From Poriferisphaera corsica (GTDB lineage: Bacteria > Planctomycetota > Phycisphaerae > Phycisphaerales > Phycisphaeraceae): a DNA stretch of 64,000 bases. A program made the position numbers and the translations under genes. Of the stretch, positions 1-64,000 are shown in pieces. The notes beneath the pieces were generated by a model that saw only the letters and a program-made list of their open reading frames with translations, ran no database searches and was not told the origin of the DNA. Where the stretch lies: assembly GCF_007747445.1 (NCBI RefSeq), contig NZ_CP036425.1, forward strand, positions 1,224,175-1,288,174. Reading direction: 5' to 3'. The stretch's first letter is position 1, and each line of letters begins with the position of its first letter.

Positions 1-1
1 G

Positions 2-661
2 GCTGTGATTGTACTGACGAAGGCGGATTTGCAGGCGAAGCGTGATGAGATGGTGAAAGAAGTGATGGATGTGGTGGGAGGGACGGGTGGGGTTGAGGTG
101 CATGTTGTTGGGATGGACGATGAGGTTGGGATGGATGGCGTGCGGAGGCATTTGAATGCTGGGGAGACGATTACGATGATCGGTTCGTCGGGGGCAGGGA
201 AGTCGACGCTGATTAATCGGCTGCTGGGTGAGGAATTGCAGGTGACGGGAGCGGTGAGTGATGCGGTGGGCAAGGGAAAGCATACGACGACAAAAAGGGA
301 TCTGATCATGATGCCAAACGGGGGGATGGTGATTGATAATCCGGGGATCCGGGAAGTGGCGTTTTGGGGGGATGAAGGGGGAGTGGACGCGACCTTTCCG
401 GAGATTGATGATGTGGCAGGGATGTGTAAATTTGGGGATTGCAGTCATACGCATGAACCGGGGTGTGCTGTGCGAGCGGGGGTTGAATCTGGGGAGATTA
501 AGCAGGAGCGACTGGAGAGTTATTTGAAGATGCGGGGGGAAATGTCACGATTGGCGGAGCGGCAGGAGAAAGGTGTGAATCGGGCTGAAAAGGAGCGATT
601 GAAGGGACTTTCGATCAAGATTCGGGATGTGCAGATGCGAAAAGGTGGGAAACGGCGGTAG
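2..661 (+). CDS. rsgA: Ribosome small subunit-dependent GTPase A, C-terminal part
   Basis: The gene runs off the left edge; about 219 C-terminal residues are present of a family that is usually 290-350 residues. RsgA is a circularly permuted GTPase that helps mature and release the 30S subunit. Visible in permuted order are the G4-like TKAD near the start, the P-loop GSSGAGKST (about residue 60), a G3-like DNPGIRE, and the C-terminal zinc-binding motif CKFGDC-H-EPGC (about residues 141-154). The G4 asparagine of NKAD is replaced by threonine, which is a mild deviation. The first GTG at base 5 is an internal valine codon, not the true start. The basic C-terminal tail is typical of RNA-binding members. 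Confidence 0.93.
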   Translation, partial: AVIVLTKADLQAKRDEMVKEVMDVVGGTGGVEVHVVGMDDEVGMDGVRRHLNAGETITMIGSSGAGKSTLINRLLGEELQVTGAVSDAVGKGKHTTTKRDLIMMPNGGMVIDNPGIREVAFWGDEGGVDATFPEIDDVAGMCKFGDCSHTHEPGCAVRAGVESGEIKQERLESYLKMRGEMSRLAERQEKGVNRAEKERLKGLSIKIRDVQMRKGGKRR

Positions 662-968
662 ATCGTAGAGGGGTGGTTTGGGAATTTGGTCGAAAAGTGT
701 GGGAGAAATGTTGCTGGTATGGGGTGTGAGAAGTAGGATGTTGGGACACAATATCCGTGTATGAACTCTGCGGCTTTGTCTAGCGAGCGGTGGAAGTCTA
801 AAAAGTAGCTGGGCGACAATTGAAATTGAAGCAAACCTGTTCCAATGTATACGTTTGGGGGTAGGGGGATTGCGCCCATTTTGTGTTGAGTTTTTGGGGA
901 TGAGTTGGTGGAGAGGGGAGAATGGGGGGCGGGCAGGTTTGATGAAGATATACACGGAGTAAATAGAG
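662..968. other. Intergenic region rsgA - PSP1 gene
   Basis: These 307 bases hold no supported gene. The only clear signal is the ribosome binding site GGAG about 9 bases before the ATG at 969. Minus-strand open frames here are composition shadows (the plus strand is G-rich). Confidence 0.5.
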
Positions 969-2519
969 ATGGCTGGAAGCATAGTGCCTTTGCCGGTGAT
1001 GTTGGAAGACGAAGAGCGGAAACGCCATGAGAAGACGGAGCTGCCAAAGTCGGTGGTGGTTAGATATGGATTTCAAAAGAAAATCGCAGAGCTGACGTAT
1101 GACGGTGTAGCGCGTCCGGGCTGTGGTTCTAAGCTCGTGATCAGGACAGATCGGGGTACGGAATTGGCAACGCTGCTGACGACGACATGCCCGAACAGCG
1201 GGTGTGGATCTTCGGTGAGTCGACAGCAGATGCTGGACTATATCGAGATGTCGGGTGGAAAAGAGTACCCATTTACGAATAAGGGAAAGGTGCTGCGGAT
1301 TGCGACGGTGGAGGATCTGAATACGCAGAATGAGATGGATTCGGGGAAGATCGCAGCGATGAAGGAAGCTAGGGGGTATATCAAAGAGCTGGACATGGAG
1401 ATGCAGCTAGTTGATGTGGAGTATCTTTTGGGCGGTGAGCGAGTGATTTTCTACTACGTGGCTGAGGATTGGGTGGACTTTCGGGAGCTTGTGAAGAAGC
1501 TGGCGGGGACGATGCAGACACGGATTGAGATGTGTCAGGTAAATTCTCGTGAGGAGGCGCGGCTGGTTGCGGATTATGAGAAGTGTGGGCAGCATTGTTG
1601 TTGTAAGCAGTTCTTGAAGGTGCTGAAGCCGGTGTCGATGCGTGCGGCGAAGGTGCAGAAAGCGACATTGGATCCTCAGAAGATTTCGGGACGTTGTGGC
1701 CGGTTAATGTGTTGTTTGCGGTATGAGGACAAGACGTATAGTGAATTAAAGAAGAATCTGCCGGCACGTAAAAGTTTGGTGGAGACTGAGGATGGGATTG
1801 GTGTGGTTTGGAATACGCAGATTTTGACGCAATTAGCGTTGGTTAAAATTGGGATCAATCCGCCATCGGCTTATCCTGTAGAGCAGTGTAGGGTGCTGGA
1901 TAAGGAAGAAGCAAAGGAATGGCGCGAGGCTGAGAAAGAGCGGGAGGAGATGCGTTGGAAGGAACATTCAAAAGCTGCGGAGCGAAAGAAGAGTCGGCGA
2001 TTTGAGGACAAGAAAGATGGGGAACGTGGAGGAAGACGGTCTCGTGGAGATCGAGAGGCTGGCAAGACGAGAGGGAGTGGTGAGGATCGGCGACCATCGC
2101 GTCAGCGTCGCGATGAAAACAAGGGGGAAAGCGGGGAGCGAAGCGGAACGAGCAGGCGAGAGCGAAGCGATCGTCGTGATCGTGGGGGAAGAAAGCGTGA
2201 TGAAGATCGGAAGGTATCGAGAAGGGATGCGAATGCGAAGGGTGAGGACGGAGTTGGTGAGAAGGTTGAGAGGAATGAAGAAGGGACGAGGCCGAAGCGT
2301 CGCAGAACGCGAAGGCGACCGAATAAGAAAAGTGATGGTGGCGGTGAACGTGTAAGGCGCCCGCGTGGTGAGGGTGGAGAGAGGAGTAAGGGAGGAGAAA
2401 AGAATGAGGGTGGAGGTGAGCGTAAGCGACGACCGCGTGGTGGCCGGAGAAGAAGAGGTGGTGGTGAAGGGGAAGGTAAAGAGGGTGGGGGAGGCGATAA
2501 ACCGAGCGGAGGCGAGTAA
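969..2519 (+). CDS. PSP1 domain protein (RicT/YaaT-like) with long basic tail
   Basis: The first 300 or so residues match the PSP1/RicT family, which in Bacillus is part of the RicAFT complex linked to RNase Y and RNA processing. Family features are the N-terminal stretch around GCGSKLVIRTDRGTELA, the Cys cluster KCGQHCCCKQF (about residue 207) and the second cluster SGRCGRLMCCLRYED (about residues 240-254). From about residue 310 to the end (516) the chain is almost wholly Arg, Lys, Glu, Gly and Ser, with repeated RRPRGG-type motifs; it must be disordered and could bind RNA. ATG 969 is preceded by GGAG at good spacing. The gene is followed directly by a strong terminator. The family assignment is firm; the tail's role is inference. 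Confidence 0.85.
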   Translation: MAGSIVPLPVMLEDEERKRHEKTELPKSVVVRYGFQKKIAELTYDGVARPGCGSKLVIRTDRGTELATLLTTTCPNSGCGSSVSRQQMLDYIEMSGGKEYPFTNKGKVLRIATVEDLNTQNEMDSGKIAAMKEARGYIKELDMEMQLVDVEYLLGGERVIFYYVAEDWVDFRELVKKLAGTMQTRIEMCQVNSREEARLVADYEKCGQHCCCKQFLKVLKPVSMRAAKVQKATLDPQKISGRCGRLMCCLRYEDKTYSELKKNLPARKSLVETEDGIGVVWNTQILTQLALVKIGINPPSAYPVEQCRVLDKEEAKEWREAEKEREEMRWKEHSKAAERKKSRRFEDKKDGERGGRRSRGDREAGKTRGSGEDRRPSRQRRDENKGESGERSGTSRRERSDRRDRGGRKRDEDRKVSRRDANAKGEDGVGEKVERNEEGTRPKRRRTRRRPNKKSDGGGERVRRPRGEGGERSKGGEKNEGGGERKRRPRGGRRRRGGGEGEGKEGGGGDKPSGGE

Positions 2520-2530
2520 AGCTTGAAATG

Positions 2531-2562
2531 AAAAACACCCATGCTTAGGCGTGGGTGTTTTT
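2531..2562 (+). terminator. Rho-independent terminator after the PSP1 gene
   Basis: A 14-bp stem with one G-T wobble (left arm 2531-2544, loop TTAG, right arm 2549-2562) is followed by T residues. The A tract on its left side means it could also end transcripts of the convergent PEP-CTERM gene, although on that strand one stem pair becomes a mismatch. Confidence 0.9.
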
Positions 2563-2591
2563 TTATGTTTTATTTCAGGTCTAATTGATGG

Positions 2592-3203
2592 TTAGGCTTT
2601 GTTGCGGCGACGCATGAGTAGTGGAAGCGCGGTTAATGCGAGTAATGAGGTTGATGCGGGTTCTGGAACTGGAGTGACGGTGAAGGTAACCCAGTGGCGA
2701 TATTCGCTTTTAGTTGCACTTGGATACCAAATATTGATTGACTGGATCGCTGTTTCGCTACTGAGAGCATCAACGTTATTTTCTTCATCGAGATCGCCCC
2801 GTATGCCTGGCTTCCATTGGCTGCCTTGGCTGGTGATCTTGTATGGAATCATAAACGAGTCGCTTTCAACATCGTTGTTGATGTATAGCGAGTCGCCGAG
2901 TGCGGCCATGATCTGATTAGCTGCTGATCCCACGCCGGTCCAGCTGCCACCGTTTTTGATGAACATGGGCTCTAGTTCACCGGGGTCGTCAAAGTCGCCA
3001 TCATTGTTTTTGTCGAAAATATTTTTGAATGGAGCTGGGTCTTTGACAAAATGGGCGGTGTAGGTAACGCCATCCCATTCGACACCCTCAACAGCAATCG
3101 CTTCGCCAGCAAGATTGGTGATTGCCATTGGTGCGGCTGTTACACTTGCGGTTATGGCGAGTGCGCTGCATAGATTGAAAAAGAATTTTGTCGGTTTCTC
3201 CAT
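2592..3203 (-). CDS. PEP-CTERM sorting domain protein
   Basis: A 203-residue secreted protein. The start at 3203 (MEKPTKFFFN...) is preferred over an upstream ATG because GAGG lies 9 bases before it and because the signal peptide (basic start, hydrophobic run, TAAPMA) then begins correctly. The C-terminus has the PEP-CTERM signal: VPEPAS, a hydrophobic helix and a final RRR cluster. Proteins with this tail are exported and processed by an exosortase in organisms that make exopolysaccharide. The middle contains an Asp/Asn-rich stretch DKNNDGDFDDP, which looks like a calcium-binding dockerin-type loop. The substrate or partner is unknown. Confidence 0.85.
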   Translation of the reverse strand: MEKPTKFFFNLCSALAITASVTAAPMAITNLAGEAIAVEGVEWDGVTYTAHFVKDPAPFKNIFDKNNDGDFDDPGELEPMFIKNGGSWTGVGSAANQIMAALGDSLYINNDVESDSFMIPYKITSQGSQWKPGIRGDLDEENNVDALSSETAIQSINIWYPSATKSEYRHWVTFTVTPVPEPASTSLLALTALPLLMRRRNKA

Positions 3204-3629
3204 AGGATGTTTCCTCATCGAAAGAATGCTTGTCTGCTTAAAATATGATTCATGATTGAGAAAATGATACTTTGGGTCTAGTTTTAGATTTGGCAAAAAC
3301 GATCATGTTTTTATTGAGGCTTATGAATTGAGATATTTGTGAATAGATACATAACCACTCGTATTAACAAAGTAATGCAAATAAGATACATCGGAAAATG
3401 AGTATTTCAATTGTAATAGACTTAAAAAAAAGTGGAAAATAAAAAAAAGTGAATTTGAGAGTAAGTTAGTGTGAAATAGGTTATTGAATGTGGGTTTTTG
3501 GGAATACTTTTTGTGGTCGTAAATGCACAGTTTATTTGTATCTATTAAATTTGACTATTTCGATGATTTCGGAATCCATTTGATTTTGCTATGTGAGAAA
3601 TGATTGAATTGATGTGGATATTCAAAATA
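3204..3629. other. AT-rich intergenic region between two PEP-CTERM genes
   Basis: No gene is supported here. The sequence is AT-rich with several A runs and probably holds the promoter of the gene ending at 2592. I see no clear repeat or structured RNA. Confidence 0.4.
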
Positions 3630-3661
3630 AAAAACACCCGCGTAAAAACACGAGCGTTTTT
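3630..3661 (-). terminator. Terminator of the second PEP-CTERM gene
   Basis: Arms 3630-3643 and 3648-3661 form a stem of 14 pairs if read on the minus strand, because the three imperfect positions then become G-T wobbles; on the plus strand they would be mismatches. The plus-strand A run gives a minus-strand T run. This supports termination of the gene at 3684-4268. Confidence 0.75.
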
Positions 3662-3683
3662 ATTAGGTGGTGACGCGTTGAAG

Positions 3684-4268
3684 TTAATTATGGTTGATGT
3701 GTTTACGATGGCGGCGCAGGAGTGGGATTGCTGAGAGTGAGAGAAGGATGGTGGCAGTGGTCGGTTCGGGGACGAGTGTGAAGGTTGCGTAGATACATGC
3801 GGCGGTGGTTGTGTGTTGATCGGTGACGAGGGTGTCAGTTGTGAGGTCTTGACGATCTTGGTCGAAGTAAGAGACGATGAGGCCGGATTGAGTGTGGTCG
3901 TATGGGACGACGATTTCATCGGTCAGGACAAAGTTGCCGACATGACTGTCCCAGACGTTATTAGTGGCATAGTTGTCAGACAGAACGTCGATAAGAGCTT
4001 GCGTAGCGGCCTGTGCACCGGTTGGGTTTTGCCAAAATATTGGAGCGTTGCTGGAGGCAAAGTCCCAGTTGGAGCCGGGTTGCCAACTTTGGATGAATTG
4101 TGAGTAGACGATGGAGACGTCATAGGTTTGGCCGTCGATATCGAGGTTGTTGACGTATGAGACGAGGCCGCTGTTGAGTATGATTTCTGCGGCAGTGGCT
4201 TTGGTTTGTGTGAAGGTAAGCGTCAGGAATAAAACGGTACAGAGTATAAGGGTATGTAGACGTAGCAT
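3684..4268 (-). CDS. PEP-CTERM sorting domain protein
   Basis: A 194-residue secreted protein, in the same orientation as the gene at 2592-3203. The start at 4268 (MLRLHTLILC...) has GGAG 8 bases before it and opens directly into a signal peptide ending near TKATAA. The C-terminus carries VPEP, a hydrophobic stretch and an RRHRK cluster, i.e. the PEP-CTERM signal for exosortase processing. Between them the protein is rich in Asp, Asn and Gln with no motif I recognise. It resembles its neighbour only in the two ends, so it may be an independent cargo of the same sorting system. Confidence 0.82.
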   Translation of the reverse strand: MLRLHTLILCTVLFLTLTFTQTKATAAEIILNSGLVSYVNNLDIDGQTYDVSIVYSQFIQSWQPGSNWDFASSNAPIFWQNPTGAQAATQALIDVLSDNYATNNVWDSHVGNFVLTDEIVVPYDHTQSGLIVSYFDQDRQDLTTDTLVTDQHTTTAACIYATFTLVPEPTTATILLSLSAIPLLRRHRKHINHN

Positions 4269-4583
4269 CTCGATTTCTCCTCGTGATTGTGTTTGCCTGG
4301 TTGGATATTTTGCCAATAAAAAGAATGATTGCTGGCGATAATCATATGACGTGCGCAGCAAAAATTAATGGCTGTTAAACGATGTTGAAATGGGGGGTCT
4401 TTCTCCTCGCTTGATAGGGTGCAGGCAGCTCTCCTACGGGCATGCCGGCACGTCATTTGATTGAATTTAGCGTATTGTTAGTAAAGTTAATATATATGGA
4501 ATGTGATGCAACTAGGGAAAACAGTTACGAAATGAGCGAGAATTTGTAGATTTGCAAGAATGAGGGCGTTTTCGTGTAGGCAG
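4269..4583. other. Intergenic region
   Basis: No gene supported. It must contain the promoter of the PEP-CTERM gene starting at 4268 and the end of the lipoprotein gene's transcript. A short inverted element GCATGCCGGC lies near 4439; I see nothing else. Confidence 0.35.
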
Positions 4584-6038
4584 TTAATGCTCTGTTTGCT
4601 GAGGGTGGGGCGGGAGAAGGGTATCGCGAGTGGATGGTGAGTGATCTTCTGTTGTATCGTTGGTGGGGAGACTGGGGGGAGCTGGGAGTTTGCTGTTGAG
4701 TTTGTATTCGATTTGGGTGTCGGAAGTTGTGGTTGGCAGGAACTGAGAGGTCAGTGTGGGTGGGGTGATTCGGGCCGCATTGTTGCTGGTGGCAGGTATG
4801 GTTGTTGAGGAGTTGGTTGTGTCAGTGGGTCGTTTGGGTAGTGATTGGAGGACTTTGTAGGTTGGTTTTGCGGGGAGGTTGATGGGGGTGTCGGGGTTGG
4901 TGATATTGATGATGAGGATGATTTGCGTGGGGAAGTTACCGAATGGGTCTGCGAAGAGGGCGCGGCCGAGGTTTTGTGGGAGTGGGGGTAGCTGGACATC
5001 GGGCGGTAGGTCGTTGAGGTCATCGATTGGGGCGAGGTCGATCTCTTCAATTGGTGTGTGGTTTTGAGGTTGCATGCTGATTTGTTGATTAGCGTTTGAT
5101 TTTAGCGCGTTCTTCGTTTTATTGAGTCGGGTTTGCTTTCGCTGGCGTTCAAGTTCTTGGGCTTGTTTTTGTGCGGCAAGGATTTGTTCGCGCCAAGGCC
5201 AATGAAGACCGACGACAAGAAACTGATCTTGTGGGATGTGAACGGTGAGTGAGAGGTCGTCATAGATGATGCCATCGAGTGCGGATTCGAGAGGTGAGCG
5301 TAGTGAAATAGGAAGGTTGGCGTTTTCGGTGATGTTGTATCGCTGTTGGTACAGTCGCTGGCGGCGGATGGCTTCGATTTGCTCTTCGAGGGTTGTTTTG
5401 GGGAGGTAATGGTGGGGTGTGAGTTGGAGTGAAGCTTTGTTGTTTTTGTTGTTGACGAGTTGTGCAAGGAGTTGGAGTTTGCCTTTTGAGAGTGATTTGG
5501 TGTTGTTGGTGTAAGGTGGGGTGTTGAGGTCGAGTGTGATGGGTTCACGTATGCGTGCAGAGGCACGGACGGGGAGTGGGTATGAAGTTGCGGCGATCTC
5601 GGTGTCGTAATTATTGATGATGCCGGGGAGAGAGTCGAGGAGAGTGGCGAGTTCGGATTTGGGAATGAGTCCGACGCGAAGGCCGTTGTTTTGCCACATG
5701 GCGCGGGTGATGGGAGGAATGGTGGATTCGTCGATGATGTTCCAAGATTGATCGAGAGAACGGGCGTAGGGTAAGGTGATGCGTGAGACTTGGGCGATTT
5801 GTACGAGTTCGGGATTGGGTGTGAAAATTTGAGGGAGTTGGTTGTAGTTTTGGTTGCTGCGAATGTTCTTGAGGTTGGTGTTTAATGTGGTTGTGTTAGA
5901 GGTTGTAGGGTTGATGAGATTGTTGGCGTAGGGATCGGGAGAGGTGCAGGCGGTGAGGAAAAAAAGCATGCAGAGGAGGATTGGCCAGGCGATTACTTGG
6001 GGAATGCGGTGATGAAGATGGAGTGAGGATTGGTACAT
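4584..6038 (-). CDS. Lipoprotein of unknown function
   Basis: A 484-residue protein with a signal peptide and a lipobox LTAC at residues 28-31 (Cys31 is the expected lipidated residue). It should be anchored in a membrane facing the periplasm. The mature part is rich in Pro, Asn, Thr and Gln, with a Glu/Gln/Arg-rich probable helix at about residues 290-330 and a Thr/Pro/Ser-rich end. No known domain is recognised. It is transcribed divergently from the TPR gene at 6293 with about 250 bases between. The ribosome binding site is weak, so the exact start is open. Confidence 0.65.
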   Translation of the reverse strand: MYQSSLHLHHRIPQVIAWPILLCMLFFLTACTSPDPYANNLINPTTSNTTTLNTNLKNIRSNQNYNQLPQIFTPNPELVQIAQVSRITLPYARSLDQSWNIIDESTIPPITRAMWQNNGLRVGLIPKSELATLLDSLPGIINNYDTEIAATSYPLPVRASARIREPITLDLNTPPYTNNTKSLSKGKLQLLAQLVNNKNNKASLQLTPHHYLPKTTLEEQIEAIRRQRLYQQRYNITENANLPISLRSPLESALDGIIYDDLSLTVHIPQDQFLVVGLHWPWREQILAAQKQAQELERQRKQTRLNKTKNALKSNANQQISMQPQNHTPIEEIDLAPIDDLNDLPPDVQLPPLPQNLGRALFADPFGNFPTQIILIINITNPDTPINLPAKPTYKVLQSLPKRPTDTTNSSTTIPATSNNAARITPPTLTSQFLPTTTSDTQIEYKLNSKLPAPPSLPTNDTTEDHSPSTRDTLLPPHPQQTEH

Positions 6039-6292
6039 ATTTAAAGTAGGATTGTTGAAGTGGTGTGGGCTATGGTGGGTTGTGTCAGATTGGGATATTG
6101 GGGGATATATATCCTAACATGAAAATACAAGCCAACGAAGCAGAAGTGCTGTGTGAGGGTTGATTATTGTGGTGGTTGTACGGTTTGAGTGGGCATAAGA
6201 TGTATGACGTGACTTTTCAGGGGCAGGTTTTAATTGGTTTGGTAAAGCAGGGATATTCGTGTAATTGTTGTTTTGAGGGTAAGGAGTGTGTT

Positions 6293-8005
6293 ATGAGGCG
6301 TTTTGCGCTGGCAAGAGATGTGAAAAAATTGGTGATTTTGGTTGCGGTGATTGTCGCGATTGGGGCTTTGGGTGTGGATTGGGCACGGGGTGAAGGGCAG
6401 CGAGGAGAGGCTAGACGGGAAGCATTTGACGCGTTTGTTCGTGATTATGGTCAAGAGTTGAAGTTGAACGAAGCTAGGCGTGGCCGATTTCGCGTGATGT
6501 ATCAAGAAAAGCTATCGGATAAGCGTGAAGAAATTGAAGCTTGGCTGGTGAAGGTTGATGAGCGGGATCGTGGGGATCGTGTTGAGGCGGCCGTTTTAGC
6601 GAAGGATTTAGATCAGATTACTGCGATGATTGATGGGCTTGTGGGTGGTCATCATGCGGAGACGGTGGCGAAAAGTTCGTCGGCCGATTTTTTGAAAAAG
6701 TTGTTAGGTGTTAATGGTACGCTGAGCTTTGTTGAAGGTGAGGTGGTGTTTGCGATTGTCGATCGGAACGATGTATTTAAGTATGTGCAAAAGGGTGGTG
6801 CAGTGCCGGGCGTGAGCATTGATCCGGAGACAGGTAGAGGCAAGGTGGAAGTGTCGTTTAAAGTTGGGTCGGAAACGGGACAGCAGGTGATTGACGGGGT
6901 TGAGATGGTTGTGCCGGTAGAGACAGGTGGTGGTGTGAGGCAGGGTGAGCGAAAAGATTTAGTAGATGCGTTTGAAGGGTTGACGCTGCTTTTGTTTGGA
7001 GGTGAGGAAGAGGATCGTGGGATCGGACGTGGTGTAGCGATTCATGAGATCGCGGAGCTGGCTATTATCAGGCGACTGAATGCTCAGCCGTTACATTCAC
7101 GTTGGTTTACAGATGGGATGGCGGAGGTTGTGACTTGGCTGGTTTTGAGAGATGTTTATGGCGAAGAGATGGCTCAGCAATGGGAGCGAGATACAGAGCT
7201 GTTTGGGGATATGCTCTCAGAGGTCGATTTGTTGCGATGGGAGAAAAAAGGTGCTCAGATTGAGACGAAGATCGAAACGATATCGCGTTTGGGGCAGGCA
7301 AGGTATGCGTTTGCAGGTGAGGAGTTCAGGCGGCTTGTCGATGTGTATGGGGAAGATGTGATTAAGCAGATTATTGGGAACGCTGTTGAGATGGGCGAGC
7401 AGCGGCAAGCGACGGATACGAGTTTGGTGGCCGCTGTAGAAGATGTGGATCCGGGTTTTGGTGAGCGTATGAAGCGATATATGAAGTATGAAGGCGGGCA
7501 GGAAGCAATGATAAAGGGTTACTGGGCTGAATTGCTGGAAGCGAGAAAGGATGAGCGGTGGGATGAGGCTGTCGCGGCATTTATGCACTTGAAAGAGCAA
7601 CGTGATGAAGTTGTGCTGGATGATTATGCGAAGTTGGCAGAATTAATGCGGAATGGCGGGCGAGGGCAAGAGGCAGAACAGGGGATGCTTAAGTTGCTGA
7701 AAGGGGTGAAAGGTGAGAAGAACAAGGCGAATGTGGGGCGGATATTGATACGGTTTTACTTGCAGAATAATGAGAATGGTAAAGCGGCAGAGTTGTCAGA
7801 TTTGGTGCTGACGGTGTATCCGGATGATGAGGTTGCATTGCTGGGGCGGGTATTAAAGATGATGAGGTTGAATAAATATAATCAGGCGATACTGACGGCT
7901 GAGCGCTTAAAGCGTGTGGCGAAGCCTGATAGCCGGGCATACGAGATCGCAGAGAGTGCGGAAATATGGATTCATGAGAATGTAGGTTTGGTTAACCAGA
8001 GGTGA
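6293..8005 (+). CDS. Exported TPR protein with degenerate gluzincin-type motif
   Basis: A 570-residue protein. ATG 6293 is chosen because AAGGAG lies 6 bases before it and a signal sequence follows at once (basic MRRFALARDVKK then a hydrophobic run). Residues about 240-310 resemble the peptidase MA-like/DUF1570 fold: AIHEIAELAII followed by WFTDGMAE. In active gluzincins the first motif is HExxH; here the second His is Glu (HEIAE), so catalytic zinc binding is doubtful. The last 150 residues contain TPR-like helical pairs. It is probably a periplasmic scaffold or an inactive peptidase. A terminator follows directly. Confidence 0.7.
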   Translation: MRRFALARDVKKLVILVAVIVAIGALGVDWARGEGQRGEARREAFDAFVRDYGQELKLNEARRGRFRVMYQEKLSDKREEIEAWLVKVDERDRGDRVEAAVLAKDLDQITAMIDGLVGGHHAETVAKSSSADFLKKLLGVNGTLSFVEGEVVFAIVDRNDVFKYVQKGGAVPGVSIDPETGRGKVEVSFKVGSETGQQVIDGVEMVVPVETGGGVRQGERKDLVDAFEGLTLLLFGGEEEDRGIGRGVAIHEIAELAIIRRLNAQPLHSRWFTDGMAEVVTWLVLRDVYGEEMAQQWERDTELFGDMLSEVDLLRWEKKGAQIETKIETISRLGQARYAFAGEEFRRLVDVYGEDVIKQIIGNAVEMGEQRQATDTSLVAAVEDVDPGFGERMKRYMKYEGGQEAMIKGYWAELLEARKDERWDEAVAAFMHLKEQRDEVVLDDYAKLAELMRNGGRGQEAEQGMLKLLKGVKGEKNKANVGRILIRFYLQNNENGKAAELSDLVLTVYPDDEVALLGRVLKMMRLNKYNQAILTAERLKRVAKPDSRAYEIAESAEIWIHENVGLVNQR

Positions 8006-8023
8006 TTTTGCTTTGGTGAATGA

Positions 8024-8060
8024 AAAACCCTGACCTACTATCGGAGCTGGTCAGGGTTTT
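8024..8060 (+). terminator. Rho-independent terminator
   Basis: A perfect 12-bp stem AAAACCCTGACC/GGTCAGGGTTTT (8024-8035 and 8049-8060) followed by ATTTTT. It ends the TPR gene transcript and, because of the A tract, may also serve the convergent HU gene. Confidence 0.9.
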
Positions 8061-8173
8061 ATTTTTAACTTTGTCACGTATGGAAAATTGCTTTTCCGGT
8101 GTTTGGTCTGAGCGGAATGCTCAGGCCGGTGTTACAACACAGATAGGTTGTAAGATTAACCGAAGGAGGGGTC

Positions 8174-8581
8174 TTAGCTGACCATTTCCTTGAGGTTCTT
8201 GAGTGGGCGAATTTTGACCTGCTTGGAGGCTGGCTTCGCTTTGAACATCATTTCTTCGCCGGTGAATGGGTTGATACCCTTGCGTGCTTTGGTTGCAGGC
8301 TTCTTCTTGACGATCATCTTAGCCATGCCAGGGATGGTGAAGGTGCCGTGCTTCTTGAGGTTGGCGCCGACAAGTGCTTGCATGCATTCGAAGACGTTTG
8401 AGACGTCTTTCTTGGAGAGATCGGTTGCTTCAGCGATAGAAGTGAACAGTTCGCTCTTGGTTGGAGGTTTGACGCCAGCGCGTGCTTTTGGTGCAGCTTT
8501 CTTAACGACTTTCTTCTTGGTCACTTTCTTAGCGACTTTCTTCTTTGCAGCTTTCTTTTTGGTAGCTTTCTTCTTAGCCAT
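8174..8581 (-). CDS. HU family DNA-binding protein with lysine-rich N-terminal extension
   Basis: A 135-residue nucleoid protein. The HU core occupies about residues 45-130: TKSELFTSIAEATDLSKKDV at the start, the IPGMAKMIVKKKPATKARKGINPFTGEE arm region (given here as family pattern GxNPxTGE), and a C-terminal helix. The first 45 residues are repeats of KKK with Ala, Thr and Val, similar in style to eukaryotic histone H1 tails. The start at 8581 has AAGGAG close upstream; a longer reading frame to 8644 lacks one. It probably compacts DNA as a dimer, with the tail adding charge-based binding. Confidence 0.9.
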   Translation of the reverse strand: MAKKKATKKKAAKKKVAKKVTKKKVVKKAAPKARAGVKPPTKSELFTSIAEATDLSKKDVSNVFECMQALVGANLKKHGTFTIPGMAKMIVKKKPATKARKGINPFTGEEMMFKAKPASKQVKIRPLKNLKEMVS

Positions 8582-9386
8582 GGTGCTCTCCTTGCGGTGC
8601 TTAATGGGTTGTTCTTTTGCGTCCGTGACAAAGTACGCATTCAAAACACTGTAAATAAAGTGTTATTTGGATGATTTATCGCAATTTTGGCTAGTTTGTC
8701 TGTAGTTTTCAATAAGGTTTTTGGAAGAAAAATGATTTTTTTTACTGTATTTGTAGGGTTTTTGGGTTTTTGAGGTGTTAAACGCGGTTTTAGGGGCGCA
8801 TTTCAGCCTGAAAAATAAGGGGTTTGAGATCCCGCAAGCGGGAAAAAGCTACGAAATAAGGGGTAAATGAACGCTGTATTGTGGATATCTGTCGTATGCG
8901 AAGTGAATGATGATGTGATTTTGGGTGTTTGATTGTGCACTAGGCGGAAATGAATTTGTGGTGTTGGAGTCGGATTGTTGGAATGGTGTAGGCATGAGGT
9001 GTAGGTGATCGGAGATTGGATTTGGAAAGGGAGTGAGCCATGATAGGTACTGGATTAGTGATGGGAATGGAGGGAATATGAGGTTGCCAAATTGGCAGGG
9101 TGTAGGGCGGTACGCGGAGGCATGGCAGAGAAAATAGTAGGCGGATGAATAAAAAATGGCGATTTTGGGCTAAAAACGGAGATTTTGTAAGGTAAGCAAG
9201 TTGGCATCGTGTTTGCGGTATATGTGATGAACTTGCGAGCTAGTGCGTAAGCTTTAGGCAGTGAGGTCATGAGTAGGGTGGATACGGGGGCAATGAAGTG
9301 AGCAGCAGAAATGGTTGTTCCGGTGGAACGGTTGCTCAGGAAAACTTAAGAACAAACGATGTTGACAGACATTAAAGGAAAGCATC
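8582..9386. other. Intergenic region upstream of dnaK
   Basis: About 800 bases with no supported gene. It must contain the promoters of the divergent HU gene and of dnaK. I looked for a CIRCE element (TTAGCACTC-N9-GAGTGCTAA) and did not find one. A small hairpin CCCG-CAAG-CGGG lies at 8831-8842 followed by A residues. Confidence 0.5.
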
Positions 9387-11297
9387 ATGGCAAAGACGAT
9401 TGGTATTGACCTTGGTACGACAAACTCGGTTGTAGCGGTAATGGAAGGTGGTTCGCCGAAGGTTTTAATTAACAGTAGCGGTAACCGAACGACGCCTTCG
9501 ATCGTGGCATTTACAGATAAAGGTGAGCGTTTGGTGGGGCAACCTGCGAAACACCAGCAGGTCACAAACCCGACGAACACAGTTTTCTCAGTGAAACGTT
9601 TCATGGGACGTCGCCACAGCGAAGTGCATAGCGAAGAGAAGATCGTGCCATATGGTATCACTGGCGGCGAAGGTGAGCTGGTGAAGGTTAAGGTGGGTGA
9701 TAAGGAATATACGCCTCAGGAAGTCAGTGCGATGATTCTGGGGAACTTGAAGAAGACGGCTGAGGATTATCTCGGTGAGAAGGTTGATAACGCAGTCATT
9801 ACGGTTCCTGCATATTTCAACGACTCACAGCGTCAGGCAACTAAAGAGGCGGGCGAGATTGCTGGCTTGAAGGTTGACCGAATTATCAACGAGCCTACAG
9901 CGGCAGCGCTTGCGTATGGCTTGGATAAGAAAGAAAACGAAAAGGTTGTTGTGTTTGACCTTGGTGGTGGTACTTTCGACGTATCGATCCTTGAAGTGGG
10001 TGATGGTGTTGTTGAAGTACTGTCAACGAATGGTGATACGCACCTTGGTGGTGATGACTGGGATCAGTGCTTGATTGATTATCTTGCGGATGAATTCAAG
10101 AAGCAGGAGGGTATTGACCTGCGTAATGATGCGATGGCGCTTCAGCGTTTGAAAGAAGCCGCTGAGAAAGCGAAATGTGAACTTTCGACAATGCAGGAAA
10201 CGACGGTGAACTTGCCGTTTATTACCGCGACGAACGAAGGGCCGAAGCACTTGCAGATCACGTTGACTCGTTCGAAATTCGAACAGGTTGCGGCTCCACT
10301 CTTTGATCGGATTAAAGAGCCTGTGATGAAGGCGCTTGCTGATGCGAAACTGAATGCTAGCGACATAAATGAAGTGGTCTTGGTTGGCGGTTCAACACGT
10401 ATTCCTAAGGTTGAAGAGATCGCAAAGGGTATCTTTGGCAAGGAACCAAATAAGACGGTGAACCCGGATGAGGTTGTGGCATTGGGTGCCGCGATCCAGG
10501 GTGGCGTCTTGCAAGGTGAGGTGAAGGATGTGTTGTTGCTCGATGTGACGCCGCTGACACTTGGAATTGAAACGATGGGTGGCGTGATGACGCCATTGAT
10601 TCCGCGTAATACGACAATTCCGACTAGTAAGAAGGAAGTGTTCTCGACGGCTGCAGACAATCAAACTGAAGTGACGATTCACGTACTTCAGGGGGAACGT
10701 GAGTTTGCAAATGATAATCGTACGCTTGGTCGCTTTAACTTGGCGGGTATTGCTTCAGCTCCGCGTGGTATGCCTCAAATTGAGGTGGAATTCTCACTGG
10801 ATGCGAACGGTATCTTGAATGTTGCTGCAACCGACAAGGGAACAGGTAAGAGCCAGAATATCGAGATTAGCGGTTCTTCAGGTTTGTCTGAAGACGAAGT
10901 GAGTAAGATGAAGGCGGATGCAGAATCGCATGCGGCCGATGACAAGAAAAAACGTGAGTTAGTAGATACACGGAACCAAGCGGATTCTGTTGTCTTCCAA
11001 ATGAAGCAGCAACTTGAAGAGCATGGCGATAAGGTTGATGCGGCTGTGCGTGGTAAGATTGAATCAGCGATCTCCAATGTCGAAGACAAAGTGAAGGGCG
11101 AAGATGTTGATGCAATCAAGGCTGCATTAGAAGAGCTGAACAAGGAATCTCAGGAACTTGGTAAGGCGATCTATGAATCTTCCGCTGCTCAAGGTCAGGC
11201 TGCTGACGGTACACCAAGTGGTGATGCGGGTGCTGCCGGTGGAGATGATAAGGGTGATGATGATGTGATCGACGCTGAGTATGAAGTGAAAGAGTAG
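9387..11297 (+). CDS. dnaK: Molecular chaperone DnaK (Hsp70)
   Basis: A full-length 636-residue Hsp70. The N-terminal ATPase domain begins [18 protein letters not shown]; further signatures are the phosphate-2 region [16 protein letters not shown] (about residue 193) and [12 protein letters not shown] (about residue 331). The substrate-binding domain follows ([13 protein letters not shown]) with a helical lid and a C-terminal EYEVKE-like end close to the usual [16 protein letters not shown] is well placed before ATG 9387. It stands alone: no grpE or dnaJ is next to it. It folds and refolds cytosolic proteins with DnaJ and GrpE encoded elsewhere. Confidence 0.99.
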
Positions 11298-11325
11298 CTC
11301 CATTGCTACTATTGTTTAAAGTTAA

Positions 11326-11357
11326 AAGCCCGTGAGCGGAAACGCTTACGGGTTTTT
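11326..11357 (+). terminator. Terminator of dnaK
   Basis: A 13-bp stem (11326-11338 and 11343-11355, two G-T wobbles) capped by a GAAA tetraloop and followed by a T run. Confidence 0.95.
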
Positions 11358-11411
11358 TATTGGTTATGTGGTAGTCAGGGAGTGTGAGAAGAGGTCGATA
11401 TTAAAGGATGT

Positions 11412-12833
11412 GTGGGCGTAGGATTGGTGGCGCGAGGTGATGTTTTGCACGAAGAGTCACGAGATATAAGTGGTAGCGGCAAGTTCGTTCGAGAAGAGAA
11501 CGATCAAGCGATCCGCACGCTGTTTGAGGGCGTACACCCAGCTCAGGTCGCGGATGAGCTATCGTTATTAAATGAACAAGATATTTGGTATGCGATGCGC
11601 GTGTTGGGGGTTGATAATGCGACACGTGTATTTCAGTATTTTGATGAGGATCTTCAGGTTCGATTGGCCAGTGGTGAGCATCGACGGATGATGGCGAAGA
11701 TGTTAGAGGAGATGGATCATGATGATCGTGCCGATTTGGTGAGTGAATTGGATGAAGATGTTAAAGATCGGTTGTTGCCGTTGGTGGCGCATGCAGAACG
11801 TGAAGATATCCGGCGACTGGCAAGCTATGGTGAAGGAACGACCGGTGCGATTATGAGTAGTGATTATGCTTCGGTGCGGCCGGGCATGACGGTGGAACAA
11901 ACAATACAAACACTGCGGCTGGAAGCGCCAGATCGCGAGACGATTTATTACGTTTATGTAATTGATGGTGTGAGGCATTTGGTTGGGTTTGTGGAGTTGA
12001 AGGATTTGATTCGTGCGAGACCGAATCAAAAAGTAGAAGATGTGATGAAGCGTGATGTGATTCATGTGACGGTGGGTACTGATCAGGAAGAGACTGCAAG
12101 AATGATCGGCAAGTATGACGTGATAGCACTACCTGTGGTGGATGCGCATCATGAGCTTGTCGGAATTGTGACATATGACGATGCGATCGATGTTATTAAA
12201 CAGGAACAAACGGAAGATTTTGAAAAGTTTATGGCAATTGGTGGAGAACATGAGGCGGGAACATATCTAAAAACGAATGCTTTTCGGCATTTTCATAAAC
12301 GGGTGTATTGGATTGTGGGGTTGGCTGCTGTTGAATTAGTGAGCGGATTGGTGATTCATAGTTATGAGGACGCGTTAACGACATTAGTGTTGCTTGCACT
12401 ATATATGCCGATGATTACGGATACGGGTGGAAATACGGGAAGTCAATCGGCAACGGTTGTGATACGGGCGTTAGCATTGGGCGAGATTCGTCCAAATTTT
12501 GTTGGATTGGTTAAGGTGTTTCGCAAAGAAATTATTGTGGCAGGGTTGATGGCAATAGTGCTGATGTTTTTAAGTTTTGGGAAAGTGTTGTTTTTATCAT
12601 ATAAGGCCGTGTTACCAGGGGAATTTACACTTTCAGGGATTGGCAGTGTGATCGCATTAGCGTTGGGTATACAGGTTCTTAGTGCAACCATGATTGGTGC
12701 GCTTTTGCCAATGATTGCTGCGAGATGCAAATTGGATCCAGCAGTAGTTGCAAGTCCCGCGCTGACGACCTTGGTCGATATTACAGGATTACTGATATAC
12801 TTCGGAACAGCACGAATGCTGCTTGGGGTTTAG
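11412..12833 (+). CDS. mgtE: Magnesium transporter MgtE
   Basis: A 473-residue protein with the full MgtE plan: a cytosolic N domain (about residues 30-135), two CBS domains (about 140-260) that sense magnesium, and about five transmembrane helices from residue 290. The family signature PMITDTGGNTGSQSATVVIR (about 336-355) is the pore-lining helix. MgtE is a homodimeric, magnesium-gated channel that admits Mg2+ (and Co2+). The start is uncertain: GTG 11412 gives the listed length, but TTG or GTG codons a few residues later would also fit. Its stop overlaps the end of the convergent kinase gene by four bases. Confidence 0.95.
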   Translation: MGVGLVARGDVLHEESRDISGSGKFVREENDQAIRTLFEGVHPAQVADELSLLNEQDIWYAMRVLGVDNATRVFQYFDEDLQVRLASGEHRRMMAKMLEEMDHDDRADLVSELDEDVKDRLLPLVAHAEREDIRRLASYGEGTTGAIMSSDYASVRPGMTVEQTIQTLRLEAPDRETIYYVYVIDGVRHLVGFVELKDLIRARPNQKVEDVMKRDVIHVTVGTDQEETARMIGKYDVIALPVVDAHHELVGIVTYDDAIDVIKQEQTEDFEKFMAIGGEHEAGTYLKTNAFRHFHKRVYWIVGLAAVELVSGLVIHSYEDALTTLVLLALYMPMITDTGGNTGSQSATVVIRALALGEIRPNFVGLVKVFRKEIIVAGLMAIVLMFLSFGKVLFLSYKAVLPGEFTLSGIGSVIALALGIQVLSATMIGALLPMIAARCKLDPAVVASPALTTLVDITGLLIYFGTARMLLGV

Positions 12834-13759
12834 TAAGCCGTTTTTGATCGGATAAATTGTTTGAGTTCTTCCTGTGTTGGGAGAGATGTTTGAGCGCCAA
12901 ACTTCAGGCATGCGAGTGCGCCTGCAGCGTTTGCATGTTTGACCGCAGCGGCAAGATTGTATGGCTTATTTTGCTGTGCAAGTTCCGTTGCAAGACAGGC
13001 AGTGAAAGCATCACCCGCAGCAGTGGTATCAATTGGCTTGATAGGATATGAAGGGATATGACACGATTGATTTGAGGCGTGAATATATGTGCCTTTATCA
13101 GACATTTTTGCAATGATCGTTTGGATGCCCATTTGTTTAAGGCAGGTGCATGCATTGATAGTTTGATCAAGTGTATCTGTTGGCAGGCCGGTAAGTGTGG
13201 CAAGCTCGGTTTCATTTGGGGAGATGAGATCGCAATGATTTAGTAATTCGAAGGGTATTTGGGTTGTAGCAGGGGCGGGGTCAAGTATGACTAGTGTGTT
13301 GCATGCTTTGGCGCGTTGCGCAGCTTCGATATTGATGTCGATAGGGGTTTCAAGTTGCAGTAGGAGTACGTCAGCATTTTTAAAGATAGCATCACTCTTG
13401 GGTAGCTTGATGTCTTCATTAGCGCCCATGCCAACCATAATTGCATTTTGTGCGGTATTTGTGTCGAGTGTAATGATAGCAGTACCTGATGATTTGTTGA
13501 TAGTCAAAAGATGAGTGCAATCGATTCTATTTTTGACAAGTCCGATGCGAAGTGTTTCCGCGAAAGCATCATTACCCACAGCACCCACAATGGAAACATT
13601 TGCACCAAGTCTTGCGGCAGCTACTGCTGCATTAGCGCCTTTACCCCCAGGTATAAATTCGATGCTGTCGATGAGTATTGTTTCGCCGGGTTTGGGGTGG
13701 CGATTAGTCGAGGCAACAACGTCCATGTTAATACTACCGACAACGAGAATATTTGACAT
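12830..13759 (-). CDS. rbsK: PfkB family carbohydrate kinase (ribokinase-like)
   Basis: A 309-residue sugar kinase. Ribokinase signatures are GSINMDVV at the start, GGKGANAAVAAARLGA (about residues 38-53) and the catalytic loop DTTAAGDAF (about residue 243; the Asp of GD is the base, and the usual DTTGAGD has Ala for Gly). It lies 98 bases downstream of rhaA on the same strand, so both are probably one transcription unit. Ribose phosphorylation is the default call; the operon context raises the possibility that it phosphorylates a product of rhamnose-type isomerisation. Confidence 0.85.
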   Translation of the reverse strand: MSNILVVGSINMDVVASTNRHPKPGETILIDSIEFIPGGKGANAAVAAARLGANVSIVGAVGNDAFAETLRIGLVKNRIDCTHLLTINKSSGTAIITLDTNTAQNAIMVGMGANEDIKLPKSDAIFKNADVLLLQLETPIDINIEAAQRAKACNTLVILDPAPATTQIPFELLNHCDLISPNETELATLTGLPTDTLDQTINACTCLKQMGIQTIIAKMSDKGTYIHASNQSCHIPSYPIKPIDTTAAGDAFTACLATELAQQNKPYNLAAAVKHANAAGALACLKFGAQTSLPTQEELKQFIRSKTAY

Positions 13760-13857
13760 AGGAAAGCTTTTCGAAGTAATAATCGATACAGTTTACGGAA
13801 GTTGTATACTGCAATGTTGCGTATTGTACACAAGGTGAAAGTTTTCGCTATGGCAAT

Positions 13858-15147
13858 TTACATCGCGACATCGTCTGTGCGTTTACTAAGAACATCATGT
13901 TCGTATTGTTTTACCTCTAACATCCAATCATTACGTGTAGGTACATCGTACTTTAAACAGTAGTAATCCCAAATTGCCCCAAGTGGAAGCATTTTAATTT
14001 CTTCGAGTAAAGCTAAGCGATTTGTATAATCAGCTTGATCTTCATAATTTTTGAGCAATGTAACTGGTTCTAAATGTGCGGCGAGTAGAGCTTTAATCAT
14101 ATTGCGAGTGCCAATAGTCCATGCCGCAATTCGATTTATGCTTGCATCAAAGAAATCTAAGCCGATGTGTATGCGATGTGCAAAATTGCCACGGACAATT
14201 GATTGAGCAATTGCATGGAGATCATCATTTAAAGTAATCACATGATCACTGTCCCACCGAACACCTCGGCTTACATGTAAAAGTATCTCATCGAGATACA
14301 GCATGGTAGAACTGACTTTGTCGGAGATTGTTTCGGTTGGGTGAAAATGACCAGCATCAAGGCAATAGAGTTTTTGGCGACTTATAGCATAACCCAAATA
14401 AAATTCATGTGAGCCGGTGACATAACTCTCTGACCCAATACCAAAGAGTTTGCTCTCAACGGAATCTAGGTTATGAGCTTTGTCGATCTTCTCTTGGAAA
14501 ATTGTATCGAGTGACAGCATGAGACGTTCTCTTGGGGCCATCCTGTCGTAAGGTGTATCTTTGTAGCCGTCAGGTATCCAGATGTTTGTAATGCAAGGCG
14601 AGTCTGTGGCTTTACCCATTGCCGCCCCTATATGTCGTGCAGCAACGCAATGTTCTATCCAGAAATTACGTATATTGGGATCTTGATTTGATAGTGTAAA
14701 TCCAGAATTCGAATGTTGATGCCCAAAGCAGCTTGGATTGAAATCTAAACCAATATTGTTGGCTTTAGCCCAGTCAATCCAACGCGAAAAATGTTCGGGT
14801 TGGATATTGTTTCTTTCGATTTTTTTACCACTAGATTCTAAATAAATAGCGTGTAAGTTTAATCGGTGTTTGCCGGGTAAAAGTTGATACACGAGATCCA
14901 GATCTTTACGCAGTTCATCAGCGTTCCGGGCTTTGCCAGGATAATGTCCGGTCACAGCGAGTCCACTACCTAGATTTTGGCCTTGATTTTCGAAGCCTGT
15001 GACATCATCCCCTTGCCAGCAGTGTAGTGATATCGAGATTTCCGATGTTTTCTGCATAGCGGAATCAATATTTATGCCTAGTGTGTCATACCGTTCTTTT
15101 GCTATTTCATATGTTTGCTCAATAGATTGTCTTTTTGGTGTTGGCAT
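13858..15147 (-). CDS. rhaA: L-rhamnose isomerase
   Basis: Converts L-rhamnose to L-rhamnulose in a metal-dependent (Mn2+) TIM-barrel enzyme. The signature [14 protein letters not shown] near the N-terminus matches known RhaA very closely, and [12 protein letters not shown]-type text ([17 protein letters not shown]) and [11 protein letters not shown] are the metal-site segments. The start at 15147 (MPTPKR...) is chosen because GGAG lies 5 bases upstream and gives 429 residues, close to the usual 419; the longer frame to 15228 has no family equivalent. It is divergent from the AraC regulator at 15345, which probably controls it. Confidence 0.95.
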
Positions 15148-15344
15148 AAGAACTCCAGTCTGAGAAAGTGATGATGAGACAATATCATAAAAGAAAGCAT
15201 GGTAGTTGTGTGCTGTAATTTGCGACATTTTAAAGTCATAAGTATAGACTAATATACTGTAATTTATTGCATATATATTTGATATAGATAATATAGATTA
15301 TTTAATTGCGCATAATACGACATAAATATGAGTGTGGATTTTCT
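15148..15344. promoter_or_regulatory. Divergent promoter region between rhaA and the AraC regulator
   Basis: Nearly 200 AT-rich bases between two divergently read genes. Likely to hold both promoters and the AraC-family binding site. TATA-like stretches at about 15260-15300 (e.g. ATATATTTGATATAGATAAT) are candidate -10 boxes, but no single pair of boxes stands out. Confidence 0.5.
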
Positions 15345-16280
15345 ATGAGTGACGATACAGGACATGTATATCTTCCAATCTCTGGTGAAGTGATGCGATT
15401 ACCACTTTATGTGATTGGTGTTGGTGCAGAGCAGGTAAAATCTAATACGATATACCCAACTAAATCGCATCCATTGTTGTACCAATTTTTATGGAAAACT
15501 GGTCGCGTGTTACCTGAATATCAGTTGTTGTATATTCAAAAAGGAAAGGGAGTTTTTGAGTCAAAATATACCGGACGGATTCAGTTAAATCGCGGATCTA
15601 TGGTGATGATTTATCCAGATCTTTGGCATCGATATAGACCAGATAAGCAAACTGGATGGAATGAGTTTTGGGTTTCAATTAATGGAGGTTTGTTACACGA
15701 TTTGCAAGCTGAAGGTGTATCATTGCCAGAAGCATGTCATAAACTGATTTCATCTTCGTATATGAATGAGGTAGAAAGCATATACAACGAAATTAGATAT
15801 TTAGCGATTAAATATCAACATCAATATCCTATAAATATGTTACCATTAATCATGCGTTTAATTGGTCATATGCTCGAAGCTAAAGATGATAATTCGGATC
15901 GTGTAAATCACGCAAAAGTACCTGAAAATGAATGGGGATGTAATGTTAAGGATCCAATTGTACAAGGTGCTGTTAAGGTCATATGGAATCATAGTCACAG
16001 GCAAATTAATGTGGCGCAAATTGCGGAATATTTGCCTGTAACAAGACGAACGTTGGAGCGAAAATTTCGAGAGGTAATGGGGCGGACGGTTTTGGAAGAA
16101 TTGACACGTTGTCGTTTTTTGCGTGCTAGTAGATTTTTGAAAGAAACGCATATGCCAGTGAAACAGATTGCATTGATTACTGGATTTAGTGGGTTAGGAC
16201 ATATGGACAGAGTTTTTATGCGCATAATTGGGCAATCGCCAACTATCTATCGGTCTGGCGAAGGTAATGCAGATATTTAG
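15345..16280 (+). CDS. AraC family transcriptional regulator
   Basis: A 311-residue regulator from ATG 15345; an in-frame TTG at 15306 would add 13 residues. The N-terminal 150 residues look like a cupin-type sugar-sensing domain (YILYIQKGKGVFE-like text, then GSMVMIYPDLWHRY). The C-terminal 100 residues hold two helix-turn-helix motifs: INVAQIAEYLPVTRRTLERK and MPVKQIALITGFSGLGHMDR, ending in the family's typical FxRxxGxSPxxYR. It faces rhaA and probably activates the rhamnose locus when sugar is bound. Confidence 0.92.
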   Translation: MSDDTGHVYLPISGEVMRLPLYVIGVGAEQVKSNTIYPTKSHPLLYQFLWKTGRVLPEYQLLYIQKGKGVFESKYTGRIQLNRGSMVMIYPDLWHRYRPDKQTGWNEFWVSINGGLLHDLQAEGVSLPEACHKLISSSYMNEVESIYNEIRYLAIKYQHQYPINMLPLIMRLIGHMLEAKDDNSDRVNHAKVPENEWGCNVKDPIVQGAVKVIWNHSHRQINVAQIAEYLPVTRRTLERKFREVMGRTVLEELTRCRFLRASRFLKETHMPVKQIALITGFSGLGHMDRVFMRIIGQSPTIYRSGEGNADI

Positions 16281-16296
16281 CCGTATATTTCGCTTG

Positions 16297-16326
16297 TTGT
16301 ACGTTGATGAAATGGCTTGCTATAAT
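16297..16326 (+). promoter_or_regulatory. Promoter of tRNA-Gly
   Basis: A -35 candidate TTGTAC (16297-16302), an 18-base spacer and a perfect -10 TATAAT (16321-16326) preceded by TGC, i.e. an extended -10. The tRNA begins 10 bases later. Confidence 0.7.
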
Positions 16327-16336
16327 GCAGTGTATT

Positions 16337-16409
<73 letters not shown>

Positions 16410-16435
16410 TTAAAGTCTGAGGACGACAGAATACG

Positions 16436-16468
16436 ACTACAGGTGACACATGTTGCCTGTAGTTTTTT
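16436..16468 (+). terminator. Terminator downstream of tRNA-Gly
   Basis: Stem ACTACAGG/CCTGTAGT (16436-16443 and 16456-16463) followed by TTTTT. Confidence 0.85.
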
Positions 16469-16469
16469 A

Positions 16470-17100
16470 TTTGTTTGACGTTACAAGAGTTAGGGCAAAG
16501 TGGTGGAGAGTATGTTTTGTGACTTGGAGAGACAGGCAATGACAAACACGCCTCTCCCAGCCTGAGTTACGTGCAAGGATTCGTACCCACATTGCTAATT
16601 TGGGGCCAGTTTTGGGGCTTCTCTTGCAAGCATTCGTACAAGCGCTGGAAACGGAAATGTTTATTCTTCATGCTTCTAAAATTGCATATAAATCAGTCTA
16701 GATCTATATCGGTTGCGGTTGTGGATCCGGATATAAAGACCTGTTTGAGTAAGGAGCTACGATGCTAGAAGCTAACTCAAAAATTCTAGAAATGTAATTT
16801 GGGGTCATAATCTAGAGGTTGTCTCTCCATTTTGTAGTCCCAAATTTCACATTTGTTTATTGATCAAGGCAATCATAATGTTTTTAGGATGGCTTCTAGG
16901 CACGCTTGCTCGCATTTTTAATCCGGCTTTGTTTGTGTTCAATAATGATTCATGCGCTAAATAGTTATGACGATATATAAATAATATTTAGTCTAGTAAT
17001 TTATGGAATATTGCTAGTGGGCAAGCTATATTAATTATTCGTGGTTAGTAAATGATAATCGTTTAATTTATAAATGGTAATGCTAAGAAAGGATCGGATT
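16470..17100. other. AT-rich region without recognised gene
   Basis: About 630 bases between the tRNA terminator and a small gene. No frame here shows family features, and base composition moves from host-like to clearly AT-rich at around 16.75 kb. This could be the left junction of the island. No repeat of the tRNA 3' end was found by eye. Confidence 0.4.
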
Positions 17101-17235
17101 ATGGCAAAAAGTTCTGGTGGAAAAAGCGGTGGCGGTGGTAAGAGTACTGGTAAATCAAGTGGCAACCCAAACTATCCAAGTACGACAGGGAAGCCATCGG
17201 GTGGAGGACGTGGAAATACTCCTAAAGGCAAGTAA
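17101..17235 (+). CDS. Small Gly/Ser/Lys-rich protein (44 residues)
   Basis: The frame opens MAKSSGGKSGGGGKS and ends in TPKGK; a good ribosome binding site (AAAGGA, 9 bases before the ATG) supports translation. The product is basic, disordered and almost free of hydrophobic residues apart from one NPNYPS segment. It lies about 430 bases before the helicase operon and in the same direction. It could be a small partner of that operon or an independent gene. No family is recognised. Confidence 0.55.
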   Translation: MAKSSGGKSGGGGKSTGKSSGNPNYPSTTGKPSGGGRGNTPKGK

Positions 17236-17488
17236 TCAAAATATAGGCATCATGTTTTCTTGAGTGGTGTATGATGCTTGTTTGTGTGAGTCTGCGTAGA
17301 TGTAATTTGTCTTCTTGCAACCATCTAACATCTGTTTTAGCTCTAAATTTGTTGGCCTAGCGTAAAGAGAAGTGTTCGAACTTCTTATCAAGTTGAATGT
17401 TTACTTAAGTTCTGTTGTAAGTATTGCATTATCAATTCTGTTGGAGAGCGTAAAAGTCAACATGAGTGATAATTTAGGTCTAGTGTAA

Positions 17489-17534
17489 AAAGCAAATCAA
17501 ACCTACCGGTTCAGCTGGTAGGTTTGATGGCTTT
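17489..17534 (+). terminator. Strong hairpin upstream of the defence operon
   Basis: A perfect 12-bp stem ATCAAACCTACC/GGTAGGTTTGAT (17496-17507 and 17517-17528), extended by AAAGC/GCTTT outside a small bulge. No long T run follows, so it may be a weak terminator of the small gene or a structured operator or leader for the operon beginning at 17670. Confidence 0.5.
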
Positions 17535-17669
17535 ACGCTTTGCGTTATGTAGGTTGATAGATACGCTATGGTAGTTATAGTTATGAGATTTTGCTCAATA
17601 CTTGCCGTTACATTAATATTATGATTACACCATTTTGACTAGTTGTGTCATGGCTTTACCGAGGGCGCT

Positions 17670-19625
17670 ATGGATATTACTTGCGAACAACGTGCTATTA
17701 TTCAGCAAGCAGAAACATCAAGGGCAATGATATTTGCAGGTCCAGGTACAGGTAAAACCGAAATTGTAGCCCGGCGACTAAATCATCTGCTGAAGGACTG
17801 TTCATTAAAACCATCCCAAATTTTAGTTTTATCGTTTTCTAGAGCTGCGGTGAAAGCTTTGGTTAAGCGTATTCAATTGCTGGGTAGCACAGATAGCGAC
17901 ATTATAGAAGATTTGCGGTATCTCTCTGTAAGAACATTTGATTCATGGAGTTTTCGAATTCTTCGCTTTTTGGGTAAAGACCCCAACGATCTTCTTCGTA
18001 ATGGGTTTGATAAGAATATATATGAATTAGTACAGGTTATGTCTGATAGCGGTGCAGACTTGTTGAGTAGTCAATGTGCCAAACAGTTTAAGAACATACG
18101 GCATATTATTGTTGACGAAGCACAAGATTTATCTGGAATACGAGCGGAACTGGTAAAAGAGTTACTTAAAATGCTTGTCTCTAAAAGTAAGCCTGAAAGC
18201 TGTGGATTTACACTTTTAGCAGATCCTAATCAATCAATATATGAATGGGCGTACCGGGAATCAAATGAAAACGGGCTTACTTCTACAGATCTATTTAAGT
18301 GGGCGAAATCTTATTACCAAGATTTGTTAAAAATATTTAAATTAAAAAAAAATCATCGTTCATCATCTAAGATTGCCAAATTTGTTCAAGAAATATCAGA
18401 TTGTATTGATGAATGCGAAACGAACAATGTGAGTCCGCTTCCACTCTTAGATGATATGTTTGCTGATTATATGGATGTAGATGATGGAAATATATTGCAT
18501 CAGCTACCAGATTCAAATGGAGCAAGCACCGCAATATTATGTAGAAGCAATTCTCAAATTATTAACACAGCAATAAAATTGCGAGATAACCAAGAAATAA
18601 ATGGCTTTACATTTAATGTTGGTACACCTCCCAAAAATTTGCCAATATGGATTGCGGCCTTACTGCATCCATTGGAAAGTGATGTTCTTACCCAAAGGCA
18701 ATTTTTTAGAATTGTCGAATGTTATGCTAAGCAACTATTGGGTGGCGAAATCGATAAGCATGCAACATGGCAAAAGTTACTCAGGTTTTCGCGTTTAAAT
18801 GAAGAAGGTAGATCTATCTCGATTAAACGTTTGGCTGAGCGGATAAATTGGCCTGACAGTTTGCCTGATGATGAGAATTTTGATCATAGCCCAGTAGTTG
18901 TTTCTACTGTACATCAAGTAAAAGGGCTGGAATTTGATAATGTCACATTGTTAAATTTCGCTAACAATACTGCGAATAAATTTCAAAATTCTTCAGAACT
19001 TGAAGAAAGTAGAATTCAGTTTGTTGCATTAAGTCGTGCCAGGTTTTCTGTAACACATTTTAATGATGATAATTTGGAAACAAATGATTTTTATAAGCAT
19101 AACTTTCAGCGTCGAACTCGTTCGCGATGGTATAGACGATTGCATTATAAAAAGTCGCATCATCATATTCTTGAAATAGGTCAAGAGGTTGATGTTTATA
19201 AAGAAAGTTTTGTTGATACGCAAGTTTTAGGTAATGCAGATAATGTTAAAAAGTTGCAGCAATTTCTTTTACATAACCATGAGAAAATAATAGGTTGTAA
19301 TATTGAGCTTGTAAGAACTAAACTGCCAGATACAGAAAATTGTTTTGTATATAATATTGTGTTGCAAGGCGATAGTGAATTCGGTGGCAAGGTGGTGGGG
19401 CAAACAACAGAACAATTAACTAAGGATATTCTACGATTGAAGAATAGTCGGCAAACGTTGCCTTATAAAATTTATGATCTTAAAGTGAACGCTATATCAA
19501 CTTTTGCTAGTACACATATCTTAGATTCTCACATACCTAAGCCATGGCAACAAAGTCATCTTTGGCTAGGTGTACAGATACATGGGTTTGGTAGTTTTTC
19601 TACATTTTGGTCAAAACGCAAGTAA
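17670..19625 (+). CDS. UvrD/Rep-like SF1 helicase of the DISARM-like operon
   Basis: A 651-residue helicase. Motifs in order: Walker A FAGPGTGKTEIVARRL (about residue 22), motif II IIVDEAQDLS (about 146), motif III LLADPNQSIYEWAY, motif IV KLKKNHRSS, motif V STVHQVKGLEFDNV (about 413) and motif VI QFVALSRAR (about 450). All SF1A landmarks are intact, so it should be an active ATPase and 3'-5' translocase. The C-terminal 180 residues after motif VI match nothing I know. The start at 17670 has GAGG 5 bases before it. It is the first of four genes spaced by 10, 23 and 23 bases. Known DISARM loci do not have a UvrD protein as a core part. Confidence 0.88.
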   Translation: MDITCEQRAIIQQAETSRAMIFAGPGTGKTEIVARRLNHLLKDCSLKPSQILVLSFSRAAVKALVKRIQLLGSTDSDIIEDLRYLSVRTFDSWSFRILRFLGKDPNDLLRNGFDKNIYELVQVMSDSGADLLSSQCAKQFKNIRHIIVDEAQDLSGIRAELVKELLKMLVSKSKPESCGFTLLADPNQSIYEWAYRESNENGLTSTDLFKWAKSYYQDLLKIFKLKKNHRSSSKIAKFVQEISDCIDECETNNVSPLPLLDDMFADYMDVDDGNILHQLPDSNGASTAILCRSNSQIINTAIKLRDNQEINGFTFNVGTPPKNLPIWIAALLHPLESDVLTQRQFFRIVECYAKQLLGGEIDKHATWQKLLRFSRLNEEGRSISIKRLAERINWPDSLPDDENFDHSPVVVSTVHQVKGLEFDNVTLLNFANNTANKFQNSSELEESRIQFVALSRARFSVTHFNDDNLETNDFYKHNFQRRTRSRWYRRLHYKKSHHHILEIGQEVDVYKESFVDTQVLGNADNVKKLQQFLLHNHEKIIGCNIELVRTKLPDTENCFVYNIVLQGDSEFGGKVVGQTTEQLTKDILRLKNSRQTLPYKIYDLKVNAISTFASTHILDSHIPKPWQQSHLWLGVQIHGFGSFSTFWSKRK

Positions 19626-19635
19626 TCGAGGGCAT

Positions 19636-22600
19636 ATGAAGAAAAAAAATAATAAACAAAAAGCAAGAGATCGCGTTTTTCAGCAAATGAATAGTTTGCT
19701 AGTTGGTCCAATCGAAGAAAATGAAATAATCAAAGATGTGCCTTTAAGTGCAGGGCCAACAGACTATTATCTTACCGGAATTTTATGGCCTAAAAATAGT
19801 GTTGTGGATTCTAGTGAAGATGATAGTAATACTGATGCATGCATGAATGCCGAGGACGGTAACGATTACAAGGATTCAGCGCCAATATTTAACCTCTTTC
19901 GCCCGTCTTCATTCGGTGTAACTTATACGATAGCAAAAGATTGTCAAGAGTATGAAATAATGATTAGCGGTGCTCGCTATGTAAGGACTAATCCTTGTGA
20001 TTTGGAATCCTCTGAGAAAACATCTGGTGAGCATAAACAAAAAGTAGCTACATTTGATTGGGTTCGTGAGCCTTTCTGTTATCGATTGGTGGTTGAGAAT
20101 GAGGCTGTAAATAAAGCGAAGGTTGTGTCTACTTTTACTGATGTAAATGGTGATGAATTAGAAGAACCTTTACTTGAAATGCATATCAAATCAAGAGTAT
20201 TTGATTTGGGTAATGTAGTAACTGTTAGTGTTGTAAATCAGGCAACTGCAGACCCAGAAACGCAGCGTGATGTAAATTGTATTTTTCAGTCTCAGATAAA
20301 AATTCAAGCGTTGCCATCAGAAAAATCAGCGATATTACCTAATTTTAAAACTGATAGATCAGGTGACGATATTGAGTTGCTAATCAATCGAATGCTATAT
20401 AGCAAAAAGAATGAGTATGCGGTGGGGCATGCTGTGGCTGCTGAGTGGTCTGAGCCAGAAGATGGTTTTGTCAGCAGTGTTTGGACTAACTGGATGCCAA
20501 AGCAGCATATTTCATCGGTTACGCCAAAAGGACATTCTACATTACAATTATTTAGTGAAGTATCAGAATCACCGTTGAATTCAGAGTTTATGTCATGTAT
20601 AGAAAATAAAGATCAAATTATTCAGCAATTAAGAATATTTGCAAGAAAGTATGAGGATTGGTTAGAAAAAACATTTGGTGAAAATATTAGCAAAATACAC
20701 CATGAAGCTTTCTCTGAAAATCAAAAATGTGCGCATATTGCATTGGACAGAATCAATGCCGGTATTGATACTTTAGAAGGTAATGATGAAGCATTTAAAG
20801 CCTTTTTATTTACTAATGAGGTTATGAACAATGTGGCCAGCAATCCAGAAACGAAACTAATACCTCGTAGGCTCATATGGAGGCCGTTTCAGATAGCATT
20901 TTTGTTACTAACAATACGTTCTATAGTGGTAGAAGAAGATAATGAGCATGCTATTCCAGATAGAGAAATTATGGATTTGTTGTGGTTTCCCACAGGTGGT
21001 GGGAAAACTGAGGCATATTTAGCACTAAGTGCTTTTGTTATTTTCTATCGACGTATAGCAAACTCCAAGTTAAGAACGCGAGCTCATGTAGATATTATCA
21101 TGAGATATACGTTACGTTTGTTAACGGTTCAGCAGTTTCAACGTGCTGCGGAAATGATTTGCCAAGCTGAAAGTCTGAGAAAACAGAATCTACAATTATT
21201 AGGTAGTGAGCCAATATCATTGGGGCTTTATGTTGGACAAGCTGCGACTCCAAATAAGGTAGTAGATGGTGAGTTTAGCGCAAATAAAAAGTTACAAGAA
21301 GAAATTAAGGAGCAAAATCCTACATCTACGCCAAGGCTTTTGTTGAAATGCCCATATTGCGGCAGAGCTTTAAGGCCAATTGATTACCGTGTTTGCGAGG
21401 ATACTCCATCTATTGAGATTAATTGCTCAAATAAAGATTGTCAGTCATTAAATGAACCTTTGAATATATACACTGTTGATGAGGATATATATCGCGTACG
21501 CCCCTCAATGATCATTGGTACCGTAGATAAAATGGCTCAACTTCCTCGTAAAGAGGAGTTAAGTTTATTGTTTGGAACGCCTGATAATCCGCCTCCAGAA
21601 TTAATAATACAGGATGAACTGCACCTTATTACTGGTCCGCTTGGAACAATGATGGGTCTTTATGAAGCAGCAATAGATTTACTTTCAACTCGTAAATATA
21701 AAATACCAAAAATTATTGGGTCAACAGCTACCATTGGGCAGGCAAAAAAGCAGGTAAAATCATTGTTTAATCGAGACGTAGCTGTTTTCCCGCCTGCAGG
21801 TATTACTTCAGGACACTCATTCTTTGCTGAAGAAGATGCAAATGAGCCAAACCGTATATATAGTGCAATTGCGTCATCGGGACGTAGCCCCAAATTCACT
21901 CTTCAAGCTGTTAGTGCTAGTTTGATAGCGTCAGTATATTGTCTTCTTGAAAAAGATGAATTTGAACAAAGTGATCTCGATCCATATTGGACGCAACTTA
22001 TTTACTTTAATAGTTTAAGAGAACTGGGGGGAGCCAATGTTATGATGCGAGATGACGTTCGTCGCTCAGTGAAATTCTACTGTCGTCGTTTAAATTGTGA
22101 TCATCAACGTGAGCTAGAACAAAATCCAATTGAATTGACAAGTAATGTTTCATCAGCAGATATTCCAGCCGCGCTAAATCAATTAGAAATTAGTTTGGGC
22201 GGTAATCCCTATGAAGGAGAGCCTATAGATATTGTATTAGCTAGTAATATGATTTCAGTTGGTGTAGATATCCCACGATTGGGAGCCATGGTTGTAAATG
22301 GCCAACCTAAAATGACTTCAGAATATATCCAAGCAACATCAAGAATTGGACGTGGTTTACCAGGGCTCGTAGTTTCTTGTCTTAACGCCTCGAGGCCCCG
22401 TGATATATCACATTTTGAACATTTTAAAAACTATCATCAGACTTTGTATAAACAAGTTGAGGCTGCGAGCGTTACGCCTTGGTCGTCACGAGCAAGAGAT
22501 AAAGCTTTGCATGCTATATTCATAGCATTAGTCCGCCACTTGTTACCATATATGTCAGGTCGCTTCAATGCCGCGGACTTTAATCCTAATGATTGCGATG

Positions 22601-22899
22601 TAATAAAAATACGAGACTGGATTGTTGAGCGAGCTAATAATTCTAGCCAGAATAAGACAATCAAAAATGAAGTATATAGTTCACTTAATCAAATAATTAA
22701 TGACTGGACGCATATAGCAGATTTAATCAACAAATCAAATCGTAAGCTTGAATACTGGGCAACTTTTGACCGTCGTAATAAACCCAATAATCCATACTTA
22801 ATGCGTAGTGCAGAGGATCAATTCGAAGATTCAAAAGTTTGGCGAACACCAAATTCAATGCGAGAAGTTGAACCGACCGTGTTTTATTCTATTTGGTAG
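19636..22899 (+). CDS. drmA: DrmA-like SF2 helicase
   Basis: A 1087-residue protein. The first 430 residues have no clear domain. Then come SF2 motifs: LLWFPTGGGKTEAYLALSAF (Walker A, about residue 447), a Cys cluster CPYCGRAL...CSNKDC (about 571-605) likely to bind zinc, DELH in IIQDELHLITGP (about 659), GSTATIG, and ISVGVDIPRLGAMVV with QATSRIGRG (about 875-905). Size, DELH box and the adjoining DUF1998 gene fit DrmA, the helicase subunit of DISARM, which with DrmB loads on DNA with a 5' single-stranded end. The start at 19636 follows GAGG; it lies 10 bases after the UvrD gene. Confidence 0.82.
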   Translation: MKKKNNKQKARDRVFQQMNSLLVGPIEENEIIKDVPLSAGPTDYYLTGILWPKNSVVDSSEDDSNTDACMNAEDGNDYKDSAPIFNLFRPSSFGVTYTIAKDCQEYEIMISGARYVRTNPCDLESSEKTSGEHKQKVATFDWVREPFCYRLVVENEAVNKAKVVSTFTDVNGDELEEPLLEMHIKSRVFDLGNVVTVSVVNQATADPETQRDVNCIFQSQIKIQALPSEKSAILPNFKTDRSGDDIELLINRMLYSKKNEYAVGHAVAAEWSEPEDGFVSSVWTNWMPKQHISSVTPKGHSTLQLFSEVSESPLNSEFMSCIENKDQIIQQLRIFARKYEDWLEKTFGENISKIHHEAFSENQKCAHIALDRINAGIDTLEGNDEAFKAFLFTNEVMNNVASNPETKLIPRRLIWRPFQIAFLLLTIRSIVVEEDNEHAIPDREIMDLLWFPTGGGKTEAYLALSAFVIFYRRIANSKLRTRAHVDIIMRYTLRLLTVQQFQRAAEMICQAESLRKQNLQLLGSEPISLGLYVGQAATPNKVVDGEFSANKKLQEEIKEQNPTSTPRLLLKCPYCGRALRPIDYRVCEDTPSIEINCSNKDCQSLNEPLNIYTVDEDIYRVRPSMIIGTVDKMAQLPRKEELSLLFGTPDNPPPELIIQDELHLITGPLGTMMGLYEAAIDLLSTRKYKIPKIIGSTATIGQAKKQVKSLFNRDVAVFPPAGITSGHSFFAEEDANEPNRIYSAIASSGRSPKFTLQAVSASLIASVYCLLEKDEFEQSDLDPYWTQLIYFNSLRELGGANVMMRDDVRRSVKFYCRRLNCDHQRELEQNPIELTSNVSSADIPAALNQLEISLGGNPYEGEPIDIVLASNMISVGVDIPRLGAMVVNGQPKMTSEYIQATSRIGRGLPGLVVSCLNASRPRDISHFEHFKNYHQTLYKQVEAASVTPWSSRARDKALHAIFIALVRHLLPYMSGRFNAADFNPNDCDVIKIRDWIVERANNSSQNKTIKNEVYSSLNQIINDWTHIADLINKSNRKLEYWATFDRRNKPNNPYLMRSAEDQFEDSKVWRTPNSMREVEPTVFYSIW

Positions 22900-22922
22900 T
22901 TTAACGAATTGGAGTTAATAAA

Positions 22923-24797
22923 ATGTGCCCAGTACCAACTGTTGGAAAAGCAAGACGCTCACAATCAGTATTTACGTACGGTATAGGTTCAATTGTTGAT
23001 ACGCCTAAAGGTTCCTTTATGCCGATGGGGATACCGTTTATGCAAATGCAATGGGATCGCATCCCGCATGCAAGCCGCGAATCAATGACAGTCCGGGAAC
23101 CGAGATTAAGTCATTTACTTGGTGTTGATGAATTTTACTCTATGCCTGTACCGAATGACCGGCAAATTGAAACATATGGAACGAGGGTTCAGCGTTCTGT
23201 AACGATACCTGTAAAAAGATTCCCTGAATGGTTACAGTGCACTGGATGTAACCGACTTGGAAAGGTTGGCAATCCATTTACAGAAGAACCAGATGGACAG
23301 GTGTCATGTGCAAACGAAAAATGTCGCCATAACGATGCGCACGCTGTGCCAGTCAGATTTCTTACCGCATGTAAACATGGTCATATCGATGATTTCCCAT
23401 GGATTCAATGGTCGCATTCCGATAATTTCGAAGAGTGTAAGAATCCATGTTTGTATATGCATTCTTACGGTCAAAGTGCGGCAATAAGTGACCTGTATGT
23501 ACAATGCAAGAATTGTGGTGCAATTAAAAATTTAGGAGATATTTTTCAACCCCATACAATGGCTCGTTTCCGCTGTAGGGGCATTCGTCCATGGCTAGAT
23601 GATCGTGACAATGAAGAATGTGATGCGCAACGAGAAACATTACAGCGAGGTGCATCAAATGTTCATTTTCCCGTTTCTGCTTCGATGTTATCAATACCAC
23701 CCGCTTCAGATGCCATATCTAAAATATTAGAAAAGCATTGGGCGTTGTTAAAAAATGCGCCTGAGTCCGCTTGGGAACCTATGTTGCAAGGTTTTATTGA
23801 TACTCAAGGAATAAATATTGATCACACAATGGCAATTAAATGGATGAAAAGCCGTCTAGATTTAGATAATCTAAATGCTCCGATATCTGAATCGAATGCA
23901 CGCCATCAGGAATATTTAGCATTAAGTATTGATAACAAAGCCGATTCTATTGCTGGTGTATTGCCGGATTTTGAAAATAAAGTCATGCAGCTCCAACAGC
24001 CATACTTAGAATATATTGATTTAGTTGGTGCTGTGAAGCGTTTGCGTGAAGTACGTGCTTATTGTGGTTTCTGTAGAATAAATCCAATTTCAGTACCGGT
24101 TGAACAGATTCCTCTAGCTGTTCAGCAAGGATTGATAACTCCCATTTCAACACAAAACACATCTTGGTATCCGGCTATTGAAGTACGAGGCGAGGGAATA
24201 TTTTTTCGTTTTACTGAATCAGCAGTAATTGATTGGGAATCCAAACAAAAAGTAGTTGATAGGGCTGCTGAAATAAATCATATATTTGCTCAACAATGTT
24301 CAGAACGGGGAGCCGAACAATCCTACCCGATAACACCTAGGTTACTATTAGTACATTCTTTTTCACATGCATTAATACGAAGAATTTCATTAGATTGTGG
24401 ATATTCATCAGCTAGCTTGAGAGAGCGATTATATGTCTCTAATCCAGATGCTCCACCGGATGAATCTATGGCTGGTGTATTGATTTATACTGCGTCACCA
24501 GATTCGGATGGTAGTCTAGGTGGATTGGTTGATTTAGCAGATTCAATTACTGTTGGCAATCTTATACAGGATGCAATTGAAGATGCAATGTGGTGTGGAA
24601 ACGACCCCGTATGTTCAGAAACTGATCCGCAAGTGCGCGGAGACAGATTAAATGGTGCAGCTTGCCATAACTGTATGCTTGCATCAGAAACATCGTGTGA
24701 AAAATACAATCGTGAATTAGACAGAGTAATGCTAACGGGTAAAAGTTCAGGAATATCAGAAGAAGTACAAGGTTATTTTGCTGATTTGCTTAAATAA
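22923..24797 (+). CDS. drmB: DrmB-like protein (DUF1998)
   Basis: A 624-residue protein. N-terminal Cys pairs (CTGCNRLG...CANEKC at about 105-135, CKNCG at about 193) suggest zinc binding. The C-terminal DUF1998 region has HSFSHALIRRISLDCGYSS (about residue 477), GVLIYTASPDSDGSLGGLV and the four-Cys end CHNCMLASETSC. DUF1998 is the defining domain of DrmB, which forms a complex with DrmA in DISARM. GGAG lies 8 bases before the ATG. The gene is 23 bases after drmA. Confidence 0.85.
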   Translation: MCPVPTVGKARRSQSVFTYGIGSIVDTPKGSFMPMGIPFMQMQWDRIPHASRESMTVREPRLSHLLGVDEFYSMPVPNDRQIETYGTRVQRSVTIPVKRFPEWLQCTGCNRLGKVGNPFTEEPDGQVSCANEKCRHNDAHAVPVRFLTACKHGHIDDFPWIQWSHSDNFEECKNPCLYMHSYGQSAAISDLYVQCKNCGAIKNLGDIFQPHTMARFRCRGIRPWLDDRDNEECDAQRETLQRGASNVHFPVSASMLSIPPASDAISKILEKHWALLKNAPESAWEPMLQGFIDTQGINIDHTMAIKWMKSRLDLDNLNAPISESNARHQEYLALSIDNKADSIAGVLPDFENKVMQLQQPYLEYIDLVGAVKRLREVRAYCGFCRINPISVPVEQIPLAVQQGLITPISTQNTSWYPAIEVRGEGIFFRFTESAVIDWESKQKVVDRAAEINHIFAQQCSERGAEQSYPITPRLLLVHSFSHALIRRISLDCGYSSASLRERLYVSNPDAPPDESMAGVLIYTASPDSDGSLGGLVDLADSITVGNLIQDAIEDAMWCGNDPVCSETDPQVRGDRLNGAACHNCMLASETSCEKYNRELDRVMLTGKSSGISEEVQGYFADLLK

Positions 24798-24820
24798 TTA
24801 ACTATACGGAGCAATTGATA

Positions 24821-26548
24821 ATGGCTTATATGGTTCCAAGAGAGGTTAAAAGCGAAACTGTAAGTCGTGCAGAGCGTATGCTTTTTACAAGATTTCGACG
24901 AGAGCTACCAGACAATTATATCGTACTGCATTCTCTTGGGTTGAAAAATCATAGTACAAAAATATGGGGAGAATGCGATTTTGTCGTGATAAGCCCTTAT
25001 GCAATTCTTGTACTTGAAGTAAAAGGTGGAAGAATTAATTTTGTAAACGGGGAGTGGATATTTACGAACCGCAATGGGACTAATTTTGTTAAATCAGAAG
25101 GGCCATTTGAGCAAGCAAAATCAGCAATGTTTGCTGTTAGAGAAATTGTGAATCAGCATTGCTCTAGTCAAGCTATTGTAGGTTATGGCGTGATGATGCC
25201 AGATGATAAGTTTATTAGTGATTGTATCGAGATTGAACAGCAGGTCTTATGGGATATTCGTAACAAACAATCTTCATTAGATGTTTATTTGAAACAGATT
25301 ATCGACTATTGGCGTCATCAATATCAGAAAAAGTATAATGCAAACCCTGTTAATCTTACTGCAAAACAGATAGATGAGATCCGCAGAGCATTGAGGCCGG
25401 ACATAAGGTCAGCCAGAACATTAGATAGTATGTTGTGTCAAGTTGAATCTGAACAAGTAGAGCTGACAGAAGAACAAATAGATGTGTTGACAAGGATTGA
25501 TAATAATTCGAGAACTTTGGTTTCTGGATCCGCTGGAACAGGTAAAACTATATTAGCTATGGATAAAGCTATCCGGCTAGCGGAAAGTGGAAAAAAAACG
25601 CTGTATGTATGTTACAATAAATTACTTGGTGATCATTTAAATAATACTGCAAAAGACATTGATAATTTAACTGCAATTTCATTACATTCATGGTTTATGT
25701 CCGTGGTAAAGAATTCTAATTTAGGGCATCACTTAGTTAATTGTGGAGATGAAAAATATTTTTCAGAACAGTTGCCACGGCTTTATATGGATGCATTAAC
25801 ACAGTTAGATGAAAGCTATATATTTGATTGTTTGATAATAGACGAAGCCCAAGATTTGTTGACAGAAAGTTACTTTGATGCGTTGGATCTAACACTAAGA
25901 AAAGGCATAAATTCTGGGGAATGCCATATATTTATGGACCCTTTGCAGAATATATATTCTCAGAGCAATGATGATATTCTAGAAGAGTTAAATGATACAG
26001 GTTTTGTTAAATATGAGCTATCAGTAAATTGTCGCAACACAAAACAAATTGCAGTAGCGGCATCCATTGTTTCGGGATTAGATGTTTCCACAAACAAGGC
26101 TGTAGAAGGACAGAATTGCGATGTAGAATTTGTAGACGACTTAGACTGGCAGGATAAAATTGAGAAAATTATTAGTAAATATATAAAAAATCACATTGAA
26201 GTGAAAGATATTATTATTTTAGGGCCTAGAAAATTAGAAAAATCATCACTTGCTAACATGGATCGTATTTACAAAATTAAAATACGAAATCTCAATCAGA
26301 AGTCAGAATTACAGAGCAAAAAGTATATCGATTATTCTACCATTCATTCGTACAAAGGATTGGAACGACGTGCTGTTGTTGTAATTGATATTCAAGATTT
26401 AAATGATAGTTATTTCCAACTTTTACACTATTGTGGTCTTACTAGAGCTCGCAGTATGATGACTGTTCTAGTAAATAAGAGAGAAAAAGAAGTATATGAT
26501 GAATTTGCCCGTCAATATGGTATTCGTCAATCTTCGAAGATTAATTGA
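24821..26548 (+). CDS. NERD nuclease-domain / UvrD-type helicase fusion
   Basis: A 575-residue protein. Residues about 15-120 are a NERD domain: GECDFVVISPYAILVLEVKGG has the D and ExK of a PD-(D/E)xK nuclease, and the W and Q that follow also fit. From about residue 225 come SF1 helicase motifs: SGSAGTGKTILAMDKAI, LIIDEAQDLL (about 341), IFMDPLQNIYS, VNCRNTKQIA, STIHSYKGLERRAVVV and GLTRARSMM. It occupies the downstream position where DISARM usually has the PLD protein DrmC, so it may provide the nuclease activity in its place. This is inference; the domains themselves are clear. Confidence 0.88.
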   Translation: MAYMVPREVKSETVSRAERMLFTRFRRELPDNYIVLHSLGLKNHSTKIWGECDFVVISPYAILVLEVKGGRINFVNGEWIFTNRNGTNFVKSEGPFEQAKSAMFAVREIVNQHCSSQAIVGYGVMMPDDKFISDCIEIEQQVLWDIRNKQSSLDVYLKQIIDYWRHQYQKKYNANPVNLTAKQIDEIRRALRPDIRSARTLDSMLCQVESEQVELTEEQIDVLTRIDNNSRTLVSGSAGTGKTILAMDKAIRLAESGKKTLYVCYNKLLGDHLNNTAKDIDNLTAISLHSWFMSVVKNSNLGHHLVNCGDEKYFSEQLPRLYMDALTQLDESYIFDCLIIDEAQDLLTESYFDALDLTLRKGINSGECHIFMDPLQNIYSQSNDDILEELNDTGFVKYELSVNCRNTKQIAVAASIVSGLDVSTNKAVEGQNCDVEFVDDLDWQDKIEKIISKYIKNHIEVKDIIILGPRKLEKSSLANMDRIYKIKIRNLNQKSELQSKKYIDYSTIHSYKGLERRAVVVIDIQDLNDSYFQLLHYCGLTRARSMMTVLVNKREKEVYDEFARQYGIRQSSKIN

Positions 26549-26690
26549 TTCTTTGTAGTTAAAAACGTTGTTAGAATTATTTTTGCTAAGATGAGATGTA
26601 GGCTTTGAAAATCATAATAACATAGTTGATAAAAACTTAATTACCAGTGAAATAATATAAAGAATCTAAACGAGTGTTGTAATAATTTTA

Positions 26691-27399
26691 GGGGCTGTCA
26701 TAGATAACTAGGTTAAATTTTCTCTAACCCATTGCCGTAGCTGGATTAACTTCTCAGTTGGCTTCGGGTTGTTGAATCGCCACTCATACTCCTTCAGGAA
26801 CAGGTGGAAAAGCTCCTTCGGGATGCCGTTGAACTTACGCATGTGACGCTTAGCCTAGTTCCAAAAATTCTCAATCCCGTTAATGTGATTCTTACTGTCA
26901 GCAAATAATTCACTGTGGTTTATTCGGTAGTGTTTGAATTCTGAAACATCTAACATATCGTAAGACGAAAGCGAATCGCTGTACACGATGCTGTCGGGTT
27001 TGATCTTGCTTTGCATGATCGGCATCAGCGTCTTCGCTTGAGCATTCGGGATCATCTTCGTAAATACCTTGTTTTTACGCTTTAAAATACCAAACACCGG
27101 TATCTTACCTGCAGCACCTCGGCCGCGTTTGCCTATGCGTCTGCCGCCGAAGTAACTCTCATCAACTTCGATTTCACCCGAAAGCAAATCTTCATCTTCA
27201 GTCGCGTCGGTGATGATCCCACGCAAACGGCGATAGTAAAACGCTGCCGTATTGCGATTCACGCCAATTAAATCTGCCGCACATCGCGCTGTCGTGCCCG
27301 CCACAAAATGCTCGATCAGACGATCCTGCTTCTGCCTGCTCAGCCGACTTTTCCTCATGCTGTCCCTTATAACTCAAATGAGTTATCTATGACAGCCCC
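26691..27399 (-). mobile_element. IS1595-family insertion sequence, 709 bp, with target duplication
   Basis: Perfect 19-bp terminal inverted repeats GGGGCTGTCATAGATAACT (26691-26709 and 27381-27399) flank one transposase gene. The 8-bp direct duplications TAATTTTA at 26683-26690 and 27400-27407 are identical, so insertion is recent. It separates the end of the DISARM-like operon from the end of vsr and provides the stop codon now used by vsr. Confidence 0.95.
26708..27358 (-). pseudogene. IS1595-family transposase interrupted by an amber codon
   Basis: The reading frame starts at 27358 with MRKSRLSRQKQDRLIEHF, has a zinc-less HTH-like N-terminus and the DDE-type catalytic region EIEVDESYFGGRRIGKRGRG, then YSDSLSSYD and NHINGIENFWN. 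At 26855-26857 a TAG interrupts the frame. Beyond it the same frame continues AKRHMRKFNGIPKELFHLFL to a second stop at 26708, which is the normal end of this family (usual text FWNQAKRHMRKFNG). A CAG to TAG change at one Gln codon explains it. Unless the codon is read through, the enzyme loses its last 48 residues. Confidence 0.9.
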
Positions 27400-27790
27400 T
27401 AATTTTATTAGTTAGTATTTCTGTGTTAGCGGTTTCGCATTCCCAGATGATGATTACTCGCCAACCCAAATCTTGGATCTGTTTGGTTCGCAGCCTGTCT
27501 CTTTTAATAGTTTTGCTAAATTTATTTTGCCAAAAATGAATATGAGATTTGGGTTTATAAGCTAGTTTGCAGTCGGCATGTCTATGCCAATAACAACCAT
27601 GAACGAAAATCACAGTCTTGTATTTGGGTAAGACAATGTCAGGTTTCCCAGGTAAATCTTTGCGATGAAGCCTGAATCGATACCCCATTTTGTATAGTAA
27701 AGAACGTACAATAAGCTCAGGCTTTGTGTTTTTGGAACGAATCCTTGACATGTTCCAGCTTCGGTGTTCGGGGCTAATGCGATCTGTCAT
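27383..27790 (-). CDS. vsr: Very short patch repair endonuclease Vsr, C-terminus altered by IS
   Basis: A 135-residue nuclease that nicks 5' of the T in T:G mismatches arising from deamination of 5-methylcytosine. Signatures are MSRIRSKNTKPELIVRSLL, LPGKPDIVLPKYK (catalytic Asp) and IFVHGCYWHRH. It lies 3 bases after the C5 methyltransferase and reads the same way, the classic dcm-vsr pairing. The last five residues and stop come from the inserted IS: now KIRGCHR, where the uninterrupted sequence would read KIITTLV. The length is the same by chance, so function may be intact. Confidence 0.93.
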   Translation of the reverse strand: MTDRISPEHRSWNMSRIRSKNTKPELIVRSLLYKMGYRFRLHRKDLPGKPDIVLPKYKTVIFVHGCYWHRHADCKLAYKPKSHIHFWQNKFSKTIKRDRLRTKQIQDLGWRVIIIWECETANTEILTNKIRGCHR

Positions 27791-27793
27791 TGT

Positions 27794-29392
27794 TTAATTC
27801 AGAATTCCAGTATCATTAAGTAACTGAAAAACAATATCAGCAATTTGGTTAGCAAGCAGTGGAGGTACAGCATTGCCTACTTGCCCATATTGTGATGTTC
27901 GAGGTCCACAGAAAAAATAATTGTCCGGGAACGTTTGTAGCCTGGCTGCTTCGCGAACAGTCAAGCTTCGGCATTGAGCAGGGTCGTGGTGTATATAGTA
28001 GTGCCCATCTTTTGATATATGGCTAGTAATTGTAGTTGATGGGCGGTTGCCTAACTGAACACGAAAACGGTCGGCAAAAAGACTGCCGTTAAGCGCACTT
28101 TTTACGTTGTCATGGTTTGGCAATAGATACTTAGGAAAGTCGGCTAAGACGGGCGAGCGTTTGTGTGCCGCACCAAAACTGGACACAAAAAGATATCGAT
28201 AGATATCTTTTACAATGTGCCCACGTGTTGTATGATTCCATGCGCCTTCTAGACGATCATCTAAAAACCAATCTTTGTTGTGACCAATTGACAAGTTATA
28301 TTCTACAAATTCACCACCTCGGTCATGCTTGGGAATGGTGATTTTCTCGAGTGTTGTTTTCAGCTTACATGCAAGATTTTCGTCTGAGCTGTTAAGTAAA
28401 TCAGAAAACCATTTGCGGTTTTGGATTTCTTTTATGTGTTGATACCAGTTAGTGCCGGAATCTACTTCTTTAGACAGTCCAGAGCGTAATTTAGGCAGTC
28501 CCTGCAAGATACTTTTGGTATTGATTTGTTTTTGTGGAGTAAGTTTATTGGGAGTTATATGTCCAAGAAGATCTTTACGTACGCCTAAAATGATAACCCT
28601 ATGTCTAGCCTGTGGGATACCATAGTCTTCCATTTTGACTACATAATCTTGGAAATTTTCAACCCTGTAATTTCCTTTTTGTGTTAATGAAAATATTTCA
28701 TATTTAGATTCATTCTTTGTACTTGGTGCGGGTCGAACGACTCTTTTTTCTCGCTTTAACGCATCTGTTGGATTTTTTAAATCAGCTACTATGCGTTCGA
28801 ACATTCTCTTGTTTTTAACCGTCGCCGAAAGCAGACCTTTGACATTTTCCATGACAAAGATTGCTGGTTGATGTTCGGCAATAACGTGCAGATATTCGAC
28901 ATATAGATACTGCCTTTTATCGTCATCGGGTTTATAACTTTGATTTCCTTTGTTTCTGGATCGTCCTACTAATGAATATGCTTGGCATGGTGGTCCACCA
29001 ATTAATACCCAAGGTTTTCTTTCTCCAATTGATGCTGCAATACGTTTTCTAACATTGTTGTGCTTTTCTTCGCCCAGTTCTGCTTGCCATGTTTCTGAAG
29101 AAGCTTGTTCGGCTTCTTTACTAAATGTGTTGTATAGTTCTTTTAAACGCTCAGGTAATAAGCGGCTTGTATCGCTAAGGATGTTGTAATAATCGTTTGG
29201 TACTGAATTCCCAAATTGTCTAAAAAAGCTACGAAGCTGCAATGTCATATGAGCTCGTTCATCTTTTTCGATTGATATTGCAATATTAAATGGATTGCCG
29301 CCCTCGCTATTACGATATGCGCTAAAACCTTCACCTAGGCCACCGGGGCCTGCAAATAAATCTACTATCGGGATGTTTAATCGTTCCGTCAA
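27794..29392 (-). CDS. C5 cytosine DNA methyltransferase
   Basis: A 532-residue enzyme that methylates cytosine at C5 using S-adenosylmethionine. Motif I is IVDLFAGPGGLGEGF (residues 8-22), motif IV GGPPCQAYSLVGRSR (about 130, catalytic Cys), motif VI FVMENVKG (about 178), motif VIII QARHRVIILG, motif IX SRL-type LTVREAARLQTFPDNYFF and motif X QVGNAVPP. The start is TTG 29392, with AGGA 8 bases before. A linked Vsr means its product is prone to C-to-T change, as with Dcm (CCWGG). Class 2 DISARM has a C5 methylase of similar size (DrmMII), so it may be the self-marking enzyme of the operon at 17.7-26.5 kb, although it lies on the opposite strand. Confidence 0.93.
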   Translation of the reverse strand: MTERLNIPIVDLFAGPGGLGEGFSAYRNSEGGNPFNIAISIEKDERAHMTLQLRSFFRQFGNSVPNDYYNILSDTSRLLPERLKELYNTFSKEAEQASSETWQAELGEEKHNNVRKRIAASIGERKPWVLIGGPPCQAYSLVGRSRNKGNQSYKPDDDKRQYLYVEYLHVIAEHQPAIFVMENVKGLLSATVKNKRMFERIVADLKNPTDALKREKRVVRPAPSTKNESKYEIFSLTQKGNYRVENFQDYVVKMEDYGIPQARHRVIILGVRKDLLGHITPNKLTPQKQINTKSILQGLPKLRSGLSKEVDSGTNWYQHIKEIQNRKWFSDLLNSSDENLACKLKTTLEKITIPKHDRGGEFVEYNLSIGHNKDWFLDDRLEGAWNHTTRGHIVKDIYRYLFVSSFGAAHKRSPVLADFPKYLLPNHDNVKSALNGSLFADRFRVQLGNRPSTTITSHISKDGHYYIHHDPAQCRSLTVREAARLQTFPDNYFFCGPRTSQYGQVGNAVPPLLANQIADIVFQLLNDTGILN

Positions 29393-29592
29393 TTGGATTA
29401 TCCTGTGAGAACTATGATCGCTTCATGATTGAGATTTAGGCAATCAGATTCAATGCCATTATTTTTACATATTGTTACTGTGTGTGCATGATAAAGGAAA
29501 TTCACCTTGAATTATCAACCATGGCACATTTTGTTTGTATTTAGAAATCGCTATTGCCTGTACGGCAAAAATAAGCAATTTTGTTTGGGATA
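29393..29592. other. Probable left junction of the prophage
   Basis: Two hundred bases between the methyltransferase start and the integrase end. A near-perfect palindrome TTGCCTGTACGGCAA lies at about 29554-29568. An attachment core would be expected here, but no matching copy was seen near 63.3-63.4 kb. Confidence 0.35.
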
Positions 29593-31071
29593 CTAGCTGG
29601 CGTTTTTGTTGTTTAATCGAAAAATGTCCATTACCGGCGAGTTTAAAGCAGGTAATGCTTCTACCGCACTCGCGACATCGAGTAGTGCCGGGTCGGTATA
29701 GACGTTCATCGTCAGTTCAATACTGCTGTGGCGCATGGCTGCCATCGCGGTGCGGGGCGCGACGCCTGCTTTGGCGAGATGGGTGCCGAAGGTGTGGCGA
29801 AGGGCGTGGATGTCTACGACGCGGCCTCGCTCGTCGTACTTGGGGATGCTGGCTGCTGTAAGATCGCGGCCAAATACGCGGATCATGTCTTGGGTGATTT
29901 TAAAGAGCGGTGTGTTGTGAGGCAGATGTAATGTGCGGTGCTTTTTGTGAAGCATTTGAATGTATGACCTTAGGTGCTGGGCAAGATCTGCTCGTAGTGG
30001 TATCATCGCGCCGCGTCCTGCTTTCTCGTCTTTAGCAAGAAGCTCAAGATGCGGTGTACGCTCATCCAGATAGACTTGCCCGAGCGTAATACTGGCAAGT
30101 TCACTCTTGCGAAGGCCTGTGTAGATCAGCGTGCGATAGATGAGTGAACGTTCTTTACCGAGGAAGGCGAGTTTCTTGGCTTGACGCCTTCTACCATCGC
30201 AGAGATGCTCCATGCCGCGTTCATAAGCTTCTTCCAGATTCTCCCACGTCAGTTCAGCTTTCGTCCAATTGCTTCTGCTTTTGGGCTTGGTTTTGTCTTT
30301 GATCACGCTTTCGCGGCCAAACTCAGCAATGGGTCTGATTTCTGCGGTTCGAAGTAAGCGGTAGATTTCATCTTCAGTTAGTGCGCGACGTATTCGCCGC
30401 TTATCGTTGTATTCATCTGCTTTGTGCAAGCGGTTAAGCGGGTTCACGCTGAGCCTACCAGTATCGACGCACCAGTTGCAGAAGGCTACAATCGCTGCGC
30501 GGTAGTGGTTGATCGTGCTGCTACCTATATGCGCTGAATCTTGATTGCCCATCCAGCGTTCCATGGCTTCACGGTTGATGTCTTGAAGACGTTTGAAGTG
30601 GCAAGCAGATGTGATGCGTTCAAGTTGCTGTTTGCGGTTACGTTGGTGTTGCTTTGAGATGCTTTTACCGCGTACGGTTTTGATTTTCAGGTGTTGCAGG
30701 TATGCGGTGATGTGATCTTGGATCGTCTGATCTGCATAGATCGATTGGCGATGCTGTTCGGGCGTGAAGATGCCGGATTTCACGTGCTCAACGCGTTTAA
30801 GTAGTTCAGCCAGTACATGCCTTGCGGATTGCTCATCTTTACAACCAGTTGACTTGATACGTTCAATGCCATCAGCATCGTTGTAGCGGGCGTACCACGT
30901 TGGACTGTGGCGAAGCAGTTTGTATTGGCCATTACGCCCAATGGTGACTGGTTCGTAGCGCGTGTGGCCGCGACGGTCGATCCATTTGGCAACGGGCTTG
31001 CCATCCTGTTCGATGATCTCACAGTGTTTGGGTAACGGCTGCGTGTAAGATTTCTTGTAGACGTTGGCCAT
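29593..31071 (-). CDS. int: Tyrosine recombinase (phage integrase)
   Basis: A 492-residue site-specific recombinase. The N-terminal half has a SAM-like core-binding domain (about residues 110-210). The catalytic domain shows TGLRKSELASI (Arg I), HALRHTFGTHL (H-x-x-R) and RHSSIELTMNVYTD (His and nucleophile Tyr). The start at 31071 (MANVYKKSY...) has GGAGGAG 8 bases upstream, better than the ATG two codons earlier. It is longer than most integrases because of about 60 basic residues between the two domains. Together with the excisionase upstream it marks the left side of the prophage. Confidence 0.95.
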   Translation of the reverse strand: MANVYKKSYTQPLPKHCEIIEQDGKPVAKWIDRRGHTRYEPVTIGRNGQYKLLRHSPTWYARYNDADGIERIKSTGCKDEQSARHVLAELLKRVEHVKSGIFTPEQHRQSIYADQTIQDHITAYLQHLKIKTVRGKSISKQHQRNRKQQLERITSACHFKRLQDINREAMERWMGNQDSAHIGSSTINHYRAAIVAFCNWCVDTGRLSVNPLNRLHKADEYNDKRRIRRALTEDEIYRLLRTAEIRPIAEFGRESVIKDKTKPKSRSNWTKAELTWENLEEAYERGMEHLCDGRRRQAKKLAFLGKERSLIYRTLIYTGLRKSELASITLGQVYLDERTPHLELLAKDEKAGRGAMIPLRADLAQHLRSYIQMLHKKHRTLHLPHNTPLFKITQDMIRVFGRDLTAASIPKYDERGRVVDIHALRHTFGTHLAKAGVAPRTAMAAMRHSSIELTMNVYTDPALLDVASAVEALPALNSPVMDIFRLNNKNAS

Positions 31072-31247
31072 AGGCACTGCTCCTCCCCCGGATCCCCCCC
31101 GAAGTTGGCTTACTGGGAGATATACATGAATCAGTACATCACAGTGGGCGGTATTTGACGCCTTAAATCAAGTGGTTTTGTGGATGTGGGCAAACAGATA
31201 GATGTGTGCAGGATTGATGTTTCGATTTACGTAAAACGATCTTATTC

Positions 31248-31463
31248 TTAATTTTTAGATGTTGGCTGTTTGGGGCAGCCTTGGGCGATCCATTGCTCGA
31301 TGGTATCCGCGTTCCAGCGTATGAGTTGCCCGAGCTTGATAGGCTTAGGCATTAGTCCTGCATCGCATAAGCGGTAAACGGTTCGCGGTGAGCATTGCAA
31401 TCGACGCGCGACATCTTTTACATTCAACATAGATGTGTGGGCAATGGGATAGGTGTCCTGCAT
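31248..31463 (-). CDS. Excisionase-like helix-turn-helix protein
   Basis: A 71-residue protein with a MerR-type winged helix-turn-helix of the HTH_17 family: MLNVKDVARRLQCSPRTVYRL followed by GQLIRWNADTIEQWI. Such proteins act as recombination directionality factors (Xis) beside integrases. GAGG lies 8 bases before the ATG at 31463. It is read in the same direction as int, about 176 bases before it. Its leader contains one copy of the prophage repeat (31528-31586). Confidence 0.8.
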   Translation of the reverse strand: MQDTYPIAHTSMLNVKDVARRLQCSPRTVYRLCDAGLMPKPIKLGQLIRWNADTIEQWIAQGCPKQPTSKN

Positions 31464-31527
31464 TCGGATGACCTCATCAGGTTTGTCATGGCGAAATATG
31501 AATCAGAAAAACATTGTCCCCCCACTC

Positions 31528-31586
31528 CCCCTACACCCTCTATATCTGCGTCAAAACGAAATTTGTCGCGCACTTTTTGGTGATTT
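31528..31586 (-). repeat. Prophage repeat, copy 1 (59 bp)
   Basis: Read on the minus strand this is 57/59 identical to 47135-47193, and its core also matches 35828-35865. It points towards the xis start, 65 bases away. Confidence 0.9.
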
Positions 31587-31774
31587 AGTGAGATTTTTTT
31601 TCAAAGCTAATAGGTTGAGAACCTGTTATTAGGTATTGATTCGCTTTCGTATTTGGCCAAAAAATGCGATAATGTGGTTTGGAGCTACGAATGACAGGTG
31701 TCAAGGATTTGTCCTTACGACTGGTATTTGATAGCTGCCGACAACTGAAAAAGTAAGTTCAGCGTAGAACTTGC

Positions 31775-31897
31775 TGCGTTCACAGAGAAACTACCACTTT
31801 CGAGCAAAAGAACGCACAAGAATTACGCACCCGGAAAGGGTGCTGTCTTGTTGTGTTTCTTTTGCGGGCTGTGGTAGGCCTCTCTGTGAGACACGCA
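31775..31897. ncRNA. Long imperfect hairpin, possible structured RNA
   Basis: Successive arms pair in order: TGCGT/ACGCA, TCACAGAGA/TCTCTGTGA (31780-31788 with 31881-31889), CTACCAC/GTGGTAG (31791-31797 with 31871-31877), GCAAAAGAA/TTCTTTTGC (31804-31812 with 31857-31865), CACAAGA with TCTTGTTG, and GCACCC/GGGTGC around a GGAAA loop (31827-31843). About 40 base pairs in 123 bases cannot be chance. It lies between xis and the first rightward gene, where no coding frame is supported. Either strand could be transcribed; a MITE-like element is the alternative. Confidence 0.65.
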
Positions 31898-32009
31898 AAC
31901 GGCACCCCTTTTTATGCGCCGCTCGCGACCTGGGAATACCCGGCAATACCAAATCATTTGGGTACGCCAATGTCAGAACTTCCGGGGGCGGGGGGCAGGA
32001 GAACTTGCG

Positions 32010-32357
32010 ATGTTACATATGTTGAATTGCCCTGTATGCGATCATGAGTTTGTGATTCCATGTGAGAAGTTCGGGAATCCGTTTCGCAATTTTGATGCGA
32101 AGTTGAGCATGCAGAAGTCGGGGGCGGAGTTGGAAACAGACATGCCGCTGATTACGCCGCCGCCCGCGCCGACGGTTTCAGTGCTGAAGATGTTGTTTCT
32201 TCTGGATTTGATTGGGGGCGATTTACCACCGTTGGACGAATTGCCAAAGCTGCCGGAGTATATTGAGTTGTATCTTGATCGGGCGAATGAAGATCAGGTT
32301 AAACATTTGATTATTCGTGTGGTGGGGCAGTGGGATCAAATGGTGGATCAGGTGTAG
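32010..32357 (+). CDS. Hypothetical prophage protein with CxxC motif
   Basis: A 115-residue protein starting MLHMLNCPVCDHEFVIPCEK; the CPVC and following Cys suggest a small zinc ribbon at the N-terminus. The rest is acidic, with a Pro-rich hinge and a helical C-terminus. AGGAG 8 bases before ATG 32010 supports the start; the frame is open further upstream but that part overlaps G-rich sequence without a binding site. It is the first rightward gene of the prophage. Confidence 0.6.
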   Translation: MLHMLNCPVCDHEFVIPCEKFGNPFRNFDAKLSMQKSGAELETDMPLITPPPAPTVSVLKMLFLLDLIGGDLPPLDELPKLPEYIELYLDRANEDQVKHLIIRVVGQWDQMVDQV

Positions 32358-32778
32358 ATACTAAAACGAAGCCTGTGTGCCAGCATTCCAAGATGGGGCG
32401 GTTTAAGTGGGGCGATTCATTGATGTGGTTGGTGGGGCGGGACGATTCAGATTCAGATTCATAAACGGTTCATGAGACGATTCATAAGTTGATATTGAAT
32501 CAGTGATTGCTGTGATATCCCCACCCTTGCCGCTCTGTGATATTGCGTTGATCAGAGCGGCGGGGTTTTTGTTTTGGAAATTTGCTGCATCATAAATTAT
32601 CTCGTTATTGATGATAACGTATTGTTGCATAAAACAGGGGGGATAAAAAGTGTTGCTATTGTTTTGTTCGTCGGTAGATAACCCGACATGAAATAATCTT
32701 CGCGATTTGTGTGTGTTGCATTAAAATTGTGATTTCAAATGTGGTTTTTGTAGTGCTTTTTACTTAGAGGTCTGTGTT
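32358..32778. other. Non-coding interval with repeats and a terminator
   Basis: It contains tandem GATTCA-type words (GATTCAGATTCAGATTCAT at about 32450) and the terminator described separately. An open minus-strand frame across it overlaps the terminator and is not accepted. Confidence 0.45.
32519..32570 (+). terminator. Rho-independent terminator
   Basis: CCCC/GGGG outside and CCGCTCTG/CAGAGCGG inside (32530-32537 with 32553-32560), followed by TTTTTGTTTT. Confidence 0.85.
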
Positions 32779-34014
32779 GTGGTACGTTCGCTGTGCCTAA
32801 ATCGTTTTTGCGATATCGCAGTCATTGTGCGAATCGATCCGCAGTTGTTGTTGCGGTTTTTATCACCATACAGACATTATCTGGTTGGTGAACGCGGGAT
32901 GAACTGGCCACGGCACCCGGATGTAACCAACTACCGCCAATCAATGCAGATACTTATAACGCTCGGTCCTGATGCGCCAAGTCGGATGGTCGAGGGACTG
33001 TATTACGTCAGTCAATTATCAGATGATGCCAGCTGCCAACAGATTGTTGAGTTAGCGATCGATGCGGGTATCGATCTAGGGGTCTATCAATCGGCACCTG
33101 AAGATATTGCGATACGGGTATGGATAGAGAATCCATCGATCTTGCTGCAAGCGTACGCTGAAAAACATCGCATCAAGTCGATGAAATTCGTTTCGTATTA
33201 TCCAAGGCAGACAACCATCCCTGATTTCACATATCCGAACGATCAAATACTCTCAAAGCTAGAAGCAACGCTGAATTACACATATGCCTATACGCGTACA
33301 GGTTGCGGGATGCGTGTATTGCCGCTGACAAAACATAACGGGTTCTGGCTAATGATTCGCCATGGGGCATTTATGAGGCGATCAGGGACAGTACAAAATG
33401 ATGGCTCTGTAGGGCAGGTTGTATACAGACCGGAGTACTACGATTCGGTTATCTATAACGCGGATACGGGCGAGCTTGCTGTCAACGCCTCAACGAAAAA
33501 TGAACGAATCAATTACTGCAAGTGTCTGGGGTTCTGTTTATTTGGTGATGGGTCATTCTTCGATATCCAGCAGAGGAAAAGTAAATATTCCCTATCGCCT
33601 CTGATTGATTTGAATCGGTTGTCTCTGGTGAGCTGTGATATTGAAGAAATTGAATCAATTTCCCTTTGTGAACTGCTTATACGTCATCGGAGCTGGCAGC
33701 AAGATGTCGAGGTACGCCGGGCAGATGATGTGTTTGCTGCGATTGATGAGGATAGCCGAAACTTGTTCGATGATTCCAGCCAAATCAAACTTGTGCGAGC
33801 GAAGTTTCGTATCAAATTTTTAGATCAGCAAATAAGACATGTAACAATCAGACCGCCCGGTACCGTCATCTTTGATCGGGCATCTGATTATTGCGTGATA
33901 AGTTCGTGGCTCAAGAAGCGGGGGTTTTTAGGTGCGTTTTGCGAAACAACTTCCTCGTTGACCAGCCCCGGAACCCCCGGAAGCCCCGAAAATGGGTTGA
34001 TATCGCGGCTGTAG
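32779..34014 (+). CDS. Unrecognised prophage protein
   Basis: A 411-residue protein starting at GTG 32779 (AGAGG 8 bases before). No family recognised. Visible features are a mixed alpha/beta composition, the pairs KCLGFCLFGDGSFFD (about residue 249) and YYDSVIYNADTGELAVNA (about 218-236), and a C-terminal Pro/Gly stretch TSPGTPGSPENG encoded across one CCCCCGGAAG site. It is followed by a second unknown gene on the same strand; both precede a sigma-like factor, so a role in early phage regulation or host takeover is possible but not shown. Confidence 0.6.
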   Translation: MVRSLCLNRFCDIAVIVRIDPQLLLRFLSPYRHYLVGERGMNWPRHPDVTNYRQSMQILITLGPDAPSRMVEGLYYVSQLSDDASCQQIVELAIDAGIDLGVYQSAPEDIAIRVWIENPSILLQAYAEKHRIKSMKFVSYYPRQTTIPDFTYPNDQILSKLEATLNYTYAYTRTGCGMRVLPLTKHNGFWLMIRHGAFMRRSGTVQNDGSVGQVVYRPEYYDSVIYNADTGELAVNASTKNERINYCKCLGFCLFGDGSFFDIQQRKSKYSLSPLIDLNRLSLVSCDIEEIESISLCELLIRHRSWQQDVEVRRADDVFAAIDEDSRNLFDDSSQIKLVRAKFRIKFLDQQIRHVTIRPPGTVIFDRASDYCVISSWLKKRGFLGAFCETTSSLTSPGTPGSPENGLISRL

Positions 34015-34102
34015 GAATCTCAAGCGTTATGTTGCTGCTCATCTTGATTCCAGTCTGAGAAGTTATTAGCGAATTGCAGGATAACCGCATTCAAGGCTAC
34101 AG

Positions 34103-35083
34103 ATGAAGGCGTTTTGGCAACTATGTGAGAGCAGGTCACGCCGAATCGCGGTTTACAAGGAATGGGTTGATGTTGGCGGCGATGACTGGGAACTTGTCAG
34201 GCAATTGATTTTGCCGACCAGTTGTCTTGCGGCCTCATATCCCAATCCTAAGCCGCACCGTGAAAGAATGAAGATTGTCCGGTATCCATCTGATAAGCTG
34301 GTTGCGATTGATCCGGATGATCGAAAAAATCGCATTGAGTTAACGCAGCAGGATATCATTTTTCATAAGCTAGACTTGTATAAGCTGAGGAAATTACTGT
34401 GCCGCGGGTTAAGCCAATTGCGCACATCTAAGTCAAAGATTCAAGATCGTATGCATGTTATCCGAGTCGGATCTTTAGAATTCAAGACAACCGCGAAATA
34501 TCCGGTGTATCTGCTGCTGTGTACAAGCCACGTGATTTTGCGTGAAAAGCTTCTCTTGTTGACGGTTAAGCATAACTCTTCAGGCATACTGATCCTGACG
34601 CCAACGCGCATGCGCTGGACAGATGAGATTGAGGAGATTGCAAGCAGTAAGCGAATGCTGCTGGTACCGCTTGAAGCAGTTGTAGAATCGAAGCAGCAGG
34701 CGTTGCAAGAAACAAGGGTCTGGCAATCATATCTGGAAACATTTAAGCAGTTAGTTGGTGTTGATCGTCCCGGTCGAACCAATATTCAAAAACCGTTTCC
34801 AATGCGGGCCACGCGTGCTGCGAGTATCGAGAAACTCGAAAAGCTGCTGGAAGCGCATCTGATTGCTGCGCGTGATTATGCGTACTATCTACAGGATCAA
34901 GGACTTGAGCCTACGCTTTTGCCACGTCCTAAACTCAAGGAACTTGCGGTGCTATTGGGAAGCCACAAAACAGAGGTGAGCAGATGCCTGAATGACCCAA
35001 GAGCAAAGGTATTAAAGGTACTCTGGGAGGCGGCGGGATCAATTGAAAGTGTGATGAAATATCAGGCCAAAAGGAAGCAATAA
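34103..35083 (+). CDS. Unrecognised prophage protein with C-terminal HTH
   Basis: A 326-residue protein. The first 240 residues match no family I know. Near the C-terminus, KELAVLLGSHKTEVSRCLND (about residues 285-305) has the pattern of a helix-turn-helix recognition segment, and the tail is basic, which points to DNA binding. It lies 88 bases after the previous unknown gene and directly before a cluster of TGTAAC half-sites at 35.1 kb, which could be its own operator. Confidence 0.6.
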   Translation: MKAFWQLCESRSRRIAVYKEWVDVGGDDWELVRQLILPTSCLAASYPNPKPHRERMKIVRYPSDKLVAIDPDDRKNRIELTQQDIIFHKLDLYKLRKLLCRGLSQLRTSKSKIQDRMHVIRVGSLEFKTTAKYPVYLLLCTSHVILREKLLLLTVKHNSSGILILTPTRMRWTDEIEEIASSKRMLLVPLEAVVESKQQALQETRVWQSYLETFKQLVGVDRPGRTNIQKPFPMRATRAASIEKLEKLLEAHLIAARDYAYYLQDQGLEPTLLPRPKLKELAVLLGSHKTEVSRCLNDPRAKVLKVLWEAAGSIESVMKYQAKRKQ

Positions 35084-35094
35084 CAAGCTCCTTG

Positions 35095-35141
35095 AACTGT
35101 AACTGTTACAGTTTGACCAAATAGCTGTAACTGTAACAAAA
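35095..35141. promoter_or_regulatory. Operator-like cluster of CTGTAAC half-sites
   Basis: AACTGTAAC-T-GTTACAGTT (35095-35113) is a perfect palindrome with 9-bp arms. It is followed by CTGTAACTGTAAC (35125-35137) in direct orientation, and a further GCTGTAAC lies near 35209. The cluster sits between the HTH protein gene and the sigma-like gene, as expected for a regulator binding site. Confidence 0.6.
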
Positions 35142-35282
35142 ATATTTTCGATTGTAAGTATATAAAAAATCACGTCTTAAGAAATGCTTGAAAATTAATA
35201 ACGCGGATTGCTGTAACTCTCATAGAGGTTAGAGCGGCCTTTTGTGGGCTGCGGATTAATACTTCCATGCGGAGAGTTGCTG

Positions 35283-35903
35283 ATGGATACGAGCGATGGT
35301 TCATGCATTGATGCGTTTGGCCGAAAGCGGATTGCATACCACGCCAGGCAACTGCAAGAGCAATTGCAATTGTCGTGGCGAGAGCGGGAAGAGCTTTCAC
35401 AGGAATTGGCGGTGGGTTTACTTGCCGCGATGAAGCGGTTTGATCCGGCGAAGGCGAACCAGAAAACGTTTATCGATCGTGCTCTTGGCCGGTATGTCCT
35501 GCACCAGAAGAGAAAGCTGATCAATCGAGGTAAGTATGCTTCGTTAATCGCTAACTTCGATGATATATCCCCTTTCTTTGATCCGATCTGTAACGATCCT
35601 AAGCAGGGTGAATTTAGCGAGCAGGACAGAATAGATCTGAGGTTGGACTTACAGGTGGTACTAGCCAAATTACCGGAGCGCGAACGGAAGATCGTTTCGC
35701 TTTTAACACATTACAGCATTTCTGATGTCGCTGAACTGTTCGGTATTCATCGCAGTTCGATGTACCGGATTATTGTTCGATTGCGCGAGCGGTTAATACG
35801 TGCGGGCCTAGTGGTTTTCCAAAAACAGCGCAACAAATTTCGTTTTGACGCAGATATAGAGGGTGAAGGGAAATTGTTTCTTTATGAGAGAGGTGCGCGA
35901 TGA
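35283..35903 (+). CDS. Sigma-70-like factor (region 2/4 type) of the prophage
   Basis: A 206-residue protein. The N-terminal half resembles sigma region 2 (LSQELAVGLLAAMKRFDPAKANQKTFIDRALGRYVLHQKRKL). The C-terminal half has a region 4-type HTH: LAKLPERERKIVSLLTHYSI then DVAELFGIHRSSMYRIIVRL. ATG 35283 with GGAG 8 bases before is preferred over the longer frame. Its last codons lie inside a 47-bp sequence repeated near 31.5 and 47.1 kb (RNKFRFDADIEG). It overlaps the next start by four bases (ATGA), so both are translated together. It probably directs transcription of later phage genes. Confidence 0.75.
   Translation: MDTSDGSCIDAFGRKRIAYHARQLQEQLQLSWREREELSQELAVGLLAAMKRFDPAKANQKTFIDRALGRYVLHQKRKLINRGKYASLIANFDDISPFFDPICNDPKQGEFSEQDRIDLRLDLQVVLAKLPERERKIVSLLTHYSISDVAELFGIHRSSMYRIIVRLRERLIRAGLVVFQKQRNKFRFDADIEGEGKLFLYERGAR
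35819..35865 (+). repeat. Prophage repeat, copy 2 (47 bp, inside the sigma-like gene)
   Basis: 45/47 identical to 47141-47187; 38 bases from 35828 to 35865 are identical without a gap. Here the DNA is coding and ends 35 bases before the next gene start. Confidence 0.9.
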
Positions 35904-36736
35904 ATAACCAAAAGTTGGATATCGATCTCTCTGTCCTGCAGGCAGAACCCGCGGGTGATTACCACGCAAAAGCAAATGAGTATCTCAGTAGCCACCAGCT
36001 TATGGATTTTATGAAATGCCCCTGGCTTTACCGCAAAAAACATAAAGGCCTGATTGAGGACAAGGATTCACCTGCGTATCTGATTGGTCGGGCTGCGCAT
36101 AGCCGCATCTTGGAAGGTCGCGATGCTTATGAATCGTCATTTGCGATGGGCGGACCGATCAATGAGAAAACTGGTAAGCCTTATGGCACACAAACCAAAG
36201 CTTTTGTGCAGTGGAGGATAGAGCAAGGCAAACCTGTTCTATCGCATGAGCAAGCTGATCTCGTTGAAAACATGGCCAGTGGTGTTGCGATGAACGACAA
36301 AGCGGTTGATCTCTTGCTGTATGGCAGAGCAGAAGGTGTTCTGCGTCAGTCTTACTGTGATATTCCTTGTCAGGTGCGCATCGACTGGACGCATCCACAT
36401 AAGGGGATTGTGGATCTAAAAACCTGCGATGATTTGTTGTGGTTTGAGGCGGATGCCAAACGATACCACTACGCTTACCAGCTTGCTTTCTACCGGGCCA
36501 TCTTCGCTACCGCAGTTAAAGAAGATCCTGAGAACATTCCGGTTCATATCGTTGCGGTTGAAAAGAAAGAACCTTATCGCTGCGGCGTCTGGCGCGTCAG
36601 TGAGCCTTTGCTCGCGATCACGCAGCGCGAAAACGAAGCTGCGATCCGTAGGCTCATTGCATGCCAGGCCATCAACCACTGGCCCACCGGCTATGAAGAG
36701 CTGCGTTATCTCGCAACAGCCCCCCGGAATTTTTGA
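35900..36736 (+). CDS. RecE-like PD-(D/E)xK exonuclease (DUF3799 type)
   Basis: A 278-residue nuclease. It begins with the family's YLSSHQLMDFMKCPWLYRKK, then IGRAAHSRILEG, and has the active-site segments QVRIDWTHPHKGIVDLKTCD (D and DxK) and YAYQLAFYRAIF. Phage enzymes of this group resect DNA 5' ends to make 3' tails for annealing. Its neighbours, a Sak4-like ATPase and a DUF669 SSB-like protein, complete a recombination module. The start overlaps the sigma-like gene's stop. Confidence 0.85.
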   Translation: MNNQKLDIDLSVLQAEPAGDYHAKANEYLSSHQLMDFMKCPWLYRKKHKGLIEDKDSPAYLIGRAAHSRILEGRDAYESSFAMGGPINEKTGKPYGTQTKAFVQWRIEQGKPVLSHEQADLVENMASGVAMNDKAVDLLLYGRAEGVLRQSYCDIPCQVRIDWTHPHKGIVDLKTCDDLLWFEADAKRYHYAYQLAFYRAIFATAVKEDPENIPVHIVAVEKKEPYRCGVWRVSEPLLAITQRENEAAIRRLIACQAINHWPTGYEELRYLATAPRNF

Positions 36737-36840
36737 CTTGTAAATGCCTGACGCGCATTCAGGTCTTAATACAGATTCAAAATACAAATCAATTCGTGAA
36801 TCCACCATCAATATTCACGTTAGATAACAGGAGCGTATGA

Positions 36841-37626
36841 ATGTCATTACTCAAGCAGATTCATATTGGCAAGAAGCAGATGCCGCCACGGATGTTGATC
36901 TACGGCACAGAAGGGATTGGTAAATCGACGTTAGCTTCGCATGCACCTGACGCCATATTCATCCCGACAGAAGACGGGTTAGGTGAAATCGATTGCTCAA
37001 GCTTTCCGCTGGCTAAAAATTGTGAAGCGGTTATTGATGCGATTGATGTACTGATTAATGAAGAGCATCAATTCCAGACCGTCGTGATCGATTCACTCGA
37101 CTGGCTCGAACGTTTAGTGTGGGATCAGCTCTGCAAAGAGTATGGCACAAGCAGTATCGAAAAAGTCGATGGCGGCTATGCGCGTGGTTACATCCATGCG
37201 TTAACCCATTGGCGCAGAATCCTCAATGGGCTGGATGAACTGCGAACCAAACGCGGCATGTGCACGATCCTTTTAGCCCACGCCAAAGTCGAAACATTTT
37301 CAGATCCGGAAGTTGGCGCTTACGACCGGTTCTCGCCGCGATTACACAAGCATGCCAATGCGGTGGTGACCGAATGGGCTGATGCGGTACTGTTCGCCAC
37401 GCGTAAAGTGATTACGCGCACCGAAGATGCAGGATTTAATCGCACACGCACTCTGGCCTCGGGATTAGGTAAGGAGGGTGGGGACAGAATACTTAGGTGT
37501 GTAGGTAGCCCATCATGTGTGGCAAAGAATCGTTACGGCTTACCCGCGGAGTTGCCACTGTCGTGGCAGGCGATCATGAATGCATTGATTCAAACGAACA
37601 ATCAAAAGGAGCAACGCAATGGCTAA
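36841..37626 (+). CDS. RecA-like ATPase (AAA_24/Sak4 group)
   Basis: A 261-residue P-loop protein. Walker A is LIYGTEGIGKSTLA (about residues 21-34) and Walker B VVIDSLDWLE (about 82-91). Sak4-type proteins are phage single-strand annealing or recombinase factors of the RecA fold and are often next to a single-strand binding protein, as here. The stop overlaps the start of the DUF669 gene by eight bases. Confidence 0.85.
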   Translation: MSLLKQIHIGKKQMPPRMLIYGTEGIGKSTLASHAPDAIFIPTEDGLGEIDCSSFPLAKNCEAVIDAIDVLINEEHQFQTVVIDSLDWLERLVWDQLCKEYGTSSIEKVDGGYARGYIHALTHWRRILNGLDELRTKRGMCTILLAHAKVETFSDPEVGAYDRFSPRLHKHANAVVTEWADAVLFATRKVITRTEDAGFNRTRTLASGLGKEGGDRILRCVGSPSCVAKNRYGLPAELPLSWQAIMNALIQTNNQKEQRNG

Positions 37627-38077
37627 CTTAAACGGGTTTAATGCAAGTGAAGTTGAGCCGAATCATGTCTTTGAAGCGATTCCTGCTGGCAAATACATCG
37701 CTGCGATTACTTCCAGTGAGATGAAACCCACCAAACGCGGTGATGGCAGTTATCTGGAGCTGGAGCTGACGGTCATTGAAGGCGAGTACCAGAACCGCAA
37801 GGTGTGGGACAGGCTGTGTATCAATCATCCCAATGAACTAACGCAGAAGATTGCACGCGGGAACCTGTCTGCGATCTGCCGGGCGGTCAGCGTACTGGAA
37901 CCAAAGGATTCTGTTGAACTGCACAATCTGCCAATGCAGATCACGGTTCGCTGTAAGACACGCCCTGAAACCAGTGAAATTGATAACGAAATCAAAGGTT
38001 ATACGGCAATTCCATCACAAGAAACGAATGCAACGGAAGAATCGACAAACAGCGACCCACCCCCATGGAAACGCTAA
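37619..38077 (+). CDS. DUF669 single-strand DNA-binding-like protein
   Basis: A 152-residue protein with the DUF669 pattern: FEAIPAGKYIAAITSSEMKPTK, then YLELELTVIEGEYQNRKVWDRL, and a C-terminal acidic, Pro-rich end (SDPPPWKR) similar to SSB tips, which recruit partner proteins. It overlaps the Sak4-like gene and is probably co-translated with it. Its role would be to coat single strands during phage recombination and replication. Confidence 0.8.
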   Translation: MANLNGFNASEVEPNHVFEAIPAGKYIAAITSSEMKPTKRGDGSYLELELTVIEGEYQNRKVWDRLCINHPNELTQKIARGNLSAICRAVSVLEPKDSVELHNLPMQITVRCKTRPETSEIDNEIKGYTAIPSQETNATEESTNSDPPPWKR

Positions 38078-38090
38078 CGCAAATGATGAA

Positions 38091-38141
38091 TGATTAGCAG
38101 AGATGCTAATCAAATATTAGACGTGAGCTGATCGCTCACGT
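38091..38141 (+). terminator. Two tandem hairpins before the tRNA-like RNA
   Basis: First stem TGATTAGCA/TGCTAATCA (38091-38099 and 38104-38112, loop GAGA), second stem ACGTGAGC/GCTCACGT (38121-38128 and 38134-38141). Neither is followed by a T run. The second ends one base before the tRNA-like structure and may help to release or process it. Confidence 0.6.
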
Positions 38142-38142
38142 T

Positions 38143-38221
38143 GGGGCCGACGGGTAGAGCCATGACCAAGAACCGCACGCGGTACGGTCATGGAACGTGG
38201 GTTCGACTCCCACCGGCTCCA
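38143..38221 (+). ncRNA. tRNA-like RNA with alanine identity features, no D stem
   Basis: The ends pair as a 7-bp acceptor stem (GGGGCCG with CGGCTCC), with G-T as the third pair and A as discriminator base; a perfect T arm follows tRNA rules (GTGGG-TTCGACT-CCCAC, 38197-38213). There is no normal D stem, and the anticodon arm is replaced by a longer helix: CATGACC/GGTCATG (38161-38167 with 38186-38192) enclosing ACCGC/GCGGT. G3-U70 and A73 are the main recognition elements of alanyl-tRNA synthetase, as in tRNA-Ala and tmRNA. CCA is not encoded. The pattern recalls the tRNA-like domain of tmRNA in miniature. A decayed tRNA is the alternative. Confidence 0.6.
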
Positions 38222-38223
38222 AT

Positions 38224-39975
38224 ATGATTCAGGTTTTAGATCAATCAACGTTAAAAACCAAGCCGCCCATGGTACTCCGGCCCTATCAGCAGGAAGCGGT
38301 GCGTGCGGTCTATGAGCACCTGCGCTTACGTGATGACAATCCGTGTCTGGTGCTGCCAACAGCTGCAGGCAAAACGCCAGTGATTGCAAGTATCTGCAGG
38401 GATGTGGTGCAGAAGTGGGATGGCCGGGTATTGATATTGGCGCACGTCAAAGAACTGCTCGAACAAGCTGTTAATAAGCTACACATTATGGCACCGGATC
38501 TGTGGCACAGAATCGGCGTGTACTCTGCGGGATTGGGCAGCCGCGATACAGAGTACCCCATCATCGTCGCCGGGATTCAGTCGGTATATAAGCGTGCAAC
38601 CGAGCTTGGTCATTTTGACCTGATTCTAATTGATGAATGCCACATGTTGCCGCCAGATGGCGAGGGGATGTATCAGAGCTTCCTCAATGGCATGCAGAAG
38701 ATCAATCCGCAGGTGCGCCTGATCGGCTTAACCGCAACGCCGTACCGCATGAAGCAGGGACTCATCTGTAACTCTGATCCCGAAAGTTTGCTGCATCACA
38801 TCTGTTACGAAGTGGGTGTTCGCGAGTTGATCGTTCAAGGTTACCTCTGCCCGTTAAAATCGAAAGCAGGCCAGCGCAAGGTTGATACCTCGAAGCTGCA
38901 TATCCGGGGCGGCGAATTTATTCAATCAGAAACTGAAGCGTTAATGGATGAAGAGTCGCTGGTTCAATCGGCCTGCTCGGAGATCATCAAGCTTACACAA
39001 GATCGCCACTCTGTTCTGATCTTTGCTGCGGGCGTTAAACATGCCCAGCATATTCAACAGACGATCGAAAATATGGGGCATGCGTGCGGATTTGTATGTG
39101 GCGATACGCTTCCCTTTAACCGTTCGCAAACACTTGATGGATTTAAAGAGCAAAAGCTCAAATACCTTGTGAATGTGAACGTGCTTACTACCGGCTTTGA
39201 TGCACCAACAATTGATTGCGTTGTCTTATTGCGTCCTACGCAGTCGCCCGGCCTGCTATATCAGATGGTTGGCAGAGGCTTTCGTATTCACCCATCAAAG
39301 CAAGATTGCTTGATTCTTGATTACGGCGGTAACATCCTGCGGCATGGTCCAATTGATGATCTGAAAGTGGCAGATAAAGCGAAAGGTACAGGCAAAGCGC
39401 CAGCGAAGGAATGCCCAAATTGCCGGGCGCTGATTCACGCCGCATATAGCAACTGCCCCGAGTGTGGTTATGAGTTTGAACGTGAGCCGGATAACAAGCA
39501 CAACGCGCAAGCGGATTCTGCAAGTGTTCTTTCTGGCCAAGTCACTGAAACAGATTATGAGGTGCAGGAGGTGTATTACAGTGTTCACCAGAAACGCGGC
39601 GCACCAGAAAACAGCCCGCGTACGATGCGGATCGATTACCGCATTGGATTCAATGAGTACAAGAGTGAATGGGTCTGCCCAGAACATCATGGCTACGCAC
39701 ATCAGAAATTTCAAACATGGTGGCAGGATAGATCGCTTGAACCATTGCCTGATTCAGCAGAAGAGGCTGTTGCGATCTGCGATGCAGGCGGCATCGCTGA
39801 GACGCACGCTATTACGGTGCGATCGGTCGCGGGTGAAAAATTTGATCGTATCACGAGTTACAAATTGGGTGAAAAGCCACCACGGATGGATGGCTCAGCC
39901 TCCGGAAGTTCTGGCATATATTCTGATCAATTCGTTGAGGGTCTTCCATGTCCTGATGATGAGATACCGTTTTGA
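38224..39975 (+). CDS. Phage DEAD/DEAH-box (SSL2-like) SF2 helicase
   Basis: A 583-residue helicase from ATG 38224; ATG 38269 is an alternative because there is no binding site directly after the tRNA-like RNA. Motifs: LRPYQQEAVRAV (Q-motif region), LPTAAGKTPVIASI (Walker A), IDECHML (motif II), GLTATPYR (motif III), and TTGFDAPTIDCVVLLRPT with YQMVGRGFRIH (motifs V and VI). A zinc ribbon CPNCRALIHAAYSNCPECG follows at about residue 398. It should unwind DNA in phage replication next to the primase-polymerase. Confidence 0.88.
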   Translation: MIQVLDQSTLKTKPPMVLRPYQQEAVRAVYEHLRLRDDNPCLVLPTAAGKTPVIASICRDVVQKWDGRVLILAHVKELLEQAVNKLHIMAPDLWHRIGVYSAGLGSRDTEYPIIVAGIQSVYKRATELGHFDLILIDECHMLPPDGEGMYQSFLNGMQKINPQVRLIGLTATPYRMKQGLICNSDPESLLHHICYEVGVRELIVQGYLCPLKSKAGQRKVDTSKLHIRGGEFIQSETEALMDEESLVQSACSEIIKLTQDRHSVLIFAAGVKHAQHIQQTIENMGHACGFVCGDTLPFNRSQTLDGFKEQKLKYLVNVNVLTTGFDAPTIDCVVLLRPTQSPGLLYQMVGRGFRIHPSKQDCLILDYGGNILRHGPIDDLKVADKAKGTGKAPAKECPNCRALIHAAYSNCPECGYEFEREPDNKHNAQADSASVLSGQVTETDYEVQEVYYSVHQKRGAPENSPRTMRIDYRIGFNEYKSEWVCPEHHGYAHQKFQTWWQDRSLEPLPDSAEEAVAICDAGGIAETHAITVRSVAGEKFDRITSYKLGEKPPRMDGSASGSSGIYSDQFVEGLPCPDDEIPF

Positions 39976-39992
39976 ATAGGTGTAGGTCGATT

Positions 39993-42311
39993 GTGATCGA
40001 AGAAATCACGGCAGCTGATTCACTGCAGCAGTACGTCTCAGTAGATCTCTGCGCCCTGCCTGCACTGCGCATAGAGAAACGCCCAAGCTGCGGCAGGTGG
40101 AAGCAGTATCAAAAGCGGCTTCCCACAGAGGCTGAATTGTCCGCATGGTCTGCGAACCATCCGGATGCTGTCTGCATCATCTGCGGAAAAGTTTCGAATC
40201 ACTTGGAGATTTTAGACTTTGATGCGCAGGGTGAATTGTTCGATGCCTGGGCGAAGCAAATATCACCAGAACTCCTAAACCGCCTTGTGATTCAAGGCAC
40301 ACCTTCCGGAGGCTGGCATGTCATTTACCGATGCCAAACGAGCATCAGCGGCAATATGAAACTCGCCCAGCGATTAGATCAATCAACCGGCGAAATCCTA
40401 ACACTCATCGAAACACGCGGCGAAGGCGGTTTGTTTTTGTGCTATCCAACGCAAGATTACGAACTGGCACAAGGTGATCTGTGCGATTTACCAGTGATCA
40501 CAGAAGCAGAACGCGACGCACTACTTCAGGCCGCTTGGGATCTGAATGAATATCTGCCACCTGTGTTGAATAGTCATGCGAACAATCAAACATCAGCCAG
40601 ACCATGCGAATCTCAACCTGCACATTTGAACAGGCCCGGAGATGATTTTAATAAGCGAGGCGATGTGCGAACTGTGCTCGAAGAGCACGGATGGGTGCGC
40701 ACTAAAGGCGGAGAAAACGAATATTGGCGAAGACCCGGCAAACAATCGGGTACATCAGCGACGCTAAAGGAGAATGTGTTCTATGTGTTCTCATCAAATG
40801 CCACGCCTTTTGAACCGGGTCGCGGATACTCGCCCTTTGCGGTCTATGCGATACTTAGTCATGGCGGAGATTTTGAACAAGCGGCACGTTCTCTTGGAGA
40901 GCTTGGCTTTGGTTTAAATTGTTCGAATTCTCTACCAGATGATTCGAATAATCCGGACATCTCGGCCATTGTTCAAATGTCAGCCGCACCACTGAAAGAG
41001 AATTCGAATAACGGTCAGACAATCGTATTAGCTGGCGAACCAGCCGAGGCAAAGTCAGAGATCCAAGACCCCGGGCCGATCCCTTTGGAGATGTTGCGCG
41101 TGCCGGGGTTTGTCAGTGAGGTGATGGATTACTGCCTTGCGACTGCACCTTACCCCAATCCTGTGATGGCGTTTGCAGGAGCATTAGCGCTTCAGGCGTT
41201 TTTAGGTGGACGCAAGGTGCGCGATAGCGGCAATAACAGAACCAATCTTTACCTTCTCGGTCTGGCCCATTCAGCGTCAGGTAAGGACTGGCCGCGCAAG
41301 ATCAATAACCGAATTTTATTGCAGACCAAACTTGGCAATGCATTAGGTGAACGCTTTGCTAGCGGCGAAGGCATACAGGATGCGCTGTACTTAACGCCTT
41401 CGATGCTCTTTCAAACTGATGAGATTGATACGATGCTGCAATCGATCAATCTATCTAAGCATGGTCAGCATGAAGCGATCCTCAGTACGCTTTTAACGAT
41501 GTATTCATCAGCTAACAGCCTGTATCCCATGCGCAAGAAAGCAAACGTTAAGGGCGAAAACGACATCGGCTTGCGTTATATCGATCAGCCCAATCTGGTC
41601 ATCTTTGGTACCGCGATTCCCAATCACTACTACGCAGCGCTGAGCGAGCGCATGATGACTAACGGCTTTTTCGCTCGCATGATCGTGCTGGAAGCTGGAT
41701 CACGTAGTCGCGGTCAAGAACCGGTCATGAGCGACTTGCCGAAGCGCGTTCTTGAAACCGCCAATTGGTGGGCTAACTTTAATCCCATCAAAGGCAACCT
41801 GACAGATTTGCATCCGCTGCCTGCATTGGTGGAACATACAAGCCAAGCGCAAAAACATTTAATCGAAACCCGCGATCAGGCAGATCATGAATACGCCAAG
41901 GCAGAAGCGGGTAACGATGCGGTGGGTACAACGGTCTGGGGACGCGTCAGCGAGCAGGTTCGTAAGCTATCACTCATCTACGCCATCAGCGAGAACCACC
42001 ACGCCCCGGTCATTGGCCATGAGGCCGTTGAGTGGGCGTCCGAGTTCGTCATGCACCAAGTCAGGCGGATGCTCTACATGGCCGCGTCACATGCCGCGGA
42101 GAGCGCGTTTCATGCCGAGTGTTTGAAGGCTATCACTAAGCTGCGTGAAGCGCCTAATCAGGAGTTAGCCCATAGCGTCCTGCTAAAACGCATGAAGATG
42201 AAAGCCAAGGATTTTAAGGATCTGATTGAGACGCTGATTCAGCGGGGAGATATTCAAGTCATAACCACACCACGGGCGGGTAGTCCGATGGTCGTTTATA
42301 AGCTCAATTAG
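39993..42311 (+). CDS. Primase-polymerase with C-terminal DUF3987-like domain
   Basis: A 772-residue protein from GTG 39993, which has AGG 6 bases before; a TTG at 39972 overlapping the helicase stop is the other choice. The N-terminal 200 residues match the bifunctional primase-polymerase fold: WKQYQKRLPTEAELSAW, CIICGKVSNHLEILDFDA (DxD-like metal site) and GTPSGGWHVIYR. From about residue 370 the DUF3987 pattern appears (PLEMLRVPGFVSEVMDYCLA, then GLAHSASGKDWPRK in place of a Walker A). It probably primes phage replication. Confidence 0.8.
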   Translation: MIEEITAADSLQQYVSVDLCALPALRIEKRPSCGRWKQYQKRLPTEAELSAWSANHPDAVCIICGKVSNHLEILDFDAQGELFDAWAKQISPELLNRLVIQGTPSGGWHVIYRCQTSISGNMKLAQRLDQSTGEILTLIETRGEGGLFLCYPTQDYELAQGDLCDLPVITEAERDALLQAAWDLNEYLPPVLNSHANNQTSARPCESQPAHLNRPGDDFNKRGDVRTVLEEHGWVRTKGGENEYWRRPGKQSGTSATLKENVFYVFSSNATPFEPGRGYSPFAVYAILSHGGDFEQAARSLGELGFGLNCSNSLPDDSNNPDISAIVQMSAAPLKENSNNGQTIVLAGEPAEAKSEIQDPGPIPLEMLRVPGFVSEVMDYCLATAPYPNPVMAFAGALALQAFLGGRKVRDSGNNRTNLYLLGLAHSASGKDWPRKINNRILLQTKLGNALGERFASGEGIQDALYLTPSMLFQTDEIDTMLQSINLSKHGQHEAILSTLLTMYSSANSLYPMRKKANVKGENDIGLRYIDQPNLVIFGTAIPNHYYAALSERMMTNGFFARMIVLEAGSRSRGQEPVMSDLPKRVLETANWWANFNPIKGNLTDLHPLPALVEHTSQAQKHLIETRDQADHEYAKAEAGNDAVGTTVWGRVSEQVRKLSLIYAISENHHAPVIGHEAVEWASEFVMHQVRRMLYMAASHAAESAFHAECLKAITKLREAPNQELAHSVLLKRMKMKAKDFKDLIETLIQRGDIQVITTPRAGSPMVVYKLN

Positions 42312-42578
42312 GGGGTGAAACGTGGGTGAAATGTGGGTGAAACGAGAGAAACCTGACCGTTTCACGTTTCTCTGATTTCACCCTGGTTTCACCCCCTAAA
42401 GGTGAAACGTGAAGAAGTGGTAAGTATAGAAATAATAATAAATAATCATTTTTATATCTCACGTTTCCCTCCTTTCACCCCACCCCCCTCGCATATACAT
42501 TTTTTATAGGTTAAACCCTCGAAAAACACCTGTTTGTATGTGCGTTTGGGATCGCGCGTGAGGGGTGTGAAACGTGAG
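42310..42578. promoter_or_regulatory. Nested palindromes and GTGAAAC repeats (candidate origin or operator)
   Basis: AGGGGGTGAAAC (42310-42321) pairs with GTTTCACCCCCT (42387-42398); inside it GGGTGAAAT pairs with ATTTCACCC and AGAGAAAC with GTTTCTCT, giving a nested 89-base palindrome. GGTGAAACGTG recurs at about 42400, TCTCACGTTTC at about 42457 and its inverse GAAACGTGAGA at about 42568. An AT-rich stretch (about 42420-42455) lies between. Iterated sites next to an AT-rich stretch just after the primase gene fit a replication origin; an operator array is the alternative. No gene is in 42312-42739. Confidence 0.6.
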
Positions 42579-42739
42579 ATTTTACGGGATTACCAATGGT
42601 TCCTTCCCGGTACGTCTGTCATCTGATGGCACGGGAACGAGTCGAGCTGTATTAGACACTTTCTTTCTAACGTGGCGAATTTGTAATTCTTTAAGTGGTA
42701 TGTGTTTATTTACATTTTTTATGCGCAAGGAGATGAACG

Positions 42740-44080
42740 ATGGCGAAACGTGAGCAGGTGATGAAAATTGAACTTCGAAGGTTGGATGAGGTGGTGCCTT
42801 ACGAACGTAACCCCCGGCTCAATGACATGGCGGTGGGCGCGGTGGCTGAATCGTTGCGCGCGTTTGGGTTCAGACAGCCGATTGTGGTGGATGCGGATGG
42901 CGTGATTGTTGCAGGCCACACCCGATGGAAGGCGGCGCAGAAGCTGGGGCTTGTGAAAGTACCGGTGCATGTGGCAACTGACCTCACCGATAGTCAAATT
43001 CGCGCTTATCGCATTGCTGATAACAAGAGCGGCGAACTGGCAGAGTGGGACATGGAGATCCTGCCGATTGAATTAACGGAGCTAAACGGCGACTTTGATT
43101 TTGAGTCGTTTGGTTTTGGCGAAAAAGAACTCACGCAGCTTCTTGAAGAAGGAGGCGGCATTCAGCAAGGGTTAACGGATCCGGATGAAATACCTGAGCC
43201 ACCTGATGAAGCTGTGACACAATCTGGCGATATCTGGCAACTTGGCGACCACAGACTTATGTGCGGCGATAGCGGGTCGGAGTCAGATCTAGGCAGGCTT
43301 TTGGATGGGCAGGTGATTGATCTTGTTCTGAGCGACCCCCCTTACAACGTAAAGGTGGAGCCGCGCAGCAACAACGCCATTGCGGCTGGTTTGTCGAGTT
43401 TTCCCGCCAGCGGTGGTGGGCACCATCAGAAGTTGGATGTCCAGCGTCATCCGGAAAAAGCTAACGCGACGCACAAAAAGCTACGTGCCAAAGATAGGCC
43501 GCTGGAGAACGACTTCATCAGTGATGACGAATTTGATCAGCTGCTTCTCGATTGGTTTGGCAATGCATCGCGCGTTCTCAAGTCAGGCGGAAGTTTTTAC
43601 ATCTGGGGCGGGTACGCGAACCTCGGCAACTATCCCAAGCCGCTGGTTGAATCGGGACTGTACTTCAGTCAGGCAGTTGTATGGGACAAGCAGCATCCGG
43701 TACTGACACGCAAGGACATGATGGGATCGTTTGAGCTTTGCTTTTATGGCTGGAAGGTTGGCGCGGGACATAGTTTTTACGGTCCTAACAACGCGACGGA
43801 CTTGTGGCACGTGAAGAAGGTGAGTCCGCAGTCGATGGTACATCTGACTGAGAAGCCAGTGGAATTGGCGGTGCGTGCGATTCAGTATTCATCAAAGCGA
43901 GGTGAGAACGTGCTGGACTTGTTTGGCGGTTCAGGCAGTACGCTGATTGGATGTGAACAGACTGAGCGAAAGGCATATCTGATGGAATTTGATCCGCTGT
44001 ACTGTGATGTGATCGTGAAGCGTTGGGAGATGTTTACGGGGAAGAAAGCGGTGAGGCTTGAACGAATGGCAGGTCAATAG
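42740..44080 (+). CDS. ParB-domain DNA methyltransferase (N4-cytosine/N6-adenine)
   Basis: A 446-residue fusion. Residues 8-90 are a ParB N-terminal-like domain (VPYERNPRLNDMAVGAVAES, then VIVAGHTRWKAAQKLG). The methyltransferase part has catalytic DPPYNVK (about residue 198) before the SAM site LDLFGGSGSTLIGCEQ (about 393), i.e. beta-class order. AAGGAG lies 7 bases before the ATG. Phage enzymes of this kind usually protect phage DNA against host restriction; no partner restriction gene is near. Confidence 0.93.
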   Translation: MAKREQVMKIELRRLDEVVPYERNPRLNDMAVGAVAESLRAFGFRQPIVVDADGVIVAGHTRWKAAQKLGLVKVPVHVATDLTDSQIRAYRIADNKSGELAEWDMEILPIELTELNGDFDFESFGFGEKELTQLLEEGGGIQQGLTDPDEIPEPPDEAVTQSGDIWQLGDHRLMCGDSGSESDLGRLLDGQVIDLVLSDPPYNVKVEPRSNNAIAAGLSSFPASGGGHHQKLDVQRHPEKANATHKKLRAKDRPLENDFISDDEFDQLLLDWFGNASRVLKSGGSFYIWGGYANLGNYPKPLVESGLYFSQAVVWDKQHPVLTRKDMMGSFELCFYGWKVGAGHSFYGPNNATDLWHVKKVSPQSMVHLTEKPVELAVRAIQYSSKRGENVLDLFGGSGSTLIGCEQTERKAYLMEFDPLYCDVIVKRWEMFTGKKAVRLERMAGQ

Positions 44081-44289
44081 ATTTTGCAGGTGACTTTGCT
44101 TTTGCTGGCACTTTGGATTTCGACAGGTTGGATGCCGTAAGCCGTGATGACTTTGATGGTGACGGTATCGTGATTGGTCGGGTAGGCATCAAAGACTTCC
44201 AGCCAATTCCCGCCAAGACAGATCACATCGCCGGGCTTTAGATCGCACCAGTTACGCTCAATCGTTTTAGATTCATTTGTCATTTGCAT
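44074..44289 (-). CDS. Small prophage protein on the minus strand
   Basis: A 71-residue protein with AAAGGA 5 bases before the ATG at 44289, which supports translation. The sequence LKPGDVICLGGNWLEVFDAY suggests a compact beta-barrel-like fold. Its end overlaps the methylase gene by 7 bases. It is one of only two minus-strand genes inside the rightward block. No family is recognised. Confidence 0.55.
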   Translation of the reverse strand: MQMTNESKTIERNWCDLKPGDVICLGGNWLEVFDAYPTNHDTVTIKVITAYGIQPVEIQSASKSKVTCKIY

Positions 44290-44347
44290 TGGTTTCCTTT
44301 CACAGTCACATCAGGGCGTATTTGAGCTGATTCATCAAGCAGGATTC

Positions 44348-44584
44348 ATGCCTAATCGCGAGATCGTTATGGCCAAAAAAGCAGATCCCAAGCTGAGCCT
44401 TACCTCGTTAACGCCTACGCAGGCAGCACAAGTCCTCGCATCTGCTTACGGCAAACGGGTTGATCCTGGGCAGGTGCAAGCCATTGCGGAGGAAGGTGAT
44501 CTACTTCGCGCCGATGGCACGCTGAACCTGATGGAGTATGTAGCGTATCTTGCTAGCGAAATGGCCAATAAGCCAAGTCACTGA
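44348..44584 (+). CDS. Small protein resembling the terminase N-terminal domain
   Basis: A 78-residue protein, or 71 from ATG 44369. Its pattern (LTPTQAAQVLASAYGKRVDPGQVQAI, then G-x-L-x-LMEYVAYLASEM) runs parallel to residues 3-60 of the terminase that follows (LKPAELLRVINSTRFGNVLSESQ, then IDLLRYAAWLTLQY). Both look like a short DNA-binding helical domain. By position it could act as a small terminase subunit that recognises the packaging site. Confidence 0.6.
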   Translation: MPNREIVMAKKADPKLSLTSLTPTQAAQVLASAYGKRVDPGQVQAIAEEGDLLRADGTLNLMEYVAYLASEMANKPSH

Positions 44585-44647
44585 ACTTGCTTAGCGACAA
44601 ATAAGTGGGGGGATTGGGGGGGGTAAGGGGGGATGGGGATCTGTGTG

Positions 44648-46921
44648 ATGAACCTACGAAAATTAAAGCCCGCAGAATTGCTGCGTGTGATCAATTCGAC
44701 ACGTTTTGGGAATGTGCTGAGTGAATCGCAGCTTCGACGCCATCGCAACATGGCGGGCTATACCATTGGCGATGTGCGTAGTATTGATCTGCTGCGTTAC
44801 GCGGCGTGGCTGACGTTGCAGTACTCACAAGAAATTAAACAAAGTGGCGGCTACGAGCAGCACAAGAAACGCATGGCAGAGCAGGCTGCTGAGATGGTAC
44901 GCTCGGCGCAAGATATTGGCGTGTTGCCAGAAGTTGCTGATCCAGAACGTAAGAAGAATGCAACTGAATCGTTCAGAGGTTTATGTGAGACCTATTTCCC
45001 TGAAGTGTTTTATCTGCCGTGGTCGGCGGATCATGAGAAGGTCATCAGTAAGATTGAGAAGGCGGTCACCAGTGGCGGCCTGTTTGCGGTTGCGATGCCG
45101 CGTGGTTCGGGCAAGACTGTTTTGATGCAGATGGCGTGTTTGTGGGCAGCGTTAACTGGGGCGACACCTTTTGTGTGTTTGATTGCAGCATCAGCAGATC
45201 GAGCGAAGGACTTGCTTGAAAATATCAAAGTGTGGCTGGAAACTAATCCGCTTTTAGCGGCTGACTTTCCAGAAGTTTGTTATCCGATTAAGGCGCTGGA
45301 GCGCATCACCAATCGCCAAAAGGGACAGAAGTTTCAGGGTGAGCCGACGCGGATCGAGTGGGCGGCAGATAAGATTGTGCTCCCCACGATACCCGGCTCC
45401 AAAGCATCGGGCGTTGTGATTTCATGCTCAGGAATGAAGGGGTCAGATCTCCGCGGGCAGAACCATGCTAGGCCAGACGGGCAAGTTGTCAGACCTGCAC
45501 TTGTGATGGTCGACGACCCGCAAACAACAGAGTCCGCTTGGTCACCTAGCCAATCGCAAAGACGTGAAGCAATCCTAGCGGGTGATGTCTTGGGTATGGC
45601 GGGGCCGAGTAAGAAGATCGCAGGTCTGATGGCATGTACGGTGATTCGTCCCGGCGATATGGCGGACAATATGCTTGACCGGCAAAAGCACCCTGAGTGG
45701 CAAGGGCAGCGTACCAAGATGGTTTACAAGTTCCCGAGTAACGAAAAACTCTGGGCTACCTATGCGCAAATTAGAGCGGATAGCCTGCGCAACGATAGCG
45801 ATGGATCGGAAGCAACCAAGTTCTATCAAGAGAACCAAGTCGCCATGGATGAAGGCGCGGTGGTTGCTTGGCCGCAGCGGTTCTATGAAGGTGAACTGTC
45901 TGCGATTCAACACGCGATGAATTTGAAGTTGCGCGATGACGCAGCGTTCTTTGCTGAGTATCAGAACGAACCGATCGTCGAAACAGAAGGCGAAGAAATG
46001 CTAACTCCGGAGGAGATTGCGAAAAAAACGAATGGTTATCTTCCGGGGGCTGTGCCGATTGGTTGCAATCACCTGACGATGTTTATCGATGTGCAGCAAA
46101 AAGTATTGTTTTGGATGATCTGCGGATGGGAGGATGATTTTACCGGTTACGTTTTAGATTATGGTGTATGGCCATCCCCAGACCCCGGAAGACACTACTT
46201 CGCGCTCGCTAACTTGCAGAATACGCTCGCTAAAGCCAAGCCGGGCGCGGGGCTTGAAGGACAGATCTATCACGGGCTTGAGCAGCTCACATTGCAAACT
46301 TTGTCTCGCATTTACAGGCGCGAAGATGGCGCAGAGATGCATATTAATCGTTGTATGATTGATGCGAACTGGGGGCAGTCGACCGATGTGGTTTACCAGT
46401 TCTGCAGGCAAAGTGAATTCGCGACGATCCTATTGCCAAGCCATGGTAAGTATGTGGGCGCATCAAGTACGCCGTTTAGCGAATACAAACGTAAACGCGG
46501 CGACCGTATTGGACACCACTGGCGGATTCCTAATATCACCGGGCGAAGACAGGTGCGTCATGCGCTTGTTGATACGAACTACTGGAAGTCGTTTGTGCAT
46601 GCGCGACTATCTGTCGCGATGGGTGATCCGGGCTGCTTGAGTTTGTATGGCAGGGATACAGAGAGGCACCGGTTACTCGCAGACCACATGACTGCTGAAT
46701 ACCGCGTTAAAACTTTAGCTCGCGGACGCGTGGTTGATGAATGGAAGCTAAAAGCTGCCCGGCCAGACAATCATTGGCTGGATTGCTTGGTTGGGTGTGC
46801 AGTCGGCGCGAGCATGATGGGAGCGTCATTGCCGGGTACGAATGCCGTCGTAAAACAAACAGCGAAGCGTCTGCGGTTATCTGGTTTACAACATAAAAAG
46901 GCACGTCAAAAACGAGGATAA
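44648..46921 (+). CDS. Terminase large subunit
   Basis: A 757-residue DNA packaging motor. ATPase motifs are AMPRGSGKTVLMQMACLW (Walker A, about residue 152) and PALVMVDDPQT (Walker B, about 291). The C-terminal half contains acidic segments typical of the terminase nuclease (MFIDVQQKVLFWMI at about 477, CMIDANWGQS at about 570). Length and context (followed by small protein, portal and protease-capsid) match lambda-type gpA proteins. ATG 44648 is taken over 44633 on ribosome binding site spacing. It cuts concatemers and pumps DNA into proheads. Confidence 0.92.
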   Translation: MNLRKLKPAELLRVINSTRFGNVLSESQLRRHRNMAGYTIGDVRSIDLLRYAAWLTLQYSQEIKQSGGYEQHKKRMAEQAAEMVRSAQDIGVLPEVADPERKKNATESFRGLCETYFPEVFYLPWSADHEKVISKIEKAVTSGGLFAVAMPRGSGKTVLMQMACLWAALTGATPFVCLIAASADRAKDLLENIKVWLETNPLLAADFPEVCYPIKALERITNRQKGQKFQGEPTRIEWAADKIVLPTIPGSKASGVVISCSGMKGSDLRGQNHARPDGQVVRPALVMVDDPQTTESAWSPSQSQRREAILAGDVLGMAGPSKKIAGLMACTVIRPGDMADNMLDRQKHPEWQGQRTKMVYKFPSNEKLWATYAQIRADSLRNDSDGSEATKFYQENQVAMDEGAVVAWPQRFYEGELSAIQHAMNLKLRDDAAFFAEYQNEPIVETEGEEMLTPEEIAKKTNGYLPGAVPIGCNHLTMFIDVQQKVLFWMICGWEDDFTGYVLDYGVWPSPDPGRHYFALANLQNTLAKAKPGAGLEGQIYHGLEQLTLQTLSRIYRREDGAEMHINRCMIDANWGQSTDVVYQFCRQSEFATILLPSHGKYVGASSTPFSEYKRKRGDRIGHHWRIPNITGRRQVRHALVDTNYWKSFVHARLSVAMGDPGCLSLYGRDTERHRLLADHMTAEYRVKTLARGRVVDEWKLKAARPDNHWLDCLVGCAVGASMMGASLPGTNAVVKQTAKRLRLSGLQHKKARQKRG

Positions 46922-47134
46922 TTCTCGACATCATCGTAGAATTCTCTGGATAATTTTACGATCCTATCGATAATTCTCCGCTTAAGAAACATCCAGACAG
47001 ATTCCTGTCATCGAGATTTCGTAGCATTCAAAGATTATGAAGAATATGCGTTGAGATAATCAAAACATCAAACCATGTTTTGCCATTTAATGCCAGTCGT
47101 TGACAGCATTTCACATCCAACAAAAAAATTCACA
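46922..47134. other. Non-coding interval with GATAATTCT repeats
   Basis: Three GATAATT(C/T)T words occur between 46918 and 46980, and a hairpin AAAACAT/ATGTTTT lies at 47062-47081. No gene. Confidence 0.45.
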
Positions 47135-47193
47135 AAATCACCAAAAAATGCGCAACAAATTTCGTTTTGACGCAGATATAGAGGGTGTAGGGG
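47135..47193 (+). repeat. Prophage repeat, copy 3 (59 bp)
   Basis: 57/59 identical to the inverted copy at 31528-31586 and 45/47 to 35819-35865. It ends 26 bases before the ATG at 47219. Confidence 0.9.
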
Positions 47194-47222
47194 AGATAGT
47201 GTGGGGGGATGGGTTTTTATGA
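47148..47222 (+). CDS. Possible 24-residue leader peptide from the repeat
   Basis: One changed base relative to copy 2 creates an ATG, and the frame reads MRNKFRFDADIEGVGEIV and stops at 47222, overlapping the next start ATG (47219). No clear binding site. It may be a translated leader or just a by-product of the repeat. Confidence 0.25.
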   Translation: MRNKFRFDADIEGVGEIVWGDGFL

Positions 47223-47434
47223 TGGCAGAGGATACCACAACCAACAATCTCAGAGAGAATGCTGCCGGGCCACGGAAGGCGAGCGGCGATTCGGGATCGG
47301 TCGAGCAGCATAGCCTGCAAGATCAGATTGCTGCGGATAAATATCTCGAATCTAAGAAGGCCAGCCGATCGAAAGGACTCGGTATTCGGCTGGTCTCTAT
47401 TGTCCCTGGCGGCACAGCTGACGGAGCAACATGA
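47219..47434 (+). CDS. Small protein at the head-tail joining (gpW) position
   Basis: A 71-residue hydrophilic protein lying between terminase and portal, where lambda has gpW. The sequence has a charged helix ADKYLESKKASRSKGL and a following beta-like GIRLVSIVPGG. No direct sequence match to gpW is evident, so only the position suggests the role. Its stop overlaps the portal start. Confidence 0.5.
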   Translation: MMAEDTTTNNLRENAAGPRKASGDSGSVEQHSLQDQIAADKYLESKKASRSKGLGIRLVSIVPGGTADGAT

Positions 47435-48927
47435 TGAGTCCCTTGCACGCGTGGTTTAAATCCAAACGTCACGATGCGCCCAATCAATCGCAGCAAGTAA
47501 GACCGGCTGTGATCAAAGCGCGTTATGACGCAGCGCAAACCACACGTGAGAACATGCGCCATTGGGTGATGGCGGATAGCTGCTCAGCGGATCAATCGGC
47601 ATCACCTGAAGTTCGCCGTAAACTCCGTGAACGTGCTCGCTACGAGGTAGCTAACAACAGCTACGCTAAGGGGATCGTACTCACTATTGCCAACGACTGC
47701 ATCGGCACCGGGCCAAGACTTCAGGTTTTAACTGAAGATGATCAAACAAATCGCAAGATCGAAAACGCGTTCAGCGATTGGAGTCAATCGGTCAATCTTG
47801 CTGAAAAACTCCGCACCATGCGGATGGCTAAAACGACCGATGGTGAAGTCTTTGCTGTTTTAGCCGCCAATCCAAAGCTTGATTCGCCGGTGCAGATGGA
47901 TGTTCAGCTCATCGAAACAGAACGCGTCGCCTCACCGCAAGATCAGTTCAACATAAATGCCAATGATGTTGATGGTATTCAGCTGAACCGACTCGGTATA
48001 CCCGAATCATACACAGTGTTAAGAAATCACTCTGCCCCCGGAGCCCCCGGAAGTTTCGGTTCTAATATTCGTCGTGGTTTCGATGTAATCACTGCTGATT
48101 CAATGATTCACTGGTTTCGAATGGATCGACCTGATCAGCATCGTGGTGTGCCAGAGATTACGCCTGCTTTACCGCTTTTTGCGCAGCTTCGCAGATACAC
48201 ACTCGCGGTGATCGCAGCAGCGGAAACAGCCGCAGACTTTGCGGCGGTGCTTTACACCGATGCGCCAGCTAACGGTGAAGCCCAAGCACTTGAGCCGATG
48301 GATGTGATTGATCTTGAGAAACGCATGGCCACGGTATTGCCAGATGGTTGGCGGCTTGGACAAGTCAGTGCACAGCAGCCCACAACCACCTACGCGGAAT
48401 TTAAGCGAGAGATTCTTAACGAGATCGCACGTTGCCTGAACCTGCCTTACAACATCGCAGCTTGTAACTCAAGTGGCTACAACTACGCATCAGGCCGCTT
48501 GGATCACCAGACATATTACAAATCCATTCGAGTCGAACAGGCAGATTTAGTCACCAGCGTTTTGGATCCCATTCTGCATGGATGGATACACGAAGGCATG
48601 TTAACAACTGAACTTAATGTGCTTCGGCGTTTGAAGCATTTGCCGCATCAATGGTTCTTCGACGGAACGGAGCATGTGGATCCAGCCAAGGAAGCGAACG
48701 CGCAGGCAACCCGGCTTAAGAGCTGCAGCACGACACTTGCTGCTGAGTATGCAAGGCAAGGTAAAGATTGGGAAATCGAGTTACGCCAGCGAGCCAAGGA
48801 AAAGAACTTGATGCGCGAACTGGGGCTGACAGAAAGTGACGGATCTACGGAGACAGGTCACAAGGAAAGTATGCAGGAGCAAAACGATGATCCAAGCGCA
48901 AGCGAAAACAAAGACGCAAGCCACTGA
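47431..48927 (+). CDS. Phage portal protein (lambda gpB family)
   Basis: A 498-residue portal, which forms the dodecameric DNA gate of the head. Typical text: ARYEVANNSYAKGIVLTIAND (about residue 70), GEVFAVLAANP, EIARCLNLPYNIAACNSSGY and NYASGRLDHQTYYKSI (about 351-366). A Pro/Gly insert APGAPGSFGS at about 206 is encoded by one of the CCCCCGGAAG sites. Its 3' end overlaps the following protease-capsid gene by 41 bases. Confidence 0.93.
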   Translation: MMSPLHAWFKSKRHDAPNQSQQVRPAVIKARYDAAQTTRENMRHWVMADSCSADQSASPEVRRKLRERARYEVANNSYAKGIVLTIANDCIGTGPRLQVLTEDDQTNRKIENAFSDWSQSVNLAEKLRTMRMAKTTDGEVFAVLAANPKLDSPVQMDVQLIETERVASPQDQFNINANDVDGIQLNRLGIPESYTVLRNHSAPGAPGSFGSNIRRGFDVITADSMIHWFRMDRPDQHRGVPEITPALPLFAQLRRYTLAVIAAAETAADFAAVLYTDAPANGEAQALEPMDVIDLEKRMATVLPDGWRLGQVSAQQPTTTYAEFKREILNEIARCLNLPYNIAACNSSGYNYASGRLDHQTYYKSIRVEQADLVTSVLDPILHGWIHEGMLTTELNVLRRLKHLPHQWFFDGTEHVDPAKEANAQATRLKSCSTTLAAEYARQGKDWEIELRQRAKEKNLMRELGLTESDGSTETGHKESMQEQNDDPSASENKDASH

Positions 48928-50827
48928 ACTTGCATTCTTATGCCCATTGCAGATCAAAGCCGCGAGTGGTGAAGATCAATCCATGCCCCGCTTTGAGATG
49001 GTGGCTTACACCGGCGGGCTAATGCAGGTTGAGGGCTTTGATTTTCCAGTGGTCGTCGATCTAGAAGGACTGGATATCAGTCAGCAGCAGATCCCGATCC
49101 GGCTAGATCATCAAGCTAGGCAAGGTGTGGGGCACACCAGTACGGTTGATATTCAAAATGGCGAGCTTGTTGCTGAAGGACTGATTAGCCGCGATACTTC
49201 TTGGGCGCGAGATGTTGCTAAGAGCGGCTCAAACGGTTTTCCTTGGCAGGCCAGTATCGGTGCGTCTGTGATTCGCAGCGAGTTCATTCCAAACGGCCAT
49301 CAGGTTGAAGTCAACGGCCAAAGCTTTGATGGACCCATCTATATCGTGCGCGAGGCATCGCTTCGTGAAATTTCTTTTGTTGATAGCGGCGCTGATACCA
49401 AGACCTCTGCGAGGGTAGCTGCTAAAAAGGCTGACGATGAAACGGCTGAAACGAAAGAGGATGAGCAGGAAGAAACAGAGGAAGAGGAAACAGCGTCAGA
49501 TGATGTGAACGCCAATCAAACGATTCAGGCGATGCGATCGCAGATTGCAGGTGAATCGCGGCGCATTGAAGCGATCCGCAAGATCTGCGGCGATGACCAC
49601 CGTGATATCGAAGCCAAGGCGATCGAAGAAGGATGGGATACCACTAAGACCGAACTGCAGGTTCTTCGGGCTAGTCGGCCGCAGGTACCAGCGATGATAA
49701 CGACGGATCGGCCGCGTGATGCGAACGTGTTTGAAGCAGTTGCCATGATGAATGCGGGATTGCAAGCATCACGTCTCGAATCCTTGTACACATCGCAAAT
49801 CCTTGAAGCAGCAGATAAGCTTCGCGGGATCGGCATCCAAGAATTCTGCGAGCTTGCCTGTGGTCAGCAGCTGCCACGATTTAGGCGCGATGCATCAGGT
49901 TGGTTGCAGGCAGCGTTCAGCACCACCAGCTTGCCAGGCATCTTGAGCAATATCGCCAACAAGATGCTGCTTGAAGGCTACAACTACATCGAAGATACCT
50001 GGCGGCGGATCTGCAAGATCGCCAGCGTGAATGATTTTAAAGAGCACAGCCGTTACCGCATGACCGGCAGCTTTAAGTTTGAGCAGGTAGGCGCAGATGG
50101 CGAACTCAAACACGGCCAACTCGATGAACAAAAGTTCGGCCAAAAAGCCGATACCCACGGCATCATGTTCGCACTGACCCGGCAGATGATTATAAACGAC
50201 GACATGGGCGCGTTCACCGATATCCCGCGGCAGATCGGAATGGGCGCTGCTGAAGCGATTGCCGATGCGGTGTGGGGTTTACTGCTCCGCAATCCGCCGC
50301 AGGCTGACGGCCATGCATTTTTCTCAAACGACCACAAAAACCTTAAGACAGGTAACGACAGCATTCTGAATGTCGATGGCCTTACCGCTGCTGAGATTCT
50401 CTTTGGGCAGCAGATTAAACCCAACGGCAGGCCGCTCGGGATTCAAGCGGCACTCCTGCTCGTGCCTATTGCACTGAAGGTGCAGGCGCAGTTGCTCATG
50501 AACAGCTTGCAACTCAATGAAACCACAACCGCTAACAAAGCGAAGCCTGCGACCAATCCGCATGTTGGTAAGTTCGATGTAATCAGCAGTTCTTATCTTT
50601 CGAATAACAGCTTCACGGGTGCATCCAGTAAAGCATGGTATCTCTTTGCCGACCCCAATCGGCTACCCGCACTTGAAGTGGCATTCCTAAACGGCATCGA
50701 CCGGCCTACGGTTGAGAAAACCGATGCGGACTTCAACACACTCGGCATTCAGTTCCGCGGATTTATCGACTTCGGTGTACGTGAGCAAGATTATCGCGGT
50801 GCATTGAAAATGAAGGGCGAGGCGTAA
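48887..50827 (+). CDS. Prohead protease - major capsid protein fusion
   Basis: A 646-residue polyprotein. The first 180 residues are like a prohead serine protease (RFEMVAYTGGLMQVEGF, PIRLDHQARQGVGHTS with the active His, then PIYIVREASLREISFVDSGAD with Ser). A Glu-rich linker (about 185-215) leads to a capsid part similar to Mu-like gpT heads (ANKMLLEGYNYIEDTWRRIC, MGAAEAIADAVWGLLL, FFSNDHKN). AGGAG lies 7 bases before ATG 48887. Such fusions are presumably cleaved during head maturation. Confidence 0.85.
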   Translation: MIQAQAKTKTQATELAFLCPLQIKAASGEDQSMPRFEMVAYTGGLMQVEGFDFPVVVDLEGLDISQQQIPIRLDHQARQGVGHTSTVDIQNGELVAEGLISRDTSWARDVAKSGSNGFPWQASIGASVIRSEFIPNGHQVEVNGQSFDGPIYIVREASLREISFVDSGADTKTSARVAAKKADDETAETKEDEQEETEEEETASDDVNANQTIQAMRSQIAGESRRIEAIRKICGDDHRDIEAKAIEEGWDTTKTELQVLRASRPQVPAMITTDRPRDANVFEAVAMMNAGLQASRLESLYTSQILEAADKLRGIGIQEFCELACGQQLPRFRRDASGWLQAAFSTTSLPGILSNIANKMLLEGYNYIEDTWRRICKIASVNDFKEHSRYRMTGSFKFEQVGADGELKHGQLDEQKFGQKADTHGIMFALTRQMIINDDMGAFTDIPRQIGMGAAEAIADAVWGLLLRNPPQADGHAFFSNDHKNLKTGNDSILNVDGLTAAEILFGQQIKPNGRPLGIQAALLLVPIALKVQAQLLMNSLQLNETTTANKAKPATNPHVGKFDVISSSYLSNNSFTGASSKAWYLFADPNRLPALEVAFLNGIDRPTVEKTDADFNTLGIQFRGFIDFGVREQDYRGALKMKGEA

Positions 50828-50884
50828 GTCAGAGTGTTCGGCTTGCAAGCAAATCATTCAGAACAACAAACAAGGGAATAAAGC

Positions 50885-51220
50885 ATGATGGCAAGATTTA
50901 TTCATAACGGTGATGCGATTGATTACGCGCCTGAAACTGATACGCCAGCGGGCACGGTAGTCGTCGTTGGCGATCTGATTGGTGTTGCCAAGCTGGATAT
51001 CAAGGCTGGTGAGCTTGGCGTGCTACATGTTCGCGGCGTTTTTGATTTTCCAAAAGCGACAGGTGCCGGAAGCGGCAGCGGTATGGGCGTCAATATCTAC
51101 TGGGATGAAGGCGATCAGATCGCAACGCAGGATAGCGACAGCGGCACCAATAAACTGCTTGGCAAAGCAATTGCTGCAGCGATTGATAGCGATCTGTTTG
51201 TGCGCGTGAGGATGACGTAG
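50885..51220 (+). CDS. DUF2190 capsid-associated protein
   Basis: A 111-residue protein with the DUF2190 pattern: ARFIHNGDAIDYAPETDTPAG, then VVVVGDLIGVAKLDI and NIYWDEGDQIAT. Members lie after the major capsid gene and are thought to decorate or stabilise the head. AAGGGA precedes the ATG. Confidence 0.85.
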   Translation: MMARFIHNGDAIDYAPETDTPAGTVVVVGDLIGVAKLDIKAGELGVLHVRGVFDFPKATGAGSGSGMGVNIYWDEGDQIATQDSDSGTNKLLGKAIAAAIDSDLFVRVRMT

Positions 51221-51226
51221 GATAAA

Positions 51227-51317
51227 AACAAGCATGACCGTGGGACCCATCGCCGCACGTCCGTAACGTTCAGTATTTCAAATACCGTGCCTTTATGCCA
51301 CCTCGGTCATGCTTGTT
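51227..51317 (+). ncRNA. Structured RNA between head and tail genes
   Basis: A perfect 14-bp outer stem AACAAGCATGACCG/CGGTCATGCTTGTT (51227-51240 and 51304-51317) encloses 63 bases with inner pairs GCACG/CGTGC (51255-51259 and 51286-51290) and GTATTT/AAATAC. No T run follows. The rest of the interval to 51445 shows nothing. It may be an attenuator, a processing signal or an RNA with its own function; read on the other strand it folds equally. Confidence 0.55.
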
Positions 51318-51445
51318 AATGCTTTGATAAGTCCCTCAGCTTTACGTCCGAAACCGCTGTTCTCGCTAAAGAGCATGCTGAATGTCAAGCCTTATCAAGT
51401 TGTCGCGACAATATTTAGTAGTAACAGTTTTTAGAAACTATATCA

Positions 51446-51826
51446 ATGAAAAATGTCTTACAAGAGGGCTTAAAGTGGCTGGAGGTACAACGTCACACAC
51501 ACATGGCCAGTCCTGCTCTTTACAAGCGAGTGAATGAGCAAGGCCAGATCATAGAAAAACAGATTGTGGCCACCATCGGTCATACCGAACTTGATGTTTC
51601 AGATGGTTACGGCACCACCATCAAATCGCATGCGACCGACTTTCTAATTCTTGCAGAGGATCTAGATTTTGAACCTAAAGCTGGTGACACGATAGTTTTT
51701 GATGATCGCATCTATGAAGTGATGACGCTGTCAGGGCAGGGACTTGGTGGGCACTGGCAATGGTCAGATCCATACCACACAACCTACCGCATCCACACCA
51801 AAGAGATTGGAGCAGCTGATGAGTGA
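51446..51826 (+). CDS. Probable head-tail connector protein
   Basis: A 126-residue protein in the connector position. Beta-rich; FLILAEDLDFEPKAGDTIVF and RIYEVMTLSGQG followed by HWQWSDPYHTTYRIHTK resemble head-closure or stopper proteins of siphoviruses. Function is inferred from position and general pattern. Its end overlaps the next start by 8 bases. Confidence 0.55.
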   Translation: MKNVLQEGLKWLEVQRHTHMASPALYKRVNEQGQIIEKQIVATIGHTELDVSDGYGTTIKSHATDFLILAEDLDFEPKAGDTIVFDDRIYEVMTLSGQGLGGHWQWSDPYHTTYRIHTKEIGAADE

Positions 51827-52070
51827 CTGTGATCAATTTGAACTCTGTCAGAAGCAATTGGCCTCAATCCAAAGCAAACTTGATCGGCTGGATGAAGCAA
51901 TCCGTGGTGCGCCCGGCAACGGCTCCCGACCGGGTATCCTCGTCAGGCTTGACCGTTTGGAACAGGACGCGATACGCCAATCCAAACTGATCTGGCTCAT
52001 CATCGGCTCAGTCGTTACAGCAGTCACGTCAGTGATCGTGATTTGGCTAACTGTAGGAGGAGCGATCTAA
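51819..52070 (+). CDS. Small membrane protein, XhlA-like
   Basis: An 83-residue protein with a coiled-coil N-terminus (LASIQSKLDRLDEAI, VRLDRLEQDAI) and one C-terminal transmembrane helix (LIWLIIGSVVTAVTSVIVIW). This is the plan of XhlA-type proteins that help holins. It lies oddly early, among connector genes. Confidence 0.55.
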   Translation: MSDCDQFELCQKQLASIQSKLDRLDEAIRGAPGNGSRPGILVRLDRLEQDAIRQSKLIWLIIGSVVTAVTSVIVIWLTVGGAI

Positions 52071-52073
52071 CTG

Positions 52074-52517
52074 ATGAGTCTGATCACCGAGATTGCAGAC
52101 GCTGTTGCTCATGAACTAAATACAGCTAACGCCAGTACATTTAGTCAATCATTTACTGCTCAAAGATCGGTATTGCCGTTATTTGATCTGGAAGACCTCA
52201 AAGAACTCAAAGTCACTGTTGTACCAAAGTCGGTTGAGATTAACGGCTCAACAAGAAGTGTCAGTCAGTATGACATTACTGTTGATATTGGCATTCAGAG
52301 AAAACTGTCAAACTCATCAACTGTTGACGCTCAGGTTGAATCACTAGGCATGCTAGTCGATGAAATCGCAGAGTATTTGAGGCAACGCAAGCTTACGTCA
52401 GCTGCTTTTGCTGCGTGGGTGAGTTCTACGAATGATCCTGTTTATGCGGTAGAGCACCTTGCTGAAAAACGCGTATTTACCAGCGTCTTAACAGTTACTT
52501 ACCGCGCGATGAAGTAG
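52074..52517 (+). CDS. Probable tail terminator or tail completion protein
   Basis: A 147-residue protein. ITEIADAVAHELNTA at the start and QYDITVDIGIQRKLS, LVDEIAEYLRQRKL and VLTVTYRAMK later resemble minor tail proteins that cap the tube. GGAGGAG lies 11 bases before the ATG. Function inferred from size, secondary structure pattern and position. Confidence 0.5.
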   Translation: MSLITEIADAVAHELNTANASTFSQSFTAQRSVLPLFDLEDLKELKVTVVPKSVEINGSTRSVSQYDITVDIGIQRKLSNSSTVDAQVESLGMLVDEIAEYLRQRKLTSAAFAAWVSSTNDPVYAVEHLAEKRVFTSVLTVTYRAMK

Positions 52518-52526
52518 GAGGTCAAA

Positions 52527-52925
52527 ATGGCAATGCCTGAAAAGAAATGGCTAAAAGCTGCGACACTTGCCATTGATCCGGATGATGGCGCATTGCTGGT
52601 TGATATCACCGCGCCAAGCACGTTTACAGGCGGTGGGAAAGCTGTGGCTGATCCCGCAATCCCAGAACCTTTGGTGAATGAATCAACACCATGCCGCTTT
52701 GTCTGGATTGCGGCACCGATGGATGGTGAAGGCAATTTTACCAATACAAAACCAGTATTTTTAGGTGACAGCCTGAACCAAAACATGCCACTCAAACCCA
52801 GTAATTACCGTGGTGTGGTGATACGGATTGATGATGCCAGCAAGATTTTCGTGAGGGCAGTGGCTGCGAATGAAGGTGTGGTGTTCCGCATTACCAGTGA
52901 AGGACCGCTGGAAGATAACACATAA
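52527..52925 (+). CDS. Hypothetical phage structural protein
   Basis: A 132-residue protein with a perfect AGGAGG site 5 bases before the ATG. No family is recognised. The sequence is beta-rich, with a DLNQNMPLKPSNYRGVVIRI-like segment. It lies among connector genes and is probably a minor virion protein. Confidence 0.5.
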   Translation: MAMPEKKWLKAATLAIDPDDGALLVDITAPSTFTGGGKAVADPAIPEPLVNESTPCRFVWIAAPMDGEGNFTNTKPVFLGDSLNQNMPLKPSNYRGVVIRIDDASKIFVRAVAANEGVVFRITSEGPLEDNT

Positions 52926-53015
52926 GCGATTTGATGTTGTTGCGGAGAGCTTCGTTGCAACATGTTGGGGTTTCATTTTTCGTTATTCCCCATTTTATTG
53001 AATGATCAGCATCTG

Positions 53016-53456
53016 ATGAAGTTCGGCTTTGAAATCAAGCAGATGTTCTTTGATTCATCCGCAGTCAAGCGCGGTGTGGATCGTGCAACACGACGCGTGT
53101 TTAGCCGGTTTGGTGCTTATGTCAGACGCACAGCCAAACAGAGTATCCGCAAACGCAAAAAGCCCGCACCACCCGGCAAGCCGCCAAGCAGTCACACTGG
53201 ATTACTCAAACGATTCATCTTCTTTGGCTATGACAAACCAAACAAATCCGTTGTCATCGGTCCTGCAAAGCTATCGCAAAACAATCGCGGCGAAGCGCCC
53301 TCATTACTCGAATACGGCGGCCCAACCCAGCTTAAACGCAATGGCAAGGTAATCAGCGCACACTTCCGGGGGAGAGCATTTATGGGGCCAGCTTTTGAAG
53401 AAGAACAGCCCAAACTCTCAGCACTTTGGCGCAACAGTGTTCGCCCCCGGAAATAG
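53016..53456 (+). CDS. HK97 gp10-like minor tail protein
   Basis: A 146-residue basic protein from ATG 53016 (MKFGFEIKQMFF...); an ATG at 52962 would add 18 hydrophobic residues without a better binding site. The pattern of gp10-type tail completion proteins is present: FGAYVRRTAKQSIRKRK, then PAPPGKPPSSHTGLLKRFI and PSLLEYGG...GRAFMGPAFEEE. Its last codons contain two CCCCCGGA-type sites. Confidence 0.7.
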   Translation: MKFGFEIKQMFFDSSAVKRGVDRATRRVFSRFGAYVRRTAKQSIRKRKKPAPPGKPPSSHTGLLKRFIFFGYDKPNKSVVIGPAKLSQNNRGEAPSLLEYGGPTQLKRNGKVISAHFRGRAFMGPAFEEEQPKLSALWRNSVRPRK

Positions 53457-53470
53457 CAAGGAGGCTAAAG

Positions 53471-53908
53471 ATGCCACAAGAATTCATACTCGGCATGAAC
53501 GCCAAGATCTATCGAGGCCCTGCGGGATCGGATCTATCTACGCTATCCGAAATGAGTAACGTCCGTGATGTGACGCTTAACTTAGAAGCCGGTGAAGCGG
53601 ATGTCACCACACGCGGCAATCAGGGTTGGCGTGCAACCGCGCCGACCTTGCGTGAATGTACCGCAGAATTCGGCATGCTCTGGAAGCCAGGCGATGCAGG
53701 CTTTGATGCGATCAAAACCACATACCTGACATCCTCATCCATCGCATTGGCAGTTCTAACAGGTGAAAAGGAGGGTTCCGGCACAGAGGGGCCAAGAGGT
53801 GATTTTAGTATCACCAATTTCAGTCGCAACGAGCCGCTTGAAGAAGGTGTGACGGTTTCAGTTACGGCGAAACTTGCGAAGTTTGAGGAGTGGGTGGAGA
53901 TCGCTTAG
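53471..53908 (+). CDS. Probable major tail tube protein
   Basis: A 145-residue protein; AAGGAGG 6 bases before ATG 53471 is the best ribosome binding site in the region, as expected for an abundant protein. DVTLNLEAGEADVTTRGNQG and LTGEKEGSGTEGPRGDFSIT followed by EEGVTVSVTAKL are typical of tail tube subunits. The gene is followed by the tail chaperone pair. Confidence 0.75.
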   Translation: MPQEFILGMNAKIYRGPAGSDLSTLSEMSNVRDVTLNLEAGEADVTTRGNQGWRATAPTLRECTAEFGMLWKPGDAGFDAIKTTYLTSSSIALAVLTGEKEGSGTEGPRGDFSITNFSRNEPLEEGVTVSVTAKLAKFEEWVEIA

Positions 53909-53956
53909 CCCCCGGAAGTCAGTAAATAATGAGCGTATATAGCCAAAGGATAGGAC

Positions 53957-54460
53957 ATGAAAACTTTCACTGATTCAACAGGTCGCAGTTGGATGCTAAC
54001 ACTCAATCTTGGCACAGCCATGCTCGTTAAAGATCGGCTCGGCATTGATCTTCTGCAACCCGAATCTTCACGTGAACCAACCTTAGATGATCCAGAAGGT
54101 CAGCCGGTATTAACGCTCTTGGGTACCGATGAGATGCTGCTCGGACAGGTCTTGTGCTGCATGCTTGAGGATCAGTTCACTAAACACGAAGTGACTGAAG
54201 TCGACGTACGCGCAAGCTTTGATGGACAGACGCTACTTGCAGCGCAGAAAGCATTCTATGAGGAACTCGTTGATTTTTTCCAATCACGCGGCCGAAACGA
54301 CAGGGCCAAGGCTGTGAGCAAACAGATGGAGATGATCAGCGCAGCCATTCAGGCAGCAGAAGCAAAGATCGATATGATCACGACAAGTCCATTGGAGGGG
54401 GATGGACAGACATTTTCAGGATCGCAGGAAGCCTCGGACTTGCCGACTTCCGATGGTTAA
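53957..54460 (+). CDS. Tail assembly chaperone, first frame (gpG-like)
   Basis: A 167-residue protein directly after the tube gene and before the lysis/tape measure block. It starts FTDSTGRSWMLTLNLGTAMLV and carries alpha-helical text QMEMISAAIQAAEAKIDMI near the end. AAAGGA precedes the ATG. The -1 frame opens inside its last 60 bases, so a fraction of ribosomes may continue into the next frame. Confidence 0.7.
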   Translation: MKTFTDSTGRSWMLTLNLGTAMLVKDRLGIDLLQPESSREPTLDDPEGQPVLTLLGTDEMLLGQVLCCMLEDQFTKHEVTEVDVRASFDGQTLLAAQKAFYEELVDFFQSRGRNDRAKAVSKQMEMISAAIQAAEAKIDMITTSPLEGDGQTFSGSQEASDLPTSDG

Positions 54461-54723
54461 CGCTTCGGCAATTGTTATGGATGGCTGAAGGATTAGGCAG
54501 AGAACGCTGGTCACATACTTCAATGATCTGTTCGTTAATCGCTAATGCTCATCGCAATCCCAAAACACATCGCACCTTTAAACCTGCAGATTTTGATCCA
54601 TACAGCCCATCACGCAATCAGCGTCCTTGGCAATCTAAGCAGGTTGCAAGTAAGCAGGATTTACAGTTCTTAAAAGAGGCTCTTACCTCAAGTCACCAAC
54701 CTCGTAAACAGAAAGGTGATTAG
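54394..54723 (+). CDS. Tail assembly chaperone, -1 frame extension (gpT-like)
   Basis: Read in the -1 frame this gives GWTDIFRIAGSLGLADFRWL, then TLRQLLWMAEGLGRERW and SLIANAHRNPKTHR...FKPADFDPYSP. This is the usual T-part pattern of siphovirus tail chaperones and has no start codon of its own before TTG 54472, so it is most likely made as a frameshift product of the gene at 53957. The slip would be near the five Gs at 54397-54401 (GAG GGG GAT in frame 0). Confidence 0.65.
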   Translation, partial: GGGWTDIFRIAGSLGLADFRWLTLRQLLWMAEGLGRERWSHTSMICSLIANAHRNPKTHRTFKPADFDPYSPSRNQRPWQSKQVASKQDLQFLKEALTSSHQPRKQKGD

Positions 54724-54724
54724 G

Positions 54725-55132
54725 ATGGATTTAACCAAATTCTTCGAAATGCTGACTGAATTAATGGATTCAGGCGTCGGCATCACACTCACATGGCTTG
54801 GTGCAGTCATTATGCTTTTCTGGCTTTCCAGCAAGTTCAATCCGTTTCAGGAGAAATGGAAACAGTGGGAAGGCACGATCATTACAGCCATCAAAATGGC
54901 CGAGAAGGAAATCCCAGATAACACACCAAACCGGGGGTTAGCCAAACTCGATACTGCATTGCGATATGTACTCAAAACCTACAGTGACATCAATCGCGGC
55001 AAACCACCTTCAGCCAAGACAACCCAGCAGATTAAAGAAGGCATTCAGATCAAACACAGCGAACTGCAGCGCAGCGGTGAACTGTCAAAAACTCCTGTTG
55101 ATGTGGCGGGCATGAAGGGAGGCCACACATGA
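54725..55132 (+). CDS. LLH-type holin-like protein
   Basis: A 135-residue protein with one transmembrane helix near the start (GITLTWLGAVIMLFWLSS) and a C-terminal amphipathic half (TIITAIKMAEKEIPDNTPNR, then KLDTALRYVLKTYSDI), which is the plan of LLH-family phage holins. ATG 54725 is preferred over GTG 54716. No endolysin lies next to it, so lysis function is inferred only. Confidence 0.6.
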   Translation: MDLTKFFEMLTELMDSGVGITLTWLGAVIMLFWLSSKFNPFQEKWKQWEGTIITAIKMAEKEIPDNTPNRGLAKLDTALRYVLKTYSDINRGKPPSAKTTQQIKEGIQIKHSELQRSGELSKTPVDVAGMKGGHT

Positions 55133-55488
55133 GATCCACTCGATCAATCCCAAGGCTCATCGTTTTACTGTGGATCGGTTTTGCAATTGGTTGTGCAGTA
55201 ACACCCGAGGACCGTTGGTATCAACAACGTGAAGCGTTAACAACCGCTAACCATATCTATCTCGCGCATGTACCCAACATGAGTGACCAGCAGGTTGTGC
55301 ACTACGGCAAGCTGCTGCAGACTGCCCGTGCATCACTGAACCAAGTAAAAGAACAGTTACCAGAAGGCGGCGGTCCTTTTGATTCAACATTAAACACGAT
55401 CGAACAGATTCTGCTCAAAGTGATCGCGATGCAGTCGGAACAAGATCAAACAGTAAATAACAAGGAGGCGACTCATGACACCCGTTGA
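55129..55488 (+). CDS. Small phage lipoprotein (spanin-like position)
   Basis: A 119-residue protein with a signal peptide ending in lipobox AIGC (Cys at about residue 22). The mature part is helical (LLQTARASLNQVKEQL). Outer-membrane lipoproteins after a holin are often o-spanins, but this is longer than usual. It overlaps both neighbours by a few bases. Confidence 0.6.
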   Translation: MRSTRSIPRLIVLLWIGFAIGCAVTPEDRWYQQREALTTANHIYLAHVPNMSDQQVVHYGKLLQTARASLNQVKEQLPEGGGPFDSTLNTIEQILLKVIAMQSEQDQTVNNKEATHDTR

Positions 55489-55693
55489 GATTTTAGCGTT
55501 AGTGCAATCTGCGCGTTCGTTACTTGATCTTGGCCTTTCGCAGTACCGACTAGCAATGCAGCAAGGCGCGTTATCCGACCAGCAGAAGACTGCAATTCTT
55601 GAAGCCGCAAAGCTGACGGACAGGCAGGTAGATGAAGTTGTGGCTATATCGGAGAAGCAGATGGTCAATTATGACGAAGAGAAAGATAAATGA
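55475..55693 (+). CDS. Small phage protein of unknown function
   Basis: A 72-residue helical, acidic protein; AAGGAGG 5-6 bases before the ATG shows strong translation. It overlaps the lipoprotein gene by 14 bases. No family is recognised. Confidence 0.55.
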   Translation: MTPVEILALVQSARSLLDLGLSQYRLAMQQGALSDQQKTAILEAAKLTDRQVDEVVAISEKQMVNYDEEKDK

Positions 55694-55778
55694 GTTTTGA
55701 CGTTTTATCGCTACGTTGATCTGTAGAGCTTAAGGATAGATAGATGCTGATTGCTAACGGAATGGTTGAATTAAGTGA

Positions 55779-56417
55779 TTAAGTAAAAGCGGCATGAAAT
55801 AGAACAATCATGACCAACACGAGCATTAGAAAGGTTAAACAACCTGTGCTGCTCTTCTTCTTTTTTTTATCCTCATGATGGTTCTGGTTTTCGAGATCAC
55901 GCTCAGCTATGAAAGTACCTTTTGGTACATCTCTTACGGTAACAGGTTCAATCTCGCACTCGCATGTTTCCTCAAGACATGTGTCATATGGAGGTAATAG
56001 ACCAAGATCCGTTTTGGCATCGTTTACGGCTACCAAAAGGCGATTGAGATGCTTGGAATGATTACATTCAGATCCAATAATTAATATCCAGCCTGCAAAT
56101 TCATCTTTGTGGTCAAGTCCACCACATTTACGCATATCCTTTTCAAAATCTCTTTGGACTCCAAGATCATCTTTAATCTGTTCGCGAATCTCTTTTCGAC
56201 GTTCTTTCAACCAATCGCGATGAACTTTATTTATTACTCTTTCAGCCTGCTTAACTGTTAAGCCTTTGAATTCTCTCCCCGCTTCCTTCGCTTTAGCCAT
56301 TTTGGTCTTACTGTCTTCAATGAGAGCAGAGGCCTCTCCTTTAGATTTTGGATTCGGCCCTTGGTATTTCAGACGCTTCAGGTATGCAAGTTGTTTATCA
56401 GTTGGCTCATAAGACAT
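55779..56417 (-). CDS. Inverted membrane-anchored protein (moron candidate)
   Basis: A 212-residue protein on the minus strand inside the late rightward block. The N-terminus PTDKQLAYLKRLKYQGPNP and SKGEASALIED is a short module seen in many unrelated bacterial and phage proteins. Basic coiled helices follow (about 40-110), a Cys-containing middle (CNHSKHLNRLL, CLEETCECEIEP), then KKKKKSSTGC and a C-terminal transmembrane helix (LTFLMLVLVMIVLFHAAF). Its orientation suggests expression in the lysogen, so superinfection exclusion or another host benefit is likely; this is inference. Confidence 0.65.
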   Translation of the reverse strand: MSYEPTDKQLAYLKRLKYQGPNPKSKGEASALIEDSKTKMAKAKEAGREFKGLTVKQAERVINKVHRDWLKERRKEIREQIKDDLGVQRDFEKDMRKCGGLDHKDEFAGWILIIGSECNHSKHLNRLLVAVNDAKTDLGLLPPYDTCLEETCECEIEPVTVRDVPKGTFIAERDLENQNHHEDKKKKKSSTGCLTFLMLVLVMIVLFHAAFT

Positions 56418-56473
56418 AAATTCAATTATCTATTCTTATCAGCTATTTTCAAGGAGTAACTGTGGAGTATTGA

Positions 56474-58474
56474 ATGCCATCTACCCAATCTATCCGAGCA
56501 GGTCGCGCCTTTGTCGAATTGTTTGCTGATGACAGCAAACTCGTTCGTGGATTGCGTAAAGCCGAGCGTAAGATCAAAACGTTTGGCCAAGGTATACGCA
56601 GCTACGGCCTCAAGCTTGCAGGTCTGGGTACTGCAATCATTGGCCCGCTAGCGGCATCTGCAAAACTCTTTAGCACCTACGGCGACCAAGTCGCCAAGAT
56701 GGCCAAACGCACCGGCCTCAGTGTCGAAACCCTTTCGGAACTGCGTTTTGTAGCCTCCCAAACCGGCACAGAATTTGAATCGCTCGAAATGGCATTCCGC
56801 AAGATGCAGAGATCAATTTATGATGCCGGTCGTGGTCTATCGACGCAGGCTGATGCGCTCAAAGATCTTGGTGTTGCGTTCAGTCACCTCGAGGGTCTAT
56901 CACCCGAAGATCAGTTCAAGCTTTTAGCGGATCACATCTCAGATATCGAAGACCCAACACGCAAAGCCGCGATTGCCATGACACTCTTTGGTAGAACCGG
57001 TACGAATTTACTGCCGATGTTCGCTGCTGGCAGCCAAGGTATTGAAGGATTGCAGAAGCAGGCACGTGATCTCGGCTTAACGATGAGTAGTGAGGATGCC
57101 AAAGCTGCTGAAGATTTTACAGACGCCTTAGATCAGCTTTGGAAGACGCTACGAATGGGCGTTTTTCATATTGGTGCAGCGTTGGCTCCGCTGCTACAAA
57201 AACTAACTGAAACAATCACCCGTATTGTCGTGACCGTCAGCAATTGGATCAAAACGAACAAGATGGTGATCGTCCAGGCTTTTAAGATCGCCGCGATCGT
57301 GACTGCGGTCGGCATCGGACTAATTGCTCTTGGCGGATTGATCACTGCGACCGGCATCGCACTCGGCGCAATTGCATCTGTAATCGCAGGTATATCAACT
57401 GCGTTTGGTGTTCTCGCAAGCGTGATCGGTTTTCTTGTGACGCCAATCGGCTTAGTAGCTATCGCACTTGGTTCGCTTGCTGCCTACTTCGTGTATGCAT
57501 CTGGCATTGCGGGCAAAGCGGTGCACTGGTTAAGTGAGCGGCTGATGAACCTGAAGACGTTTGCATTTAAAGCGTTTGAAGGCATCGCAGACGCACTCGC
57601 AGCTGGTGATATTGCCTTGGCCGCAGAAGTGCTTTGGCTCTCGCTGAAGGTGCAATGGATCAAAGGCGTAAACACCATCCAATCTATTTGGCTTGGGTTA
57701 AAGCATTTCATCGCGGATGTACTGGTGGGTGCATTCACAGGCGCGTTAGCAGCCCTTCAGGTCGTCTGGCACGGATTAGAAGTCGCGTGGATCGAAACGA
57801 CCTCTTTTCTCGCAACCGCATGGCACGGGTTCGTCAATATCTTTCTGCGTTCGTGGGAAAAGATGAAGGCTTTAGCAGCTAAGACATGGAACTACATCAA
57901 GAGTTTCTTCAGTGATTCAATTGATGTAACCGTTGCCAACAAGCAGATCGATGAAGCTTTAACAAGACGTTTAGATGAGATTGATCAAGATACCGGTGAG
58001 GCAGTGATCGGTAACGATCTACGCAGGCAATCGCGCCGCAAGCAAACTGCAGAACTCAATGATCTTACGCTTGGCGTAATTGGCCAGCGTTATGAAGATG
58101 AGCAAACCCGCCAACAGCAAGAACGAGCCAAAGCAGAACTGGAAGCTGAGCGATCACTGATCGAGGCCAAGCAGGCATGGGAAGACGCGATCGCAGAGGC
58201 AAGGCGTAAACGTGATCAGGTCCAGCTTGAAAACGGCGACAAATTAGAGCTACCACAATTACCTGATATTGGCGATCTTGTTGCTCGTGAAGCCGAGCGC
58301 ATCGGTGTACGCGGCACATTCAATGGCGGTTCAATTCAAGCATTGCAAGTTGCAGGGTTAGGGCAAGAGAATGACGCGGCGGATCGGGCAGCCAGAGCCG
58401 GTGAAGAAACCGCACGTAACACGCGCAAGCTCTTAGATATTGTTCGTGATCAGCCGGGGCTAACGTTTGGTTAG
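56474..58474 (+). CDS. Tail tape measure protein
   Basis: A 666-residue protein starting ATG 56474 with GGAG 6 bases before. It begins with a short membrane-insertion region, has the TP901-type core LSVETLSELRFVASQTGTEF to TLFGRTGTNLLPMF (about 90-180), a hydrophobic stretch at about 265-350 for DNA injection, and a Gln/Glu/Arg-rich coiled coil at about 530-620. Its length would set a tail of roughly 100 nm if the usual 0.15 nm per residue holds. Confidence 0.9.
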   Translation: MPSTQSIRAGRAFVELFADDSKLVRGLRKAERKIKTFGQGIRSYGLKLAGLGTAIIGPLAASAKLFSTYGDQVAKMAKRTGLSVETLSELRFVASQTGTEFESLEMAFRKMQRSIYDAGRGLSTQADALKDLGVAFSHLEGLSPEDQFKLLADHISDIEDPTRKAAIAMTLFGRTGTNLLPMFAAGSQGIEGLQKQARDLGLTMSSEDAKAAEDFTDALDQLWKTLRMGVFHIGAALAPLLQKLTETITRIVVTVSNWIKTNKMVIVQAFKIAAIVTAVGIGLIALGGLITATGIALGAIASVIAGISTAFGVLASVIGFLVTPIGLVAIALGSLAAYFVYASGIAGKAVHWLSERLMNLKTFAFKAFEGIADALAAGDIALAAEVLWLSLKVQWIKGVNTIQSIWLGLKHFIADVLVGAFTGALAALQVVWHGLEVAWIETTSFLATAWHGFVNIFLRSWEKMKALAAKTWNYIKSFFSDSIDVTVANKQIDEALTRRLDEIDQDTGEAVIGNDLRRQSRRKQTAELNDLTLGVIGQRYEDEQTRQQQERAKAELEAERSLIEAKQAWEDAIAEARRKRDQVQLENGDKLELPQLPDIGDLVAREAERIGVRGTFNGGSIQALQVAGLGQENDAADRAARAGEETARNTRKLLDIVRDQPGLTFG

Positions 58475-58481
58475 ATAACTG

Positions 58482-59270
58482 ATGCCAATCACTATCGAAG
58501 AAAAAATGGGTCGCACGCTCTCAGACCGCTCAGCGGAGCTGACTTTTATTTTGCGCGGATCAAGCAGTGATAGTGAAGTGCGGCAAGCTCTAAGTAATCA
58601 CGCATCACCCTTTCACAACGGTATCAAACGCAATAACGTCGAGGTCGAAGAACTCACAGACAACCTCTGGCTGGGTATTGTGCGATATGCCAAGCCGCAG
58701 TCAAGTTCACTTGATGAAGGGCAGAGCAGTTTTAATTTTGATACAGGTGGCGGCTCGCAGCATATCACTCAGTCACTCCAGACGGTTCATCGCTATGGCT
58801 CATCCGGTAATACAGCACCTGACTTTAAGGGGGCGATCGGTGTAACCGAAGGCCGTGTCGAAGGTGTTGATATTACAGTGCCGGTTTATCACTTCTCTGA
58901 AACACACCACTTCAGTAGCAGTCAAGTTGATAATGCCTACAAAGGCGTGCTGTTTCATTTAACCGGCAAAGTCAACAGCAACAACTTCCGTGGGCTGAAT
59001 GCAGGTGAATGTTTGTTTCTCGGCGCCTCTGGTTCGCAGCGAAGTGATGATGATGGTTGGGAGATCACTTTCAGATTTGCCGGATCACCCAATCGTAGCA
59101 ATTTATCCATTGGCTATATCAGCGGGATCAGTAAGAAAGGCTGGGAATACCTGTGGGTTCGATATGCCGATGCGGTGGATGACTCAAGCAACACACTCGT
59201 CAAGCAACCGGTCGCAGCGTATGTCGAGCAGGTTTATGAAGAAGCGAGTTTTAGCGGGTTAGGGATATAA
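58482..59270 (+). CDS. Probable distal tail or baseplate protein
   Basis: A 262-residue protein directly after the tape measure gene, the position of Dit-type proteins. Beta-rich; GITEGRVEGVDITVPVYHFS-like text and HLTGKVNSNNFRGLNAGECL. The family is not recognised with certainty; function comes from position. Confidence 0.55.
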   Translation: MPITIEEKMGRTLSDRSAELTFILRGSSSDSEVRQALSNHASPFHNGIKRNNVEVEELTDNLWLGIVRYAKPQSSSLDEGQSSFNFDTGGGSQHITQSLQTVHRYGSSGNTAPDFKGAIGVTEGRVEGVDITVPVYHFSETHHFSSSQVDNAYKGVLFHLTGKVNSNNFRGLNAGECLFLGASGSQRSDDDGWEITFRFAGSPNRSNLSIGYISGISKKGWEYLWVRYADAVDDSSNTLVKQPVAAYVEQVYEEASFSGLGI

Positions 59271-59271
59271 G

Positions 59272-60156
59272 ATGAGCTTTCGTAAAGTCTCAACTGGCGA
59301 GCAGCTTCAAATCCCGGCACAGGCATACAACGCGTTTGTCGATGCAGCTATCGCTCATCAAGAAACAGGCCAAAAGCAGTCACGACTAACCCAATCAAAT
59401 TCGCAGCAAACGAGCATCCTTGTACGCAATACAAGCGATCAAGATATGCCGCGTTTTGCGGTGATGGGGGCCGATAGCCCTGCGATCTTACCTGCAGATA
59501 ATGAAGATGAATTTACCCGCCAAGTCGCACTGAATTGTGTTGTCCCGGTTGAAGCTGATCACAAAGGCAAGTTCGTTATCCTGCTTGAACCGCTAGCCCC
59601 CGGAAGTATTGGCCGGGCCAAGATCAGCGGCGTTTGCCTCGCAAAACTCGAAGTTGAAGATGAAGACGCTAAGTATGCAGACGTTATTGATGGTGATGGC
59701 ACAATGCTAATTACGGCTAGTGATGGTGCTGCTCAAATCCTATGGCGTGGAGAACCTAAAGGTGAATCATCTAAGGTCTGGGCAGTTGTTCGGCTTGGTT
59801 CCTTAGGGGGCAAGAGCGTTTTTGTGATACGCATCACTGGCTCGTCACAGCTCTCCGCTAATAGATGGAACTACAACGCAGTCGAGCAAGTCCCTGAGAA
59901 ACTTGGTCGCTACAAAGACAAAGCGCTTGGATGGACGGGCACGGCTTACAACACGATCGAAGCCAACAACGCTGCAACCGGAATTCAAGGCAGCGGCGAT
60001 GATACCGGCCACTTCCCTGAAGGTGTTGAGCTTAAACCCATCGGCAGCGGCGCAATTGTAAACGCATGGCGCATCCTAAACTGTGAAGGCAACGAGGAAG
60101 TTCACTTCGCAGCACCCAACAATGCTGGCGGCAGCTGCGAAGGAGGTGCCGCGTGA
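59272..60156 (+). CDS. Hypothetical tail protein
   Basis: A 294-residue protein; AGGGA 5-6 bases before the ATG. QTSILVRNTSDQDMPRFAVM and GKFVILLEPLAPGSIGRAKI suggest a beta-sandwich structural protein. A CCCCCGGAAG site encodes the APGS. Its stop overlaps the next GTG start. No firm family. Confidence 0.5.
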   Translation: MSFRKVSTGEQLQIPAQAYNAFVDAAIAHQETGQKQSRLTQSNSQQTSILVRNTSDQDMPRFAVMGADSPAILPADNEDEFTRQVALNCVVPVEADHKGKFVILLEPLAPGSIGRAKISGVCLAKLEVEDEDAKYADVIDGDGTMLITASDGAAQILWRGEPKGESSKVWAVVRLGSLGGKSVFVIRITGSSQLSANRWNYNAVEQVPEKLGRYKDKALGWTGTAYNTIEANNAATGIQGSGDDTGHFPEGVELKPIGSGAIVNAWRILNCEGNEEVHFAAPNNAGGSCEGGAA

Positions 60157-62048
60157 GTTGGTATTGGGCATGTGCTTCCGGGGGATGTTGTGCTTGGATT
60201 GAGGCAACCAAGTGTTCTGGCAACCAATCAGATAAACGCGTATTCGTTCACGTTGACGATCTGCCAGAGCAGGTCTCCATCTTTAATTACGGCGGTGTTC
60301 AGTACGAACATAACGATTGCTGGCGAATCGATCCCAATGGCAAGCGAACCTTTCTGCCGCATGGCGCGGATATGGTTAAGCCATCCAAGTATTACGAGTG
60401 TTGCCAAGAATGCGAAGATGATGTTGATGAGCCGCCAAGTCCAGGTGGACCGGGTGGAGGCGGCGGTGCTGGTGGTGGTGGACCCGGCGGTGGCGCAGGC
60501 GGGGGAGGAGGTGGCGGCGATCCCCCCGACCCCGGAGACCCCGGAAGCCCCGAAACCTGCGGCATCAAACTGCAGATCTGCTCGGCTCATGCAGGTCTGT
60601 GGGATGGCCCCGATCTCTACATCTCCTGTGACAGCAAACCCGAGCAGACGCAGTACGTGCGCATCTACGGTTTTTGTTTCAAGGTGCCAACCGGCCCTGA
60701 AATCGATCCGGTTCCTGATGATGCTAAGTTCGTCTACACCGGCGGATCGTTCGAAGACTGCGAAGCATGCGCCTACGGCAAGAAAGCACAACTATGCCCT
60801 GACCAACCCCCGGAAGCCCCGGAGATTTGGGTACGCAAGCAAGATCTGCCGGGGGTTCCGGATGATGATCAAACATTCGGGTTTATCTATGCCAACTACT
60901 GCTACGAGCTGCGCAGTTCAGGCCCGCTTGAACTCTTACCACTTGACGCATTTATCTTGAACCCGCATAAACAGTTTGATGAGTGTTCGCAGTGCAAACA
61001 AGGTATTCATGCGATGCCATGTCCAAGTGAACCAGAGCCACTAGAGCAGGTTTGGGTTAGCGCAGATGAACTGGAAGGTAAAAGCGAAGTCATCTACTTC
61101 CGCTATAAAAGCCAGTGCTTTGCGCTTGATCCAACAGAAGAGCCATCGCGTATCCCATTTGATGCAAGCGTGATCGTACCCAAAGATGAATTCCCAGATT
61201 GCCCAACGTGCATCTGCGGCGAACGTTCAGAAGAAGGCGACATGGGCGTTAAGGCACACTTGTGTCCCAGGCAAAACATTGATCTCGCTGAAGATGTGTG
61301 GGTGCTTGAAGAAGACCTGCCGGATGAGCCAACTTACTTCAGACGTTCTGGAAACTCAGGCGATCAATCTTCCGGGGGCGGGGGGTGTTATTACGTTGAT
61401 CCGGAGGATACGCCGCGTGATATTCCGGTGGGTTCGATTATCTCACGCATTGATAACACGTATGAAAACTGCCACGACTGTACGACCCGCGGCGGATCAA
61501 ATAACGATGGCGACGACGATGAAGAAGATGATACTCCACCGTGGTGGCCGCCGCTGCCTGAAGAAAACTTCTATGAACTGAACGATTGTGAAACCGGTTC
61601 GGGCACCGACAAATGGGTGAGAGAGAATCATGTCTGCGCGCTATTTGGTGTGGTGCCATGCGACCTAAGGGGATTGGTGTTCTTAGCCTCTGATGGCCAC
61701 TGTTACGAGGTTGGAAGCCAAGCAAGTCCTAAGCCACTCGGGCCGAGTGCAACCAACCAGCTTATAGCACTGCTTTCTGGTGACTGCTTTGGTTACAGGT
61801 TGCGTGATTGTGCGGGCGAAGAACCAGAGATCACCACACGCGACAACCTTGTTTATTACGAAGGCAAAGTGGTTCGTATTGCAGGTAGTGATGCGTGCTA
61901 TACGGTCACCAAAGAACCCGTATGTCTACTCGATAATCCCGTCTCTATCACGATCGAAAAGAATTACCCAGACTGTAAACCCTGCGAAGACGATCCGCCT
62001 TCTGATGGCGGTACAAGTGGAGACTGTATCGGATGCGATCAGGTTTAA
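60153..62048 (+). CDS. Cys-rich tail protein with about six repeated modules
   Basis: A 631-residue protein starting GTG 60153 (GGAGG 6 bases before). After a first module come about 45 residues of Gly/Pro (GGPGGGGGAGGGG type), then further modules of 65-80 residues, each with C..VWV..DLP, F.Y...CY.LDP, P.DA.I and a closing F.DC..C (closing CxxC pairs at about residues 85-88, 206-209, 282-285, 350-353, 436-439 and 619-622). The pattern suggests a disulfide- or metal-stabilised repeat fibre. Role by position: tail tip or fibre. Confidence 0.65.
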   Translation: MSWYWACASGGCCAWIEATKCSGNQSDKRVFVHVDDLPEQVSIFNYGGVQYEHNDCWRIDPNGKRTFLPHGADMVKPSKYYECCQECEDDVDEPPSPGGPGGGGGAGGGGPGGGAGGGGGGGDPPDPGDPGSPETCGIKLQICSAHAGLWDGPDLYISCDSKPEQTQYVRIYGFCFKVPTGPEIDPVPDDAKFVYTGGSFEDCEACAYGKKAQLCPDQPPEAPEIWVRKQDLPGVPDDDQTFGFIYANYCYELRSSGPLELLPLDAFILNPHKQFDECSQCKQGIHAMPCPSEPEPLEQVWVSADELEGKSEVIYFRYKSQCFALDPTEEPSRIPFDASVIVPKDEFPDCPTCICGERSEEGDMGVKAHLCPRQNIDLAEDVWVLEEDLPDEPTYFRRSGNSGDQSSGGGGCYYVDPEDTPRDIPVGSIISRIDNTYENCHDCTTRGGSNNDGDDDEEDDTPPWWPPLPEENFYELNDCETGSGTDKWVRENHVCALFGVVPCDLRGLVFLASDGHCYEVGSQASPKPLGPSATNQLIALLSGDCFGYRLRDCAGEEPEITTRDNLVYYEGKVVRIAGSDACYTVTKEPVCLLDNPVSITIEKNYPDCKPCEDDPPSDGGTSGDCIGCDQV

Positions 62049-63268
62049 GAATTGTTCATTCACTTTGGAGTAAGCCGCTTGAGCTTTGCGTGAAACGTAA
62101 ACGTATCAGCGGCGACTGGCCAAGCTGGAAGCACTACTGGTATAGCTGGGTGCTGTCCGCTTGGCAGGCCCATGAGACCCAAGGCCGCATTGACCTCGTG
62201 ACGGATATGAAAGGTGCTGAAATTTTAGTCGAGCAGCTTGGTTTACCGTACCGCTCAGTGAGTTTGGCATTGGATGAGTTGCCAGAGTATGTCTCACCTG
62301 CACTCTGGGCTTACGGCAAAGTCTTGGCTTACGCTCAGCAGCGATCATCATTCCTGCATATCGATTCGGATGTGTATCTTTGGAAGCAGCTGCCGGAATG
62401 GTGTCGTAATGCACCTGTCATTGCGCAGAGCTTTGAAGCGACGCCGCAATACCTTGCCTTTGAGGATATCTATAACCGTCCAAGGCGAACGTTCTGCAAT
62501 CTGCTAGAGAAAGTGCCACCGTCATGGCAACCATATGCAGAAGAAAACAAATCCCTCAATATGGGCATCTTTGGGGGCCGTGATCTCGGCACCATTCAAG
62601 CGTACTGTCAGCAAGTGAGGGAGATGGTGGAGCACAAAGCCAATCGCTTAGGCTGGCAGGCCTTGGCCGCAACAGGGTTAAACAACATCGGCTGGTCGAA
62701 CATGGTTGTCGAGCAGCAAACGGCGTACTGCGTTGCGAGGCAGCGAGGAGCAAACATTCACACGCTCTTTGATGAAGTTGATCCGAGCAAACTATCCGAA
62801 GCGGCAAAGGTGATAGGTTACACCCATGTGATGGGTTCGAAGAAAAAGTCAGTCGATCACGAGTTCATGCAACGGCTCGAGAAACGTGTGAAAGAGATAT
62901 CTTCGGATGCATATGATCGTATTCAAGAGGGTTTTGGTTTGACGAGAGGATGTGGTGGTACAAAAACAACACGCAAACCATCTACGATTCGCAAGAGTAC
63001 GAACGTAGTCAAACATGTCAGCCATGCCGGCGCGAGTGTGGCCAAGACATCGCTTGGCATCAATCGAGCGTCTAAGGAGCAGGTAACAAAGCGTTTAGCT
63101 GTTTGTGAAAAGTGCCCCGGCGATCACGCGGTTTGGAAGAACGGCAAACTCTATACCTGCGGGCCTATGCTTGAATCGATGAAGAAAGAAGGGAAGGGTA
63201 CTTGTGGATGTGTTTTGAACCTCAAAGCACGGGATATGGCGGAGGAATGCCCGTTTGGGTGGTGGTAA
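62033..63268 (+). CDS. Glycosyltransferase-like protein with C-terminal Cys-rich domain
   Basis: A 411-residue protein. The start LRIVHSLWSKP and the DxD motif in FLHIDSDVYLWKQL (about residues 108-121) fit a nucleotide-sugar glycosyltransferase of the DUF6734 type. From about residue 340 a separate module follows: RLAVCEKCPGDHAVWKNGKL, YTCGPMLE, TCGCVL and a final ECPFGWW, a zinc-binding end also found in tail genes. It overlaps the repeat protein by 16 bases. It may glycosylate virion or host surface structures. Confidence 0.65.
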   Translation: MRSGLRIVHSLWSKPLELCVKRKRISGDWPSWKHYWYSWVLSAWQAHETQGRIDLVTDMKGAEILVEQLGLPYRSVSLALDELPEYVSPALWAYGKVLAYAQQRSSFLHIDSDVYLWKQLPEWCRNAPVIAQSFEATPQYLAFEDIYNRPRRTFCNLLEKVPPSWQPYAEENKSLNMGIFGGRDLGTIQAYCQQVREMVEHKANRLGWQALAATGLNNIGWSNMVVEQQTAYCVARQRGANIHTLFDEVDPSKLSEAAKVIGYTHVMGSKKKSVDHEFMQRLEKRVKEISSDAYDRIQEGFGLTRGCGGTKTTRKPSTIRKSTNVVKHVSHAGASVAKTSLGINRASKEQVTKRLAVCEKCPGDHAVWKNGKLYTCGPMLESMKKEGKGTCGCVLNLKARDMAEECPFGWW

Positions 63269-63383
63269 TATTTGATCTGATAAGTACTTATTAAATCACG
63301 TATTGTTGAGCATCGTATTTTGACGCATAACCGTGCAATCCCTATCTATTAGCAAGAATAACTGGTAAAATTGACTTTGCTTG

Positions 63384-63413
63384 CAGCCTGTTAGCTTTCT
63401 GACAGGCTGTTGT
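63384..63413 (+). terminator. Terminator at the right end of the tail operon
   Basis: Stem CAGCCTGTTAG/CTGACAGGCTG (63384-63394 and 63399-63409, one wobble, loop CTTT) followed by TTGTT. Last prophage transcript signal seen. Confidence 0.6.
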
Positions 63414-63449
63414 TATAAAAAATGCTCAAGTATTAGATGGGACTTCCTG

Positions 63450-64000
63450 ATGGGTGATGTAAAGTTGTTTCGGATAAATGGTGAAAGCGCAATTGAGGTT
63501 GAAGGCGGAGCTGTAAAGCTGGAAAAACAGCTGCAAGTTATTGTCGAGCGTCATCTCAAACTTCTGCTTCAAATTAGATTGGTTGCTTCTGAATACTCAA
63601 CAGGCAAAACGCATGCCGGGCGTATCGATACGCTTGGGCTTGATGAAGACAATTGCCCTGTCATTATCGAATACAAGCGGAATGCCAATGCAAACGTCAT
63701 TAATCAAGGTCTTTTCTACCTCGATTGGCTTATGGATCATCAAGCTGAGTTCGAGATGCTTGTGTTGCGTCAATTTGGTCAGGATGCAGCAGATCAGATT
63801 GATTGGTCTTCCCCCAGGTTGCTATGTATAGCGGAAGATTTTTCACGGTATGACGTTCACGCTGTTCAGCAAATCAATAAGAATATTGAGCTCTTGCGGT
63901 ATGCTTATTATCCCAATGATGACCTTTTAATGCTTGAACTGGTCAATGCTGTTGTTGCCAAGAGTGAATCGCGAACAAAAGTTAATGAAACATCTAGTTC
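63450..64000 (+). CDS. NucS-like (DUF5655) nuclease-domain protein, 5' part
   Basis: An open frame runs from ATG 63450 to the window edge (183 residues seen). The segment LVASEYSTGKTHAGRIDTLGL followed by CPVIIEYKRNANANVINQGL has the D and ExK of a PD-(D/E)xK fold, as in the DUF91/DUF5655 proteins related to NucS. The continuing FYLDWLMDHQAEFEMLV is also typical. It could be the first host gene after the prophage or a prophage end gene; the right attachment site was not found. Confidence 0.8.
   Translation, partial: MGDVKLFRINGESAIEVEGGAVKLEKQLQVIVERHLKLLLQIRLVASEYSTGKTHAGRIDTLGLDEDNCPVIIEYKRNANANVINQGLFYLDWLMDHQAEFEMLVLRQFGQDAADQIDWSSPRLLCIAEDFSRYDVHAVQQINKNIELLRYAYYPNDDLLMLELVNAVVAKSESRTKVNETSS

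Follow-up and report, generated by a model that had tools for sequence, protein, structure and literature searches.

The window (the whole 64-kb stretch of DNA that was analyzed) carries four plus-strand genes spaced only 10 to 24 bases apart, which encode in order a UvrD-like helicase, a DrmA-family helicase, a DrmB-family protein and a NERD nuclease fused to a helicase, and which are followed on the opposite strand by genes for a Vsr-type endonuclease and a C5 cytosine methyltransferase (Table 1). An earlier note on this DNA had described the same arrangement and all of the genes it named were recovered at the same positions. By motif inspection, both SF1 helicases and DrmA retain intact Walker A/B and motif VI. 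The genome itself encodes a single DrmA and a single NERD-helicase of the operon's type. An IS1595-type transposase remnant, missing from the earlier description, separates the operon from the Vsr gene; it is an insertion and lies outside the putative defense system.

Table 1. Features of the operon and its surroundings, in positions of the window, with E-values of profile matches except where bits are given.
Feature	Positions	Strand	Remarks
attL, 46-bp exact direct repeat, tRNA-Gly(ccc) 3' half	16366-16411	+	
UvrD/PcrA/Rep-type SF1 helicase	17670-19625	+	651 aa; Pfam UvrD-helicase 2.1e-28
DrmA-family SF2 helicase	19636-22899	+	1087 aa; PADLOC DrmA 4.6e-224; 7s9v_A 3e-141
DrmB-family protein with DUF1998/MZB zinc-binding domain	22923-24797	+	624 aa; PADLOC DrmB 1.5e-90
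NERD (PD-(D/E)xK) nuclease-SF1 helicase fusion, candidate effector	24821-26548	+	Pfam NERD 8.6e-14, helicase domains
IS1595-type transposase remnant	26855-27358	-	Pfam DDE_Tnp_IS1595 5.1e-26, profile positions 2-123 of 153
Vsr-type endonuclease	27383-27790	-	Pfam Vsr 4e-32; NCBIfam vsr 150 bits, cut-off 97.85
C5 cytosine methyltransferase, DrmMII-like	27794-29392	-	PADLOC best match DrmMII 2.7e-90
Tyrosine integrase of prophage	29593-31077	-	Pfam Phage_integrase 3.5e-15; PHROG integrase 1.5e-40

These genes are carried by a prophage that spans about 56.5 kb and sits in tRNA-Gly. The 46-bp attL recurs exactly at window-equivalent positions 72843-72888, beyond the 64-kb window, and between the two att copies are genes for an integrase, a Sak4-like recombinase, a helicase, a primase, a terminase, a portal, a head protease and a tape-measure protein. 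(The repeat was located with the tRNA 3' end as the query, whereas a guessed core sequence matched nothing.) The defense operon, through Vsr and the methyltransferase, is placed between attL and the integrase and is cargo of the prophage.

Comparisons of the sequences identify the window DrmA and DrmB as homologs of the structurally solved DrmAB core of Serratia DISARM. DrmA matched the Serratia protein (PDB 7s9v_A) with an E-value of 3e-141 and DrmB matched its counterpart (PDB 7s9v_B) over its full length with an E-value of 1.4e-86; the Cys cluster is also present in the window DrmB. DrmB passed the broader NCBIfam family model DrmB_fam (526 bits, cut-off 240), and DrmA, at 928 bits, fell just under the cut-off of 950 for the NCBIfam equivalog DISARM_DrmAS. 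The DrmA of a DrmC-type locus from the same phylum (L039) scored 1210 bits with the NCBI DISARM equivalog. The homology to DrmA and DrmB on which the earlier note relied was not refuted by the PADLOC, PDB and NCBIfam comparisons, but DrmA stays below the threshold of the DISARM equivalog. Since the alignment with Serratia DrmA begins at Serratia residue 232, the window DrmA is a short form that lacks the N-terminal EVE-like domain described for class 1 DISARM (PMC12458937). Immediately before the aligned part of the window protein lies an acidic stretch, SSEDDSNTDACMNAEDGNDYKD, at the position of the Serratia trigger loop (residues 176-232, PMC9142583), and this stretch may act as a trigger loop as well.

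The fold model of the UvrD-type helicase (pLDDT 86.8) matched UvrD structures with Z-scores of up to 32.5 over residues 1-489; the protein also has a beta-rich C-terminal domain, about residues 480-651, and the fold-search list was filled by the helicase core. The NERD-helicase (pLDDT 89.2, with SLFN11 as the best PDB match) has the NERD catalytic set E53-D55-E68xK70, in which E68-V69-K70 is invariant in 33 relatives and E53 and D55 are kept in at least 90%.

Profile searches of the locus proteins detected no DrmC or other PLD protein (Pfam, PADLOC, NCBIfam and a DrmC HMM built here), no DrmE (Pfam, PADLOC, NCBIfam) and neither the DrmD SNF2 helicase nor the DrmMI adenine methylase of class 1 DISARM (Pfam, PADLOC). 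The lack of DrmC and DrmE reported in the earlier note is thereby confirmed for the locus, where we also found no PLD drmC, the gene on whose absence nearby that note had staked its proposal of a DISARM variant. One component of class 2 DISARM is represented, as the C5 methyltransferase, encoded on the opposite strand, has DrmMII as its best PADLOC match. It contains the PCQ motif, and FVHGCYWH is present in Vsr.

Among 392 genomes from the same phylum that we scanned to place the operon among its relatives, 43 had a DrmA match; 20 DrmAB loci were fetched from them, 15 with DrmC and five without. GTDB species genomes and IMG/VR, scanned with the clade alignment, yielded 97 further loci. A scan of viral contigs with the single DrmA protein returned nothing and the alignment-based scan returned 17 loci, while a phage collection gave no full-length relative. 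The order UvrD-DrmA-DrmB-NERD recurs in Acidobacteriota, Pseudomonadota, Chloroflexota, Actinomycetota, Bacillota, Balneolia and Gastranaerophilales and on plasmids and phage contigs, with examples in Bryobacterales, Paracoccus, Sphingomonas, Rhizobium, Yoonia, Acetobacter, Defluviimonas, Dehalococcoidia, Balneolia, Lysobacter, Sinomonas, one Bacillota genome, Gastranaerophilales, Asticcacaulis and the phage contigs L132 and L135. Other loci, many of them from Actinomycetota, have UvrD-DrmA-DrmB with no NERD-helicase detected in the fetched stretch, so that the NERD-helicase is not an obligate part, and in some others the order is NERD-DrmA-DrmB. The relatives reside on plasmids, phage contigs and chromosomes, where their neighbors include genes for Vsr, C5 methyltransferases, McrC-like proteins, DarT and reverse transcriptases. 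On plasmids their NCBI product names are generic (helicase-related, DUF1998, UvrD-helicase and NERD proteins).

That DrmC-less DrmAB forms a recurrent lineage was borne out by the separation of DrmC-type from helicase-type loci in both DrmA and DrmB trees. In the same-phylum trees the five DrmC-less loci and the window fell on one side of a branch with support of 100/99 for DrmA and 100/100 for DrmB. A 111-row DrmA tree was split by one branch (SH-aLRT 97) into 71 rows, one of them with DrmC, and 40 rows, of which 36 have DrmC and four have neither DrmC nor the helicases. The larger side comprised 33 rows with UvrD, 21 with UvrD and NERD, nine with NERD upstream, two with NERD downstream, five with none of these, and L131, which carries both UvrD and a PLD nuclease. 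The DrmB tree brought all 36 DrmC rows together with the same four rows lacking either type and with one helicase-type locus, L088 (SH-aLRT 86); both large trees were quick and unrooted, and the branches that separate the groups are short. The window, with UvrD upstream and the NERD-helicase downstream of DrmA-DrmB, lies on the helicase side of both, nearest to L051, L052, L053 and L056 (SH-aLRT 99 for DrmA and 100 for DrmB). The proportions given here are no census, because the loci were fetched with queries from the window's clade and classical DISARM is consequently under-sampled.

The four plus-strand genes also vary together. Pairwise protein distances were compared by Mantel test across 20 loci with all four genes, giving correlations of 0.75 for UvrD-DrmA, 0.68 for UvrD-DrmB, 0.68 for DrmA-DrmB, 0.62 for UvrD-NERD, 0.61 for NERD-DrmA and 0.54 for NERD-DrmB (p 0.001 each). 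Median gaps between adjacent core genes in the relatives range from -2 to 1.5 nt. We considered the methyltransferase as an obligatory core component and rejected this: its distances correlate with those of the four core genes at -0.07 to 0.02 (p 0.40-0.67), a comparison to be read with the proviso that the methyltransferases of the various loci may come from more than one C5 subfamily, as exchange would itself produce, and the gene is not enriched over DrmC loci (Fisher p 0.17). These comparisons argue that the C5 methyltransferase is probably an exchangeable accessory and not core. Vsr is associated with the C5 methyltransferase; its distances show intermediate correlation with those of the core genes (0.24-0.56) and, like the methyltransferase, it is not enriched over DrmC loci (Fisher p 0.28).

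The earlier note had further proposed that the NERD nuclease replaces DrmC and that a UvrD translocase replaces DrmE, and here its reading stood in part: the operon is a DrmAB system without DrmC that belongs to a recurrent lineage and is not the product of local loss, but the proposed replacement of DrmE fared less well. Substitution of NERD for DrmC is consistent with the mutual exclusivity of the two beside DrmAB, although the NERD-helicase is not in every locus. A NERD-helicase of the operon's family was directly beside DrmAB in none of the 37 DrmC loci as against 33 helicase-type loci, and within the helicase-type lineage DrmC was found only in L131, which has no NERD. A scan of the helicase-type loci for the HKD motif of a hidden DrmC produced 19 candidates, of which L131 alone matches the DrmC model and Pfam PLD, most of the remainder having been judged by motif context. 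Within the same lineage, three loci that lack UvrD (L036, L137 and L138) do have a DrmE-family protein, and UvrD and DrmE may thus alternate in position, which does not imply equivalent function. Comparison of either UvrD or the NERD-helicase with the DrmE-family profile, itself built from three sequences only, revealed no similarity. As there is no sequence relation and the loci number only three, positional alternation is the most that is suggested, and replacement of DrmE by UvrD is at best weakly indicated.

We favor, with a probability of roughly 0.6, the reading that the operon is a prophage-borne anti-phage system from a lineage of DISARM-like systems marked by SF1 helicases and the lack of DrmC, working in a manner that we propose from the biochemistry of DrmAB (PMC9142583) and the anatomy of the window operon. 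Published DrmAB binds DNA with a 5' overhang, requires its ATPase, and has lower ATPase activity with 5-methylcytosine DNA (PMC9142583). A loop in the DNA channel would hold the DrmA-DrmB complex inactive until it is loaded onto foreign DNA in single-stranded or forked form, along which it would translocate. The opened DNA would then be acted on by the UvrD-type 3'-5' motor and the NERD-helicase, the two SF1 motors extending the opening, after which the NERD PD-(D/E)xK nuclease, driven by its own SF1 motor, would cut or degrade the DNA and so fill the role proposed for DrmC in DISARM. Self DNA would be marked by the C5 methyltransferase, with Vsr repairing deaminated 5-methylcytosine, and these two would form an exchangeable module outside the core. 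A more ambitious version, which we put forward tentatively and at somewhat less than even odds, is that such loci represent a third widespread class of DrmAB immunity, in which two SF1 motors and a NERD nuclease would make up a RecBCD/AdnAB-like machine that degrades what DrmAB has opened, and self-marking would fall to an interchangeable methyltransferase.

Three other explanations deserve consideration. The operon may comprise two units, a UvrD-DrmA-DrmB defense module and a self-sufficient NERD-helicase defense gene that is a frequent co-traveller. Many relatives are indeed UvrD-DrmA-DrmB without NERD, and NERD-helicases occur without DrmAB and as fusions or partners within other PADLOC defense systems. 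A plasmid search with the NERD-helicase, independent of DrmA, found 13 records; by a reading of the neighbors, six of 11 distinct loci were beside DrmA and DUF1998 genes and about five of 11 were not, making the NERD-helicase a module also found outside DrmAB loci. Against separate units, the gap between DrmB and NERD has a median of 1.5 nt and is at most 150 nt in 21 of 22 cases, the protein distances of NERD are correlated with those of the other three genes, and a sister group that lacks this UvrD has NERD immediately before DrmA. We regard the two-unit explanation as rather unlikely.

Decidedly unlikely, in our view, is an ordinary class 2 DISARM whose DrmC and DrmE disappeared in this strain, with helicase genes that are chance neighbors from a defense island. 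The DrmMII-like methyltransferase adjoining the operon would fit such an origin, but the same helicase genes stand beside DrmAB in distant phyla with near-zero gaps, the four genes co-vary, and the DrmC-less loci group together in the DrmA and DrmB trees. A role in prophage DNA repair or in phage replication or recombination, rather than in defense, seems highly improbable. DNA-repair enzymes exist among the YprA-family helicases, according to PMC12458937, the set of motors and nuclease resembles RecBCD/AddAB, and the genes are located in a prophage; this phage, however, brings a Sak4-like recombinase, a helicase and a primase of its own, DrmA and DrmB group with models of defense systems, and the relatives on plasmids, phage contigs and chromosomes keep the company of methyltransferase, Vsr, McrC-like, DarT and reverse-transcriptase genes.

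The preferred reading, a DrmC-less anti-phage system with SF1 motors, bears on how DISARM destroys DNA, a question left open by a nuclease, DrmC, that is dispensable and in many cases missing, DrmAB working without it (PMC9142583). A lineage that regularly links DrmAB to a different, motor-fused nuclease makes this question directly testable. The PADLOC definitions of DISARM require DrmC with DrmD or DrmE, and under definitions of this type a sizeable DrmAB group would go unreported as complete DISARM. The SF1-helicase/NERD lineage is a variant among DISARM-like systems, and the resources searched give it no name. A full-text search found no paper naming the UvrD-DrmA-DrmB-NERD gene set, most subscription journals being outside its coverage. 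The accessible main text of a 2025 preprint (Bell 2025) mentions "many uncharacterized DISARM-like" classes and does not describe this set; these classes very likely include the lineage described here.

Among known systems, the PADLOC models Gabija GajB, RTasNERD-Hel (RT-associated NERD-helicase) and C3a187 share SF1 helicase and NERD-helicase modules with the operon; the window has neither a GajA nuclease nor a reverse transcriptase, and the likeness is one of the helicase module. ARMADA type II (Bell 2025) has both a YprA-family helicase and, in its operon, a UvrD helicase resembling GajB, but differs in its BrxHII-like and PglX-like genes and its helicase-fused Vsr-type nuclease, architectures absent from the window. 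TALON, from the same source, shares a YprA-family helicase and a NERD-type nuclease; its ARMADA-like helicase is fused to the DUF1998 part and accompanied by TPR-CSD and TBP genes, whereas the window has a separate DrmA and DrmB, both of the DISARM type, and a NERD domain joined to an SF1 helicase. The one-protein core of helicase and OB-CON-DUF1998 that this source gives for TALON, ARMADA and BRIGADE is accordingly not what the locus encodes, and Pfam and PADLOC detected no BrxHII, PglX, TPR-CSD, TBP or deazaguanine genes among the scanned locus proteins. A further comparison is with DISARM classes 1 and 2 (PDB 7s9v/7s9w; Bravo 2022, PMC9142583), which have homologous DrmA and DrmB encoded as separate adjacent genes and a DrmMII-type C5 methyltransferase like that near the window operon. 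The operon departs from them in being without DrmC, DrmD and DrmE, in a DrmA that lacks the EVE-like domain and scores just under the NCBI DISARM cut-off, and in the helicases that flank the shared DrmAB pair, a UvrD-type one upstream and a NERD fusion downstream.

The operon is carried by a prophage of ~56.5 kb that is integrated in tRNA-Gly(ccc), has exact 46-bp att repeats and encodes an integrase, terminase, portal, head protease and tape-measure protein; its right end lies 8.9 kb past the end of the window. A small Gly/Lys/Ser-rich reading frame (MAKSSGGKSGGGGKSTGKSSGNPNYPSTTGKPSGGGRGNTPKGK) is found 5′ of the UvrD gene, and an IS1595-type transposase, whose frame stops short of the end of the transposase domain, is situated between the operon and the Vsr and methyltransferase genes. 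GC skew is very strongly positive over window positions 1-10000 (0.31 to 0.52 in 2-kb steps) and far below that elsewhere in the window.

Coordinates of features in the window and in related DrmAB loci (L numbers; positions within each locus). Window-equivalent numbering continues past the window's end.
Feature	Location	Strand
Prophage	window 16366-16411 to window-equivalent 72843-72888	
Small reading frame	window 17102-17236	+
IS1595-type transposase	window 26855-27358	-
Large protein (Actinomycetota)	L075:2441-7150 and similar	
Hsp70-like protein (Bacillota MAG)	L103:5161-6597	
Gene resembling it (Anaerosalibacter)	L071:5103-6572	
Reverse transcriptase (Anaerosalibacter)	L071:13999-16107	
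DarT-family gene (Azospirillum plasmid)	L154:15069-15671	
Divergent pair	L057:510-6466	
DrmE-family proteins	L138:4616-7174, L137:5698-8307, L036:10186-11763	

Additional genes were observed beside the operon in its relatives. Directly 5′ of UvrD-DrmA-DrmB, Actinomycetota loci recurrently have a gene for a large protein (1550-1650 aa) that combines a TmtA-like N-terminal part with a C-terminal SF2 helicase. An Hsp70-like protein (Pfam HSP70, 1.9e-38) is encoded immediately 5′ of UvrD in the Bacillota MAG, and the Anaerosalibacter locus has, also 5′ of UvrD, a gene resembling it in size and motif, as well as a UG19-type reverse transcriptase directly 3′ of DrmB. The DarT-family gene is 3′ of NERD. 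Adjoining alphaproteobacterial UvrD-DrmA-DrmB loci is a divergently oriented pair (~1050 and ~1010 aa), of which one protein is an SF2/SNF2-type helicase and the other has no Pfam match; pairs of similar size occur in L058-L060, L062, L070, L085, L132, L142, and L157.

DrmE-family proteins were identified in three loci that have neither DrmC nor UvrD, one of which (L137) also encodes a FokI-cleavage-domain protein 3′ of DrmB. The L138 protein scores above the NCBI DrmE_fam cut-off and below that of the NCBI DISARM DrmE model.
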